Assembly: GCA_963924555.1 (NCBI GenBank) | Contig: OZ004581.1 | Coordinates: 3,596,001 to 3,660,000 of the forward strand | DNA length: 64,000 bases | DNA from: Crambe crambe | Taxonomy: Eukaryota > Porifera > Demospongiae > Poecilosclerida > Crambeidae | Direction: 5' to 3' | Shown here: piece after piece, positions 1 to 64,000 of the stretch | Layout: the number at the start of each line of letters is the position of its first letter | Position numbering within the stretch: position 1 is the stretch's first letter | Translations under genes and position numbers: made by a program | The notes under the pieces: generated by a model | What the model was told of the DNA's origin: nothing | Seen by the model: the letters and a program-made list of their open reading frames with translations, nothing else | The model's database searches: none

Positions 1-1290
1 TACCTTAGCACTCATCCACAAAGTTCTAATGTTGGGGTCACAAAATAAGTCAAGTGATCTCTGGAAGTAAGCATCAGATGCTTGTAACATAAGCATCTAT
101 GTAATATCTAACCAGTTCATTTGCATAACTGCTGTTGTTCCAAGCAGCTCTGGAGTTATAGTTCCATAGCAACCATGCATGTTTGAGGAGCTTTAAATCA
201 AGAGCTCCCTAGTGTAATCAAGATCATTTATGCAGGTCACCATTTTGATGACTCTAACCTCATTCAACATGGCATCCCAGTAGTATCCTGTGCAGTTTGT
301 GGCTCTAAAATTAAAATGTTTGTTCACTGATACTGTTTTGACAACTTGTGTTATAAAAGGTTTAAGGCAGTAGCTACTAGCTACCCATAGATAATATAAA
401 CTAGAGGAACATCATAATAATAATGTAGGCTAGCTAATTTTGCCACTATAGACTAACAATGGAAAAGTCTAAATGGGGTGATAAATCAATGGGGCTCATG
501 GAAGCTCTCAGCCTTTTTCTTCACCTATAACACAAGGTTGAATAATAAACCTATGGGGTGTAACAAAGATTATGCAGTCCAATTAATTTTGAGGCATACA
601 ACCTTTTTGTTTTCTTTACACACACCTGTCCAAGGTGGAATTCCTAGATGAAATCTTGTAGGGAGCCTCACCTAGCTAGATAGCTATTTTGTGGTAGAAG
701 TATCCAATTGTGGACCAAGATGTAGCACAGCTAGAGTTTCACCACACTTCTTCCACACTTCTTCCAAGGTGATTTTCATAGCTAGACTGGAGAAAACCAC
801 CAATCTCTTTCACTGCATCCATGCAGTGACAATTCTTCAGCCTTGAGAATTTCATTATTCACTGAGGGGGGACATTATTCACCAGTGAATTATGTCCTAG
901 GGGAAGACATTATTCAGGGGAAGATCATATGCAGGCTAGCTAATTTCACCACCATAGCAATGGAAAAGTCTACCGACCAATGTCTAGAGTTAGAAAGGCT
1001 TCAAATATAGCACTAAAGCTAGCTAGTCAGCCATGAAAGCTTCGTGCACAGAGAATCCAGCAGCAGAGTTGTGTGGAAATCACCAACTATATAAGGTAGG
1101 TTTTCCAGCTTATCAACTAACTATATGGTACCTTGTTGCTCTTCCCTAGGCTTCAGTTGGTGTTCTTCATATAGTTTGTTCATAGCAGCTTCTCTCTAGC
1201 TCTAGATGGAAACCCCACCACACTCGATAGAATTATACTTTTTTTTTCAAAAGTAGAAAGCGTGAATAAAGTTTGATTTCTACCCTCGAC
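1..1290. other. no gene seen; AT-rich with short dispersed repeats
   Basis: All frames are closed over short distances. A 37-40 bp direct repeat (GCTAGCTAATTT and a following GGAAAAGTCT) occurs at 428-468 and 935-972. The stretch 1138-1225 resembles 33,339-33,415 and 42,545-42,630, so it is part of a dispersed repeat. Confidence 0.5.
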
Positions 1291-1297
1291 TGTCACA

Positions 1298-1331
<34 letters not shown>
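1298..1331. repeat. (TA)n followed by T run
   Basis: Simple dinucleotide AT repeat running into a poly-T tract. Confidence 0.9.
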
Positions 1332-1332
<1 letters not shown>

Positions 1333-2596
1333 GTGTGTGAATACAGTTTCATTATGCGCTCATATAAAGATATAAAGGTTCCACAGTAGCTAATAGAAAT
1401 AATACAGATTATGAATCACTACACTAACCTACAGTCAATATTTATATTTAAGTTGTCATGTTCAATACAAACAATGAAAATCATGTACAAAAACTAGTAG
1501 GCTGTATGACAGCTGCATGACTATAAAACGATTAGCTAGGTATTGTTTTTATGCAGCATTCACTGTCCTTCTTATTATCACAGGAGCAACTCGTATTCCT
1601 GTACGATGCTATATTGGAATCTGTTTTATGTGGAAACACCCAGATCTCTGCTGCCAATTAATATATATATATTGTGCACAATTAATTTCGAGTCAGCAAT
1701 TAAAGCAAAGAAAAGCCTGGAAGAGGAGTTCTACTTCAGCAATGCAATGTAGGTGTGGGTATTATGAGTCAGTCTCTACCACTTGCTAAGAATCTACACG
1801 AAAACTTACCTTATTCATGTATAATCATAAATAAGACCAAGTGACCAATCTGAATAAAAAAAGCACAGGGAAGCAAAGATTGGAGTAAAAAATAAGTCAA
1901 TTCTTAGAGACAGAAATCAAGCCAGTAACATACTTCTGACTCATAATACCTTCCGGAGTATGTAATTATTACACATAATCTGGAGCAATTTTCAGCATTC
2001 AGATCTTATCTTCTAGCACGTGCACGCGCACGCGCACTTGCAAGAAACATGCCCCGCCCCATCGATTCTTGCAGTCGTGCACGTGGCAGGTGAAAGTAGA
2101 GACTTGTCCAGGGTGTTGTAACGATTGATTGGTCAAAAAGATCTATAAGGCAGAACTAAACCGTTGGATTGACAAATTTACAAACTTGCTGGTAAGTGTA
2201 TTAGACGAATTTAGGGCATTGTGCAGATAACTGTATGATGCATGTTCCCTAGCAGGGATAAAAGAGTGAGATGTGTGATTGGGGCTAGTGAGTTGGTGTA
2301 GAAAAGTTTCATTGAGATCTAGCTATTAATCAGAGAGTGCTAGCAAGTAGGGATGGCATGTCAAGGACGGTATGAACTAAAAACTCTTCTTTCTCTTCTA
2401 CCCTTACTCTACAGGTTCTCAGAAGGCTACAGTGAATTATTACATCTACACAAAAGAGAGAAGAATGTTCAAAAATTCATTTGCTTACAAGGAAAACTAT
2501 ATTTAAAATTGACTTTTGTTCTTTATAATAATAAGGATTTTTTCCTTCTTTATAACTTTATAATTATAGTGTCAAAGTGGACACAAGGTGAACCTA
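1332..2596. other. no supported gene
   Basis: Short open frames at 1517-1789 and 2353-2622 show no domain, splice support or coding bias. A purine-pyrimidine alternating GC stretch (GCACGCGCACGCGCAC) lies near 2020-2036. Confidence 0.45.
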
Positions 2597-3303
2597 CTAA
2601 AGTCTATTCGCGTTCACCTTGACCTTCTTATATCCGCGATAACTTGCTTAATTCTTGACCAATTTCAAAATTTCAAACACCAGCAGCTAGCTAGTTACCT
2701 GAGATTTATGATGATGCTTTTTATAAGGACTCATTCCTTACCAGTAAGAAGTTAGCTGTATGTCCCATAAGCAAAGTATGGAGCTGCCATTCACCACAAG
2801 GAATGTAGTGCGCGCGATAGAGCAAAACAATGGCTGCCAGGTGCTACTGATTCTCGAGTAAGTTAGCTAGCTTACGCGAGTAACTGCTGGTTAAAACTAA
2901 GAAATATGAATTATAGAATAGTTTAGCTAACTAGAAAACTGAATCACAGAATCTTTTAGCTAACTAGATCGATAGAATCAATGAGAAGTCACATTATCAA
3001 GTTTAACTACAATATTCGAATCACTGCTAAACTTCCCGGCAGTTTAGCTTATACAGAACATACAGAATAATCATTGCTAAACCCTCCAGGAGTTGCTGGG
3101 ATCAGGAAAGGAAGGAGCAGGCTTGAGATGTCAGCTAAACCATAACACGTGGCTTGCCTCCAATTACCCGCGCATACCTCTAGCCATAACTATGTGGCTA
3201 ATTGGATTAATACGCGTTCTTACGTAAGCTTACTATACCACAGCTACTTCCGGGGGGGGGGGGGGGGGGGGGGGGGGCCAAGGTGAACGCGAATAGACTT
3301 TAG
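2597..3303. mobile_element. TIR element with 25-bp perfect terminal inverted repeats and an internal G tract
   Basis: CTAAAGTCTATTCGCG with nine more bases at 2597-2621 is repeated exactly in inverse at 3279-3303. The right repeat is preceded by an uninterrupted run of 26 G (3252-3277). No coding region inside and no clear target duplication, so the family is not assigned. About 700 bp suggests a non-autonomous DNA transposon. Confidence 0.7.
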
Positions 3304-3339
3304 CCGCTGGCTAATGAAACATAATAGCTACTATACACT

Positions 3340-4140
3340 ATTGTGGTGAACAAATTCCAGTTTTAATTGTTTCTTAAAAGCCTGGTGAGATATTAGGCTC
3401 ACAATTTCATCTGGGACTTTGTTCCAGAGCTTATAAATAGGAGCCACGACAATAGTTTGTTCTCACTCGAGGGAGAAATAATGGTGGGAGTTAACATGAT
3501 AAATACCGCCTAGTGAAAACACTCAGCAGTATTAGTGACCTGCCATGGAGGATTCGCTTGCATAGGCAGAGCTTCAGCAAGCTCCTGTACCCGCTCCAGT
3601 TTGCAATGGCGTGATGTGGATCCCAGATACGGTGTAACCTCGGTCGCACCTCGTTTATTCAGAACCTCAACATCGTTTATCCAGCAACTACATAACAATA
3701 ATCAGTAGATCTACACTGTTAGTACTGGCCCATAAAATTAAACAACACAGCATAACTGCAACATTATTATTTCAATGCACTTCACTAATTCATTTCACTA
3801 ATTCACTAATTGGGCAGCTTGGAAAAGAAATTTGGACAAAAGTGTCCAGATAGGTTTGAGTGTATTGGCACTGGGACTACCAATGATGCGTTTGGCCTGA
3901 CAGCAAGTTGTGTTGATGTGAGCAGACCAGGAGAGATCATTAAAAAGGATGATTCCTAGATATTTGATGGAGGACACAGTCTCAATGGCCTTCTTTTTGA
4001 GGTCTAAATTTAGGACAAGTGACTTCTTCCTTGTCACCAGCATTCACAGACCTTGGGTTTCAGTAAGATTGATGTACCAACTTACTGGCTATAGTCATCA
4101 AATTCTGTTTGACCATCTGTTAGAGGGCACCTAGAGACTG
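3340..4140 (-). pseudogene. LINE reverse transcriptase C-terminal relic
   Basis: The minus strand at 3798-4043 encodes SIKYLGIILFNDLSWSAHI followed by a Lys-Arg-rich segment, the characteristic post-catalytic region of non-LTR retrotransposon reverse transcriptases. Weaker similarity continues to about 3340 (QAFKKQLK near the end, as in LINE C-termini) but frames change and stops intervene. The endonuclease and catalytic YxDD parts are absent. The element points leftwards and its 3' end abuts the right TIR of the neighbouring element. Confidence 0.65.
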
Positions 4141-4641
4141 ATCTTTTGCTATTAGTTTTGACTAAGCTTTTACTTCACAATTCAGTGATATCGACTAGCT
4201 AATCTTTCTCTACCATTTTTTGAAGCTGTGCACGTGCTACTAGGTCTTCATTTAGCAAGCTGTTTATTCTTTTCTGATGGTGTTCCAGTTTCTCCTTATT
4301 GCACTACAGTACAGATGCTCATCCTATTATAGCCAGTACTTGGCTGTAGTGTAGTCAGCTCACTCTTCACCATGCCATGCACATGTCATTTACATTGCTG
4401 TTGCTGTAAAGTTTGATATTACAACTAATAGCAAAAAAAAATCACCGTACGTACCTGCAAAAGAAAAAGATAAAGATCAGGTTTATGATGTAGCTAGAAC
4501 TGACTGTAGCCTCATGTCAAATAACTACTGCATGCTCTCAGTTGAAGTGACAGTCAATACTGCCACCCTCAATTCTTTACATACACAAACTTTTAACTTC
4601 ACAGTTATTTAAAGAAAAAGCACTAAGAAAAAGGATAGAAA

Positions 4642-4838
4642 CAAGTGAGCGCAAAAAATTAAAAGGGTTAGGTAGGGATAGCCTAAAATTACTGCGGCCT
4701 TATATGAAAACAATCCCTACATTTACGACTTCCATTAGCTAGCTATAGGCAGTGGATGTGAATGTAGGGATTGTTTTCATATGAGGCTGCAGTAAATTTT
4801 AGGCTATCCCTACTTTAAAAAATTTTCGCGATCACTTG
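4642..4838. mobile_element. palindromic MITE
   Basis: Left and right arms of about 80 bp are inverse copies (CAAGTGAGCGCAAAAAATT at left; CGCGATCACTTG at right; inner arms share AACAATCCCTACATT). Short central loop. Arms resemble the element at 5601. Confidence 0.8.
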
Positions 4839-4847
4839 TATATCATA

Positions 4848-5090
4848 CAAGAAAAAACATTAATTTTATTTAAATAAATGAAGGTGATGTAGGGATGACT
4901 AGTCAAAAAAGAGTTGGAACAAGAGCTGAATAGATGAAATCATGCAAGGATGAAGTCGAATGTGGATACGTCAGACCTAGTGACAGCACCCGAATCCGAC
5001 TTCATCCTTGCATAATTTCAATCTTGTTCCAACTCTTTTTTGAGTAGTCATCCCTACATCATCTTCATTTATTTAAATGTTTTTTCTTGT
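4848..5090. mobile_element. palindromic MITE
   Basis: Arms of about 100 bp: ACAAGAAAAAACAT and GATGTAGGGATGACTA at left, inverse copies at right, with a short loop around 4965-4990. The inner arm (GGATGAAGTCGAAT) is shared with the elements at 57095 and 63030. Confidence 0.8.
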
Positions 5091-5600
5091 TTCTTTCGAT
5101 TTTTTTTTCTTTGCAGGTTATTATTTTTGTGATTTCCTATACATACCACTGCCAATAAGACTGGTAGTGAGAGAGAGGGAAATTGAAGTTCAATTAATTC
5201 TTGCTTCATGAAATTCATAGCTCTTGTGTATCAATGTGTGGATCACAATCAAGCCTGGCAAACAATTTAGTGAGACTAAATTTCAGATACTGCTGAGCTG
5301 CTCAATTAGCCTGCTAGCTTTCATTTCTAACTAATGCACATCTCATGGGCACTCAAGCGTTCCCATTCAAAGTTTAAATGTTGTCCTTAGTACAGCTGCA
5401 GTTAATAATCTTAGAGCTGATTAGTTCTGACCTCAGCTTTATTAGTTTTGTAAGTGATCGAGAGTCATGACAAATTCGTTGTTTACGCATTCACGTTATG
5501 TTTAATGGCTATAGTCTATTGTACTAAGACAGCAGCTTTTTTCTGAGTGAATTAGAGGCTAAACTGATGGGACATGGACCTGGTCTGAGTAAAATGTTTT
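5091..5600. other. no gene seen
   Basis: All frames closed; no repeat structure recognised beyond short AT-rich words. Confidence 0.4.
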
Positions 5601-5790
5601 GAGCACAAAAAATTTCTTCTAAATTTAAAGGTTAAGTAGGGTGTACTGTAGTCTTGTACGAAAACAATCCCTACATTTAATCCACTGCCTATAGCCAGTT
5701 GTAAATATAGGGATTATTTCTGCAGTACATTTATACAGCCAAGCTAGATTCCTACTTAACCTTTTTATTTAGAAGAAATTTTTTGCGCTC
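5601..5790. mobile_element. palindromic MITE, same family as 4642
   Basis: Begins GAGCACAAAAAATTTCTTCT and ends with the inverse (AGAAGAAATTTTTTGCGCTC). The inner arms contain the AATCCCTACATTTA motif and a diverged inverse copy. Confidence 0.75.
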
Positions 5791-5888
5791 ACTTGTTTCC
5801 ATCCTTTTTCTTTGCAAAATGTAAAGAGCTAGCTTAGCTAGCTAAACTGAAGAGAAGAGCAAGGAGAAGAGCTAGCTAGCTCGTACAC

Positions 5889-6045
5889 AAGGGATGACCA
5901 TTGCTCAAAAAAGTAAGGAAACAAGGATAGGGATGAAGGGATCAATCTTTGTTCTGTATAACAATCCCTACATATACGTCCATTACTGCACTATAATCTG
6001 AAGCTACCTGACGTATATGTAGGGATTGTTGCAATGATTATTTAT
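5889..6045. mobile_element. MITE, left arm plus inner palindrome
   Basis: Left arm GGATGACCATTGCTCAAAA matches the left flank of the element at 25343. An inner inverted repeat (ACAATCCCTACATATACGTC at 5961-5980 and its inverse at 6010-6029) is intact; the right outer arm is missing. Confidence 0.65.
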
Positions 6046-6269
6046 CAGCCAGTCAAGGCTTGACTATATTGGAGGTCCAGGATGCAGATGAATCTGAAAT
6101 AGTCTAAAATCCCCGAGTAGTCTACTATGATCTAGCCCGCACATATACATAGAGCTTGAGCTTAGCTAGCTGAGTAATGTTATAATTTCAAATAATTGGA
6201 TATCAAATACATGCACATGCATATTATCGAAAATGTGGCTTCCAATAATTAGATTAGTCGAGTACTGTG

Positions 6270-6412
6270 CTCTGTAGTGTCTCATTTTTCTTGAAGAGCC
6301 ATCCTTTCGAAGGAAGAGAGAGCAAGCAGCTGAAATTCTCCTGTGGACGTGTCCGACAATTGTAGACATCCTAATAACAGCAACAGCATAGGGATCGCTA
6401 CTGTTATCAGCC
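6270..6412 (-). pseudogene. fragment of a HIRAN-like repetitive ORF
   Basis: The minus strand reads DPYAVAVIR then IVGHVHRRISAACSLFLRK. The pattern D-x-Y-A-V-A-V followed by VGH-x-P-R-x-IS and FLR is one I recognise from many uncharacterised sponge and cnidarian proteins with a HIRAN-like fold. Only about 45 residues remain before the frame loses similarity. A second fragment lies at 18548. Probably spread by a mobile element. Confidence 0.5.
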
Positions 6413-8000
6413 TCTCTCTCCTACAGTCCAATTCTTCTCCAAGAGTTGGAGTCCCTGTATAATAAAATTCCCGTCAATATTTCCGGCTATACGGTATTTG
6501 TTTGCTAACTACCTACTAAAAAGTAAAAGTGCTAACTGATGAATAAAATTTACTGACAGTATCATGTATTAGCATCATGTACTATTAAGTCTGTCTGAGT
6601 GACTCTAAAGAAATGCTGGTCTCTGACCGCCTTGTCTATATGTATGTATATACTATTATGCCTGCAACTGAAACTTGAATAATTTTTTTTTCCACTAGCA
6701 TTTTTCAACCCTTGATAATGTGAATTGCAACCTGAGCTGTACACGTGCATGGACGCTGACAAGTCGTATATCTGCATATCAAACTCATTCTACAGGAATA
6801 TTACAACCGACGGTGATAATTGACATCACAATAAATCAGTAGTGCACATTAGGTATGAGCTAGCTTGTGGTAGCTAGCTATCTATGGCTGAGAGTATTTC
6901 TGCTTGGGCTCCAGGATTGACTTGGCCTCCTTGGTGAAGGTTAGACTCTGATTCCAAAGGATATCCTGAGCCTATGGAACGTATTTTAATGGTGTGGTCT
7001 CACGGTATGCAATAATTACTTGCACCACTATAAACAAGTTTACTATGCAAATGCCCTTTCCCAATATAAAGTATAAAAGAGGTAAAGGGTCAGGTGCTAG
7101 TTAGGTGGGCCCAATTGTGTGGGCATGGCAGGACCTAGAAATGAATGTGCCATATGTGGCCAAATCTTACTAGGCCTTCCTCTTGTGATCGCTTAAGTTT
7201 TCTTCTTCATCCTCGCCATGTGGAGTTAAATTCAAGAGATCAAGATAGCAAGAGAGGAAAGGCCTGGGAGGACAACCGACAAAGCCATAGTAGTAAATGG
7301 TTGGGAAAAAATGATTTTATGTTCATCTCTTCCTCCATTTCTTGAACATGAAGCCATGTATCATCTCCAATGCTCAAATTTTTGTCTACAAGTTAAGTTG
7401 GTTTTTTAATCACCAGCTTCAAGAATAGCTTCTTCAGTGTATGCATTTGAAGTATAAACTTTCACAAGCCTTATGATGTCATTATTATAGCTCACATAGT
7501 ATATTTTCATTTAACTTTTGGGAAGCACATGCTTGAGAATTGGCTTATTTGGAGCCTTTCTGTGATGCTCATTTTTCATTGCATCATCTAGGTACCTATC
7601 TACACAGTCCAATATAAATGTCTAACCAACGTGTTTGACAATGTAACTTTAGGCTCATTAGCATAGAAGGAATGCTACAAATCAGTAAACTGTTATCATT
7701 ACGTATGATGAAAATAATATATAAAGAGCTGGTTGATGCATCTATCCAATGGAAAGTTTTCATTCCAGCCTTGATGTACAGATCAGCAAGGTGACATGTG
7801 CACCCTTCTCAACTTTAGACTTACATGGCTTAGCTACAGTCAAGATCATAAGGCTTTAGTTGTTGTGGTGGTACTAAAGATTCTTTAATGATGGCTGTGC
7901 ATTTTGTTCATCCACAAGCAAGCTTCCTCACTATCTCAGAGTCAGGAAATGAACTTGGTCATGTTAGTGGCGTGATCACACATCAGGAAGGTCATAGCAT
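6413..8000. other. no supported gene
   Basis: Only short open frames. The stretch 7106-7270 (GGGCCCAATTGTGTGGGCA onward) is similar to 13,714-13,870, so it is a dispersed repeat. Confidence 0.45.
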
Positions 8001-8010
8001 GTTTTCCAAT

Positions 8011-8611
8011 TAGCCTCGTACCCAGGCCCACTTTTTTCGCAGGGCGGTGGAAAAGCAAAGGGCCTGGTATAAGTTGCATGCACATGCACTTAATTAGACA
8101 CGAAATAATACGTAAAACTTCATGCATGATGAATGATGTAATCATAAAAACGTATTAACACGTGTGCATTCAATCAGTGCAACTTAAAGCTAGCTAGCTA
8201 GATCTGGCTCCAGACCTTACACATCAGTGAGACACAACAAGAACAGATCTATCCTTATGGTCAAAAACAAAAGGTAAGGCATGATACTTTGATAGCAGCG
8301 ACTCTTCTCGTCTAACCAGTGGGTAGCGACACAAACAAATAATTTCTTTCATGAATAGCTTGCACAGAACGCTTCTTGGAGTGAGGTGAATTGAATCTAG
8401 CGCAAAAAGACTGAAGTCTAGAGCTAGCTGCTGACTCAGCTCTCAAAATTATGATGATGTAATGTTTATTACGATTTGTGTAATGGACATGCCCGAAAGT
8501 ATAGTGAATCCCCCCTAAATGGGGGGATGGAGCGCATGCAACTTATACCAGGCCCTTCGCTTTTCCACCGCCCTGCAAAAGAAGTAGGCGCTAGGCCTGG
8601 GTACAAGGCTA
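8011..8611. mobile_element. MULE-like non-autonomous element with 10-bp target duplication
   Basis: Ends TAGCCTCGTACCCAGGC and GTACAAGGCTA form the tips of terminal inverted repeats of about 75 bp that also share GGTGGAAAAGC and CTGGTATAAGTTGCATG. The element is flanked by a perfect 10-bp direct repeat GTTTTCCAAT (8001-8010 and 8612-8621). Long TIRs with 9-11 bp duplications are typical of Mutator-like elements. No transposase inside. A sister copy is at 12893 and solo ends at 8996 and about 35,100. Confidence 0.8.
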
Positions 8612-8912
8612 GTTTTCCAATAAATACAGGTTTCATAAGTACCTGAGGTGTAAAGAAATTAGATACAGATCTACTGGTGGAAGCATATGATTGTGTCCTT
8701 CTGTGGCATTTCCTATTTATAAGTTGTCACATTGTTATGACCTCCATGGGAGATACCACAATCTGTCATGCACAAGGCACATCTAGCAATGTATTACCTG
8801 GGATGGTATGATTGTGTGGTATACTTCCTGAACTTGTTTGGTGGTACCATCCCAGGTAATACATGCCCTGTGCCATGTGGATGTGTGGTATACTTTCTGA
8901 ACTCTTGATTTG

Positions 8913-8963
8913 TTCGGGGGGGGGGGGGGGGGGGGAAGAGGAGGAGGAGGAGGAGGAGGAGGA
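8913..8963. repeat. poly-G run and (GGA)n
   Basis: A run of more than 20 G followed by AAGA and about nine GGA triplets. Low-complexity open frames here are artefacts. Confidence 0.9.
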
Positions 8964-8995
8964 ATAGCCATGGGACTACCACTACAAAGCTTGAG

Positions 8996-9080
8996 CTATA
9001 ATAGCCTTGTACCCAGGGCTGTTTTTTTCTCGCGGGGCAGTAGAAAAGTGAAGGGCCTGGTATCAGTTGCATGTGCACCT
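8996..9080. mobile_element. solo end of the MULE-like family
   Basis: Matches the left TIR of the element at 8011 (CCTTGTACCCAGG, GGGCCTGGTATCAGTTGCATG) with about 80% identity by eye; no partner end found nearby. Confidence 0.6.
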
Positions 9081-9591
9081 TCTTGAGCAAGAACATCCAA
9101 GTCTGAACTATAACCACATGCCTTTGTTTTGCCAGTGAGTCAGACTAGACCTGCAAGGTTTACATAATATGATCATAATTATTGTTACAAAAAACAACAA
9201 CATAGCAGTTGACGTGAACTTCTAGGAGTGATTCTGTCTAACAATAGATATATACAACACAAAGGAATCTCTGTGTTTTAGCTATAATCTATGGTTGAAC
9301 CACCCAAATTTCTTACCTAACATGTGCATATTTCCAACCATCAGGAACATCTGGGACAGTCTCAGATTTTTTTCCTCATCCCTGTCCTACCAAAATGTCC
9401 ATTGTTGTCAAGCTACCCCAATGTAATTGCTTAACTCCTTGCTGTGCATGCACATGAAATCCTGCAATGACATCATCATGATAATTATTCATTCCAATAC
9501 TCCAATTTTTTTAATAGTTGTCTACTACATAACTAAAAATAATCTGAAGTAATTGGAAAATGAAGGGGAAAACCTATGCTCAATAAAATCA

Positions 9592-9796
9592 ATGTAGGGT
9601 TAGTCTGTACTTGTACCTGTAGTGAACAGATATGCTGCCTTCAACTACCTCACATTACTGCCTAAACCAAGCAGAACTTTTACACTGACATGAACAATTA
9701 GAGCAGCTTGGTGAGAGGCAGTGATGTAGGGATCGTTATTGGCAGCATAATTTGTTTACAGAAACTGCTATAGGTGAAGTACAGGCTAACCCTACA
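9592..9796. mobile_element. palindromic MITE
   Basis: Ends ATGTAGGGTTAGTCTGTACT and its inverse (AGTACAGGCTAACCCTAC). Inner arms with ATGCTGCCTTCAA and GGCAGTGATGTAGGGAT match the element at 50281. Confidence 0.75.
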
Positions 9797-9989
9797 ACAG
9801 TGCTCCCATTAAGTATTCAAAGTTGTTCAGACATGATGTGGGAGAGCTTTGGCTGACAACATATTTTTTTGACCACACAACTATATTTTTAATAAATAAA
9901 AAAAAGTTATAGAAACTTTCAAGTTTGTATGAAAATGTATGAAATGTTTTAGTGTATGTAAATGTTTTGTTGGGTTTTTCTTGCATGAG

Positions 9990-12047
9990 TTAGGTGATCC
10001 AATTTTCCCAATCTTCCAAAGAAAAGCGAGCTTCATCCTCGGACTCTGAATTAGACATTACAGTAGACTTCTCACAACGCTCACGGTACTCATCTTTGTG
10101 GTTGAGTCTCCGTACCTTTTCTTTAGTCCACAGCTCCAATGCACCACCTGCATCCCATTCTGAGAGAGGAGGACCTTCTACATTAATTCTGATGAGCTGA
10201 TCGAGGGTGTCTTCTCCAAGGCAAGTTCGCCGATTAGTCTTAATCAGTTTGAGCCGAGAAATACCCGTTCCAAGTGTCCATTTGACATAGGAAGACAAAA
10301 CAATAACTCTATGACAGGTAGTATATTACTGTATCAACTGCTTCCACTAAATTACTTTATAATCTTCTTGTACAATGTTCACGTATTTTCTTGCATACTC
10401 CACTATGTCGTCCCATTCATCTTGAAGCATTCTCCAGAGGGATTTTAAACCTTTGATAGATTGCTTGAAGAGGTACATGTGCTGTATCACTTCTCTCCCA
10501 ACCATTTGTAGCCAGAATGGTCACTGCATGGGTGAGCAACTCAAGTGTCCTCAAATTCATCTTGAAGCATTCTCCAGAGGGATTTTAAACCTTTGATAGA
10601 TTGCTTGAAGAGGTACATGTGCTGTATCACTTCTCTCCCAACCATTTGTAGCCAGAATGGTCACTGCATGGGTGAGCAACTCAAGTGTCCTCAAACTACA
10701 CAAATCTCATCTTCCTGGAGAATTTTGCAAAGTATGGCACAAGGTTTAAGAAGGTCATGGAAGAAGGCACAGCCTAATAATATTTTGGAGTTCTACCACT
10801 TCAGTCTGTAACCTTTAGCTTTCTGTCTATCTGTGGATTTCATTCTGGAATCTTCTACAATAGCTGTCAAGTGAGTGAAGTATGCCCCAAATCTATTTAT
10901 CACATTCGCTCCAGGGCAGCCACTTTATGACCGAGTTCCACACGCACGCAGAGGGCGAATGCCTCCTCCAGAGGTTTGTGAAGGTTCCAGGCAGGCTTTC
11001 AGCTCGATCACAATATCTTCTAATTCATGGCACTTCTTGAATGATTTTTTATACATGTAGTACATGCGTAAAAGAAGCTCATCAATGTCAGAAAAAAGGT
11101 TGAGTTCAAGGCATCCTTCACGGAAAGTTCGAGCCGATGAGCCAAACACCAAAACATGAAAATCCATGGCACCTCATTCTTAAGGAGCCTCTTTAAACCA
11201 CCTTCAGCCATGTTGGCACTATACATCCATCGCAACCAAAGCCAATCATTTTTTCCTTCCATCGATCTTCAAATCCCATTATATGCTACAGCTTCTTTAA
11301 GAGACTTGAAAAGACGTTCACCTGTTGCACTACTAAGTGTCTTGCACTGAAAAATCTGCTTCTCACTTGAACTTTTCCATCTTCAGAGAAGGGATCAAAG
11401 TGAAGGACCAAGTACATTTCCACTAACACATTGACAGAATCTGTGCTTGCATCAGCTTGAATGCTAAAAAAGTTTGACTTTGATAGGGTTGCTATAAGTA
11501 AATTTTGCTGCTCACAAGCAATAAACTTAACAAAAGTGGAACAGGCTTGGTCATTTTTATACCCATCTTCTAAATTAACACCATGCTGTTCTTCCAGCTC
11601 GCTTATGGACTTCATCTTGGTGAATGCCAGGTTTTCCTTCACTATCGTGTATGCTATATCGAATTTCCTTATAGTCCTTTCAATAGTGGCAGAATCCATG
11701 GAAGACTGAGCCAGACACTTAGCGATAGGTGTGTAGTCACATACATTGGACAATTGGTGCTTCTTAAATAGTGTCCATTCCTGCATGCTCCTTAACCGAT
11801 GGTTAGTAGTGCCATCGATGAAAGCAGACCTGAAATTTCTCATAGATTCAAGTTTATCCTTGAATTGACAGCAGACCGAGCACCTTAATGTTGCTACATG
11901 ATTGCGATCGGCCATATCGAACTTGAACCAAACTGTAGTATTCGGTTCTTTGTTGTTTTCTCTCACCCATTTCTCAACTGTGCACTGCTCTTTTCTTTGA
12001 TAGTGGCTGAAAACAAGGACTAGTAGCACTAGAACTACAAGATTCAC
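9990..12047 (-). pseudogene. hAT-family transposase pseudogene (ZNF862/KIAA1586-like)
   Basis: The minus strand encodes, from 12047 leftwards: a zinc-finger-like start with WFKFDMADR, LRCSVCCQF and RNFRSAFIDGTTNHR; the first catalytic region FSIQADASTDS; after a frameshift near 11,250, WKEKMIGFGCDG and GLKRLLKNEVPW with CLAHRLELSVKDAL; and at 9993-10298 the C-terminal dimerisation region with RLKLIKTNRR and ALELWTKEKVRRL. This is the order of hAT transposases related to vertebrate ZNF862. At least two frameshifts, several stops and an internal 140-bp tandem duplication show that it is dead. TIRs were not found. Confidence 0.8.
10415..10694. repeat. exact 140-bp tandem duplication
   Basis: Two adjacent copies of a 140-bp unit (first at 10415, second at 10555), apparently identical, inside the hAT pseudogene. 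Either a very recent duplication or an assembly artefact. Confidence 0.85.
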
Positions 12048-12477
12048 TAGAAGATAGCCTCTTTCTACCTTGATTGGAGATTTTGTCTGATCAAGAGCAA
12101 TTTTACCCAGTCACGTGCAATGAATAACCGGAAATTGACCGTTATTTCTAGCACTGCTACAAGGATTTTATTTAGCATTTTTTCCCCTTCACTTGTCATA
12201 ATTATTGGCCTTCTGAACTGCTAGTACATGCATAAATAACATCTTTCTAGATTGTAGTGTGTTTTCAACTGTTTCACAGCTATACTTCATACTGGCAGGT
12301 ATTGTGATATTTCCATACTTTGAAGTGCAAAAGGTTTCTGATAAACGAAGCGTGGATAATCAAGGTTCTACCAATACGTAGCTGTAGCTGTCATACTGCT
12401 TGTATTAGAAGGTATGGTTTATAGCTAATTATTGATTTGACTTACCAATGAAAATTTCATTCCTGTAATATTCTAGA

Positions 12478-12692
12478 TGCCTCTTTCTTGTGTCCAAGAG
12501 TGGCGGGCTCGTACTGGCTCCTGCTGGTGTGTTCTTGGCCGACCTGCTAAATGTAGGTCTCCCTTTCGTGGAAAGGAGAGTCAGCCATCTCAAACCTCGT
12601 CTTTCACTACCTTTTTCCTGATACTACTTTCAGCAATGAATTTTGGGATGATATTGGATCTCATAAATGCAACTTGCCATCTTCTGAATTGG
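12478..12692 (+). pseudogene. unrecognised coding-like fragment with one frameshift
   Basis: Follows an acceptor-like AATATTCTAG and ends at GTAAGT. One frame reads VSKSGGLVLAPAGVFLADLL and continues to about 12,605; the next frame then takes over at a T run (DTTFSNEFWDDIGSHKCNL). The two together look like one protein interrupted by a single-base change. No domain recognised; it may be another transposon ORF. Confidence 0.3.
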
Positions 12693-12892
12693 AGTAAGTA
12701 CAGTTTATTGAAAAATGTGATGATATTGCCACAAGGAATAATTACCTACACTAGTATAATTGTACATGCATCTTTACATAGGTGTGAATACGTTGATATT
12801 GTTGGTCACATGACTTGTGACCAATTTAGATCCTCTGAAAAATGTGCTTTAAATAACACTTCTCAGTGTTTATTTGAAGGTACATAGAAACC

Positions 12893-13446
12893 TAGCCTCG
12901 TTCCCCGGCTCTAAAATTTTGCGGAGGTGGACAAAAGAGCCTGGTACCCACTGTTTGCACATGCGCCAATTTTTCCCCTAATTGGGGGAAATTGTAATCT
13001 CTCAGTAATCTTCTGTGACGCATGACACAATACTGCTGAATCAGCACTGGAGCAGACTAGCTCTAGTTCACCAGTTCTTCTTTGCAGACGGAGTCAGTGT
13101 GTTTGTTTCCACCTAGTACTGAACAAGGAGCAGCAGCAAGCAATTCTCTCCGTTCGTTTGCTCGTTGGGGAATAGTGCAGAGCTGAGGCTGTGATCATCT
13201 CTGGATTTAAGGGAGAGCGGCTTTCTTGCCACCATGAATAGTTTTAGAAGTGCCAGTCTTGTCTTCCCTTCTCCTTGGTATCTTATGCACATGCTCATAC
13301 ACGTAGTTACATGCTGTGACATCACACACTGTCATAAAGTGTAATAGGCGGGACACTCGCGTGAAATTTTTGGCGCCTGCGCAAACAGTGGGTACCAGGC
13401 TCTATTTTCCACCTCCACATAATTTTAGAGCCTGGGTATGAGGCTA
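12893..13446. mobile_element. MULE-like non-autonomous element, second copy
   Basis: Ends TAGCCTCGTTCC and GGTATGAGGCTA with TIRs of about 75 bp (shared GAGCCTGGTACCCACTGTTT and its inverse). Flanks CATAGAAACC (12883-12892) and CATAGGAGCC (13447-13456) are an 8/10 matching target duplication. Same tips as the element at 8011. Confidence 0.75.
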
Positions 13447-13456
13447 CATAGGAGCC

Positions 13457-14267
13457 TAGTGAAAGTTCCGCTGGAACTATGACCTTCCAGCCTCAGTCCC
13501 AAGTGCTTACAGTAAGATAGGAACTGAAAGTCTTCTTTTCATAACTTCATGGCAACATTTATTTTGGTTACCTCTAAGAGTGGCCAACCTCTGAACAAGA
13601 CACAGATAGAGCTGACTGTATTGTTATTTAATACTTTGACTGGATATGTAGATTGCTCGTACTGTGGCTTGAATTTTCTTGTGCAGGTTGCAGTTGTAGC
13701 CAGCTTAACTACCTGGGCCCAATTGTGTGGGCAGAAATGGATATGCTCATGGCCATGCCCCATTAAAGTTTTTTTCTGCCTTTCTTCTTCTTCATTTTCC
13801 CCTCTACATGGGGTCAGAGTGCAAATAAGGGGTCAAGATAGTGCAAGAGAGTGTAAACAAAAAAAGCCTGAGAATGAGGTTGTGGTATTCTTGCAGCACA
13901 GTTAGCAGAGTATATACTCCACAGCCGTTTCTAGGGGCAGCCTATGACTGAATTGACTCTGTACTACTCCCATAGAAGGCAGGGAAACACGAGTCATATT
14001 ACTGGAAATTTATGGTGCAGTAATACCATTCATTGCCACCTTTAAGGTAGCTTCCTACTCTGAAGAAGTATTATCATATCATAAACTCAAACTGAATATA
14101 CTGTTCATTTCGAATGGATCTTAAAACCATCTACATGAGCATGCTTTTACTACTTGTATTCAGTGATGGTGGCTATTTGGTAGACTATAGGTACAGCATA
14201 GTCTCATGCGCATGAGACTAGGTGCAGCTCTAGATGTATGGACCTTATGATGCTTACCTTTCTACAG
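13457..14267. other. no clear gene
   Basis: An open frame at 13549-13905 is low in coding signal and overlaps a dispersed repeat shared with 7106-7270. Nothing else recognised before the NLR gene. A promoter for the NLR gene should lie here or near 14.4 kb but no motif is identifiable. Confidence 0.35.
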
Positions 14268-14348
14268 AATTTTTCTGGGCCCATGTGTACCTTCAACCAT
14301 TGGAAACCCTTCTTATTGTATGTACGAGTCAGAAGCTAATTTCTAAAG
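14268..14348 (+). CDS. possible upstream coding exon of the NLR gene
   Basis: An 81-nt stretch sits between a pyrimidine-rich acceptor (CTTTCTACAG) and a GTGAGA donor. It is open only in the frame that enters and leaves in phase 1, which is the phase of the following exons. It would join an extension of the next exon, which has its own candidate acceptor at 14402-14403 (AATACAG) and stays open from 14404 into the ATG at 14457. If both are used, the protein starts further upstream and the peptide ahead of the 2A site is longer. The alternative is simple initiation at 14457. No recognisable domain. Confidence 0.35.
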
Positions 14349-14456
14349 GTGAGACTCATGACAGCTAAATGCAATTAATGTGACTTCACTTTCTGTAATA
14401 CAGTAAAGAATACCTACAAGTTATTTCATCAAAAAATAGCGTGGTATTGTCAAGAA

Positions 14457-14622
14457 ATGTTTGAATGTCAGATATTTCAATTGAACTACACAGTGAAGTC
14501 TGTACATATAAAAGTAGCTACAGCTGTGGTTTCTGTAGCATTTATTGCTGCCAGTATCATCTTCTATCTACTACTGCTCTCTGGGGATGTGGAATTGAAC
14601 CCTGGGCCAGCCATTTTCTCTG
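14457..14622 (+). CDS. NLR gene exon: hydrophobic leader ending in a 2A-like motif
   Basis: Codes for 55 residues plus one base. Residues 20-41 form an uninterrupted hydrophobic stretch ending in LLLL, followed directly by SGDVELNPGP (G43 to P51). This matches the 2A consensus D-V/I-E-x-N-P-G-P, at which ribosomes can skip the Gly-Pro bond so that translation continues as a new chain starting with proline. The exon ends 13 nt after the proline codon at a GTAAGG donor, phase 1. Known: 2A-like motifs occur in viruses, in non-LTR retrotransposon ORFs, and (from memory) in some sea urchin NLR proteins where they overlap a signal sequence. A LINE-derived origin is possible, but the reading frame splices cleanly into the NLR exons and no endonuclease domain follows. 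Confidence 0.75.
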
Positions 14623-17600
14623 GTAAGGACTATAGTTAAATCCTTGAATCGTATATGGACATGAGATAGCTACTATTTCCTTTTGTAGTTTCATTCTTCC
14701 TTTGCTTCATTGGGATGACTTCTCTCCACCTAGTGCATGCGCTACCAGTCATTCGTCAAGTGATGAGTGACAACAGCACTACAGGAGAAGGTGCAACTGG
14801 TAGCACATCCCTCCCTCCATCCCTCTCTGGTACGTGGTATTCTATAATAATTATTATGTAACATTATCCAAATAATTGTAATGTTAACTCAGGTAATTCT
14901 GATAGTGAGATTGCCGGAATTGTAACAGGTGTCATTGGACTTTTTATTGCTATTGCTGTCTTTGGCTTAAATCTGTGGAAATATTGCCATCATCCAGGTA
15001 TAATGTTAACAGGATAATTAATTTACTTGTGCACGATGATGTTTGTTAGGGTCAAAAGGTTATCTTACTAGGGCAATGTGCAACATAATTTGACAGCAGT
15101 GCTTCAACTCTTTAGAAGATTTTGCTGTTGAATTTATATGTAACAAAGATAAGCCTAGAGCCTCTACAACTATTACTATAGCAATGTGCAGCATTTGACA
15201 GTGAGCAAGTGAGCAGCTGATAGGCTCCAGTGCTTCATATTGCTGTCAGAGACAAGAGTCATGTCAGTGGTGCTCCCATGCAAGCTGTATATACTTACCA
15301 CAAGCACTTAGATAAGCCAAGCGCCTATAACCCACTTAGATAAGCCTAGCCCCTCCATGACAAAAAGCTGTATCTAGCTCAATTACAATTGGAGCATGCT
15401 CTACTAATTCAGGATGCCTGGGGCATTTTGGAGTGTACTATAGACCTAGATATGTATACAATTTCAATAAGTCATGACCTGAGAGTCAGCTCCCTCACTG
15501 AATGATTAACAGCAGTCTGATTTGTTCAGGGTAGAGTTAAGTACTATAGCTAGCAATATTGATAATGCTTACAAATTTTGGGCTAGAAGTTAGGGTACAA
15601 GCCATCCACCCCAGTAGATTGAACCCTGTATAGTGCTGTGCTTAGAATTAAAAGGAATATCGTACATGTTGGCTTGTCACAGAGCCCAGTATCCAAAAAC
15701 CATTTGTAGGTAGGATTGATTCTTGTTTCCTCTGGCCTTAGTATAGCATCCTTTCTGCACTGGGATGCTACAGCTCAGGACCCGTGGGATTCTAAATGCC
15801 ATAGACTCCTCTTGAATTCAGAGCCCATACAGATCTCCTAGGAAACATGCAGGAAGTCATTTATAAATCATGTCCATTCTGGGGTCTTTACTATTTTTTC
15901 CTCCTTAGTGCGTCTCGAAATTGAACCTAGTGGTACCAAGGTCAGTGGAAAAAATTACTCTCTAACATGTTCTGCCACGACTGAGATTCCTTGTGACAAA
16001 TTTGAATTTTCTTGGGTCAGTGATGCAGAAGAAAAGGTTGCTCCTATTGCTACAAGTGATAAAAAGGGCGAACTGTTATTCAACCCCCTGAAAAGTTCTC
16101 ATAAAGGAACGTACACTTGTAAATGTTCAGTAAAGCAGAGATGTGGATGCTTTCCAGGGAAACTGCTTCCAAACTTACACAGTACGATATCATACTACTT
16201 GGATGTACCTGGTAAGCACCTATCATAAAGTGCCATGTTGTGAATAGATTATGTGTGTATACCAATCTAAAATTAATTGCAACCCTAAAATGCTACACAA
16301 GAAAATGCATAGTGTATTGTAAATACTGAATATTTTGGTAATTGGCTTGATAGATAGGGACTAGGGTTATGCTTTGGGAGTCTCACACAAGTGGTTCAAA
16401 GAACCTCAAGTCCATGAGGCTGCTATGAAGGTTACAAGCTACCTACATACCACAAGATGGATCCAGGGTCCTATCCCCCAGTCTGTGTTAACTCTTTTAT
16501 GATATGAAAAACCCTATAGTAGTTTGGCATATGTCCAGTCATTATTTGTTTGTCAGGACAAAAGTACACAGTATTTAAGAAGCATTAATTGCTGGTCACA
16601 TAAAACTGTGCTTTAAACTGCAACTTGCACTCAGTGAAGCCACAGAGTGCACCCAGGCTCAGTCACTGAGACTTGGCCAGCTGCTCAATACTTCACCTGT
16701 TCAGTAAAATGCAACCAGAAATGTAGTCAATGGAAGGTGGTGTCTTCCAACTAAACCACATTGAAATCAAACAATGGCAGTCAATTTGTGGCTGCTATAA
16801 CAGTGCTTAGGATTAGAAATTGATATTGACCAGACATGATATCCCCACAAAGTATAATTTGTCCTACCTTTTGGTGGGTATTATTGGCGACTTGTTAATT
16901 TAGCGAATTTAGCGAATAGGCCTTTATTCGCTAATAATAAGTACGCGCTAATAATAAAATTTCGTATAATTAGAAGTAATATTGAACAATACTGACAGAG
17001 TTAGCTAGCTAGCTAGATCACTGTTGTCTTCATCAGAGTCTGTTTCAAATACTCTGATTTAATGGACTCGAGAATGGCAGCAGTAGGATGGAAAAGGCAA
17101 GAGTGACAGGTATGATAGATTGAAGTATCACTATTCCCAGTGAAGATCCTTTTTGTTCAATCTACAGAATCTAACTCTCCAATGATAGTTACTGACACAA
17201 TAATGCATGTATTGTTTGTGCCTGATATTTTTTGAAGCAACTTCATATGAAACTAGATTAACAAGTTAGTCTTTAAAAAGACTAGGAATGCCTCAGCACG
17301 TACTTAAGTGCATAAATGCTTTTACAGTGAATATATAAAGAGACGATAAAGATACACTGAGGGATCACTGGCTTAAAGCCAGAGTCCTACTAGGATGATT
17401 GTTTGGAATTGCTGAACACTTGCTGCATGGGCATAAATAATGAAAAGTGCAGGGGTTTGCGAGGTCAAATGTTGCCAAAATATTTCTCTCAGCTTCTTTT
17501 TAATTCAATGCGCACCGAGCAACATGGCTTATTATCATTATTTACACAGCTAGTATTCTTGCTTTCGAACTGCCGTTTTGAATGGTTATTCTCACGCATA

Positions 17601-20600
17601 GCTTGATTGAAGTATGTGTACTGGATTCTCTCATTAAGTCTTAGTTCTGAGATTCTCCTTCACCATGGCTCTCTCTTTGGCACTTAAAACGATCACTAGT
17701 TTGTGTACACTGCAATCTCTTTGGCACTTCAAACGATCACTAGTTTGTGTACACTGCAATCTCTGTTGTTTTTGTTCACTCTCGATACGCATCATCTTGC
17801 ATCATTGATATTGCACGTGTGCGTGAAACATACCATGTCTACCATCGCCTTAGTCGCTTTCAGCACTGTGCCTCGGCACCAAAGTGCCGAGGCAAAAATA
17901 GCTATTACACAAAGCTCAAAATAGCTAAAATTAATACCCGCCAAATACGGTCTCGCTAAAATTAGTAGCCGCCAATAATACCCACCTTAAGGTAACATTT
18001 AACTGGACATTGTATCAGTGTGCATTTTGACCAGTACTTTTGTCCTGACAAACAAGAGTGGGCTGGCTCACGAGACTAAGCTTTTCTGGCTAAAATCTCT
18101 TCAAGTACAATATACACTCATGGCTGAGTTTCTCTGCAATGGTAGTGTTCTTGAGTATTTAATTTCCCCTCAGTTGTAGAGTAGGAAGTGCTAGTCAATA
18201 TGAAACTGTAATTTTCAACTGCAGCATCTCATAGCTGGTGCAACTACTCGCCTCATTAACTCATGAGCAAACAACCTTAAAATAAAAGTTTGAAATGTAG
18301 TATTTCGAGGAAGATACCAAGCATATTCACAGAAATCGGTGGAGTTGCAGCAAATCAAGTTGTGTCTAGCCTCATTAAAAAAAGGATATGGCAGAACTGA
18401 ATGGATTTAGACGTGCTGGAATTTGCAAGCTATAGAGATGCTGAGAAAGTGTCTGAAAGAAATGAGAATATGATAATGAATCTTATGAGTTCCAGCAATG
18501 AGAGTGACTGCTAGCTAAAAATACCATAGATTATTATGTCTCATGCACTACTTTAGCTTGACCTTTGCTTTGAACAATAGGCTACACGAAATCTCTAGGC
18601 CTCCTTGAGGTAAATCTGCTGAGTGCATTCTTCTTCCAGTTACTGTGGAGCATATGGATCCTCTTCTTCTTAGAAAGAGTGAGGCAATCTTTTGAAATCT
18701 TTCTTGGAAGATGTCCAATAATGGTAACAGCAACAGTGTACCTATCTGTGACAGAGTTGATAATGGAATAAATGTTTAAGGGCTCTGACATCCCACCCAT
18801 GTGCTTGTTTTGCAGGTTGCGAGGGATTGATATCAAAACTACCGAAACTTGCAGAGATAAGCTACAACACCAACAAGAGGTGTTCGATCTCAACACCTCT
18901 TTGTACCCGACGTCTGCTCACCCAGACTAGCTCTAGAGTTAGTCTCCTTCAAGTGCAATCCTAACCTTGTGGTTTTCCACAATCATGTTCCTGTTATTAG
19001 TGCTTGTCATTAGTTGCACACATGCGTAGTCATGTCAGTGCACGCACTCGTAGTCATGTCAGAGTCCCCTTAATAAACAAAGAGAAAACTGGCTGAATCA
19101 AAATGAATGTTCGCAACAACTGAGAATTTTGAATTCTGTCTCTGTGGTTATGAAATACTCCCTTTTATAGGGACAGACTGACTTCCTCTGATTGGTTGAA
19201 TGTTTGTCCAATAACTAGATATCTTGATGATTTTGCATACTGCTTCAGGTGAATGAATGATGATAGTAATTATATGATTACAGAATTATGGTTACAATAC
19301 TTACAGTTTATAATAGTTTGTCTTTCACACTATTGCTAGACTCTTCTGGAAGAAAACTGTTCTCTGCATGCCATTCAAATCTATAATTGAACCAGCTAGC
19401 TAGCTCTGGCATGTTTGTTATCATGTGCACATTATGTACTATTTTTAAATCATCGGAGCATGTTTATGAATTTTAATTTTGCAATATGTGAAATTATTTT
19501 TAACATGAATATTATGGTATACATACTGACCATGTAAACATCATAAAATTAATTGATACTTTCAGAGCCAAGCATTTCGACCACTCTTAAAGATAATATG
19601 ATTCCGACACTGGGAGAGCAGTACTCACTGGAGTGCACAATAACTGGAAAAAACTATCTCATTGATGGTACGACTTGTGAAATAGCATGGTGCAAGAATG
19701 GAGAAAAATTTCACACAGATAATCCTCAATTATCGAATACTAAATCTGTTAAGTACGAATTTGGATTCCTCAAAGTATCTCATAAGGGACGCTACACATG
19801 TAAAGTCACCATTAAATGTGGTCCAGAAATAATCCTCGAAACCACAAGTGATCCCAAGGATGTTCGACTAAGTGGTATGTCATTGTTTATGTCTATAATT
19901 ATAGCAATATCAGACTCAGTTAATGTGTGTTTACTGACAGGGTTTCATATAGCAGAGGGGCAGAGGGGAGATCCCCCTCTGATTGAAATTTCCCCCATAA
20001 ACCAATTACTGAATGTGTCTTTACGGATCTCTATATAGCACATTTTTTCCTCACACAAGCACACCTTCATGCACTCTATCCAAAATTCCTGTATGAAACC
20101 CTGACTGACAAATGGCAACAACATGAAAAGCTGCATCCATGGATACTATACACTCTAAATAATAGTTTGTCATAGGATATGTGTAACTCCTAGTGTGACT
20201 GTAATGAATTTTATGAAACCATAAATTAAAAAAACAGTCATTATGACGAGGATTTACGCATATATGTGACAGTCCCAAGTAGAAATCAAATATTAGATGC
20301 ATTAATTCTTGGCCACTTAAATATTTGTTCTAAAAAAAGTAGAGATGGCTATGTGCAGTTCAAAAGAGTTCAGCAACAAGAGAGTGAACTTCAGTCAAGT
20401 TACCCCTTACATATCACCAATATTACCCCTTACCATCACCAATATTACCAAACTATGAGCTAACTATTCCTACTTCACTCCCATACATGACAGGCCAAGA
20501 TGAGATATAAAGAGCTCATAGTTTGGTAATATTGGCGATGGGTAAGGGGTTCCTTGACTGAAGTTCACTCTCTTGTTGCTGAACTTTTTTGAACTGCACA

Positions 20601-23600
20601 CAGCTATCCCTACTTTTGCATAAATATTTTTCCTTATTACTTGTTTATCACTTTTTTTGATGTAATGTTTATTATAGGCATGCAATGCTGTGATCCTGCT
20701 ATCCAAGTTAAAGTTCATGTATTGTAGCTATGTAGTTCATTGAAAGTTTCATCATTATAATTATATGAGCCGAAATGAATCCGATCTGGAAGAATCTATA
20801 CAGTTTAATAGGATTTCCATTGACCTAATTTTGTATATAAATTTTTAAGGCCTTTACTGATATGTACCTGATATGCTGTTGTATCAAGGGTTGATTCATA
20901 ACCAGATGAGACTAGTGCCTAGGGTTTATATTTTGAGCATCGAGAGACCAATGAAAAGCTAATGACAGCTTAGCTAGTCTGTTGTGAGATTGGTCCAATA
21001 ATCATGTGTACAGGGGTGGGGCATAAAAATGTAACGTAGGTTGAAAGCTAGCAGTTGGAAAATGACATGCTATTTTGGAATATGTTGAGTTAAAGGTAAA
21101 GGATTATAGCGCAGTCAATTCTGAGTAGTTGGTATAACAAGTTAAAGACTAGGAATGCCTCGGCACAACTTCAGTGCAACCTTTATTATTATTAAACTTT
21201 CTAAATAATGTGCACTGAGCAACATGGCTTATTGTAGTAAGGTTTGTATTTACACAGCTAGTATTCTTGCTGTTCAATGCTTTCAAACTGCCGTTTTGAA
21301 TGATTCTCACACATGCTTGATTGAAGTATATGTGATAGTACTTGAGAAAAGGGGTCTTATCGTGCAAAAATTCAAAACGGAGTTATTGGTATCATTCTAA
21401 AGCTCTTAAACTGGAGATGTACATGGCTTTTAAATCATATGTGACCCAATTTGAGAAAAAGGACCACTTCACGCAGAATTTCAAAATGGAGTTATTAGTA
21501 CCACGCTATAGCCCATTGCCTTAGACGTTCATTGATACTACGCTTGAAGCTAGATCTTAAACCACCGCGGAGCTATAAGCGCTAGAAGTGCATCGCCTCA
21601 GAGAAGGATTCAGTAAGCGTTTTGCGTCTAAACATTGAACTTCCGGTAAATACCCAATTCTCAGTAAATCTCTACGTGAGTCCGTATAATACGATGACAT
21701 CATTCAATTTTTCTTACCTCGTGTAGCAGCTGGGCAGAGAAGAAGTAGTCTTAGCTTTACTGCGTTCTTATCTTTGAGCGTTTGGGTTATCTAAGATATG
21801 CAAGACATGGGACAAGCTCTAAACAATGATCAGGTAAAGTTTGGGTAGATAGCTGTTTGTAAATGCATAGTGTACAGTAGTTTTAAAATACTGGTAAGTT
21901 TTTCTCCATGTTTTAAGCTTTATCAGTTGATTCGTGTGGAAGCAGTGTTTGTCTGGGTTGGAATCTAGACACTGGTGGGATCAAGACTGTGTTTTTCATT
22001 GTCAACAGGCCTGGAGTTGAAGGAGACAGATGAACTTCATTCAGCACCTCCAGATCGGGATTTTCTGACCTGTGAAGTTGGATGGCTTCTACCACAGCCT
22101 CTTCCTATCTGTAGCTAGCCAAATATGTGTAGCTAAGTTGTGTATTCAGTAGAAATCACCGATATGAAAATTCATTATTATGTGGGGATTTTCCCTTATT
22201 TCCGCGCACTATGCTCTTACGTCCTCCGTAATTTAACGAAGTAGGCTAGTCCCACAGGCATATTACAGTGGGGCATTGAACTCTGTGAGCTCTAGTTAAT
22301 TCGTTTATAATCTGAAATGGTTAGGCAAATAGAGAGTGCAATCAAAATGTTTTGATGACCACACCCACTTATAATTAAGTGATCAACAGTTTGCCATCAA
22401 CTACAATATTGATACTATATGGTAAAAAGATATTTGAAGCACATTAAGTTAGTAGTGCATGGTGGTGGTGGTGGTGGTGGTGGTACTTACTGTCCTATAC
22501 CATAGTATACTATTTTACTGTCATGGTATCACATTTTGCATTTTCCAGAACCAAAACTCAAAGCTACTTTATATCTTCATCCAAATGATGATGACCTAGT
22601 TCTGGGAAAAGATTATGAACTGCAATGCAAGCCTGAATTGGATATTCCAGGAATGTATATTAGTCGTTTCAGACTTGATTGTACCTGTGATTGGCACAAA
22701 GAAGGAGAACTCACAGACATTAAAGAAGAAAGTTTTAGCTTGGAATCTTTCAAATTTTCTGATGCTGGACGCTATGCTTGTACAGTTACTGTTAAATCTG
22801 ATCTTCTTGATAGTCCCCTTGAGTTAACAGAAGAAATAGATGTGAAACCAAGACTAGGTAAGACATTATGTAAGTTATGTTCTGTCCGATCAAAGGAATG
22901 CATTGTGTAAAGCAAGAATTTGTGCCAATTTATGGATGTTTGATGGTGGAGTCTGATGTAAACATCCCGAAGGCATAGGCATAAGTAATTTAGACTCTAT
23001 ATATAGCTGTCAAGAACTGAGCAATCTGACTAGTCAGAGCAGATGATGTAAATCACATATTAGCCTCTGGACCTTGGATAAATCTTAGATCTGATCAGAT
23101 TAGATGTTGTATTAGCATAATGGGCGCACGTGAGCTGTTTCCAATCCTGTGTACGTAGTCTAATTATCTAAGGATAAATTGTATCTATTGGGGGGGGAGG
23201 GGGGGAGGAGGGAGAGGCAGGAGATCCCTCAGAATTCCTGATCCTGAGTCCTGGTGCTTCTATGCTCAGTAATTACCAAATCTATATTCCAATTACTGCA
23301 GCGAAAAAATGCCAGGAAGAAATGAAGAAGATGTATGAAGAGATGCAGTTTGATCCCATTGATGAACAGTGGACGATGGATCATGTTATCAAACTTTCAC
23401 TTGAGAATCAGAAACCTGGAGCTGGAAATGAAGGAACTCTAGAAGTTTCAAAGATTTACGAATCCTCTGAACACATCAGAGTAATTAAGGGGAAACCTGG
23501 AGCTGGAAAAACTACACTTATGAGAAAAATTAGTAATGACTGGTCACTTGGAAAGATCAAAGAGTTTTCAGAAAAGATACTCGTTCTGGTTATAATCAGA

Positions 23601-26600
23601 GATCTTCATCAAAACTACAGTGTAGAAAACATCATAAATCAATCATGCTCATTGTTGAGCAGCAGAAAGCGTGAATACCTTCTTCAATGTCTTGACAGTG
23701 GTCAAGGAGAGGATTTTGTGTTTTTATTGGATGGATTAGATGAATATCAAGACAAAGATTCCAATGCACCATACATTGAAGATATTCTAAGTGAGAATAA
23801 GTTGAAGAAAGCCACAATTATTGCTACATCCAGATACTCTGCCTACTTACTCAAAAAAATTATCAGAAAAAATAATGCCTGCTATTTAGAAATCAAAGGT
23901 TTTCTTGAAGATGAAGTATTTGATTACTTTAAAGAACGTTTTAAGGAGGATAATGACAAATGTAGTGAAGTGAAAAGATATCTAACAGAAAATCCTAACA
24001 TGGTGAGGTTATGCTATATACCCTTACACTGTGCTATTATGGCAAATATATTTGAAGAACATGAAAAAAAAGATCAACCTAAGACGGAAACACAGTTTTT
24101 CGAGATGCATACAAGATGTAGAATTGTCCGATCAGTACATAGACAGGGTGATAGTAGTTTTCAACCACTAACACTTGATGAACTTGAGGGTAAAAACAAA
24201 GAACTATTTGATTATATTTGCAAGTTAGCATACCATGCAACAATGGAAAATACACAAAGTTTAGATGAGAAGGATCTAAAGAGGCTCAAACTTAAGCGTG
24301 ATAATTTCCGTTCAGATCAGGCTAATATAAATGGAGGCCAAAACATGCTAGGGTTACTTGTTATTACCCCCGATAAACCACGAGGTTTACTTATCAACAA
24401 ATACAGTTTTACTCATCTCGCTGTTCAAGAATTCTGTGCAGCGTTTCACATTGCTAAACTGCCACAGCAAAGTATAACTGAGATCATCAAGGATGAGAAA
24501 CGCCGTAATCGCCTCAATTCTGTGTGGAAGTTTATTTGTGGACTATTAGACTTCACTAAGAACTGTGCATTGCAAGCATTTCATAATCTAATGGAAGAAT
24601 ATACAAATGAAAGAAAAAATTTGCTTTTCAAGATTCAGTGTGCTCATGAGACTCAGGAAAAAGAGCCATGTATAGACCTTTATAATTCCATCAAAGTTAT
24701 TGAAATCCCTTGCATGACACCACCAGAACTTTCATTTTTCATGGGTACGATGAAAATATTAGGGAGTGCGAACACCGAACTTCCAAATCTTGAAAGAATC
24801 AGGTGAGTGTCATTGATATGGCTGGTATATACAGCAAGCATAATCATACAGTACAATGCAGTTTTATCATGCTCTAGTCAAATCATACGTAGCTATAATG
24901 TCATAGGGTAGTCGTAAATAAATCTTGTTGTAGAAAGTGTAAATAGCAGTGGATGCACAGAAGTACTTAATTTAACAACAATTCTTCCAGTGTTTACCAT
25001 GGTTCTACTAAATACAATCCATTTATATAGTGTACTAATTACATGGTATGTAAGCAAAATAGCAAGTTTGTAGTGAAGATGAGATTTACTCTCCATATCC
25101 CTACACAGCCTTGGTAACAACAAGATTGAAGATGAAGGAGCCGAGATTCTCTCTGGAGCCTTGAGGAATATGCCCATGCTTCAGGTTTTAGAGTAAGTTG
25201 ACCTATGTACAGCTAACTACAACAGAACTCAGTGTCCAACTTACACTGATTAATATTCATGTTGCTGATACAATATAACAAGTAAGCTAATTACATGTGA
25301 GCTGTAACTACATGAGGGAAAAAACATTGGGGAAAAAATTGTAAGGATGACCATTGTTCAAAAAAAGTAAGCAAACAAGGGTAGAGGGATGAAGGGGGGT
25401 TAATCTTTGTTCTGTATATCCAACCTACATAATACATCACAGGTACTGATAATGTATTGTTGGCTGGATTTAGAACATAGTTCAGTGGTTTTACGATATT
25501 TCTAACTGACTTCGAAAGGAACGACAGCAGGTTTTCTAAGTGCCTAACAGTAGGTTTTCTAGGTGCCCCAGGCTCTTAGAAAACCTACTGTTAGGCACTT
25601 AGAAAGCTTACTGTTAGGCATTATCTTGTTTATGTTACTATAGCTACTAATGTGATCACCAGGAGATGCGAAAAAAAAAGTATTGATTGTTTCTTTTTGT
25701 GTTTTGTATAAGTAAATATAATCATGATCATGGAATGATTAAGATAGCTAGATTTAGCTACATACATAGCTAAAATATGATCAAAGTGTTTGTTCTATCG
25801 AAGTTACTGAGCTGATCCAGCATTGTAGTTGTTGAAGTTAATGTTAATGGTACTGCATGAGTTAAAAGTGAAAGATCCTGTTTTTGAGGCCAAGCAATTT
25901 GGGAGGGAGAGAGTATTGCTATTTGTCAGTGATGGCATAAGAGCACTTATTGCCATCTGATCTTCTTTTGGCTCTGTAAGTGCAACATCTGTGCATTAAA
26001 TCCCTGAATTCCACAAGCCTTGCACATACTACTTTTGGCTTTACTTTTCGACCTTTGATTCTTCCTGGACGGTTTTTGGAAATATCTTCTGTGTACAACA
26101 GGTAGGACTTCTCACCTGGTTTTTTAATTACTTGAATCTGACATGGGTTGTGTCGTAAATTTCTGTGCTCGTCCCACTGCGTAGAGCAAAATATAGGCTG
26201 TTCATGTAGATGATGGTATTAAGTAAAGATTGAGGACTGTGGTCACCTAAAATCTTCTCTTTCCACAATAATTCCTCCTCGTCTTCAGTGATTGCCTCAG
26301 CTTGCCTGTGCACAGACCCCAGTCCTTTTGATTACAACCGTTTCATTTCTGCATCTAGACTTCCACAAAATCCAAAATGTCAACAGTCTTTCCGCAACCT
26401 AGACCAGAAGTCCATTGACGTAATACAAATTTTTTTCGGTATAATATTGCGCACTCAACCCACGAATTAATTCTAATTCTGGGTAAATGGTGCGGATTTT
26501 ACAGGCTATTACAGGAATCGCGCTAAAACATAGAAACCATCGACAGCCCTCAGGCCCTTAGTAGCACCCTCGCTTCGCTTGGGATGCTACAGCCTCAGGC

Positions 26601-29600
26601 CTTCGGGTGTCTAAATTACTTAGATCCCTTGGTCTCACTGTCTAACTATTATATACAGAACAAAGATTGACCCCCTTCTACCCTTGTTAGTTCATTCATT
26701 AGTAAGTACATTTGGCAATGGAAAGAGGGTTGGGGAAGCTGCAATAGTTGTGGGTTGACTGCTCACCGGATGGTTCGTGGAGGCTTGAGACAATTGAGAG
26801 AAACTATATATCATGTCGGCCATTGATGTTGATGGCATTGTAGTGTAAGTATACTATACAAGAACCATCATAAGGCTGCTGTAGTGGTTTCCTGACAGCA
26901 TTATATCAAATGGAGACATGCATGGAAAAGGCTAGAGCATATGGCTTCATTCTGACTGAGTTAAAGTGAAACATTCACTGGGAGATATAGACTAGTGCAA
27001 AACACCAACTCAGCAGCAGTAAATAAAGGAGATAGGAGATCCCATGTATGTTTTTTAATGTCAGTAATGCCTCTCCACATGGTACCTAAAAAGGACCCCC
27101 AGAGATTGGCATCCTTAAGCTTGCGGTGACTACCGCTGCCCTGAACAATGCTATTGTTCCCAATCATTACGTCACATCCAAGATTTCATATCTACACTAT
27201 ACAGGGCACTATTCAGGGGATGGCTCTGGCATATTGTGGTCAGGCCAAGGGGTTATTACCAGTTGCTGGACAGGCTATACCCAGTTCCATCATGTGCTCA
27301 ATTCCTGATTAGCAATTTGTAGTGATTCAGGAGCTAGTTGACGAGGACCGGCAGTCTTGATGTGGTGTATCACACTGTGCTTGACTGGGAAATCAATGGA
27401 GATCAGCAATGATGAAGACCCATCAGAAATTATGGTGAAGGCTGAGGTCAAGGGTGAGCAAACAAGTTCCAAAAGTTGCTATTGTGTAGTTGCTTGAAGG
27501 CTGAAATTTTCTTGTTGATGTGTCAACTTGGTATGTGAAGGAGGTATCACACTGACTTCCACACCAGTAACAATAAGGAAATGGAGGTTGGTACAGTGAT
27601 TGTTAATATAATGGACTACTAGTTGTAGGCCAGTAGACTTGACCACTTCCTGGAGACGCATAACCTCAAATCGAAGCTGCTCCACTTCTATATTGTGTTT
27701 GGCTGTTACAGTGGGGATGAAGTAACCACTTTCACCACCCTGTCAGCTAGTTCTACCAGTGTCAGCAGCAGAGGCTCAAACTATGGAGAGCGTCAGACAT
27801 TAGCTAGGAGAAATTCTCAGAGGAAAGCACCATCAGTGATTCCAGCTCAGTCTCCTAATAACTGCTGCATCTGAGAAAGCAATTATGTTGGCTTGCAGTC
27901 CCCTATATAGCTCTTCTTTAGTGCCCTGTAGTTTAGATATGAAATCTTGGATGTGAGGTAATGATCAGTGATAGTAGCATTGTTTAGGGCACGGTAGTCA
28001 TGTGGAGAGGTTATTACCAGTTGCTGAAAACTATTAGCTCACATTGCAAAATTTGTAAGAGAAATTGATAGCAAGTTTTGTCGAGATAGGTTCCTCCTAG
28101 TGTAGGTTTATGCTCTGTGGATTTTTGGCTGGTTTTAGTGATGTATTAGCAGGATACAAAACCTATATAATACCATACTCTATCCAAAAAATTTCCATCT
28201 GAGAGTCAGCTCATTCACTTCACTTCCTCACTGAATTACTTGAACATTTTGCATTATTCCCTAACTACAGTAGCCATACTCCATCAGGAAGTCCCTGATC
28301 ATGACCTAGTCTAATGAGATTGTATCCCAAACTTAGTTATGTTTAGAATAGAAAATACTGTTGTAACTATTTTGTATATCATAAGACTTTAAGTGCTGCA
28401 TGCACAGAGCTAGTGAATCATTCAATAATATCCTTTCACAGCCTTGGAGAGAAGATTGGAGATGGAGGATCTGAAGTCTTGGAGAGCATGACACAACTTA
28501 AAGAGTTAAGGTGAGTTGCAATGATATATTCTTACAAGCCACACCCACTAGTATATATATAGTACATTTATCCCATAGACAAGCCATTGAATAAATCCCC
28601 ATATTCAATGATTTCATGGAATACTGAGCACTCTATAAACTTTATTAGGCCACTATTAATGGAATCCTAGTTTCCTGTCCAAGAAGGCATCCACAAGTGC
28701 TACAGGCGGGAGGTTATTAATTATTGCTTTGTTGTTTGTCTCAAAGGTCCTGTCTTGATCATTCACCATGGGCTTTCTCAAAAGAGCTGTATGATGTCCA
28801 AACTGCTGCACTCTACTGCACTCATGAGCAGTATTTAGCAGTAATAATATTTTTTGATGTGGTGACATTTTCAATATGCGGGCGGTGGACAGGAAACAAT
28901 CATTCCATTAATAGTGGCCTTATTAACTTCTACCAAAGACTCTATGAACATCTACAATGTATTGTTGTCAGCTGTGAGCGAATAAATCACTTATTACAAG
29001 CCACAAGTCAGTGTGAGATATGGCAATTAATTTCATAAGCCGAAGGCAAGTGACATATCTCACAGCTGACAAGTGTAATAAGTGATTTATTCGCTCATGC
29101 ACAGCTGACAACAATACAAGAATATAGAAATTCATAGAGTCTTCTGCAGAAGTTAACAACAATATTTATAGAGTGCCATGAAATATAACTGTTGAGTGTG
29201 TCTATGGGACAAATTTACTAGTGGGTGTGGCTTATCAGAACAATAAGTATATATTATACACATACTAGGTACATTAGGAAAGTTGTTGAATAGCTTGAAA
29301 CAACAATTTGGAAAGTTTCAAACTCGTGCATGCTTCCGTTGCACGATTGTTTTGCATTGCCCTAGTGTACTGAATTGCAAGCTTTTCTCTTGCTCTTCAA
29401 TTAGTGTTCTTTTACAGTTATAGTGTGTACTCTGATGACTCTACATCCGTAATCATCTCTGGCTATGTTTCTTGTGCAGTGGCTCCTTTATAAAGCTATG
29501 AAAAATATTCCAAATGGTTTAACTTTTGAAGTCTTGCATGTGTCGATTGATTTTCAAGGTCTTGTAGGTCAAGCTAGTGCTCGCTATACTTGAAGCACAG

Positions 29601-32600
29601 GATGAAAGTGTTTCTTCTTCTGTTGAGCAGCCATCATGGCTAAGATTGGGATCTTTCCGAAAGCAAGTAAGTGAGACTGTGAAGAATGGGACTCAAATAT
29701 GAAGAACAGAAGACGAAGCACTATCATTTTACAGAGACTTCTAATATCGCTGTTTTCATCTGCTCGTTCATCATCATCAAACAACATATTTGAGAAATGG
29801 TTCATTAAAAGCTATAATTTTTATGCCAATCTACTCAATCTTTAACATGACATGTTCAATAACGCCGCATCACTTCCAACCTAGCTTACAGTGCAGTGGT
29901 AAAGGGTCACTTATGCAGTGCACATTAAACAGGCCCCACCCCTTGATTCTGAGCAAATATATAGTGGTCTTGGTTATTAAGCTCCATCAAATCAAGCTAT
30001 CTTAGTTCATAATTATTTATAAGCTAGAAAGCCTACCTTAGTTCTGGTGATTTCCAACTCTCTGTTCCATGCACAACGCTTTCGTGGCTGACAAACTTTT
30101 ATTTAAGGATCATAGTTGTGATTTATAAGCTTACAGAAAAAAAATTTTTTTGTTAATTATGACTCATTAAAATTACTCCTATACATTTAGCTACGTCATA
30201 CCAAAATTTAATAGTAGCAAACAAAGACAAATTTTAAGCTAGCACAATGGATGGATAACCATGGCTCCATTTCTATCATTTATTCAGATGTATGAAATGA
30301 CTTCAAGAGTCTGCTACAATAGGATCATTTCAGTGAAGTCAACTTCAGTACTGCATTTTGTTATCGTCATAGCCTCTGCCATTTCAATGTAGTTCTACTT
30401 GTCTGAAACAGAAAATCTGGCTGAAAACTATTAGCTCACATTGCAACACAGATATTGATAGCAAGTTTGTCGAGATAGGTTCCATCCTAGTCTAGGTTTA
30501 CATCCTCTTGCTCTGCATTTGTTAGAGCTGATCCGTGTTGCTTGGCTGGTTTTAATGATGTATTAGCAGGATACAAAACCTGGGATATCCCTATATAATA
30601 CCATACTCTATTATACATATATCAAAACAATTTCAATAGTCATCATCTGAGAGTCAGCTCATTCACTTTGCTCCCTCACTGAATTAACGTAACATTTTGC
30701 ATTATTCCCAGTCATACTCCGTCTGATCATGACCTGGTCTAACGAGATTGTATCCCAAGCTTAGTTATGTTTAGAATCAGTATGAGATATGGCAATAAAT
30801 TTCATAAGCCGAAGGCGAGTGACTTATCTCACAGCTGACAACTGTAATAAGTTCCATATTCCAATGGTTTAACTTTTGAAGTCTTGCATGTGTCAATTGA
30901 TTTTCAAGGTCTTGTAGGTCAAGCTAGTGCTCGCTATACTTGAAGCACTGCATGAAAGAGTTTCTTCTTCTGTTGAGCAGCCATCATGGTTATGATCGGG
31001 ATTTTTCCAAAAGCAAGAAAGTAAGACTGTGAAGAATGGGACTCAAATATGAAGAACAGAAGATGAAGCACTATCATTTTACAGTGACTTCTAAAATAGC
31101 TATTTTCATCTGGTTGCTCATCATCATCAAACGACATATTTCAGAAATGGTTCATAAAAAAGCTTTAGATCCCATTGCTATGTGGTTGCTATGTCGTAAA
31201 TCAGCAAGTGTGTGTAGGAGTGCACTAATTTTTTTTGCATCCCCAGGCTATGATTGTTTATGCTGAATGCTGTAAGATAGCTTGAAGTTCTGCTTTTATG
31301 CTGGCTGAAAAGCTTGTTGGGTTTGAATATCACGTGCAACGTGGTCAATGAATAAAATTAAATCCCACGTTTCAAACCCAACAAGCTTTTCTGAGAATAG
31401 CTAGTACAATCTGCTGCAAAATAAAGGAACAATCCTTTATTGAGAGATTTTATTTTAGGTGTCTTAACATTATATTCACTTACTTTTAATCATCATTAAC
31501 AGCTTACAGCAGAATGACTTTAGTTGAGAGGAAGCAGACTTACTCCAACCCATCCGGACATTGATCCCTTGAAATTGAAATCTAGACAGAGCCTAGCTAT
31601 AGCTAATAACCTGAACCTGTGTTGGAAGTCCCAGAACTTGTGCTTTAGTCAGTTCTTTATAGCTAGCTAAAAGCCTACATAACAAACTCAAAGCAGCATG
31701 TTCATTGTTGTAGACTTGAGAATTGTAGGGTGTGGCAACGGCATTGGGAATTATGGCTCAATAACTTTGGGCCAGCATCCTCAGAATTGGCAGTTTATTT
31801 GCCATAATTCCCAGCTATTGTGATTTAACTATTACTTAAAGTAACACTCAGTTTTGAGATCTGGTGGATGCTCCAGGCCTGTAGAAAGTCTAGTATAATC
31901 ATATTTTGGGGGGCTGCATTATTTCTGACATTTATGCCATGCTGTTGCTATATTGTGTACTGGCACTGGTGCTGTAGCCACAACATATAATGTATCCAGA
32001 CTAGCTGCATGTTGTGGCAATTTTACTGCATTTTATTGTTGGGAATTTTGTCTGGCAGGGGATTTATAGGTAGTGTAAAAAATTAAGTAGATAAGACACA
32101 AAAAATTATAGACAAAACTCAAGATCTATGCACAAAAAACTGGCACACAACTGAAAAAATCAGCATCATAATTATAGTTGTGTGTGCACATGAATAATCA
32201 ACACTACATCTTGTGACTTCCAACCTCTTAAGACTTAGTCTCTGGCATGAGCTGTGCATGGTTGTTCAAGAATTTTTATTTATGTACTCTCAATATCTTC
32301 CACAGCCTTAGAAGGAACAAGATTGGAGATGAAGGAAGTAGATCTCTATTTGGATCCTTAGAGAGTATGACCAGTCTTCAAGAGTTAAGGTGAGTTGCTA
32401 TGTACATAAGTGGGAGGGATGGGGGGAGGGGGAGATGAAACAAAATAGGATGTGGTCCCTCTTAGCTAGTTTGAAGACATGATCATGGGGGTGTTGTCTG
32501 AAAACTAAAATTAGGTTACAGTCCACATCAGGCTACTTTATAGTTTATAGTATTTCCAAATTGCCACTGTGTGGACCCCCCTCCTGCACCCTCCCCCTTG

Positions 32601-33831
32601 CCATGGCCTTTTGGCATGCAGTATGTACAACGCATGTAACTATTTACTTTGTGAGAATTCTCTCCATTTCTCCTCACAGGCTTGGTTGCAATGAGATAGG
32701 ACCTAAAGGATTTGAGACTGTCTTTGAAAAAATCTCGGGGAAGGTGCTCAAACTTAAAAAATTAGAGTAAGTTGGTATTCACATAGAATTGAAGAAAGGT
32801 GCAACAAACTTAATGGTGCACCATTTCAAGACAAGAGACTATACTATTATCATAATACCAACACATCAAGGTCTACCATTTGAAAGAAAAATAAATTATA
32901 CATCAAGTGGGAAAAAATAAAAATAAAACAACAATAAAATGACGTAATAATGAAGTTCCACTGCTTCCCAGAACAAGCTATGGGTCTTATTCTTACAGCT
33001 GTACTCTGCTATGGCTACTTACCTTTGTCTTCAATGCAGAGTCCTGTGAAAAATCACTAAATCACTAAATACTAAGGTAGTGTTTCGAGCTTTGTAAAAC
33101 TTCTCTAGATACTAGCTTAAAATTCTTTTTACAGCCGACGTTTCGGCCTGGTGCTCAGGCCTTCCTCAGAGGATACAATCACAACACTGAAAAAACACAC
33201 GTGGTGAGGTGACTTATAAAGGCTTAGTCAGATGACGTGATGTGTGACAGCTAGTATCTAGAGAAGTTTTACATAGCATATGCAGTAGCTTTCAAGCTTA
33301 TACACAACTAAGGTAGCACAAATAAACTATATACCGTTGTTGTTCTTCCCTAGGCTTAGTCTACGCTTCATGGCATGAACGAGCTTCTCTATGACTATAA
33401 AAGGAAACCCCACCCCTTGTGCATCTAAAACATTATCTTTATTTGATATGCAGTTGGCCCTTGGAAAAAAAAAACAGAACAAGAAGTTAGGATTTGGACC
33501 AAGATGTTTTTAAAAGTGGTTCTAGTAAGCTCTACAGGTTGTATAAGGGAAGGATAAAGCGATTTCTTTTGGGGGGGACTGTAATAATTATGACTAGCCT
33601 GCACCCACAGAAAATATGTGTTTTGCTTTTGAAATTGCATGTGGTTTCTTCTAGCTAAGCCTATGCTGTGCTCTTCTTCCTTCAGTGAGGCTTTTCCTAT
33701 GCAGTTATCCTTGCTATCTAGGCTTGCTTCAGCCATGCATTCTCCGCTTACTGCAGTCTCCAGCCCCTTGCTTGCTTCTATCTTCGCCAGCCTGGCTAGG
33801 CTCAGTAGCTATTGACCTTTGAACCGTATTT

Positions 33832-33867
<36 letters not shown>

Positions 33868-36800
33868 CTTTCTCACTTCACCTCTTCATAACGTTGGACA
33901 CTTAAAGCGTCAAGATTCATTGTTGAGTCAAGTCCATAGCTGGAAACTCGAGTATTTGGGCGTATCGAGCTGCTCTGCGGCTCAATCCGCCCTTCCTTCA
34001 TTGCTTTGAATTTGCATGTTGCCACGAGTGACATGCATGCGCGTTACCAATTGACCTTTCAACCATGACGGATGTACGTACAAACCTATTAATATAGGAT
34101 AATAGTAGATTCATGTGTGTAGCTACAGTTCTGTTCAGTTAGCCCAAGCACACTAATAGTTATTCTACTTTACATGGTATAGTGTCAAATGGAGTGCTTA
34201 TTATATTGGAGTTCACAGGGCCTGGAGTGACAATCCACCTAAAATATGATTAAAATTTATGACACTATAATATTATTTCATCATCTTTTAGTGCTTGAAT
34301 TGATCACTCCTACATTATTTAAGAATTGCATAATTTGTCACAGTCTTCGCAAAAATACTTATAATGATTTTCTTTCTTATACATATAAAGGTTAGAAGGA
34401 CAGCCTAGTTACTTAATTTAGAATTAATATTACTACTAACAAAGAACTTGTAATTACACCTATGTCTGAAACTCACTCTCCTTCCATGTCCCTTCACAGC
34501 CTTAATTGTAATGGAATTGGAGATCAAGGAGCTAAGGCTCTATCTGAAGTCTTGAAGAGCATGAAAGAACTTGAAATGTTAAAGTGAGTTACAATGATAT
34601 TACAAGCCCACACCCATTCCACTCATTAGTACATTTATCCCATAGACAAGCCATTGAAATAAATCCCCATATTCAATGATTAATTATTTCATGGAATACT
34701 GAGCACTGTATAAACTTTTATTATTAACTTCTACAGAAGACTCTATGAACATCTACAATGTATAGTGAGCGAATAAATACAAGCCACGAATCAGCATGAG
34801 ATATGGCAATAAATTTCATGAGCTGAAGGCGATTGACTTATCTCACAGCTGACAAGTGTAATAAGTGATTTATTCGCTCATTCACAGCTGACAACAATAA
34901 TATAGACATTCAGTGACTTCTAAAATAGCTGTTTTCATCTGGTCGTTCATCATCATCAAATGACCGAAATGGTTCATAAAAAAGCTATAATTCATCCAGA
35001 AATGACTCCGCTACAATTTTTTACCTTTAACTCAACATGTTCAACAACAGCGCATCACTTTAGTGAAGTCTTCCAACCTAGCTTTCGACCTACAGTGTGG
35101 CATCGTTCCCAGGCCCATTGAAATAGGGCCTGGTATACACTGATTGCGCATGCACATGATTAAATCGTCATAATGACAGCACGTGATTATTATGGTATAG
35201 AAATCAATACTATCACAGCAGGCGCTAGGCTTGTCAAAAGCATCCCTCCACTATAGAGCTTCAGGATCACAAAAGAAAGTACTGTCAGTGCAGAGGCTCG
35301 AGTCTGAAGCAAGAGAAACCATTTTGAGATGAGATGACCACCGATTTCATGCCTCTCAGTCTCTTCCTAAGAGTTCAAACCTGTCAACCATCAGAGCGAT
35401 GAGTGGAAACACTACAGCAGCAGAGCGCTGGTCTTCAAACTGCCAGCCAGGAAGCAAGCAAGCCAACCAGCTAGCCAGGAAGGGAAGCACTTGGTAGCAC
35501 AGACTCTTCCCGACATCTGGTTTGCGAGACTACCTGTGGGGAGACATATACGAAGACATCTTTACCCTCGTAAATGGTTGAATGGACAGGTGCTGTTCTT
35601 CTTTCAAAGCAAGAATGAACCAAACTTCTCCAAAAAATGATCTTAAGAAATTAACCACACCCATTATTCTTACATATATCCCACCTAGTATATTTATTCC
35701 TATAGGAGGGCTGGACATTAACTGTAATACCGGCCTCCCCCAGGTGAAGCTGTAATACCGGCCTCCCCCAGGTGAAGCTGTAATACCGGCCTCCCCCAGG
35801 TGAAACTGTAATACCGGCCTCCCCCAGGCCAAGTGAAATGCATCTCTATGATGGCCTCTTTTCTAAAAATTGTCTTTTCTATAGCTAGTTATTCTTTGAG
35901 ATAATAAAGAGAGCATGATAGTGATGGAGCTCCCAGTATGGCAAAATCTAGTTCTGTGGAACTATCCCCTCAGCTCTTTCTCAGAGGCACATTCAAAACG
36001 TAGTGCATTTTCTGTTTCTAACTCAGCTGTAGCTGTGGACTTGGGGCTGGGGAGCTGAGGAGCTCGTTGCTAGCAGCATGCGCACCCTCGCCAAGGAGGG
36101 CGTCAACCTTCAAGTCAGTAAGTTGTATAATGACTGCAGATGTGGGCAGAGACTCGCCAAAAGCCCCGAGACAGCTGGCTAGTCCACTCACACATGCCTA
36201 GGCGCTAGGCAGTACCTTTCATATGGGCATGCAAGGATACTCAGAGGTAGAAGTGGATTCTGCCATGATTGTTGCTACGGCTAGCTAGGTGCCTATGGTA
36301 ACTGCAGTAGGATTCTAGCCAATCAGGTGGGATATATAATAGTTATAGTACGGTTGCCTTGGAAATTATGGCTGTGAACGGCCATAATTTCCTCGGCATC
36401 ATACTATAACTACTAGAGATGCTCGTATAGCATTAGTTGGGCGAGCAAGCAGCCGGTGGTCACTTCAATGTGCTCCTCCCTCACTTATGATTATATAGCC
36501 CCAACAGTGACTTTCGATATCTAGCTATTCAGGTTGTTAACTGACTTGGTACATTCCCAGTTAGCATTAGAGTGTCTTCTCTGAACCCAGGCTACCACTC
36601 CTGTTCAGACTCAGTAGCTAGTCTCTCAAATAATGAGCCCTCATATGCTCTAATCTGGCAGCTCTGTGTTCTGCTGACTCTGCTCTCCTTCTGGCTCTCA
36701 TTTGCTCTGCTCTTGCAGCATTATCTTCTGCTGACTCTGTACATTCCCTCCTCCTGGCTCTATCTGTCGCATTTCTTTGCTAGTCTTGTTTTTCTCTGTT

Positions 36801-39800
36801 CCTTTGACTCTGTTCTCCTTCTAGCTCTGTCTCTTTCATTTCTTTCATGAGGTCTCGCTCTTCTTTGCTGGTCAGTTTCTAGAGGGTGTTCTGGGGCCCT
36901 CCTTCCATTGTTTTCTGGTTCTCTGGGTTCCATAATACTCGCTACAATAGTGTTTCAACTTCAAGCTTAACGAAAATGATTGCTTATTATGACGTTGCTT
37001 AGTAGCTATTTCATGCGCATGCGCATTTTGAGTGACGTACGTGTAACATATAAATATCGCAATTTTCCATTTTGACCAATTAGTGTGGGGCTTCGCTCGC
37101 TCACCAATTACATAGTAGTAATGGTATACGGGTGATATTACGATGTAGTATGTGGAGGCCCTGGAATGCTGGGGCATTTTAGCACATGCGCTACCTACAG
37201 TGCAGTGCAGTGTGCAGTTGGTGAGTAAAGGGTCACTTACGTATGCAGTGAGGCCCCGCCCGCAAATAGTGATCTTGGTTATTAAGCTCCATCAAATCAA
37301 GCTATTTATACTGTCACCAACGGTTCTCTATCTTGTAGTTAGCTGTGTTAGTTCATAATTATTTCAAGCATAATTATAAACTACCATAGTTCTGGTAATT
37401 TCCCAACTCTCTGCTCCATGCACAAAGCTTTCATGGCTGACTAACTAGCTTCAGCACCTTTCTACTTTAGTTTAAGCTCTTAAAACTATCAAAATTTTGT
37501 TTAATGACCATAGTTGTGATTTATAAGCTTACAGAAAATAAAATTTGGTTAAATTATGACTTCATCCATGGCTCCATTTCTATCATTTATTCAAGTGTAT
37601 GAAATGACTTGATACAATTGGATCATTTCAGTACAGACTCTTAGAAGTCATTTCAGTACTGCGAAACCAGGTCCACCATAACATTTAGCTAGGCCACAGG
37701 ATAAAAAATTTAAAAATGCTATTTTAATAACAATTGTGTGTTGCTTCTGCCAACTTGACTATCTTGATTTTAATGCCAGCTAGAAACATGGATTCCACCA
37801 TACTTTATCACTACCTACATCATAACGAAAAAGTAGCTGAATAAGTAAAGGTATTTTAAATAAACAAGACAAGTAGGGATGGCTAATAGCTATGTAAGGT
37901 TCAAAAAAGTTCAGTTACAAGTGAGTCAAAATACCTTACCCGTACCCATCACCAAACTCAAGAACCACACCGAACCAGCTACTTCCTTCTTCACTCCTAG
38001 CCCTCCTAATTTCAATAACCACACCCATATCACCCAACTTAAGCTAACTATCCCTACTTCACTCCCCCCATGAGAGGCCAGATAATTATAACGCATTGCA
38101 GGGGGAGTGACGTAGGGATAGTTAGCTGGTAAGTTGGGAGATAGGAGTGGTTATTAAATTATGAGGGCTAGGAGTGAAGTAGGATAGCTACTTTGGTAAT
38201 AATTGGTGTGGTTCTTGAGTTTGGCGATGGGTACGAGTGACTCACATGTTGCTGAACTTTTTCGAATCGTATATATTAGCCATCCCTACTTCTCTTCTTT
38301 ATTTAAATTTACATTATAAGATCCAGCATGCCTTCAGATCCAACAGATTATTATTTACATTAATTTCATAAAGCTTTCAAGAGTGATGGATACATATCAG
38401 AAGTGATTACTCACTCTATGAACCAGCAATGCTGTAAACTAATGCTACCAGTGAAGGTTATGTACCTTGAGGAGGCTAATAATACTGGCATTCAACAATG
38501 ACTAAAACTTACTGGAATTGATTTTCAACTATCACAGAGAACATGCATACTGGTTCTGATGTTCCAATAATTTCATTGCTATAGATATGAGAGTAAAAAA
38601 CATTCTTTTAAAAACATAAAAAGATGTAGCTACATACTATCAATCTTGGAAAAAAATTTTTAAAATAAGGGTTGCCAAGTTGATCAATGTCCTTCCCTTC
38701 ATCAAGCCACTGGAAGGATGGATTGACAGCTTATATATATTTTACAGTGTTATGTACAATCATTCAGTGTCCTGCAAACCTATAGCTATGATGCTATTTA
38801 AACTGTAGTTTAAATGAGGTTAACAGGAAGCGGGGCCACTTCCCAGCTGTGAGGTTGTGCGCGTGCGTGGTCTTGCAGGAGCACAGTCTAGCGCTAGCAG
38901 ATACAGTCTGAAGAGAAGAGGAACGTTTTTAATTTCCCATAGTTTCTGTGACTGAGACTACGTTGTTGTTCAAGATGCCTAAGAGTAAGAGCCGAGGTTC
39001 GAGGACAGCAGCTGGGCCTAAGCGCCCACGCCGCGGTGCCGCTACCCCCAGAACCACTTCGACCACCGGCACTACGTCGAGCACTACATGTACAACTACG
39101 GCGACGATGACAGAGGCTGTCCTTCCACCTGACAACCTCCTTCCGCCAACGACTCCTCAGAGTACGGTAGCTTCGATGACATTGGAACAGTTGATGAACG
39201 CCGTGGGGACCAGAGTTCGGCTAGAGATGCAGGCACAATCGTCCAAGGCGACACGGCAGGCATCGCACGTACAATGGAGTGATTCAGCATCCACTTCAAG
39301 TGAGTTCCTGGTCTGTGTGGGAGAGTATTGGCATGGCTCAGTAGCGTATAGGGGTGTCCACATTATTCTTATTTTTTGCTTAACTCTTACTCCACCCATC
39401 CAGCGGCTTGATATAGGGAAGGACATTGATCAGATATAAGGAAGGATGTTGATCTCTTGAAATTGAAATCTAGCAGAGTTAATAACCTGAACATGTGTTG
39501 GCAAAACTCTTCGTTCTCAGAATTTGTGCTTTAGTCAGCTCTTTATGGGAATGTGTAATTTAGGAATGCTAGGGAATCTGACTAGCTAGAGAGATAGCTT
39601 CAAGAACAAGTGTTGCAAGCTTGTTTTCTTTTATATCATTATTCAACCAATGAAATTTACAGCTATGAATATGATTATGGCTCAATAAACGGCCTTGTCT
39701 TCGGGCCAGCATTACTGGCACTGGTGCTGTAGCCTGACATTTATGCCATGCTGTTGCTATATTGTGTACTGGCACTGGTGCTGTAGCCACAGCATATAAT

Positions 39801-42800
39801 GTGTCCAGACTAGCTGCATGTTGTGGCAATTTTACTAAGTAATATAAGTACTCGATAATAAGTACATAAAATGTAGATGCATTACAGTTCAATAATAAGT
39901 CCCTGCTAGTACTTGCTATAGTAATGACATGCATTTTGTTGTTGTTGGGAATTTTGTCTGGCAGGGGAAATTTGTAGGAAGCGTAAAATTATTAAGTAGA
40001 TAGAAGGACAAAAAAAAACTGGCACACAACTGAAAAAATCAGCATCATAACTAGGGCAATGTGCAACATTAATTTTGACAGCGAGTGAGCAAGCAAGTTA
40101 GTGCTACAACTCTTTAAAAGATTTGCTGTTGAGTTTATATGTAACAAAGTACTTAAATAAGCCTAGAGCCTCTACAACGACTACTATAGCAATGTGAGGC
40201 ATTTGACAGTGAGCAGCTGATAGGCTCCAGTGCTTGATATTGCTGTCAGAGACAAGAGTCATGTAAGTTGTGGTTCCAACAGGAAGCTCTGTACATAGAA
40301 AGCTGTAAATACTTACCACAAGCACTTAGATAAGCCAAGCCTACAATCTATTTAGAAAACAATCTAGCTTGATTACAATTGGAGCATGCGCATTATGCAC
40401 ACGCACAGCACTACTATTTTGGGACACGTATGTACCATACGTATGCCTGGGGCATTTTGGAGTGTAGACATAGATATATAAAATTTCAATGAGTCATGAC
40501 CTGAGAGTCAGCTCGCTCGCTGCAATTATAGTTGTGTGTGCACATGACTCTATACAATTCTAATGTCTTCTTACCTCTTAAAACTTGGTCTCTGGCATGA
40601 GCTGTGCATGGTTGTTAATTAGTTGTATTGGAGGGCATGTCTCCAACAGTTGTAGATTCAAGCATTAAATTTATGTACTCTTTTTTTCACAGCCTTGTAG
40701 GGAATAAGTTTGGAGTTGATGGGATTAAGGATCTATCTGGAGCCTTGAAGAATATGAGCCAACTTCAAGATTTATAGTGAGTTGCTACGTACATATACTA
40801 CAGATTTAAGAATTTTTATTCCCAGGCTACTCTATAGAGAGGCCTATCACCATTCATTTATGACCACTGCTTTCAGTGTGCTGCCACCCTCACTCAGCTA
40901 TAATCTGATCAGTGAAACAATCTGCTGCAAAATAAAGGAACAATCCTTTATTGAGAGATTTTATTTTAGGTGTCTTAACATTATATTCACTTACTTTTAA
41001 TAGTCATTAACAGCTTACAGCAGAATGACTTTAGTTGAGAGGAAGCAGACTTACTCCAACCCATCCGGACATTGATCCCTTGAAATTGAAATCTAGACAG
41101 AGCCTAGCTATAGCTAATAACCTGAACCTGTGTTGGAAGTCCCAGAATTTGTGCTTTAGTCAATTCTTTATAGCTAGCTAAAAGCCTACATAACAAACTC
41201 AAAGCAGCATGTTCATTGTTGTAGACTTGAGAATTGTAGGGCGTGGCAACGGCATTGGGAATTATGGCTCAATAACTTTGGGCCAGCATCCTCAGAATTG
41301 GCAGTTTATTTGCCATAACTCCCAGCTACTGTGATTTAACTATTACTTAAAGTAACACTCAGTTTTGAGATCTGGTGGATGCTCCAGGCCTGTAGAAAGT
41401 CTAGGGAAAGCTAATATAGTCATATTTTGGGGGACTGCATTATTTCTGACATTTATGCCATGCTGTTGCTATATTGTGTACTGGCACTGGTGCTGTAGCC
41501 ACAGCATATAATGTATCCAGACTAGCTGCATGTTGTGGCAATTTACTAAGTACATAATATGTAGGTACATTACAGCTCAATAATAAGTCCCTGCTATAGT
41601 AATGACACAATGATACTGCATTTTGTTGTTGGGAATTTTGTCTGGCAGGGGATTTGTAGGTAGAGTAAAAAAAATAAGTAGATAGGACACAAGAAATTAT
41701 AGACAAAACTCAAGATCTACTGGCACACAACTGAAAAAATCAGCATCATAATTATAGTTGTGTGTGCACATGAATAATCAACACTACGTCTTGTGACTTC
41801 CAACCTCTTAAGACTTAGTCTCTGGCATGAGCTGTGCATGGTTGTTCAAGAATTTTTATTTATGTACTCTCAATATCTTTCACAGCCTTGGAGAGAACAA
41901 GATTGGAGATGAAGGAGTTAGATTTGGATTTCTTGGACATGAAGAAATTGAGGCTGTCTCTGAAACAATCTCAGGGAAGATGCTCAAACTTAAAAGATTA
42001 AAGTAAGTTGGTATTCACATTGAATTGAAGAAAGCCACAACAAAATTAATGGTGCACCATTTCAAGACAAGAGACTATACTATTATCATAATACCAACAC
42101 ATCAAGGTCTACCATTTGAAAAAAAAATTATACATCAAGTGGGAAAAAAATAAAAATAAAACAACAACAATAAAATGACGTAATAATGAAGTTCCACTGC
42201 TTCCCAGAACAAGCTATGGGTCTTATTCTTACAGCTGTACTCTGCTATGGCTACTTACCTTTGTCTTCGATGCAGAGTCCTGTGGAAAATCACTAAATAC
42301 TAAGGTAGTGTTTCGAGCTTTGTAAAACTTCTCTAGATACTAACTTAAAATTCTTTTTACAGCCGACGTTTTTGCCTGGTGCTCAGGCCTTCCTCAGAGG
42401 ATACAATCACAACACTGAAAAAACACACGTAGTGAGGTGACTTATAAAGGCTTAGTCAGATGACGTGATGTGTGACAGCTAGTATCTAGAGATGTTTTAC
42501 ATAGCATATGCAGTAGCTTTCAAGCACAAATAAACTATCTTTGCTACCTTTGTTGTTCTTCCCTAGGCTTAGTCTATGCTTCATGGCATGAACGAGCTTC
42601 TCTATGACCATAGAAGGAAACCCCACCCCTTGTGCATCTAAAACATCTTGATATGCAGTTGATCCTTGGAAAACAAAAGCAGAACAAGAAGTTAGGATTT
42701 GGACCCAGATGTTTTAAAAGTAGTTCTAGTAAGCTCTACAGGTTGCATAAGGGAAGGGTAAAGCGAAATATGGCAAATTTCTTTTGTGTAGCTACAGTTC

Positions 42801-45800
42801 TGTTCAGTTAGAACTTACATGCCCAAGCACACTAATAGTTTTTCTGCTTTACATGGTATAGTGTGCTTATTATATTGGAGTTCACAGGGCCTGGAGTGAC
42901 AATCCACCTAAAATATGATTAAAATTTATGACACTATAATATTATTTCATCATCTTTTAGTGCTTGAATTGATCACTCCTACATTATTTCTAAGAATTGC
43001 ACAATCTTCACAAAAATACTTATAATGGATTACAATGATTTTCTTTCTTATAGAGGTTAGAAGGACAGCCTAGTTACTTAATTTAGAATTAATATTACTA
43101 CTAACATAGAACTTGTAAATACACCTATGTCTGAAACTCACTCTCCATCCATGTCCCTTCACAGCCTTAGTGGTAATGGAATTGGAGATCAAGGAGCTAA
43201 GGCTCTATCTAAAGTCTTGAAGAGCATGAAAAAACTTGAAGTGTTAAGGTGAGTTGCAATGATATTACAAGCCCACACCCACTACACTCATTAGTACATT
43301 TATCCCATAGACAAGCCATTGAAATAAATCCCCATATTCAATGATTTATTATTTCATGGAATACTGAGCACTGTATAAACTTTTATTATTAACTTCTACA
43401 GAAGACTCTATGAACATCTACAATGTATAGTGAGCGAATAAATACAAGCCACGAATCAGCATGAGATATGGCAATAAATTTCATGAGCTGAAGGCGATTG
43501 ACTTATCTCACAGCTGACAAGTGTAATAAGTGATTTATTCGCTCATTCACAGCTGACAACAATATAATATAGACATTCATAGTCTTCTGCAGAAGTTAAC
43601 GTTTATAGAGTGCTCACTATGCCATGAAATATAACTGTTGAGTATGTCTATGGGACAAATTTACTAGTGGGTGTGGCTTATAAGAACAATAATTATATAC
43701 ATGCTAGGTACATTAGGAAAGTTGTTGAATAGCTTGAAACAACAATTTGGAAAGTTTCAAACTCGTGCATGCTTCCATTGCACGATTGTTTTGCATTGCC
43801 CTAGTGTACTGAATTGCAAGCTTTTCTCTTGCTCTTCAATTAGTGTTCTTTTACAGTTATAGTGTGTACTCTGATGACTCTACATACGTAATCATCTCTG
43901 GCTATGTCTCCTTTATACAAAGGAGCTATGAAAATATTCCAAATGGTTTAACTTTTGAAGTCTTCCATGTGTCAATTGATTTTCAAGGTCTTGTAGGTCA
44001 AGCTAGTGCTCGCTATACTTGAAGCACAGGATAAAGTAAAACTGTGAAGAATGGGACTCAAATATGAAGAAAAGAAGACAAATCACTATCATTTTACATT
44101 GACTTCTAAAATAGCTGTTTTCATCTGGTCGTTCATCAAACGATTTCAGAAATTGTTCATAAAAAAGCTCTAATTGACTCCACTACAATTTTTTACCTTT
44201 AACTCAACACAGCACATCACTTCACCAGGGGTGTATCCACAGAATTTGAGTGGTCTGGTGTGCTTGTGCATGGAAATTTTTGGATGGCCATGCCCACATG
44301 CTAGTGTAAATTTTGCAAAAATTGGTGTGTGGTGTTTCATAGGTGGGATAATATAAAAGTAATCTGGTGAAAACTGGACCAACCGGAGTGGTGGATACAC
44401 CTCTAACTTCAACCTAGCTTTCGACCTACAGTGCAGTGCAGTGTGCTTGGTGGGTAAAGGGTCACTTATGCAGTGAGGCCCCACCCCTTGATTCTGAACA
44501 AATAGTGATCTTGGTTATTAAGCTCCGTCACCAATTGTTCTCTATCTTGTAGTTAGTTGTGTTAGTTCATAATTATTTCAAGCATAATTATAAGCTACCA
44601 TTCCAATTCTCTGCTCCGTGCACAAAGCTTTCATGGCTAAATAACTAGCTTCAATGCCTTTCTACTTTAGTCTAAGCTCTTAAAATTGTCAAAATTTTGT
44701 TTAGTGATCATAGTTGTGATTTATAAGCTTACAGAAAAAAACTCATTAAAATTACTACATCATACCAAATAGTAAGCAAACAAAGACAAATTGCAGCTAA
44801 CAAAATGGATGGATAATTTCATCCATGGCTCCACTTTTTATTCAAGTGTATGAAATGATTTGAAGAGTCTGCTACAATTGGGTCATTTCAGTACACTCTT
44901 GGAAGTCATTTCAGTACTGCGAAACCAGGTCCACCATAACATTTAGCTAGGCCACAGAATAAAAAATTTTGAAATTTTAAAAATGCTATTTTAATAACAA
45001 TTGTGTGTTGCTTCTGCCAACTTGACTGTCTTGATTTTAATGCCAGCTAGAAACATGGACTCCACCATACTTTATCACTACCTGCATCATAACAAAAAAG
45101 GAGCTGAATAAGTAAAGGTATTTTAAATGAACTAGACAAGTAGGGATGGCTAATACCTGTGGAATTTAAGTTTATTTAAATGGAGTTAACATAGGAATCC
45201 CAGATATAATGGCGCGGGCGGGTATGTGAAATACACATTCGGTAAGGGGCTTTTGGGCATGCGCACATCAGCTAATCAGGTCCACGCACAGCAGCTATCA
45301 GACAGGCAGAAAATCTCTCAGTCTCTAGTATCTAATTCTTTCCTTTCTCTCGCTCGCAAGTCAGGACATGGCCACGCCAGCAGACAGCGACAGAACAGAG
45401 GCGAACCAAGAGCTGAGCCGGGCAGCGCTCGACGCCATAATCGAGGTAGTGACTGAGCGCCTCCTGCAGAAGAAGGAGAGCGAGCAGCCAGGTAAGCTCT
45501 AACCTTAGAAGTGAGATATTCTCCCCAGGGCTGGCGGGCTGTTCATCTCCACCCAGTGGGTGTGACGGCGGCCAGTTGGCCGGCCAGTCCTTGTTCAGTC
45601 TGGCCGGTTGGCTGGTTGCTTAGCTTGACAGCCAGGGCAGAGCAAGTCTGGGGAGAATGCTGGACAATCTGGTAGTCTGCATATGTAGGAACCAGATGGG
45701 GCCCCTGAAATTAGAGGCTCAGGGTGGCATGCATAGAGCAGCAAGTGATGTGATCAGCAAAGATTGGAGCTATACTGATACTATAAATATTAGGTGTTAG

Positions 45801-48800
45801 CCATGTGAGCAGGGCAGGTGGGAACAGCTTGTCATCACGCAGGCAGGTGTTGATGCAGGTAGCATTGAGACAAAAAAAGAAAAAGCTTGGCAGGCAGGGA
45901 CAGGTCATCAACATGCAAGCAGGTGTTGATGTGAACAGAGCTAGTGTATATGTATATAGATATACATACATATTAAAAAAAAGAAAAAGGTTTATGTTGT
46001 GTGGTATGTAGGGACAGAGCTGGGGGATATGCCAAATGCAGAACAGCTGCAGAGGCTGGCAGCGGCGAGGAGCAGTGCAGCAGCAGTACAGGGACCAGAG
46101 GGGGGTGAGCAGATCACCACTGGTGACAAAGCAGCGGAGAAGCCTGGAGCAGTGGTGCCATTGGGCCAGGGACTTCCAGCATTGCCTAAGAAAACCGTAG
46201 ATCGCATTCGGTCCTACGAGTATGTGGATTTTACTGAGCTGCCCCCAGCCAAAGGAAAGATGCGAGCAATCCCTCAAAGCGTGGAGGGTCAGATTATTGT
46301 AGTCCAAGCAGAGGACTTGATGCAGTCCAAAAAATTGATCCCAGACCTCCCCACTTGGCTACAGTGTTTCGCTCTGTATGTAACAGTAGCAGCAAAGCAC
46401 CAGCCGGAAAGGATTCCTGACCTCATGGCCTACATGAACTCCATAGCCAAAGCCAGCAAGATATATAAGTGGCCAGCATGGGTGGTCTACGATCAAAACT
46501 TTAGGCAGGAGGTGGCAGGCTCGAGAGAGGCAGTTTGGGCAAGAGTAGACCCCAGCATCTACTCCCAATGCTTCCTGGGCATGGCAAGGAACACGGAAGG
46601 GTGGTGCCAGAAGTGCCAATCGTTGGACCATGCCTCAGAAGACTGTCCATCAGCACGCAGCTTGTCAAGGAAGAGGCCATAGCAGGGGTCAGCCAGTCAA
46701 CCAGCAGGTAGCCAGAAGCAAGTGTGCCTCAAGTTTAATAGATTTGATGGTGACTGCCACTACGGGGCACATTGCAAGTTCTTACATGTGTGCACAACCT
46801 GCAAGGGGGATCACCCCGTCAAGCGTTGCACGGCTGGACATCCCAAGTCTGCAGAGGCAAGGGGAATGGGTCCCCGTTGATGCAGTCATATATGCGAAAC
46901 AAGGGCAGAGACCAGTAAATGTGTGCTAGTTAGGAGTATGTGCTAATCTATCATAAAAATTGAAAACAAACAATAATAAGAATAATAATAATAAATTAAA
47001 TAATTACGAAATAAGGGGGTGGGTTTACTAGGCAGATCTGTCCCCGTACCGGCATACCCCTAGCCTCCCCTATCCCGCTTCACCCCCCCTTTTCCTCATC
47101 CCACTCTCCCCAATCACAGAACAATACCCTTACCTGAGGAGGCTGCAAACCCTCAATAGTGACCTGGTGACTGCACATGTGGCAATGCCAGAGGAGCTGA
47201 AGAGGATTACATCCCCTCTATGTGTTGAATTTTGGAGAGCCCAGCTAGGCAGGCACCCTGTTCAAGAATTTGCCCACCTGATCCTAAAGGGAATGGAGCA
47301 GGGCTTTAAGATTGGGTTCAACTATGGCTCTCACCAGCTGAAATCAAAGAATTCCAATATGCTCTCAGCTGTGACTCAGGCAGGTGTGGTGACGAGTTAC
47401 CTGGAGGAGGAGAGTAGGCTTGGTCGCATTGTTGCTGTTGGCCGGCTCGAGGAGGCCAGGAGGTTGGGAGTTCATATAAGCCCATTTGGGGTGATCCCTA
47501 AAAAGAATAAGCCAAACAAGTGGCGCCTGATATTGGACTTGTCATCCCCTCAGGGCAGCAGCGTGAACGATGGTATCAGCAAGGAGCTGTGCAGCCTCAG
47601 CTATGTTTCAGTTGATGATGTAGCAAAGAAGCTGGACCATTTCATCAGATTAAGCATTAGCGCTAGGTCTGACATCGAATGGTGGCATCAGTTCGCAAGC
47701 TCCTGGAATGGAGTAGCCATGATGACTCCAAGTTACAGGTGCTGGACACAAAGGGAAGTCACATCAGATGCCTCAGGGAAGTGGGGGTGTGGCGCCTTTT
47801 GTGGGAAAGAGTGGTTTCAGCTAAGCTGGATGGAAGCCGTCAGAGACACTCATATAACCTGTAAGGAACTCATCCCAATTGTAGTGGCGGCAGCAATATG
47901 GGGTGAAAACTGGACAGGAATGGCAGTAAAGTTCAGGTGCGACAACTCAGCAGTGGTAGCAATTGTGAACAAGGATACCAGCAGAGATAAAGAGGTGATG
48001 CATCTCGTAAGGTGCTTGGCTTTCATTTCGGCAAGGTACCAGTTCCAGGCATATGCAGTACATGTACCAGGGGTAGAGAACACTCTTTGTCCAGGAATAA
48101 TTTACCCCTGTTTCGATCAACCTACCCGCAGGCAAACCGAGAACCCTCCCCAATTCCCTCAGAGCTGCTAGACCTCCTACTAATTTCAAAGCCGGATTGG
48201 ATCTCAGAACAGTGGACGAGTCTGTGGAGTTCTACTTTCACAATGGTCTAGCACCTTCTACGCAAAGGGCATACGCATCTGCAAAGAGACGGTATAAGGT
48301 GTTCTACGCACAATATAAGTTGTTCCCTCTCCCGGCTTCAGAGCATCAGCTGTGTCAATTTGTGTCTGTGTTAGCTAAAGATAACCTTTCTCATAGTACA
48401 ATAAAATCTTATTTGGCCGCAGTTAGGCACCTGCACATTGAGGAGGGAGGTGGGGATCCAAAGATTTGTAACATGGCCCGACTGGAGCAAGTGCTAAAAG
48501 GCATAAAATTAACTCAAGCCAATGGCCCAAAAAGGATGAACCCCCGGCTCCCAATAACGCCGGAAATATTGCAAAAAGTTAAACAGACGTGGGAAAAAGG
48601 GAAGTTAGACTTCGACAAACATATGATATGGGCTGCAGCATTGGTGTGTTTTTTTGGATTTCTACGGGCGGGGGAAATATGTGTCCCTTCAGACAAGGGA
48701 TTTGATGAAGGTGCCCACCTAACAGCAGCCGACTTAACATTTGACAATATCCTTAACCCAAATGTGCTGCAGATTCGCATAAAGGCATCCAAAACAGACC

Positions 48801-51800
48801 CATTCAGGCAGGGATGTGACATTTACTTGGGTAGGACCCATAAGCCCCTGTGTCCAGTATCTGCGCTATTAGCCTATATGATTAGACGAGGGCAGAGTAA
48901 AGGACCTCTCTTCAAGTTTGCTGACGGGAAACCTCTGACCAGAGAAAGATTCGTTGTGAAGGTACGTGAAGCTCTCGTGGAAGCTGGAATCAATTCGGCG
49001 CCATATTCTGGCCACAGCTTCAGGATCGGGGCGGCCACTACAGCAGCCCAGAAGGGAGTAGAGGATGCGACCATCAAGATGCTGGGTAGATGGAAAAGTT
49101 CAGCTTACCAGCTATACATAAAGACACCAAAGTCCCAGCTAGCGGAGATTTCAAAGACACTGGTCAATCAGTGAATGGTCATCACGTGTGGTGATAATAG
49201 AAAATGTGTGTTCGATTCTTCTGTAGTGTCATTATAATAGGGTTCAGTGATCTGATGTTTTTGTAGAGCAAGGGTTGGGGGCAGAGTGGTGGTAATATTT
49301 TAGGTGGTTATAATTGGGGAGACTTGTTTGGGTGGTTAAATTATCACCCATTAGCGCAAGCGCTAAGGGTGATAGTATCCGACCACAAGAAGTTCAGACC
49401 CCTATAATTAGCAGGCTAGATATGGTCAGTAACAGGATCTAATTCACAAAAGTGGTCGGAGCTAATTAACAGCTATTATCACCACTTCCATAGAGTCAGT
49501 GGGAGATTCTCTCAGTAGGAGGGTGAACTATGTTAAATGTAATGTTCAAAAAAAAGTTCAGTTACAAGTGAGTCAAAACACCTTACCCGTACCCATCACC
49601 AAACTCAAGAACCACACCAATTATTACTCAGCTAGCTACAAACTAACTATTCCTACTTCACTCCTAGCCCTCCTAATTTCAATAACCACACCCATGTCAC
49701 CTAACTTAAGCTAACTATTCCTACTTCCCCCCCCCCCCCATGAGAGGCCGGATAATTATAACACATAGCGGGGGGAGTGAAGTAGGGATATCAGTTAGCT
49801 GTTAAGTTGGGAGATATGGGAGTGGTTTTTAAAATTATGAGGGCTAGGAGTGAAGTAGGTTTAGCTAGTTTTGTAATAATTGGTGTGGTTCTTAAGTTAG
49901 GCAATGGGTACGGGTGACTCACTTGTTGCTGAACTTTTTTGAATCGTACATACTAGCCATCCCTACTTCTCTTCTTTATTTAATTTTACTTTATAAGACC
50001 CAGCATGCCTTCAGATCCTTATTCAGCAACAGATTATTATTTACATTAAGCTTTCAAGAGTGATGGATACATATCTGAAGTGATTACTCACTTTATGAAC
50101 CAGCAATGCTGTAAACTAATGCTACCAGTGAAGGTTATGTACCTTGAGGAGTACTGGCATTCAACAATAACTAAAACTTACTGGAATTGATTTTCAACTA
50201 TCACAGAGAGCATGCATACTGGTTCTGATGTTTTGCAATAATTTCATTGCTATAGATATGAAAGGAAAATTTTATGCTAAATAAAAAGGCCATGTAAGGT
50301 TAGTCTGTACTTTAACAGTTTCTGTCAACAAGAATCAAAATTATGCTGCCTTCAATAATAATCCCTACATCACTGCCTCCCACCAAGCTGCTTTAATTGT
50401 TCATGTCAGTATAAAAGTGTTCTGCTCGGCAGTGATGTAGGGATATTATTGAAGGCAGCATAATTTTGATTTTTGTTGACAGAAACTGTTAAAATACAGA
50501 CTAACCTACATGGCCTTTTTAATTTTTTTTCCTTCCACTTGTTTGTTTACTTTTTGTGAATATTGTCTTTAAGTAAAAATTGATTAATAGCTGGTTGGCA
50601 TACGTGCACGTGATAGTGACAGACGTGCGCGCATGACAAATGATGTCATTTTTAAATGGCTGACATAGTTATAATGAAAAGTCGTTCGATATGAGTGATT
50701 ATTTTGAAGGGAAACTGTGGATATAGCGATGGTAAAAGCACATTGTGTGGTTATAACTGCATAAGTTGATATGAATTTCATTGTCGTATGGAGTTACAGC
50801 TGTCAAAGAAGATGATGATGATGATGATGATGAACGAATTATAAAAATTTTAGATTTAGGCGGCGGCTGGTGCCGATTGTTGACGCTGTTCTGGAGGAGT
50901 TTGAGCGGTCATATCATCTTCTGCATTGTTTTCCAGATGTAAGAAGTTTAGTTGAGCCTGTACCAAGAATAGAAGAGATACAGAGAGTCTAGTTTGTATT
51001 GTTCTAATGAGAGAAGCCACGCCCATTCCGTACTAACCCTACATAGAGACTACTGCACTCTCTGATGAGAGTTTTTAAAAAAAAATTTTTATACATAAAA
51101 AGATGTAGCTACGTAGGATGACTATACTATCAATGTTAAAAATAAGGGTTGCCAAGTTGATCAACGTACTACCTTACATCTGATCAATGTCCTTCCCTAC
51201 ATGATCAAACTACTGGAAGGATGGCTTGACATCTTATACAGTGTTATGTACAATCATTCAGTGTCCTGAAACTTTCTGATGGAGCTGCTTAACTCTTACT
51301 CCACCCATCCAGCGGCTTGATGTAGGGAAGAACATTGATCCCTTGAAATTGAAATCTAGACAGAGCCTATCTATAGCTAATAACCTGAGCATGTGTTGGC
51401 AGAACTCTTCATTCCCAGAATCTGTGCTTTAGTCAGTTCTTTATAGCTAGCAAAAAGCCTACATAACAAACTCAAAGCAGCATGTTCATTGTTGTAGACT
51501 TGAGAATTGTAGGGTGTGGCAACGGCATTGGAAATTATGGCTCAATAACTTTGGGCCAGCATCCTCAGAATTGGCAGTTTATTGGCCATAATTAGAACAG
51601 AAAAATCTAGGGAAAGCTATTTGGGAGGCTGCATTATTTCTGACATTTATGCCATGCTGTTGCTATATTGCGTACTGGTGCTGTAGCCACAACATATAAT
51701 GTATCCAGACTAGCTGCATGTTGTGGAAATTTTACTTAGTACATAATATGTAGGTACATTACAGCTCAATAAGTCCCTGCTATAGTACTTGCTATAGTAA

Positions 51801-52749
51801 TGACACAATGATACTGCATTTTGTTGTTGTTGGGAATTTTGTCTGGCAGGGGATTTGTAGGAAGCGTAAAATTATTAAGTAGATAGAAGGACACACGAAA
51901 CTGAAAAAATCAGCATCATAATTATAGTTGTGTGTGCACATGACTAATCAGCACTACACAATTCTTTTGATATGGAAGTAGAGTCTAATGTTTTCTTACC
52001 TCTTCAAACTTGGTCTCTGGCATGATCTGTGCATGGTTGTTAATTAGTTGTATGGGGGGGGGGGCATGTCTCCAACAGTTGTAGATTCAAGCATTAAATT
52101 TATGTACTCTTCTTTCACAGCCTTGAAAGGAATGAGATTGGAGTTGAAGGAATTAAGGATCTATCTGGAGTCTTGAAGAATATGGACCATCTTCAGGTTT
52201 TAAAGTAAGTTGCTACGTACATATACTACAGATTCAAGAATTTTTATTTATGTACTCTCAATATCTCACAGCCTTGGAGAGAACAAGATTGGAGTTGAAG
52301 GAGTTAACTCTCTATTAGGAGCCTTGGACAGTATGACCAGTCTTCAAATTTTATTGTAAGTTGCTAGAACATCAATAAGAGAATGATTAAGGAGGGGGGG
52401 GGGGTGGTGAAACAAAATAGGGGTGTGGTCTGAAACTCAAATTAGGTCAGAGTCCACATCACATTTTCCAAGGCTACTTTATAAAGAGAGGCCTATCACC
52501 ATTCATTTATGACCACTGCTTTCAGTGTGCTGCAACCCTCACTTAGCTATAATCTGATCAGTGGAATAAATATCTTCACTCTGCTGCAAAATAAAGGAGC
52601 AATCCAGATTATAGTCTGTATTTTAGGTTTCTTAACATTATATTCACTTACTTTTAATCTTCATTAACAGCTTAAGTGACAATGGCTGTAGTAGGGAGGA
52701 AGCAGATGAGATTAGGAGTTTGCCAACTACTCTTAAAGTATGGATATAG
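14457..52749 (+). CDS. Ig-NACHT-LRR receptor (NLR-type) gene with 2A-like leader, 18 exons from the ATG
   Basis: Spliced gene; exons are listed separately. From the ATG at 14457 the exons are 14457-14622, 14689-14829, 14893-14997, 15909-16211, 19566-19874, 22549-22857, 23302-24802, 25109-25192, 28442-28510, 32306-32389, 32680-32766, 34500-34583, 40693-40776, 41886-42002, 43165-43248, 52121-52204, 52272-52355 and 52671-52749. Every junction is GT-AG, phases match throughout (phase 1 before NACHT, phase 2 after), and the total is 3774 nt, exactly 1258 codons. Domain order: hydrophobic leader with 2A motif (residues 20-51), second hydrophobic leader (about 56-73), Ser/Thr-rich linker, transmembrane segment (about 109-131), three Ig-like domains (138-444), NACHT (445-944), LRRs (945-1257). 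NLR proteins are intracellular sensors that oligomerise through the NACHT ATPase; the ligand is unknown. Membrane placement is inference. Exon calls were made by eye, and exons upstream of 14457 are possible. Confidence 0.8.
14583..14609 (+). promoter_or_regulatory. 2A-like ribosome-skipping (StopGo) site
   Basis: The codons GGG GAT GTG GAA TTG AAC CCT GGG CCA read GDVELNPGP. All invariant 2A residues (D, E, N, P, G, P) are present and the upstream region is Leu-rich and hydrophobic, as in active sites. Predicted skipping falls between GGG (14604-14606) and CCA (14607-14609). Activity is inferred, not shown. Confidence 0.8.
14689..14829 (+). CDS. NLR gene exon: second signal-like hydrophobic segment and Ser/Thr linker
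   Basis: A 141-nt phase 1-1 exon between a TTTTGTAG acceptor and a GTACGT donor. It opens with a hydrophobic stretch (VSFFLCFIGMTSLHLVHA, about residues 56-73) that resembles a signal peptide with a plausible cleavage site after VHA. A polar linker rich in Ser, Thr, Gly and Pro follows. If 2A skipping occurs, the downstream chain begins P-A-I-F-S and then this segment, so it would act as the N-terminal targeting signal of the released NLR. If skipping fails, it would be an internal hydrophobic segment. Confidence 0.7.
14893..14997 (+). CDS. NLR gene exon: transmembrane segment
   Basis: A 105-nt phase 1-1 exon. It encodes a Gly/Ile/Val/Ala-rich hydrophobic helix of about 23 residues (I109 to W131) followed by KYCHH, a typical stop-transfer pattern. 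With a cleaved upstream signal this gives a type I orientation, placing the following Ig and NACHT domains in the cytosol. Introns on both sides are short (63 bp upstream). Confidence 0.75.
15060..15560. repeat. dispersed repeat in NLR intron
   Basis: Shares most of its length with 40,050-40,522 (AGGGCAATGTGCAAC at the start, GACCTGAGAGTCAGCTC at the end). In cassette A that copy is cleanly absent from the matching site of cassette B, which shows that it moves as a unit. Confidence 0.65.
15909..16211 (+). CDS. NLR gene exon: Ig-like domain 1
   Basis: A 303-nt phase 1-1 exon (acceptor TCCTTAG, donor GTAAGC). The encoded domain has the first Ig cysteine in YSLTC, a tryptophan in FEFSW and the F-strand motif GTYTC, with extra Cys residues near the end (CKC, RCGC). 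Shares the layout of the next two exons, so the three are likely tandem duplicates of an I-set-like domain. Confidence 0.75.
16212..16864. other. NLR intron without recognised content
   Basis: All frames are closed and no inverted or direct repeat stands out. Confidence 0.4.
16865..17994. mobile_element. TIR element of about 1.1 kb
   Basis: The core inverted repeat GGTGGGTATTATTGGCG (16873-16889) returns exactly inverted at 17970-17986, and the match extends outward to TACCTT at left and AAGGTA at right, consistent with a TA target. Subterminal GCGAATTTAGCGAATA motifs. No transposase. The interior (17,280-17,600) resembles 21,140-21,320. Confidence 0.7.
17673..17760. repeat. 44-bp tandem duplication
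   Basis: Two adjacent copies of a 44-bp unit starting CTCTTTGGCACTT, differing at one base. Confidence 0.85.
17995..18547. other. NLR intron without recognised content
   Basis: No ORF, TIR or repeat could be assigned. Confidence 0.4.
18548..18850 (-). pseudogene. fragment of a HIRAN-like repetitive ORF, second copy
   Basis: The minus strand reads VTDRYTVAV, IIGHLPRKISKDC and, in a shifted frame, ASLFLRRRGSICSTVTG followed by DLPQGGLEISCSLLF. These are the hallmark blocks of the same family as the fragment at 6270, more complete here. One frameshift near 18,680 breaks it. Antisense within an NLR intron, so probably carried in by a mobile element. Confidence 0.6.
18851..19565. other. NLR intron without recognised content
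   Basis: A short direct repeat (GTAGTCATGTCAGTGCACGC and neighbour) lies near 19,025-19,065. No coding signal. Confidence 0.4.
19566..19874 (+). CDS. NLR gene exon: Ig-like domain 2
   Basis: A 309-nt phase 1-1 exon (acceptor CTTTCAG, donor GTATGT). Begins EPS and carries the Ig signature YSLEC, AWCKNG and GRYTC at normal spacing. The same length as exon 3 of the Ig series, with similar borders (both start with Glu-Pro), supports exon duplication. A run-through reading frame continues into the intron but lacks domain features there. Confidence 0.78.
20318..20632. mobile_element. palindromic MITE
   Basis: Arms of about 130 bp: AGTTCAGCAACAAGAGAGTG and TATTACCAAACTATGAGCT at left with inverse copies at right. 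Outer tips AAAAGTAGAGATGGCTATG and AGCTATCCCTACTTTT. Related to the elements at 37854 and 49527. Confidence 0.8.
20633..22460. other. NLR intron, mostly unassigned
   Basis: The stretch 21,140-21,320 repeats part of the TIR element at 16865. The stretch 21,913-22,095 has a minus-strand frame with weak likeness to retroelement C-termini, not strong enough to call. Otherwise empty. Confidence 0.35.
22461..22484. repeat. (GGT)n
   Basis: Eight GGT triplets in the intron just ahead of the third Ig exon. Confidence 0.9.
22549..22857 (+). CDS. NLR gene exon: Ig-like domain 3
   Basis: A 309-nt phase 1-1 exon (acceptor TTTTCCAG, donor GTAAGA). Signature residues: YELQC, the CDWHKEG region with the core Trp, and DAGRYAC. 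Extra Cys (DCTCDW) as in domain 1. It lies directly upstream of the NACHT exon, so the Ig block is covalently joined to the ATPase domain by phase 1 splicing. Confidence 0.78.
23302..24802 (+). CDS. NLR gene exon: NACHT ATPase domain with winged-helix/HD2 region
   Basis: A single 1501-nt exon, phase 1 in and phase 2 out, coding for 500 residues (445-944). Walker A is GKPGAGKTT (23490-23516); Walker B is FVFLLDGLDEY (23715-23747) with the acidic pair typical of NACHT. Further on, LCYIPLHCAIMANIF and the motif YSFTHLAVQEFCAAFHI match the HD1/WHD/HD2 segments of NLR proteins, just ahead of the LRRs. The acceptor was placed at AATTACTGCAG because it is the only nearby site giving phase 1; an open frame runs 40 nt further up to an in-intron ATG at 23262. 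The domain hydrolyses or binds ATP to drive oligomerisation in known NLRs. No frameshift or stop, so the ATPase looks functional. Confidence 0.9.
25109..25192 (+). CDS. NLR gene exon: LRR 1
   Basis: An 84-nt phase 2-2 exon encoding one 28-residue ribonuclease-inhibitor-type LRR: SLGNNKIEDEGAEIL then a helix ending MPMLQVLE. Acceptor CTACACAG, donor GTAAGT. The one-repeat-per-exon layout is usual for NLR LRRs. Confidence 0.85.
25533..25605. repeat. 28-bp perfect hairpin
   Basis: TTTCTAAGTGCCTAACAG with ten more bases at 25533-25560 is exactly inverted at 25578-25605 around a 17-bp loop. Confidence 0.85.
25840..26370 (-). pseudogene. Crypton-type tyrosine recombinase (DUF3504-like) pseudogene
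   Basis: Minus strand, right to left: LDAEMKRL, a TAA stop, GLGSVHRQAEAITEDEEELL, then ILGDHSPQSLLN and LYFALRSG, a frameshift, EHRNLRHNPCQIQVI and LLYTEDISKNRPGR, then KGRKVKPKVV. These blocks in this order are the DUF3504 / Crypton YR-like domain seen in ZMYM2, KIAA1958, QRICH1 and many invertebrate elements. The stop and frameshift make it non-functional, and the C-terminal catalytic Tyr region was not found. It lies antisense in an NLR intron. Confidence 0.8.
27065..27205 (+). pseudogene. Ty3/Gypsy reverse transcriptase start, broken
   Basis: Plus strand reads PLHMVPKKDP, then after frameshifts GDYR and HIQDFISTL, the invariant start of Gypsy reverse transcriptases. Only about 45 residues remain. 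The adjoining protease-side piece is on the opposite strand (27230-27760). Confidence 0.6.
27230..27760 (-). pseudogene. Ty3/Gypsy protease and pre-RT region, broken and inverted
   Basis: Minus strand: LQLVVHYINNHCTNLHFLI with TGVEVSVIPPSHTKLTHQQ (the D-T/S-G aspartic protease motif, here with the first Asp changed: IVTG for VDTG), then VKHSVIHHIKTAGPRQLAPE and QIANQELSTxxEHMMELGI-type sequence leading towards RT. It should continue into the RT piece at 27065, but that lies in the other orientation, so an inversion has split the element. Confidence 0.65.
28020..28240. repeat. dispersed repeat, copy 1
   Basis: About 220 bp from CTGAAAACTATTAGCTCACA to GAGAGTCAGCTCATTCACTT, repeated at 30,421-30,670. 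Confidence 0.65.
28442..28510 (+). CDS. NLR gene exon: LRR 2 (short)
   Basis: A 69-nt phase 2-2 exon, five codons shorter than its neighbours: the helix part of the repeat has lost residues, but the frame is kept. Reads LGEKIGDGGSEVLESM and ends KELR. Flanking intron sequence and the palindromic repeat just downstream match those of the exons at 34500 and 43165, so the three are paralogous. Confidence 0.7.
28534..29235. mobile_element. large palindromic MITE interrupted by a second element
   Basis: Outer arms ACAAGCCACACCCACTAGT and its inverse (ACTAGTGGGTGTGGCTTAT). Inner arms GAGCGAATAAATCACTTATT and inverse (28976-29096). Homologous copies at about 34,600-34,905 (right end truncated) and 43,267-43,682, each just downstream of an LRR exon donor, so it was duplicated with the exons. 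Confidence 0.8.
28648..28919. mobile_element. PIF/Harbinger-like MITE with TTA target duplication
   Basis: A 272-bp element with TIRs GGCCACTATTAATGGAA and inverse, flanked by TTA (28645-28647 and 28920-28922). The matching sites at about 34,715 and 43,385 lack it and read through the TTATTATTAAC target, so the boundaries are supported by empty sites. TTA duplications and GG-starting tips fit PIF/Harbinger. Confidence 0.8.
29236..31308. repeat. intron built from dispersed repeat copies
   Basis: 29,500-29,800 and 30,860-31,160 are direct copies of each other and of 43,930-44,165. 29,870-30,440 matches 37,190-37,640 and 44,420-44,900. No gene. Confidence 0.6.
31309..31391. repeat. short palindromic element
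   Basis: AAAAGCTTGTTGGGTTTGAA (31309-31328) is exactly inverted at 31372-31391, enclosing about 43 bp. Confidence 0.8.
31503..31527 (+). pseudogene. relict copy of the NLR terminal exon (cassette A junction)
   Basis: The acceptor context (CATTAACAG) and first bases match the terminal exon at 52671, but the frame now reads LQQNDFS and stops at TGA. It marks the left border of the duplicated cassette beginning near 31,404. If spliced from LRR 2 it would end the protein after a handful of residues. Confidence 0.6.
31528..32305. other. NLR intron, cassette sequence
   Basis: No coding signal. Matches 41,039-41,885 nearly throughout. Contains an imperfect palindrome with GGGAATTATGGCTC and TTTGCCATAATTCCC (about 31,748-31,815) that recurs at 41,255, 51,525 and, shortened, 39,680. 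Confidence 0.5.
32306..32389 (+). CDS. NLR gene exon: LRR 3
   Basis: An 84-nt phase 2-2 exon (acceptor TCTTCCACAG, donor GTGAGT). Encodes LRRNKIGDEGSRSLFGSLE and ends LQELR. First exon of duplicated cassette A; its counterpart in cassette B is the start of the fused exon at 41886. Confidence 0.85.
32680..32766 (+). CDS. NLR gene exon: LRR 4
   Basis: An 87-nt phase 2-2 exon (acceptor TCCTCACAG, donor GTAAGT) of 29 residues, starting LGCNEIGPKGFETVF and ending LKLKKLE. Counterpart in cassette B is the second part of the fused exon at 41886. Confidence 0.85.
33095..33272. mobile_element. 178-bp element with inverted ends and a hammerhead-like core
   Basis: Ends GTAAAACTTCTCTAGATACT and the exact inverse at 33249-33272. 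A duplicate lies at about 42,322-42,500. The interior carries the candidate ribozyme at 33134. Confidence 0.7.
33134..33172 (-). ncRNA. candidate hammerhead ribozyme core
   Basis: The minus strand reads CTGAGGA, then a 6-bp stem GGCCTG / CAGGCC with loop AGCAC, then GAAAC. This is the hammerhead core order CUGANGA - stem II - GAAA. Stems I and III could not be confirmed. Known: Penelope-like and related elements carry such cores. Confidence 0.5.
33835..33867. repeat. poly-T run (33 T)
   Basis: Lies in a roughly 550-bp cassette A segment (33,566-34,115) absent from cassette B, which may be a retroposed insertion. Confidence 0.85.
34500..34583 (+). CDS. NLR gene exon: LRR 5
   Basis: An 84-nt phase 2-2 exon, LNCNGIGDQGAKALSEVLK then ELEMLK. 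Nearly identical to the exon at 43165 including about 100 bp on each side, which ties it to the cassette duplication. Confidence 0.85.
34584..35721. other. NLR intron with MITE copy and unassigned sequence
   Basis: 34,600-34,905 is a truncated copy of the palindromic MITE at 28534. Around 35,100-35,160 there is a solo MULE-like end (TTCCCAGGCCCATT and GGGCCTGGTATACACTG). The rest is unassigned. Confidence 0.5.
35722..35830. repeat. 28-bp minisatellite, four copies
   Basis: Unit CTGTAATACCGGCCTCCCCC plus AGGTGAAG repeats at 35722, 35750, 35778 and 35806, with one or two substitutions. Confidence 0.9.
35935..36410 (-). pseudogene. copy of an unrecognised coding fragment, degenerate
   Basis: Paralogue of 54728-55205, to which it is similar along most of its length, ending in the same palindrome with GGAAATTATGGC and its inverse. 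The minus-strand frame open in the other copy is broken here by small deletions. Confidence 0.45.
36560..36890 (-). pseudogene. relic of a charged REARL-type repeat ORF
   Basis: Minus strand, across two frames, reads HERNERDRARRRTESKEQRK, then RANESQKESR and AARLEHMRAHYLRD with LATESEQE. This matches the roughly 23-residue Arg/Glu-rich repeat (pattern ExxEQREARLxRxR) that I recognise from uncharacterised proteins and some Helitron-type helicases in sponges and other invertebrates. Several stops and frameshifts. Confidence 0.5.
37854..38310. mobile_element. palindromic MITE of about 450 bp (uninterrupted copy)
   Basis: Arms of about 200 bp: AAGTAGGGATGGCTAATAGC, AGTTCAGTTACAAGTGAGTC, ACTCCTAGCCCTCCTAATTT at left with inverse copies at right (GCCATCCCTACTT). 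Its cassette B homologue is split by the retroelement at 45157. Confidence 0.85.
38975..39299 (+). pseudogene. orphan GC-rich first exon, possibly retroelement gag
   Basis: ATG 38975 opens 108 codons (MPKSKSRGSRTAAGPKRPRR, a Thr/Ser-rich stretch, then TLEQLMNAVGTRVRLEMQ), ending at a GTGAGT donor in phase 1. GC content is well above the surroundings. It sits in a roughly 600-bp insertion (38,780-39,378) absent from cassette B. The short basic exon with a phase 1 donor parallels gag exon 1 of the DIRS/Ngaro element at 45157, so it may be the 5' piece of another such element. No downstream exon was found. Confidence 0.4.
40050..40522. mobile_element. dispersed element, clean insertion in cassette A
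   Basis: Cassette B reads straight through (CATCATAATTATAG at 51,918) where cassette A has these 470 bp. The same unit is at 15,060-15,560. No TIRs seen; class unknown. Confidence 0.6.
40693..40776 (+). CDS. NLR gene exon: LRR 6
   Basis: An 84-nt phase 2-2 exon, LVGNKFGVDGIKDLSGALK and ending SQLQDL. The last two bases TA need a C or T at the next exon start to stay open; the next exon begins with C, giving Tyr. Paralogue of the exon at 52121. Confidence 0.8.
41014..41038 (+). pseudogene. relict copy of the NLR terminal exon (cassette B junction)
   Basis: Same sequence as the relict at 31503, including the acceptor and the early TGA, within an almost identical 900-bp block. It marks the border between cassettes A and B. 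Confidence 0.6.
41886..42002 (+). CDS. NLR gene exon: fused double LRR
   Basis: A 117-nt phase 2-2 exon. Its first third matches LRR 3 (start LGENKIGDEG) and its remainder matches the second half of LRR 4 (ending MLKLKRLK). The intron present between those exons in cassette A (32390-32679) is absent here, so a deletion between two similar exons fused them. The frame is retained, giving a 39-residue repeat unit. Confidence 0.75.
42322..42500. mobile_element. duplicate of the 178-bp hammerhead-bearing element
   Basis: Matches 33095-33272. The ribozyme core is changed here: the minus strand reads GGCAAAAACG where the other copy has GGCCGAAACG, so the essential GAAA is lost. Confidence 0.65.
43165..43248 (+). 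CDS. NLR gene exon: LRR 8
   Basis: An 84-nt phase 2-2 exon, LSGNGIGDQGAKALSKVLK and ending LEVLR. Close duplicate of the exon at 34500. Confidence 0.85.
43267..43682. mobile_element. large palindromic MITE, intact copy
   Basis: Full-length copy of the family at 28534, without the Harbinger-like insertion. Arms CACACCCACTA and GTGGGTGTGGCTTATA outside, AATAAGTGATTTATTCGCTC inside. Confidence 0.75.
44227..44404. mobile_element. 178-bp MITE
   Basis: AGGGGTGTATCCAC (44227-44240) and GTGGATACACCTCT (44391-44404) are inverted ends with one mismatch. Present only in cassette B. Confidence 0.7.
45368..46880 (+). pseudogene. gag of the DIRS/Ngaro-type element (intron, in-frame TAG)
   Basis: Exon 1 (45368-45491) runs from MATPADSDRTEANQEL to a GTAAGC donor in phase 1. 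Exon 2 starts at 46012 after TATGTAG in the same phase (GTELGDMPNAEQLQ). A CCHC knuckle (CQKCQSLDHASEDC) lies just before a TAG at 46680-46682. Beyond the stop the same frame stays open to 46880 and carries a further Cys/His cluster (CHYGAHCKFLHVCTTC), the normal C-terminus of this gag type. The stop is thus an inactivating mutation, or a readthrough site, less likely. Confidence 0.7.
47120..48168 (+). pseudogene. pol (RT-RNase H) of the DIRS/Ngaro-type element, RT core deleted
   Basis: Begins after an acceptor (CCCCAATCACAG) and is open to 48168. The N-terminal RT region is present (FGVIPKKNKPNKWRLILDLS, then YVSVDDVAKKL), but at about 47,640-47,670 it jumps directly to the connection SDIEWWHQFASSWNG, skipping the fingers-palm part with the YxDD motif. 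RNase H follows intact: VTSDASGKWGCGAF, CKELIPIVVAA, FRCDNSAVVAIVN. The end (VPGVENTL) is frameshifted near 48,085, where the original frame continues as SLSRNNLPLF. Confidence 0.8.
48197..49174 (+). CDS. tyrosine recombinase (integrase) of the DIRS/Ngaro-type element
   Basis: Open for 325 residues from a GTG-like start; the true start lies upstream in the frameshifted pol end (DLLLISKPDWISEQW). The N-terminal SAM-like domain includes LAPSTQRAYASAKRRYKVF and SHSTIKSYLAAVRHLH. The catalytic residues of the Y-recombinase family are visible: Arg in GFLRAGE, Lys in RIKASKTDP, His-x-x-Arg in GHSFRIG and Tyr in SSAYQLYIK. It integrates circular or linear cDNA of such elements without a DDE integrase. 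This ORF is intact even though gag and pol are not. Confidence 0.85.
   Translation: MDLRTVDESVEFYFHNGLAPSTQRAYASAKRRYKVFYAQYKLFPLPASEHQLCQFVSVLAKDNLSHSTIKSYLAAVRHLHIEEGGGDPKICNMARLEQVLKGIKLTQANGPKRMNPRLPITPEILQKVKQTWEKGKLDFDKHMIWAAALVCFFGFLRAGEICVPSDKGFDEGAHLTAADLTFDNILNPNVLQIRIKASKTDPFRQGCDIYLGRTHKPLCPVSALLAYMIRRGQSKGPLFKFADGKPLTRERFVVKVREALVEAGINSAPYSGHSFRIGAATTAAQKGVEDATIKMLGRWKSSAYQLYIKTPKSQLAEISKTLVNQ
49527..49990. mobile_element. right part of the split palindromic MITE
   Basis: Continues the MITE begun at 45,125-45,156; arms match 37,885-38,310 (AGTTCAGTTACAAGTGAGTC, CACCTTACCCGTACCCATCA and inverses). Confidence 0.8.
50281..50522. mobile_element. palindromic MITE
   Basis: Arms of about 90 bp: AAAAAGGCCATGTAAGGTTA at left and CTAACCTACATGGCCTTTTT at right, with CAGTTTCTGTCAACAA and inverse. 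Absent from the same site in cassette A, so inserted after duplication. Related to 9592. Confidence 0.85.
50806..50832. repeat. (GAT)n
   Basis: Seven to eight GAT triplets. Confidence 0.85.
50857..51001 (+). pseudogene. unrecognised coding-like fragment (possible captured exon)
   Basis: After an ATTTTAG/ATTTAG acceptor-like site, a frame reads RRRLVPIVDAVLEEFERSY and LLHCFPD, then either a GTAAGAAG donor or continued coding to TAG. GC-richer than its surroundings and absent from cassette A, so part of a cassette B insertion (about 50,530-51,070). Family unknown. Confidence 0.3.
52121..52204 (+). CDS. NLR gene exon: LRR 9
   Basis: An 84-nt phase 2-2 exon, LERNEIGVEGIKDLSGVLK and ending LQVLK. 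Duplicate of the exon at 40693. It is separated from the next exon by only 67 bp. Confidence 0.85.
52272..52355 (+). CDS. NLR gene exon: LRR 10
   Basis: An 84-nt phase 2-2 exon, LGENKIGVEGVNSLLGALD and ending LQILL. The cassette A counterpart is missing: the intron sequence at 40,777-40,920 jumps from the upstream to the downstream flank of this exon. Confidence 0.85.
52671..52749 (+). CDS. NLR gene terminal exon
   Basis: Follows a clean acceptor (TCATTAACAG). Codes for a partial LRR (LSDNGCSREEADEIRSL, then TTLKVWI) and ends at TAG 52747-52749. The stop overlaps a GTAAGTTG sequence identical to the donors of the upstream LRR exons, so this was probably once an internal LRR exon. Degenerate copies of this exon lie at 31503 and 41014. 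Confidence 0.75.
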
Positions 52750-54727
52750 TAAGTTGAGTTGATGACAATACTAGGGTATGTTCATATAACATATTCAATT
52801 GGCGAGCGAACCTTCTTATGAAAATTTCAACTTCTTAGGCTAAGATATTGTGTCAGGATCCATGAAGTTGTGGTGGCAGCTGCATACATAGGAGGCTGTA
52901 TAAATCCTTTCCATATATGCAAGCTGTCAGAAACCCAATCAGTATAATCCACCTAGTGCCTCTATGTCAAAATGCTATAGAAAGCAATTTTAAGCTCTAG
53001 CTATTCGTTGTGAACGTATTAATTCATGGGGTCAACGGTCGAAATGAACATATGCACATGCATGTTAAATATAGATATCTCAACTTGTATGAATAGGGGG
53101 CTTGCTTCACTCGCCAATTATTTCAATGCATATAGTATCAAGAATTCAGCAAACTGATTGGTCAGTTTTTATTATGTAGTCTCCGAATCATCACAAGCTG
53201 TGTTTACACACACGCCCTACCCGGGTTGAGATTTAATCCGGATTCCAATCCACCTAATTGATGTGGGTTGGGCTACCCGGATCATGGCACGTTCACACCC
53301 AAAGTGAATGGTTTGAATCCGCCCTGCGTAAACGGAGTTATAGAGTCACTTATAGTCATGTCCCCTGAACCATGATTATTCAAGAACAAGTATTTTTGTT
53401 CCTACTACCACAGCACAAAGCACTTTGCCACCTGGGAGGTTTATATAATCATAGTCTCATGCAACCAGACACTTTCCCGCTTCTTCCTGCGAGGAGCAAA
53501 AGGGTGTGACACACTCATGTAGAGTGTTTTATTTGAGCTATGTAGGATTCAGCTGCGGTTGATGATACATGTGACCCCTAGCCCTAGAATTCCTGCTATC
53601 AAAAGTGTGCATGGCTAGGGATCACATGATTATGTTTTAATGAGATTCGTTGACCCACAGCCCAGCATCCAGTAGCACTCAGTACAAACACTCTACATAC
53701 ATATAAGTGTGCCATGTGAACTTTTTCTCTCTTTATGGGAAAACTGGTTGCAAAGACTAGAGGGTCTCCCCCTCAGAATTTTTTTCGAATTTAGGTATTC
53801 TGATCCTGATGCAATTTGAGGAGGAAATAATGTCTTAGTAGTTTGTTGCTAAAATAAAATCAAGTGCTGAAACTATCACTTAACAGTCGGGACAAATATT
53901 ACTTTTTTGCTGCATTTTCATGTGGCAAGAGAGTGAAGTAATATAGTTACATTCATGATTATGACACATGTACATAACATTGGCAAGTGCTCTGTACAAT
54001 ATTATATTATTATTTTGTCATACAGGTGATGGTGGGACTCTCACATGCATTGATAGATACTTTAGCTGTTCATAATTATTGTTGTGTTAAACACTACATG
54101 CACACACACTAATTATACAAATAGTACTACTATTTAAATTTGGTTCTTATTGTCAAAGTTTAGCCTGTATGACTGTGTTATCACTATGAATTTGAAATGT
54201 GATGGCGCGGCTTCATTCGGCACTTGCAAGAATAATAATAGTTATTACACAAGATATGGTACATTAAATAGAGGCATTCATTAAGTACAATTGTTAATAG
54301 CAGGTCCCTGTATTCGTCGTAGTCCCACACTGCCTCTTGCGTTCAACCAGCTGCTCTGGGGTTGGAGTACTAAGATCCAAGAGCATGGTCACAATAGAGA
54401 TCTATAGTCCTAGTACACACACACAAATCAGAGAGCACTCTCTATTTAGGATCATAGAGCAGCTGCACGGGGAGGGTTCACGTGCTTTTGTATGTCTAAA
54501 GATGTAAGAACCCCAAAAAGGTAACATGATACTGCACTTTTTTTCCAATAATATTATTACTTTCTTTGTCAAAGCTAAATGGAGACTACATACGTACATA
54601 TATAAGTGCATTTGATAGAGAAGCGAAATACTTGGTATGTGTGTGTGTGTGTGTGTATGATACTCAGCTAATAGTTGCTATGTATTCCAGTCACTAGAAT
54701 TGGATTAAGCCCACTTTGTTATTTTTT
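52750..54727. other. intergenic region downstream of the NLR gene
   Basis: No supported ORF. Candidate AATAAA signals near 53,855 are weak evidence for the 3' end of the NLR transcript. A (GT)n run lies at about 54,640-54,656. A motif GGGGGCTTGCTTCACTCGCC near 53,096 recurs in related form at 37,085 and 62,640. Confidence 0.4.
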
Positions 54728-55205
54728 ATGTTCTGTGGAACTATCTCCTTTGCTAGCTCTTTCTCAGAGGTGAATTCAAAATGTAGTGCATTTCCCATTT
54801 CCTTTAGCTCTAACTCAGCTGTAGCTGTGGACTTGGGGCCGGGGAGGAGCTCATTGCTAGCAGCACGTGCACACTTGCCAAGGAGGGCATCAACTTCGTC
54901 AGCAAGTGGTTATAAATGAGGGTGTTTAGCTGCAGATGTGGGCAGAGACTCACCAAAAGCCCCAGGACAGCCAGTCCACTTGCACATGCCTAGGCAGTAC
55001 CTATCATATAGGCATGCAAAAAGTAGTAGGAGACTCAGAGGTAGTAGATTCTGCCATGATTGTTGGTACAGCTAGGTGTCTATGGTTACTGCACTAGGAT
55101 TCTAGCCAATCAGGTGGGATGTAATAGTAATATAGTACTGTTGCCTTGGAAATTATGGCTATAAACGGCCTTGTCCTTGGGCTATTCACAGCCATAATTT
55201 CCACT
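54728..55205 (-). pseudogene. unrecognised coding fragment repeated at 35.9 kb
   Basis: The minus strand (about 54,900 to 54,735) is open and protein-like: LADEVDALLGKCARAASNEL, then KSTATAELELKEMGNALHFE and KELAKEIVPQN. The segment ends in a palindrome (GGAAATTATGGC and inverse). The same composite occurs at 35935. This looks like a host or element ORF piece carried by a repeat. No domain recognised. Confidence 0.45.
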
Positions 55206-55439
55206 ACAAGTCCTATTTTTCACTCAAGAGTGAAAATTGGTCTATGAAAAAAAACACATTATCTTACTTATTGTAACATTCTGTGTGCTTCACTGAACTA
55301 TCTCTGTTTTCAGCAATGGCTGAGAACTAGTAATTACTGTGATGGGAAGAATAAAGCTCTAGAGTGCCTATAAGAGCAGAAACACATTTAGTTTATTATT
55401 TTTCTACTTAGTATGTTTTATATTTTGTGGTTGTTGTTG

Positions 55440-55454
55440 TGGGGGGGGGGGGGG
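55440..55454. repeat. (TTG)n then poly-G
   Basis: GTTGTTGTTGT followed by about 14 G. Confidence 0.85.
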
Positions 55455-55920
55455 ATTTCATCTGCACCGAGATGACTAAATAATAGGAAATCAATATTTT
55501 CCTCGTTAGTCTCACTCTGCATGCATGGTCTGGTCTATGTCAAAACTTCTAAAACGATTATACAATTATGTCCAGCAAGAGCTCATTAAAAAACAATGGG
55601 TATAAAAACCAAAAGCTACCATAATTGCTTTCCAGCTTTAAGCACTTTTGAACCAACATCCAAACCTCACATAAATATACTGTGCTGGGAGAGATCAGAG
55701 ACGGTGAAAAAAATTTTCCTGCTAAATGATTGTTTTGATTGTTTGAATTTCTTAGCTGAAACATAATTATACCATTTTCATGTATTCAACAGAGACTATA
55801 ACAACTGGTCCATTAGCCAACAGAGGAAACGGTTGTGTTTACAATGATATATTTTTATTAAGATGATGTGGTGACTTAACACAGCACTACATATTACATG
55901 TTACTGTTGTAATTTATGAC

Positions 55921-55990
55921 TCATGAGGTGTTCTTTGGGATGGGACCATAAGCTTCACAAGTATGCATATCCATGTTACCAGCATCCATT
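55921..55990 (-). CDS. terminal exon of a minus-strand membrane protein
   Basis: After the acceptor TTTTCCACAG the frame continues from the exon at 56192 in phase 2: RMDAGNMDMHTCEAYGPI, then PKNTS and TGA (55921-55923). An AATAAA on the minus strand lies about 65 bp further (55,854-55,859). A short cytoplasmic tail with a Tyr-based motif (CEAYGPI) would follow the transmembrane exon; its role is unknown. Confidence 0.5.
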
Positions 55991-56191
55991 CTGTGGAAAA
56001 CAGAACTTGTAAATGGTAAATTCAACAGGCACAAGCTTATCCCTTGCATATAGTACATGTAGTATTAATAGAAAATGCATCCAAGACAACTCTAACAATG
56101 GAATTCTAAGCTATATCATATGCAGGTACTGGTGGAGCCTGTTTGCTCTATTATTCTACTAATACAGTATTACCGCATGCTGTGTACGTAC

Positions 56192-56373
56192 CTGGTTGTG
56201 GTCTCATTAGTGTGTTCCTCATTCACAGAAGTCAAGTAGTGCCTGGCTATGTTTGTACGATTATTCTTCATCTTGCAAACAATTAAAATAGCAATGGAGT
56301 ATAGTATGATGGTCAAGATGATAGCTGCCATTGTAGCAATCACAAATGCTAGTCCGATGCCAGGATTGCACAT
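56192..56373 (-). CDS. transmembrane exon of a minus-strand gene
   Basis: Encodes GIGLAFVIATMAAIILTIIL and more hydrophobic residues to LIVCKMKNNR, a single membrane helix with a basic stop-transfer, then RHYLTSVNEEHTNETTT. The donor CCAG/GTACGT is followed 201 bp on by the terminal exon. A TAA lies in frame immediately before the ATG, so this is either a start exon, or the true acceptor is downstream (GGACTAG before CATTTG gives phase 1), or the gene is damaged. Extracellular exons were not convincingly found; a candidate at about 56,606-56,662 (minus) reads EQIKLRMTGNHTCDK. Confidence 0.5.
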
Positions 56374-57094
56374 TTAACCTATTAATAGTTCATTCGTGTG
56401 TAGATCATGAAATTTTAATTTTAACTGTTGTAGCAAGGCAAAATTATGATTAAGCCTATAGCAGAGCCCATGGCCTTGTTGACCTGACCATTCTCCCAGA
56501 CTTTTCTCTTGAGTCAATAAAGATGATGGTTATAGCTAGAGTCTAAGAATCACTTCAAAAATGTATGCCCACAGAATTCCTAGCTATAATTTGTAATCTG
56601 ACTTACATTTATCGCAGGTATGATTGCCAGTCATTCTTAACTTTATCTGCTCACTGTTATTCTTTTAACACTGTACGCACAGATTACAAAGAAGTAAGAG
56701 AAAGGTTATAGCTAAACACAGTTATGATGGTCTCATGTAGAACTATTTTTATTAGCTTGATTGAATTTGCTATTTCTCAAATAATTATGCTTTGATGAAT
56801 TTGTTCCAAACTTCTATCATGTTTTAGACTATCCCTACACCAAATTTCCAGACCATGACCACTGGTAGTCATGAGAGCCAAAGTTTAAAATAACTGAATC
56901 ATTTACTGAATGAAATTAACCTTTGATTGATTGAAAGTCAACAAGACCCTTGTTTACCACTCATGCTAATGTGATACTCTCTGAGATGTATTAAGCAATC
57001 ACTGATAAGTTGTTCATAGAGTATGTGATCTACTTGAAATGGCTTGTCATGCACAACTTATGGTGATTTAGTAAAGTAAAAAGCATATCTAGAG

Positions 57095-57245
57095 TGATGT
57101 GTATAGAGATGACCATAATAAAAAGGTGAAGGAACAAGGATGAAGTTGAGATTATGGAAGAATGTGGGCGCATCACCTTGTGATAGTGCCCCAAGATTCA
57201 ACTTCATCCTTCCATAATTATCCTTGGTCATCTATATACACATCA
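57095..57245. mobile_element. palindromic MITE
   Basis: Ends TGATGTGTATAGAGATGACC and inverse; inner arms GGATGAAGTTGA and TCAACTTCATCC. Same inner arms as 4848 and 63030. Confidence 0.8.
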
Positions 57246-57263
57246 GTTTTTACTTTTTACAAC

Positions 57264-57316
57264 AATCGAAATGTTGGTGGTTTGTTTCATAAGCTAATTT
57301 TATGAGAACTAATTCT
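57264..57316. repeat. left member of a distant inverted repeat
   Basis: About 50 bp (GGTGGTTTGTTTCATAAGCT and flanks) inverted at 59,644-59,692, 2.35 kb away. Possibly the ends of an old element. Confidence 0.7.
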
Positions 57317-57429
57317 AAGGAATTATGTTGTTCAAACCCTTGCATCCGAGTCATCATTTAAGCTTTTGAAGTATCCATTTTGAAGGCATGGGAACAGTTT
57401 CTTAGTGTAGTAGTATTATCATTCAAGTT

Positions 57430-57660
57430 CTGTCATGCCAGACCTTTCTTGCATGAGTGTCAAGATGTGTTCCATGGATCATGCAAAGCCTTTTAGAAAA
57501 TTCTTGCCTGTTTCTAATGAGCATGTCAAGATCTTTCAAGATGTGTTTGTCAGCAAGTGGTTGACTGTTTCTACTGCACGAGCATATACTGCACGAGCAC
57601 AAGCATGTCAAGATCTTTCAAGATGTGTTCAATCCATGGATCATGCAAGGCCTGTTACAG
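57430..57660. repeat. imperfect internal repeats
   Basis: GCATGTCAAGATCTTTCAAG with ATGTGTT occurs twice (about 57,522 and 57,602), with partial copies around it (GTCAAGATGTGTTCCATGGA, ATCCATGGATCATGCAA). Confidence 0.7.
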
Positions 57661-58898
57661 GGCTGGATCCAGGGGGTTAATGTGGTTGCAACCCCACCCC
57701 CCTTTTGTACCCAAGCTAGGCCTTTAACTAAAATGGTACGCTAGTGCCCCAAAAATTTTGACCATGCCTACTTAGCCCAATTTTTACTTGACAATTTGTA
57801 TGGTTCTGTTCTAAGCAATATGGAATGCCTTATGGTGTATTTAGAAGAACATCTAGCTAATCTAGGACCCAATGTGGTTACTAAGACTCGAAGTGGTGTG
57901 AATACAAAATAGTCTCTGTGAAAAATTAGTCTCTGTATACATGACACATCTGTACTGCACTGCACTTTGGCTTGTATTTTCAAATTCACACATTAGATAA
58001 CTTAGTGCATACTAACTGTTATTCCTTTTAAGGGTGCATGCAATAGCAACACCCGTGCTTCTATTTCTAGAGTTTGAAAAGGTTGTCCTGCACTTATACT
58101 GCAGCTAGTTGGATAATTTTATAATCTTATCTTCAGATAGGATTAATCTACACACTATGTATTAGTTATTAAGAGGGGGTGGGGCATGGTGTGGCTAAAA
58201 TACCTTAAACCATAAAGTTTTGATTACCTCATACATCTCAGGAACCACTTGTTGGAATCAGCTCATTTTTTGCATGCAGCTTTCATAAACCAAGGTGATC
58301 AACGTAACAGTTAGTTTTTTCTATATCTAGCCTAGACTTTTCAAATCACAAGGGTGGGCATGAAAAAAATGATATTGAAGACGATCTGAGACATCCTTGA
58401 AGTGACATGTGCATAGTCACAGGTGCAATTTAAAAAGTAACAATTATAACCTTGAAAGTATGAGCCAACGGTATGGATGTGTCGTAGATGCATAGCTGAT
58501 TAATTTTTCTATTGACATCTTTGCATGAAGTGACACGTGCATGGCCACAGGTGTGACTGTTAAGGGTGCTGGCAACCCTCCGCCCATTCATGGTTGCTGT
58601 GGGAGTATAACTCTAGAGCTGTTTAGAGCAGCAATAAGCAAATATCCTAGCTATACAGTACCATGTCACTACTACACACACTAAAAAATTTTAAAATTGC
58701 CTAATTTTCGTACTCAATGTTATGTTGTAGAATACAGATAAAAGGTGTCTGAGAGAAAAAATTATCCAAGTAAGTCCAACAGTTCCTGAGAATTAATGTA
58801 TACATGACACTATATTTTGGCTTGTACTTTCAAGGTCACACATTAGATACCCTGTGATCATGCGATTGTGCCTATGGAAAAATGCATAGGAATTGGTC
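57661..58898. other. no gene seen
   Basis: Only short open frames. GGATCCAGGGGGTTAAT at 57,664 resembles ends of a common repeat but no partner was found. Confidence 0.4.
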
Positions 58899-58994
58899 CT
58901 GAATGCTGGTGTAGCATCATGCATTCAAGGAGCTCATCTGGCCATGCTGAATGCTGGTGTAGTATTATGTATTCAAGGAGCTCAATTCATGTCC
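58899..58994. repeat. 48-bp tandem duplication
   Basis: CTGAATGCTGGTGTAG and ATTCAAGGAGCTCA occur twice with a 48-bp period. Confidence 0.8.
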
Positions 58995-59090
58995 TGCTGG
59001 TTATCCCTTCCATTTTCAACCTGATTGAGCTTCTTGCTGTCCTGTGTCATAAAACCATGCATTGATGATGTTGTGTTCCTTCTCTCTGTA

Positions 59091-59158
59091 AGGTTTCTTC
59101 TGAAAATGCTCCAGCAAAATGATGCATGTCAATTGAAGTTAGACACTGATATCATCAA
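59091..59158 (+). CDS. possible internal exon of an unrecognised gene
   Basis: Bounded by CTCTCTGTAAG and a GTACGT donor. The only open frame reads FLLKMLQQNDACQLKLDTD, then IIK, leaving in phase 0, which fits the candidate exon at 60364. It cannot extend the NLR gene: spliced to 52748 it would give TAG at the junction. Family unknown. Confidence 0.4.
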
Positions 59159-59310
59159 GGTACGTACATACTGATAGTATGCACAGATCTGCATATGCAC
59201 AAAAGATCTGTACATTTGCACAAATCGTTTGTGTCCACTTACCTTAGAAATGGATGGATGGTAACCATCAGTGGCTTAATGATAGTCGTGGCATGGGAAA
59301 GAGTGTGTTT

Positions 59311-59341
59311 GTTTTATTTTATTTTGTTTTGTTTTGTTTTG

Positions 59342-59372
<31 letters not shown>
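59311..59372. repeat. (GTTTT)n
   Basis: About twelve TTTTG units. Confidence 0.9.
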
Positions 59373-59643
59373 GGTAGCTATGTAATTTTTTTTGGAAGAC
59401 TTGCCATACAAAAAATGTTGGTAAAAAAATGCTGAAGGTAGAAGTTGTTCAGGCCCATCTAAAGAGTCAGGAACAGTATTCGGTAGTAAACAGTGATGCA
59501 TCCTTGAAGATGCGTGCCTTTTTGAGTTACTGTAATGTTTCTGAGTCTGAGCCGGCCTGATTAGGCCTATAGGTGTTCTAATGGTGAGATAGGAAATAGA
59601 TACGTTCTGCTTATTTTCTCAGCTAACATGATAAAAATTCAAT

Positions 59644-59692
59644 AGAATTAGTTCATAAAATTAGCTTATGAAACAAACCACCAATATTTCGA
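59644..59692. repeat. right member of the distant inverted repeat
   Basis: Inverse of 57,264-57,316 with a few mismatches. Confidence 0.7.
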
Positions 59693-59720
59693 CCAGAATA
59701 CTCTAGCCTTCATCAGGGTG
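59680..59720 (-). ncRNA. candidate hammerhead ribozyme core, second type
   Basis: The minus strand reads CTGATGA, then GGCTAG / CTGGTC around a 6-nt loop (all six pairs possible, two as G-U), then GAAAT. Same layout as at 33134 with a different stem sequence that still pairs. Stems I and III unverified. Confidence 0.5.
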
Positions 59721-60363
59721 ATACTAAAAATGCACACAGAAACGCCCTTATACAGTTACGCTTACTATCTTGACAACGCACATGCATACACCTATGGATA
59801 TTATGTTATAGTGTGCCATTACCCAGAGTCATAAACACTATTTCCAAATTTGATTATTGTTCACGTATGCCTGTGACTGTCATACAGGACTAGTTTCATC
59901 ATCCCTTATAATAATCATACAGAAACATCCTTCATTATTCCAACTGCTAGTTCATTGGGAGCACTAACAGCAGGTTAGCTACCTTAGTAATGATACTGTC
60001 ACAACAAAGTAAACCTATTATCAACTGGTATAGTGTCATTACTCACACTGCTACCAGTGGTCTGTTGTTCCTGGCTGTGTTACAAGAATAAAAGTAAGTC
60101 CCTCTCTCTCATGTACTCTCCCCCTATCATTAATTTTGTGTGCATAATCATAGGCCTGTGTTGGTGTTAGTGTGTCTGTACAGCATGTGTACACGGTGTG
60201 TTATTTCTTATGTTTCATTCTTATGCCAAATTCTTCCCCCCTCCCAGAAAAATTGATGAATTTGAAAGAGGTAACAGTCAACTTCATGTTATCACCGGAA
60301 GATTATCAATAACAGTCCCTAGTTAGTCATTGTGTTCTGAAAAGTAACCATTATTCTTTCTAG

Positions 60364-60480
60364 GTTGAGTATGAAGAGCCAGATAAAGTAATTTTTTCAT
60401 CACATCAACTTACAGTCACTGATCCATTCATGCATGCAAATGAAGCATATTCCACAGCCAAGCATTTCCTCGAGAAAGAT
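60364..60480 (+). CDS. possible internal exon of an unrecognised gene
   Basis: A 117-nt frame between TTCTTTCTAG and GTAAGC, phase 0 at both ends: VEYEEPDKVIFSSHQLTVTD, then PFMHANEAYSTAKHFLEKD. Codon use and composition look coding. Follows 59091 in phase. No domain recognised, and no further exon was identified before the window ends. Confidence 0.5.
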
Positions 60481-60829
60481 GTAAGCTTTTATTTTGATGG
60501 TGAATAACAGCTATCACTTACATGAACTGAGTGTTCTATTGTACTGTATGTACGTTGTGGATCCTCCGGAAAATGATTTTACAAGCTCAAATAATTTATA
60601 GCAGAACTTTCTATTACATATCTTGAGCAGGGCAAGACTGAAAATATTAATATCTCAGGGCAGGACTGAGAGGTGGTAGCTTGACAGATGAATAACCCTT
60701 CTAACGTTGCTGCACTTTATCTGAAAGCAATCTGGGATTTGTTAATTGAGAAATGAAATATTAGCTAGTAAATAAAGAGTGACCTTCCATATCTAAATAA
60801 ACAGAGGTTGAGAAATTACTATAGGTATA

Positions 60830-61187
60830 CAAGGGTGTAGATAAGGGGGGGGGGGGGGCTTTTGAATTGTATAGCTTATTATTATGATTATGAATGAGAT
60901 ACGAATGATACTGATGCTATTATGATAATGGAAATTGTCCAAATATTTGTGCTCTGCTAGTATTGTACTGTACATTTACAGTACAATTACTGTTATATAA
61001 TAGGTGATATATAATCACCTCATATCACACCAGGAACAATCTCAGAACACCTAAATTTTTTTCCTGGGGGAGCATGCCCCCGGACCCCCTAAATAATGCA
61101 GCGCAAGTGCTGCACATTTACATTCATGCGTACATATTTAGCCCCCCCCCCCCCCCCCCCAGTTGAAAAAACTTATCTACACCCTTG
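60830..61187. mobile_element. TIR element with G/C tracts and GTATA target duplication
   Basis: CAAGGGTGTAGATAAG (60830-60845) is exactly inverted at 61172-61187. Inside each end is a homopolymer: G run at left, 19 C at right (61142-61160). Flanked by GTATA (60825-60829 and 61188-61192). 358 bp, non-coding. Confidence 0.8.
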
Positions 61188-61192
61188 GTATA

Positions 61193-62784
61193 GGTCAAGA
61201 CAAGCACTACACACAAAATGCTGCTATTACTCTGGAACAAACCCAATTCTATTCTAAAATTAAGAAGCAGGCTTTGTTTTCATCAAAACATCAACCAGCA
61301 AGTTGTCCATTTACCCAAGTACTTTCATTCAGCCTGTTGAAATCATTAGAGATGAGTTGTGAATATAGGGGGTTTCATGTGTTAACAGTTCATAACTCCC
61401 TCGCTGCTTCTTTGGTATCCACTGCTGCTAGCCTATTTGCTCTTTTTAGAAACCAGCATTCACATGATGTAGCTAGGTCTAAAGCAGTAGCAGCAATTGC
61501 AATGTGAACTCCATGGTATATAGAATGACAATTGCACATGGAACTGCACTAGCTAAGATGGCTGCTTCAAAGCTGTTTTCTATTGTAAGTCTTGTCTATA
61601 GCTATGTTTGCTAGTGATAGCTTAGCCTTTCACTTGAAAAAGTGTAATGCATAGGAAGGAGTCATTATTGGTAAGGGGTCAATAATTGCACAAACACAAG
61701 TAAAAGCACTACTGCACTGGTACATGGTTAAGGTAAAGGCAGTCTGTGCCTTGTGATGCCTAAAATGTACAATATTAATTTTTTGGTTGTATTTTCATTA
61801 ATCATGACATAAAAATATTTTATAACAACAAAATACTAATCTCAGGCAATGGATACAAAAGACAATGGCTACAAAATGCTGGTTAAAATATGTTTTGTTG
61901 TAAAGTCAAACAGTTTTAACAAGAAGAAGAAGAAGCCCAATACTTTGAAGATCATTTCTTATTAGTAGCCACACCACTACAAGGAAAAAATAAATAAAAT
62001 GTATGTTAATGCTATACACAATGTCATTATAACTTAATTGATTCGTTCATACTCTGATCTGGTATACATTTAACATCCAAGGAACTCAATTTGATACTGT
62101 TACAATCAAGGTCATATTTTAATGTTCCATTTTTGCATGTAATTAGTCAAGGGCTTATCGACTGTTGATACAGGGTGAACCCCAGGAAAAAAAAATGGGA
62201 CAAAATTGATAGTGATGCTGATGAATCAAAGGATACCTTGATGCTTCTAATTTAACCTTGTAGCAGGTTAATTAATCAACACGAGCATGATTTCATTATA
62301 AAGCATTGTTGGGTGAGCGAAGCAATGTTGATAATGTGAAGTTATGTCCTCATGCACATGCATGCAGTTTACACAAATTATTGGGTGTGACATGCAGTGG
62401 GAAGGGCACATGCATTTCTTTTGTCCAGCCTAGTTCTTATCTCTTTCTCTGTCTCCTTTTTCTCTTTTTAGCCTTTGGTGGCTCCATACTATAGTAGCTA
62501 ATCACAAGATTAGTTTTTGCTAATCAACATTAAAATGAGTCTTTGTTGTCGCTTAGCAATTGGTTCAGCGCATGCGCAATGATAATTTTTTGACGTACGT
62601 ATATATATATCTTGAGCTCCCATTGACATGACCAGAGAGTGGCTCGCTTCGCTCACTAATATGGCCAGTAGGCATGGATAACGTCCCTGATATGAATTTA
62701 CAAGGTTGGAGATGCACATATTCTCATGTAGCCAGCTTCTTGATCAGATGTATCTCATCATTTGGATCAATGACGTCTCTCTTT
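61193..62784. other. no supported gene
   Basis: An open frame up to 61507 has no recognised domain. A short ATG frame at 61558 (MAASKLFSI then GTAAGT) could be a first exon but has no partner. 62,540-62,670 resembles 36,990-37,110 (GCGCATGCGCA, GACGTACGT, GGCTCGCTTCGCTCAC), a dispersed repeat. Confidence 0.4.
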
Positions 62785-62795
62785 CTCTCTCTCCC

Positions 62796-62815
62796 TCACA
62801 CACACACACACACAC
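62796..62815. repeat. (CA)n
   Basis: Ten CA dinucleotides after a CT-rich tract. Confidence 0.9.
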
Positions 62816-63029
62816 TGTAGCTATATACGTACATAGTCATACGAAATATGATATTCCCATTGACACAAGCAACAGTTTAGTTTACGTATGTACATAGCTA
62901 TTTATGAACAATAATACATCCAGTGCTGCAATCAAGGGACTGGCTACCCAGACACTATTATACAATGTGTAACTTAATTAAGTCGCACGAGCAAGTTGAC
63001 TCAAGCTTGACTCTCAAAAACTGAAGTGA

Positions 63030-63135
63030 AGTTAATTAAGGATGAAGTTGAATCTCAGGGCACTGTCACAGATGATGTCCCCCCATTCAACTTCATCCTT
63101 CTGTAATCTCGAGTTTATCCTTGTTCCTTCACTTT
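63030..63135. mobile_element. rearranged MITE
   Basis: GGATGAAGTTGAATCTCAGG and TTCAACTTCATCCTTCTGTA form the inner arms; the right outer part (TATCCTTGTTCCTTCACTTTT) is present and the left one missing. Confidence 0.65.
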
Positions 63136-64000
63136 TTGTCTCATGCTGAGACACAGTGTGGATTTGGTCGGTGGGTGGAAATGATGTCTTGCTGTGCCTA
63201 TGCACTCATGAAGACAGATCTTGCAAGAAGTGAAAGCCTCAGAAATGTAATCAGAATGCCAAGCATACAAGAAGCTAGACAATATATTATATTTTAGTGA
63301 ACCAAGAGCAATGAGTATGAGCCAGGGGAGAAAGTTACAGGTTGAGGCAGCAGAGGGTAATTCCAGAACAACATAGAACACCATCTTGATTCATAAAGAA
63401 CACTAACCATCAAAAAGTTCAAGTTACACCTCGTGGTCATTCTGGAAAGAAGGAAGTGTCACAGGGTTCTGCCCACACTGGTCGACAGTGGCCATTTTGG
63501 CCTATTTCGGGCACCGCTTAGCTATTTCAGCCACCACTCATACTTAGCTGTAGTAACTTTAGGCTTGTACTGATAATTTTGAACATCCAATAAACGTAGT
63601 CCTTGGCATAGCCAAATAAATTTCGGCCACCACTCAAGAATTCTGAGCAAAACCCTGATTAGTGTCATCCATTTTAGCTCATCACCAGCCCTCAGAAACA
63701 AACTTTTCATACCTTACTGGAACAGATTGACCATCAATGATTTTACAAGCACTCATCCTCTATAGATATGCTTTCATTTCAGTGCCACCAAGAATAGCAA
63801 ACAATAACAACTGCAACAATGGAAATAGCCTGCTGCTTCAGGCTTTCTACTCGAATTGCTGCTAAACTAGAAACTACACTTCAAAACTGTACAAGTGAAA
63901 CACCTTCATACGCCTGCATATGTGGCCAACAATTGATAGCCGACAATAGGAATTGATGAATGACGCTACCTTTTATGTTTTATACATAATATGTGACCCA
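63136..64000. other. no gene seen
   Basis: Only short frames without domain features on either strand. Confidence 0.4.

What the first reader, a model, noticed from the sequence alone, without database searches (positions are those of the whole stretch)
14457..14829. 2A-like ribosome-skipping motif at the leader of an NLR-type gene, followed by a second signal-like segment
GDVELNPGP sits at the end of a hydrophobic leader, and the very next exon supplies another hydrophobic, signal-peptide-like stretch. With skipping, a 50-residue hydrophobic peptide and a separate receptor with its own targeting signal would be made from one ORF; without skipping, one chain with up to three hydrophobic segments results. 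One gene could thus yield two receptor topologies in a ratio set by skipping efficiency. The motif and frames are seen directly; 2A chemistry is established; dual topology is inference. A 2A overlapping a signal sequence is, from memory, reported for sea urchin NLRs, so the Ig-containing sponge form is the potentially new part.
Basis: partly seen in the sequence, partly recalled or inferred. Interest (0 to 1): 0.93.

Follow-up and report, generated by a model that had tools for sequence, protein, structure and literature searches.

The report
Ribosome-skipping leader on sponge immune receptors
A demosponge immune-type receptor gene appears to start with a membrane leader that ends in a ribosome-skipping (2A) motif, so one message should yield a leader protein and a separate receptor with its own export signal; the same motif recurs many times in this genome.

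Summary
In detail: GDVELNPGP is in frame in an exon (14404-14622) that splices in phase to a signal-like exon (14689-14829), then TM, three Ig, NACHT and LRR exons. The likely start is ATG 12477, in an exon that a genome search found only in this cluster (at 7 of 9 2A sites, plus a fragment). The predicted leader is thus about 167 residues with two hydrophobic spans. Six Amphimedon queenslandica NACHT proteins share the plan (WRAxxG N-terminus, one or two spans, 2A, NACHT).

The second span plus 2A is protein-invariant in nine copies (6 synonymous, 0 nonsynonymous variable sites). LLLLSG-DVELNPGP resembles a Leu-rich class with an example active in vitro. The skipped receptor would begin with a 23-residue signal peptide (V-x-A site). 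Ig and NACHT probably face the cytosol with or without skipping, which weakens 'two topologies'; charges support this only modestly.

The genome holds at least 181 D(V/I/M)ExNPGP sites (reversed controls 0), many in same-strand arrays, some ahead of NACHT or ankyrin ORFs. No RNA or translation data exist; skipping is inferred. New variant of a known kind.

The parts
12477..12693 (+). Predicted first coding exon: MPLSC(V/I)QEWRARTGSCWC... with first hydrophobic span; in-frame TAG directly before the ATG; donor A|GTAAGT, phase 1
   Evidence: 7 full copies found in the genome, each 1.4-4.6 kb upstream of a C1 2A site on the same strand; weakly resembles N-termini of A. queenslandica 2A-NACHT proteins
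14268..14348 (+). Predicted second coding exon (FFWAHVYLQPLETLLIVC...), phase 1-1
   Evidence: No indels among 9 copies and open in phase
14404..14622 (+). 2A exon: variable part, second hydrophobic span, 2A motif, AIFS
   Evidence: donor GT in 7 of 9 copies, GC in 2 of 9
14586..14609 (+). 2A/StopGo core octapeptide DVELNPGP preceded by LLLLSG; predicted skip between Gly (14604-14606) and Pro (14607-14609)
14689..14829 (+). Signal-peptide-like exon: SFFLCFIGMTSLHLVHA | Ser/Thr-rich stalk with N-x-T sequon
   Evidence: Present in 8 of 8 paralogs; V-x-A (VHA in 8, VYA in 1) and the N-x-T sequon kept in 9 of 9 copies including the window
14893..14997 (+). Transmembrane exon (IAGIVTGVIGLFIAIAVFG)
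   Evidence: matched in 8 of 8 paralogs
15909..16211 (+). Ig domain exon 1
   Evidence: Pfam Ig_3 1.6e-6, just below cut-off, and ig 1e-4, above it; Ig_3 1.1e-14 over the assembled protein
19566..19874 (+). Ig domain exon 2
   Evidence: Pfam I-set 5.2e-6, above cut-off
22549..22857 (+). Ig-like domain exon 3 (weaker)
   Evidence: Pfam Ig_3 0.002, below curated cut-off
23302..24802 (+). NACHT exon
   Evidence: Pfam NACHT 5.2e-18
25109..25192 (+). LRR-like exon
   Evidence: LRR_4 6.6e-4, below curated cut-off; splice sites
28442..28510 (+). LRR-like exon (last one modelled; gene probably continues)
   Evidence: Splice sites and phase

Best explanation
The gene is a cellular StopGo (2A) polyprotein. 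Exons 12477-12693, 14268-14348 and 14404-14622 encode a leader of about 167 residues: a Cys/Arg-rich N-terminus with WRAR, a first membrane span (about 45-63), a sequon-bearing loop, and a second span (about 140-158) running into LLLLSG-DVELNPG. At Gly-Pro the ribosome usually skips the bond and frees the leader as a two-pass membrane protein. It then makes a receptor that begins Pro-AIFSVSFFLCFIGMTSLHLVHA, a signal peptide at the very N-terminus, which re-engages the translocon. Signal peptidase would leave a short Ser/Thr-rich stalk with a glycosylation sequon, one TM, and cytosolic Ig x3-NACHT-LRR. Leader and receptor are thus made from one message in a ratio set by the skip; when skipping fails they stay joined until or unless signal peptidase cuts after VHA. 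Shown: open exons, phases, conservation, motif class, domain order, paralogs. Inferred: transcript, skipping, topology, cleavage, role in immunity.
For: Motif in frame with conserved splice sites. Span plus 2A (33 codons): 6 synonymous and 0 nonsynonymous variable sites among 9 copies, against 5 and 17 in the upstream part of the same exon (Fisher p 0.0012; pN 0.000, pS 0.089). Leaving out the 8 core codons, which the motif search itself selected for: 5 and 0 against 5 and 17, p 0.0031. A search with the leader protein instead of the motif pattern found the 2A exon at 9 places (E 0.01 or better), the same 9 that have the motif. LLLLSG-like Leu-rich motifs with Asp at p12 are a named upstream class, and a tested example (motif 6) was active in reticulocyte lysate (PMC12846837 section 10). 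8 of 8 paralogs carry the signal-like exon, the TM exon and at least two Ig-matching exons in order; NACHT lies within the fetched 10 kb in 4 of 8. Exon 12477: 8 matches in the genome, 7 full copies beside 7 of the 9 C1 2A sites, plus one fragment. A. queenslandica models P0001-3 and P0005-7 have the leader-2A-NACHT plan. Hydropathy spans at 45-63, 140-158, 170-188, 226-244; sequons at 64, 127, 201. In 36 of 37 distinct fetched 2A contexts the pair before D is (A/S/C)G, and 37 of 37 are Leu-rich.
Against: No RNA or protein data. The join of exon 12477 to exon 14268 is predicted, and 2 of 9 2A sites (C1:3553873, C1:3712375) lack that exon in the search. The similarity of exon 12477 to Amphimedon N-termini is weak (25, 14, 17 and 3 of 2000 shuffles score as high for the four tested). 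Two of the six Amphimedon proteins (P0006, P0007) show only one leader span by my threshold, and P0007 lacks the Leu-rich context. The leader loop has the same net charge (+5) as the N-terminus, and the 15 residues after the TM are net 0 against -2 before it, so positive-inside gives only modest support for the drawn topology. Only 27 of 37 fetched 2A contexts have a strongly hydrophobic 15-residue stretch (KD 1.6 or more) before the motif. 2A can be inhibited when the chain upstream is being translocated (PMC2978324). No SignalP or TM predictor was available; only hydropathy was used.
Confidence: 0.5

Rival explanations
1. Dual-targeting switch as in sea urchin NLRs: partial skipping splits one receptor between two sites or two topologies, the ratio set by skipping efficiency.
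For: Demonstrated for sea urchin N-terminal 2A signal sequences with reporters (PMC4981915). In the A. queenslandica homologues no span of KD 1.6 or more follows the 2A within the first 300 residues, so skipping there would give a cytosolic receptor and failure a membrane-tethered one.
Against: In the window gene the product after 2A has its own signal-like sequence and TM, so it should reach the membrane either way; two spans upstream would leave the following orientation unchanged.
Confidence: 0.22
2. 2A is mostly inactive in place because the upstream chain is engaged with the translocon; the fused polyprotein is instead cut by signal peptidase after VHA, and the stretch is kept for membrane insertion.
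For: Inhibition of 2A by ER-translocated upstream sequence is reported (PMC2978324); the V-x-A site is kept in 9 of 9 copies.
Against: A protein search that did not require the motif found 9 copies of the exon, the same 9 as the motif search, and the (A/S/C)G pair is kept in 36 of 37 contexts; membrane insertion alone would not require either. The core itself in those 37 was selected by the search pattern and is no evidence. In A. queenslandica homologues no signal-like span was seen after the 2A, yet it is kept.
Confidence: 0.17
3. The 2A exon is a captured retroelement ORF fragment with no role in the receptor.
For: 2A-like sequences occur in non-LTR retrotransposons (stated in PMC4981915).
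Against: No reverse transcriptase family matched the 9 window ORFs scanned, of 27 of 100 aa or more. The exon has conserved splice sites, is under purifying selection, and lies in nine same-strand copies followed by the same receptor exons. Many other 2A sites also lie in same-strand arrays. No genome-wide search for reverse transcriptase was made.
Confidence: 0.05
4. One reading: translation starts at M14457, giving a 50-residue hydrophobic peptide.
For: In this copy ATG 14457 is in frame.
Against: Val in 7 and Ala in 1 of the 8 paralogs; the open frame and triplet-only indels extend upstream of it.
Confidence: 0.06

Closest known systems
2A-like signal sequences of Strongylocentrotus purpuratus NLRs (Roulston et al. 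2016, PMC4981915; passages, abstract and introduction, and Discussion seen)
   Same: 2A motif near the N-terminus of a NACHT-type receptor, coupled to a hydrophobic sequence; large gene family (about 35%, 85 of 241 NLRs, and 14 of 87 current NCBI entries with the 26-aa N-terminal form).
   Different: There a 26-residue peptide is itself the signal. Here the 2A ends a predicted 167-residue leader, and the released receptor has its own signal-like sequence, TM and Ig domains. The words sponge, porifera and Amphimedon do not occur in that paper.
Viral StopGo elements of the LLLLSG-like class (PMC12846837; abstract, introduction, one passage and section 10 seen)
   Same: Hexapeptide LLLLSG followed by DVExNPGP; p12 = D with Gly at p11.
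   Different: Cellular, spliced, N-terminal to an immune-type receptor. [quoted passage not shown]
A. queenslandica NACHT proteins P0001-P0003 and P0005-P0007 (among them LOC109588079, LOC109586976, LOC109586971)
   Same: WRAxxG N-terminus, one or two hydrophobic spans, (S/T)GDVELNPGP with NPGP at 88-131, then NACHT (Pfam rechecked for 3 of 6).
   Different: No span after the 2A in the first 300 residues, no Ig family in the 3 of 6 scanned; receptors 24% identical where aligned. P0007 lacks the Leu-rich (A/S/C)G context; P0001 and P0002 share one N-terminus.
AjNLRC4, sea cucumber Ig-TM-NACHT receptor (PMC8699970; passages seen)
   Same: Ig and NACHT in one membrane receptor.
   Different: Ig domains extracellular, TM between Ig and NACHT, no LRR. 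Here the TM precedes the Ig domains, so Ig and NACHT are predicted on the same side. The terms NPGP, 2A-like and ribosome skipping do not occur in its text.

Membership tests
StopGo/2A element | Core octapeptide (D/G/C/N)(V/I)ExNPGP in frame | tested here: met
   DVELNPGP in 9 of 9 C1 copies
StopGo/2A element | Permissive upstream context | tested here: met
   LLLLSG, matches a published Leu-rich class with an active example; activity of this exact sequence not measured
StopGo/2A element | Co-translational separation without a stop codon | not testable with these tools
   Needs a translation assay
Sea-urchin-type 2A signal sequence | About 26-residue 2A peptide at the extreme N-terminus acting as the signal | tested here: not met
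   2A core at residues 161-168 of the predicted chain; even within the 2A exon alone it is preceded by about 60 residues
Sea-urchin-type 2A signal sequence | NACHT-type receptor downstream | tested here: met
   NACHT 5.2e-18
NLR (bona fide) | NACHT plus C-terminal LRR | tested here: inconclusive
   NACHT clear; LRR_4 6.6e-4, below curated cut-off, on two exons; gene end not modelled
NLR (bona fide) | N-terminal death-fold effector domain | tested here: not met
   Ig domains instead; no death-fold family among the 20 families at E 0.1 or better
Ig-NACHT membrane receptor (AjNLRC4 type) | TM between Ig and NACHT | tested here: not met
   TM exon precedes the Ig exons; no 19-residue stretch of KD 1.2 or more between residues 253 and 793

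The most novel reading that the evidence does not exclude
Demosponges use StopGo as a general module for immune-type receptors. In this genome at least 181 sites, in several unrelated leader families and ahead of more than one receptor class, would each mark a gene translated as a two-part polyprotein: a membrane leader co-made with a receptor. The leader may be a partner, chaperone, anchor or stress-controlled gate of the receptor. That would exceed the 85 NLRs reported for the sea urchin.
Probability: 0.35. Interest if true: 0.92.

Novelty: new variant of a known kind. Interest (0 to 1): 0.78.

Why it matters
Cellular 2A use is described as very rare (PMC12846837 introduction), and the one characterised cellular receptor case that I met in the held papers is the sea urchin NLRs. 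A demosponge genome with at least 181 motif sites, under purifying selection in the one family tested and shared in plan with A. queenslandica, would make 2A an old or repeatedly gained way to build two-part immune receptors in animals. It raises a testable question: what does the released leader do, and does stress shift the skip, fuse or stop outcomes?

Tried and rejected
Rejected: start at M14457. An extra exon at about 12781-12881 is open in the window and L033, but frame-broken in L035, and L029, L030 and L032 carry one-base and 18-base gaps there, so it was left out. LINE origin: no support in what was scanned. The NACHT family search scored 103 of 232 candidates, and none of the listed places lies in this C1 cluster, so I give no genome-wide NACHT count. 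A database search with the predicted 1039-aa chain gave 4 proteins at E 0.001 or better, identity 23-24%. Species: COX1 from contig C119 matches at best 86% (unnamed) and 84% (Demospongiae) in the listed 120 of 7756, so demosponge, species not named. Pfam found nothing at E 1 in the region after the C9-type 2A (L044), nor at E 0.01 in 4 of the 10 other downstream ORFs tried. Paper searches on 2A and sponges: searches listed 20 papers each of 173, 78, 404 and 473, one search listed 10 of 13, 2 of 2, 6 of 6. By title and abstract start, and by passages of the three that looked closest (where the terms proved unrelated), none concerned 2A in sponges. Most subscription papers are not held. I recall, from no call, that 2A-like sequences in invertebrate retrotransposons were surveyed around 2013.

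Full report
WHAT IS THERE. The motif GDVELNPGP is at 14583-14609 on the + strand, in frame at the end of a hydrophobic stretch. The exon ends at 14622 with GT, and the next exon runs 14689-14829. Joins from the 2A exon to NACHT are phase 1: 14404-14622, 14689-14829, 14893-14997 (TM), 15909-16211, 19566-19874 and 22549-22857 (Ig), 23302-24802 (NACHT), then LRR-like exons 25109-25192 and 28442-28510. Pfam gives NACHT 5.2e-18, Ig on exons 1 and 2, a weaker Ig on exon 3, and LRR_4 6.6e-4, below its cut-off.

IS IT MORE THAN CHANCE. The DNA pattern for DVExNPGP has 167 matches in the 143.1-Mb assembly and 0 in the reversed-pattern control. Patterns for D(V/I/M)ExNPGP with x = Thr, x = Leu/Phe, and x of a third codon set (all 26 listed are Ser) gave 97, 51 and 26, controls 0. 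With the 7 DVEVNPGP sites in the partial listing that is at least 181; one of them is DMELNPGP, not a canonical core. Many lie in same-strand arrays: 9 of 9 on + at C1:3.55-3.99 Mb, 6 of 6 on - at C6:8.28-8.36 Mb, 15 of 15 on - at C8:0.60-1.09 Mb.

WHERE THE PROTEIN STARTS. The frame is open upstream to an acceptor before 14404. Indels in 14404-14622 are 3, 9 or 12 bases, while the 5' flank has 1, 2, 3, 4, 5, 10, 16 and 20 and the two introns have 1, 2 and 38. Exon 14268-14348 has no indels among nine copies and is open in the matching phase. Further up, 12477-12693 starts with ATG directly after an in-frame TAG and ends with a phase-1 donor. A genome search with its 72 residues (E up to 10) gave 8 matches: 7 full-length copies, each 1.4-4.6 kb before a C1 2A site on the same strand (7 of 9 sites), and one fragment. 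The DNA pattern for WRAR(I/T)G has 14 matches, 7 of them these, against 1 in the controls. The joined leader is 167 residues to the Gly of NPG|P.

COUSINS IN A NAMED SPONGE. Of the 4 proteins found with the predicted chain, 3 are A. queenslandica NACHT proteins, 24% identical over 35% of the query; the fourth is unnamed. A search with residues 1-150 of one gave six proteins, all A. queenslandica, and all six have (S/T)GDVELNPGP, with NPGP at 88-131, after an N-terminus MID(V/L).QWRASIG. Four of the six show two leader spans at my threshold; P0006 and P0007 show one. P0001 and P0002 share one N-terminus and may be one gene. Similarity of exon 12477 to these N-termini is weak though placed alike: 25, 14, 17 and 3 of 2000 shuffles score as high, for the four proteins tested. 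COX1 of the window's assembly is nearest to an unnamed protein (86%) and to Demospongiae (84%), so this is another demosponge.

SELECTION. In the 33 codons from KVATAVV to NPGP, nine copies differ at 6 sites, all synonymous; the upstream part of the same exon has 5 synonymous and 17 nonsynonymous variable sites (Fisher p 0.0012; chance of all six synonymous 0.0012). Pairwise pN is 0.000 and pS 0.089 there, against pN/pS 0.69 in the upstream part. Because the copies were first found by the motif, I also left out the 8 core codons: 5 and 0 against 5 and 17, p 0.0031. A search by leader protein found the 2A exon at 9 places, the same 9. The copies are related, so sites rather than pairs are the honest count, and 6 sites are few.

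PARALOGS. In the eight other C1 copies fetched with 10 kb each, the signal-like exon and the TM exon match in 8 of 8, at least two Ig-matching exons in 8 of 8, and NACHT lies within the fetched stretch in 4 of 8. The V-x-A before the predicted cleavage point (VHA in 8, VYA in 1) and the N-x-T in the stalk are kept in 9 of 9 including the window.

HOW IT MOST LIKELY WORKS. Published work places LLLLSG-like hexapeptides among the upstream classes, with Asp at p12; four classes were tested, one of them Leu-rich (motif 6), and all four wild types were active in reticulocyte lysate (PMC12846837 section 10). The window has exactly LLLLSG-DVELNPGP. Of 37 distinct 2A contexts fetched from this genome, 36 end (A/S/C)G, 37 are Leu-rich, and 27 have a 15-residue stretch of KD 1.6 or more. 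In the 1112-residue model, hydropathy gives spans at 45-63, 140-158, 170-188 and 226-244, with sequons at 64, 127 and 201. I infer a leader hairpin with its loop in the lumen, a skip at the cytosolic end of the second span, and a receptor starting Pro-AIFSVSFFLCFIGMTSLHLVHA that needs and has its own signal. A cleaved signal followed by a TM leaves Ig, NACHT and LRR in the cytosol. Charges fit only modestly: N-terminus +5 but loop also +5; -2 before the TM, 0 after it over 15 residues. Without skipping, two leader spans return the chain to the cytosolic side and signal peptidase could still cut after VHA, so the receptor would end up alike. This weakens the two-topology idea for this gene, but not for the Amphimedon relatives, where no span follows the 2A in the first 300 residues. 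Against easy skipping: upstream chains entering the ER can inhibit 2A (PMC2978324 passages).

BEYOND THIS GENE. Other 2A sites lie ahead of other receptor-like ORFs. In the C6 array, L025 and L028 have ankyrin-repeat ORFs of 1083 and 1036 residues, and L023 has a weak Death match (0.0054, below cut-off) before an ORF that is ankyrin-like by eye. Same-strand NACHT domains follow 2A sites at C12:668135 (0.9 kb), C16:2088616 (1.7 kb), C21:1489881 (4.2 kb), C9:8373101 (5.1 kb) and C8:6449150 (10.5 kb); whether they are one gene was not modelled. L019 and L021 precede ORFs with P-loop-like sequence by eye but no convincing Pfam family. I sampled 37 distinct contexts of at least 181 sites, so the spread of receptor classes is not counted.

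KNOWN OR NEW. The sea urchin NLR 2A signal sequences are the direct precedent for mechanism and gene type. What differs is the long leader, the separate signal-like sequence and Ig domains after the 2A, a shared plan in two demosponges, and the number of sites. The papers listed (partial lists for most) included none on 2A in sponges; the three closest by word match were checked by passages and were unrelated. The D. avara NLR paper does not contain NPGP or 2A-like but notes TM domains in sponge NLR architectures (passages). I file it as a new variant of a known kind.

Noticed in passing
whole assembly G000 (window = C1:3596001-3660000): At least 181 D(V/I/M)ExNPGP-coding sites, 0 in reversed controls, many in same-strand arrays with several leader families that look unrelated; some lie ahead of NACHT or ankyrin ORFs.
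   Followed up: partly
L040, L042, L043, L048, L049, L053 (C5, C8, C10, C11, C21): A repeated leader type: hydrophobic stretch, Cys-rich CSCTMCTNH-like stretch (shorter in L049), then LLILAG-DVETNPGP (LLILGG in L048, TLLLCG in L049); the stretch before its 2A is only moderately hydrophobic (KD 0.99-1.39).
   Followed up: partly
L044 (C9:306138-307138, minus): DVESNPGP followed in the same frame by a hydrophobic stretch and a region that looks death-domain-like by eye; Pfam found no family.
   Followed up: partly
L001 and L003, end of the 2A exon: GC instead of GT at the donor in 2 of 9 copies; the same two sites (C1:3553873 and C1:3712375) also lack the upstream exon in the genome search.
   Followed up: no
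window 45960-49171, +: Neighbouring ORFs with a weak zinc-knuckle match (0.12) and a phage-integrase-type match (8.9e-6, just below cut-off): probably a mobile element.
   Followed up: no
window 11286-12110, -: 274-aa open frame without a Pfam match; looks like a transposase-derived fragment by eye.
   Followed up: no
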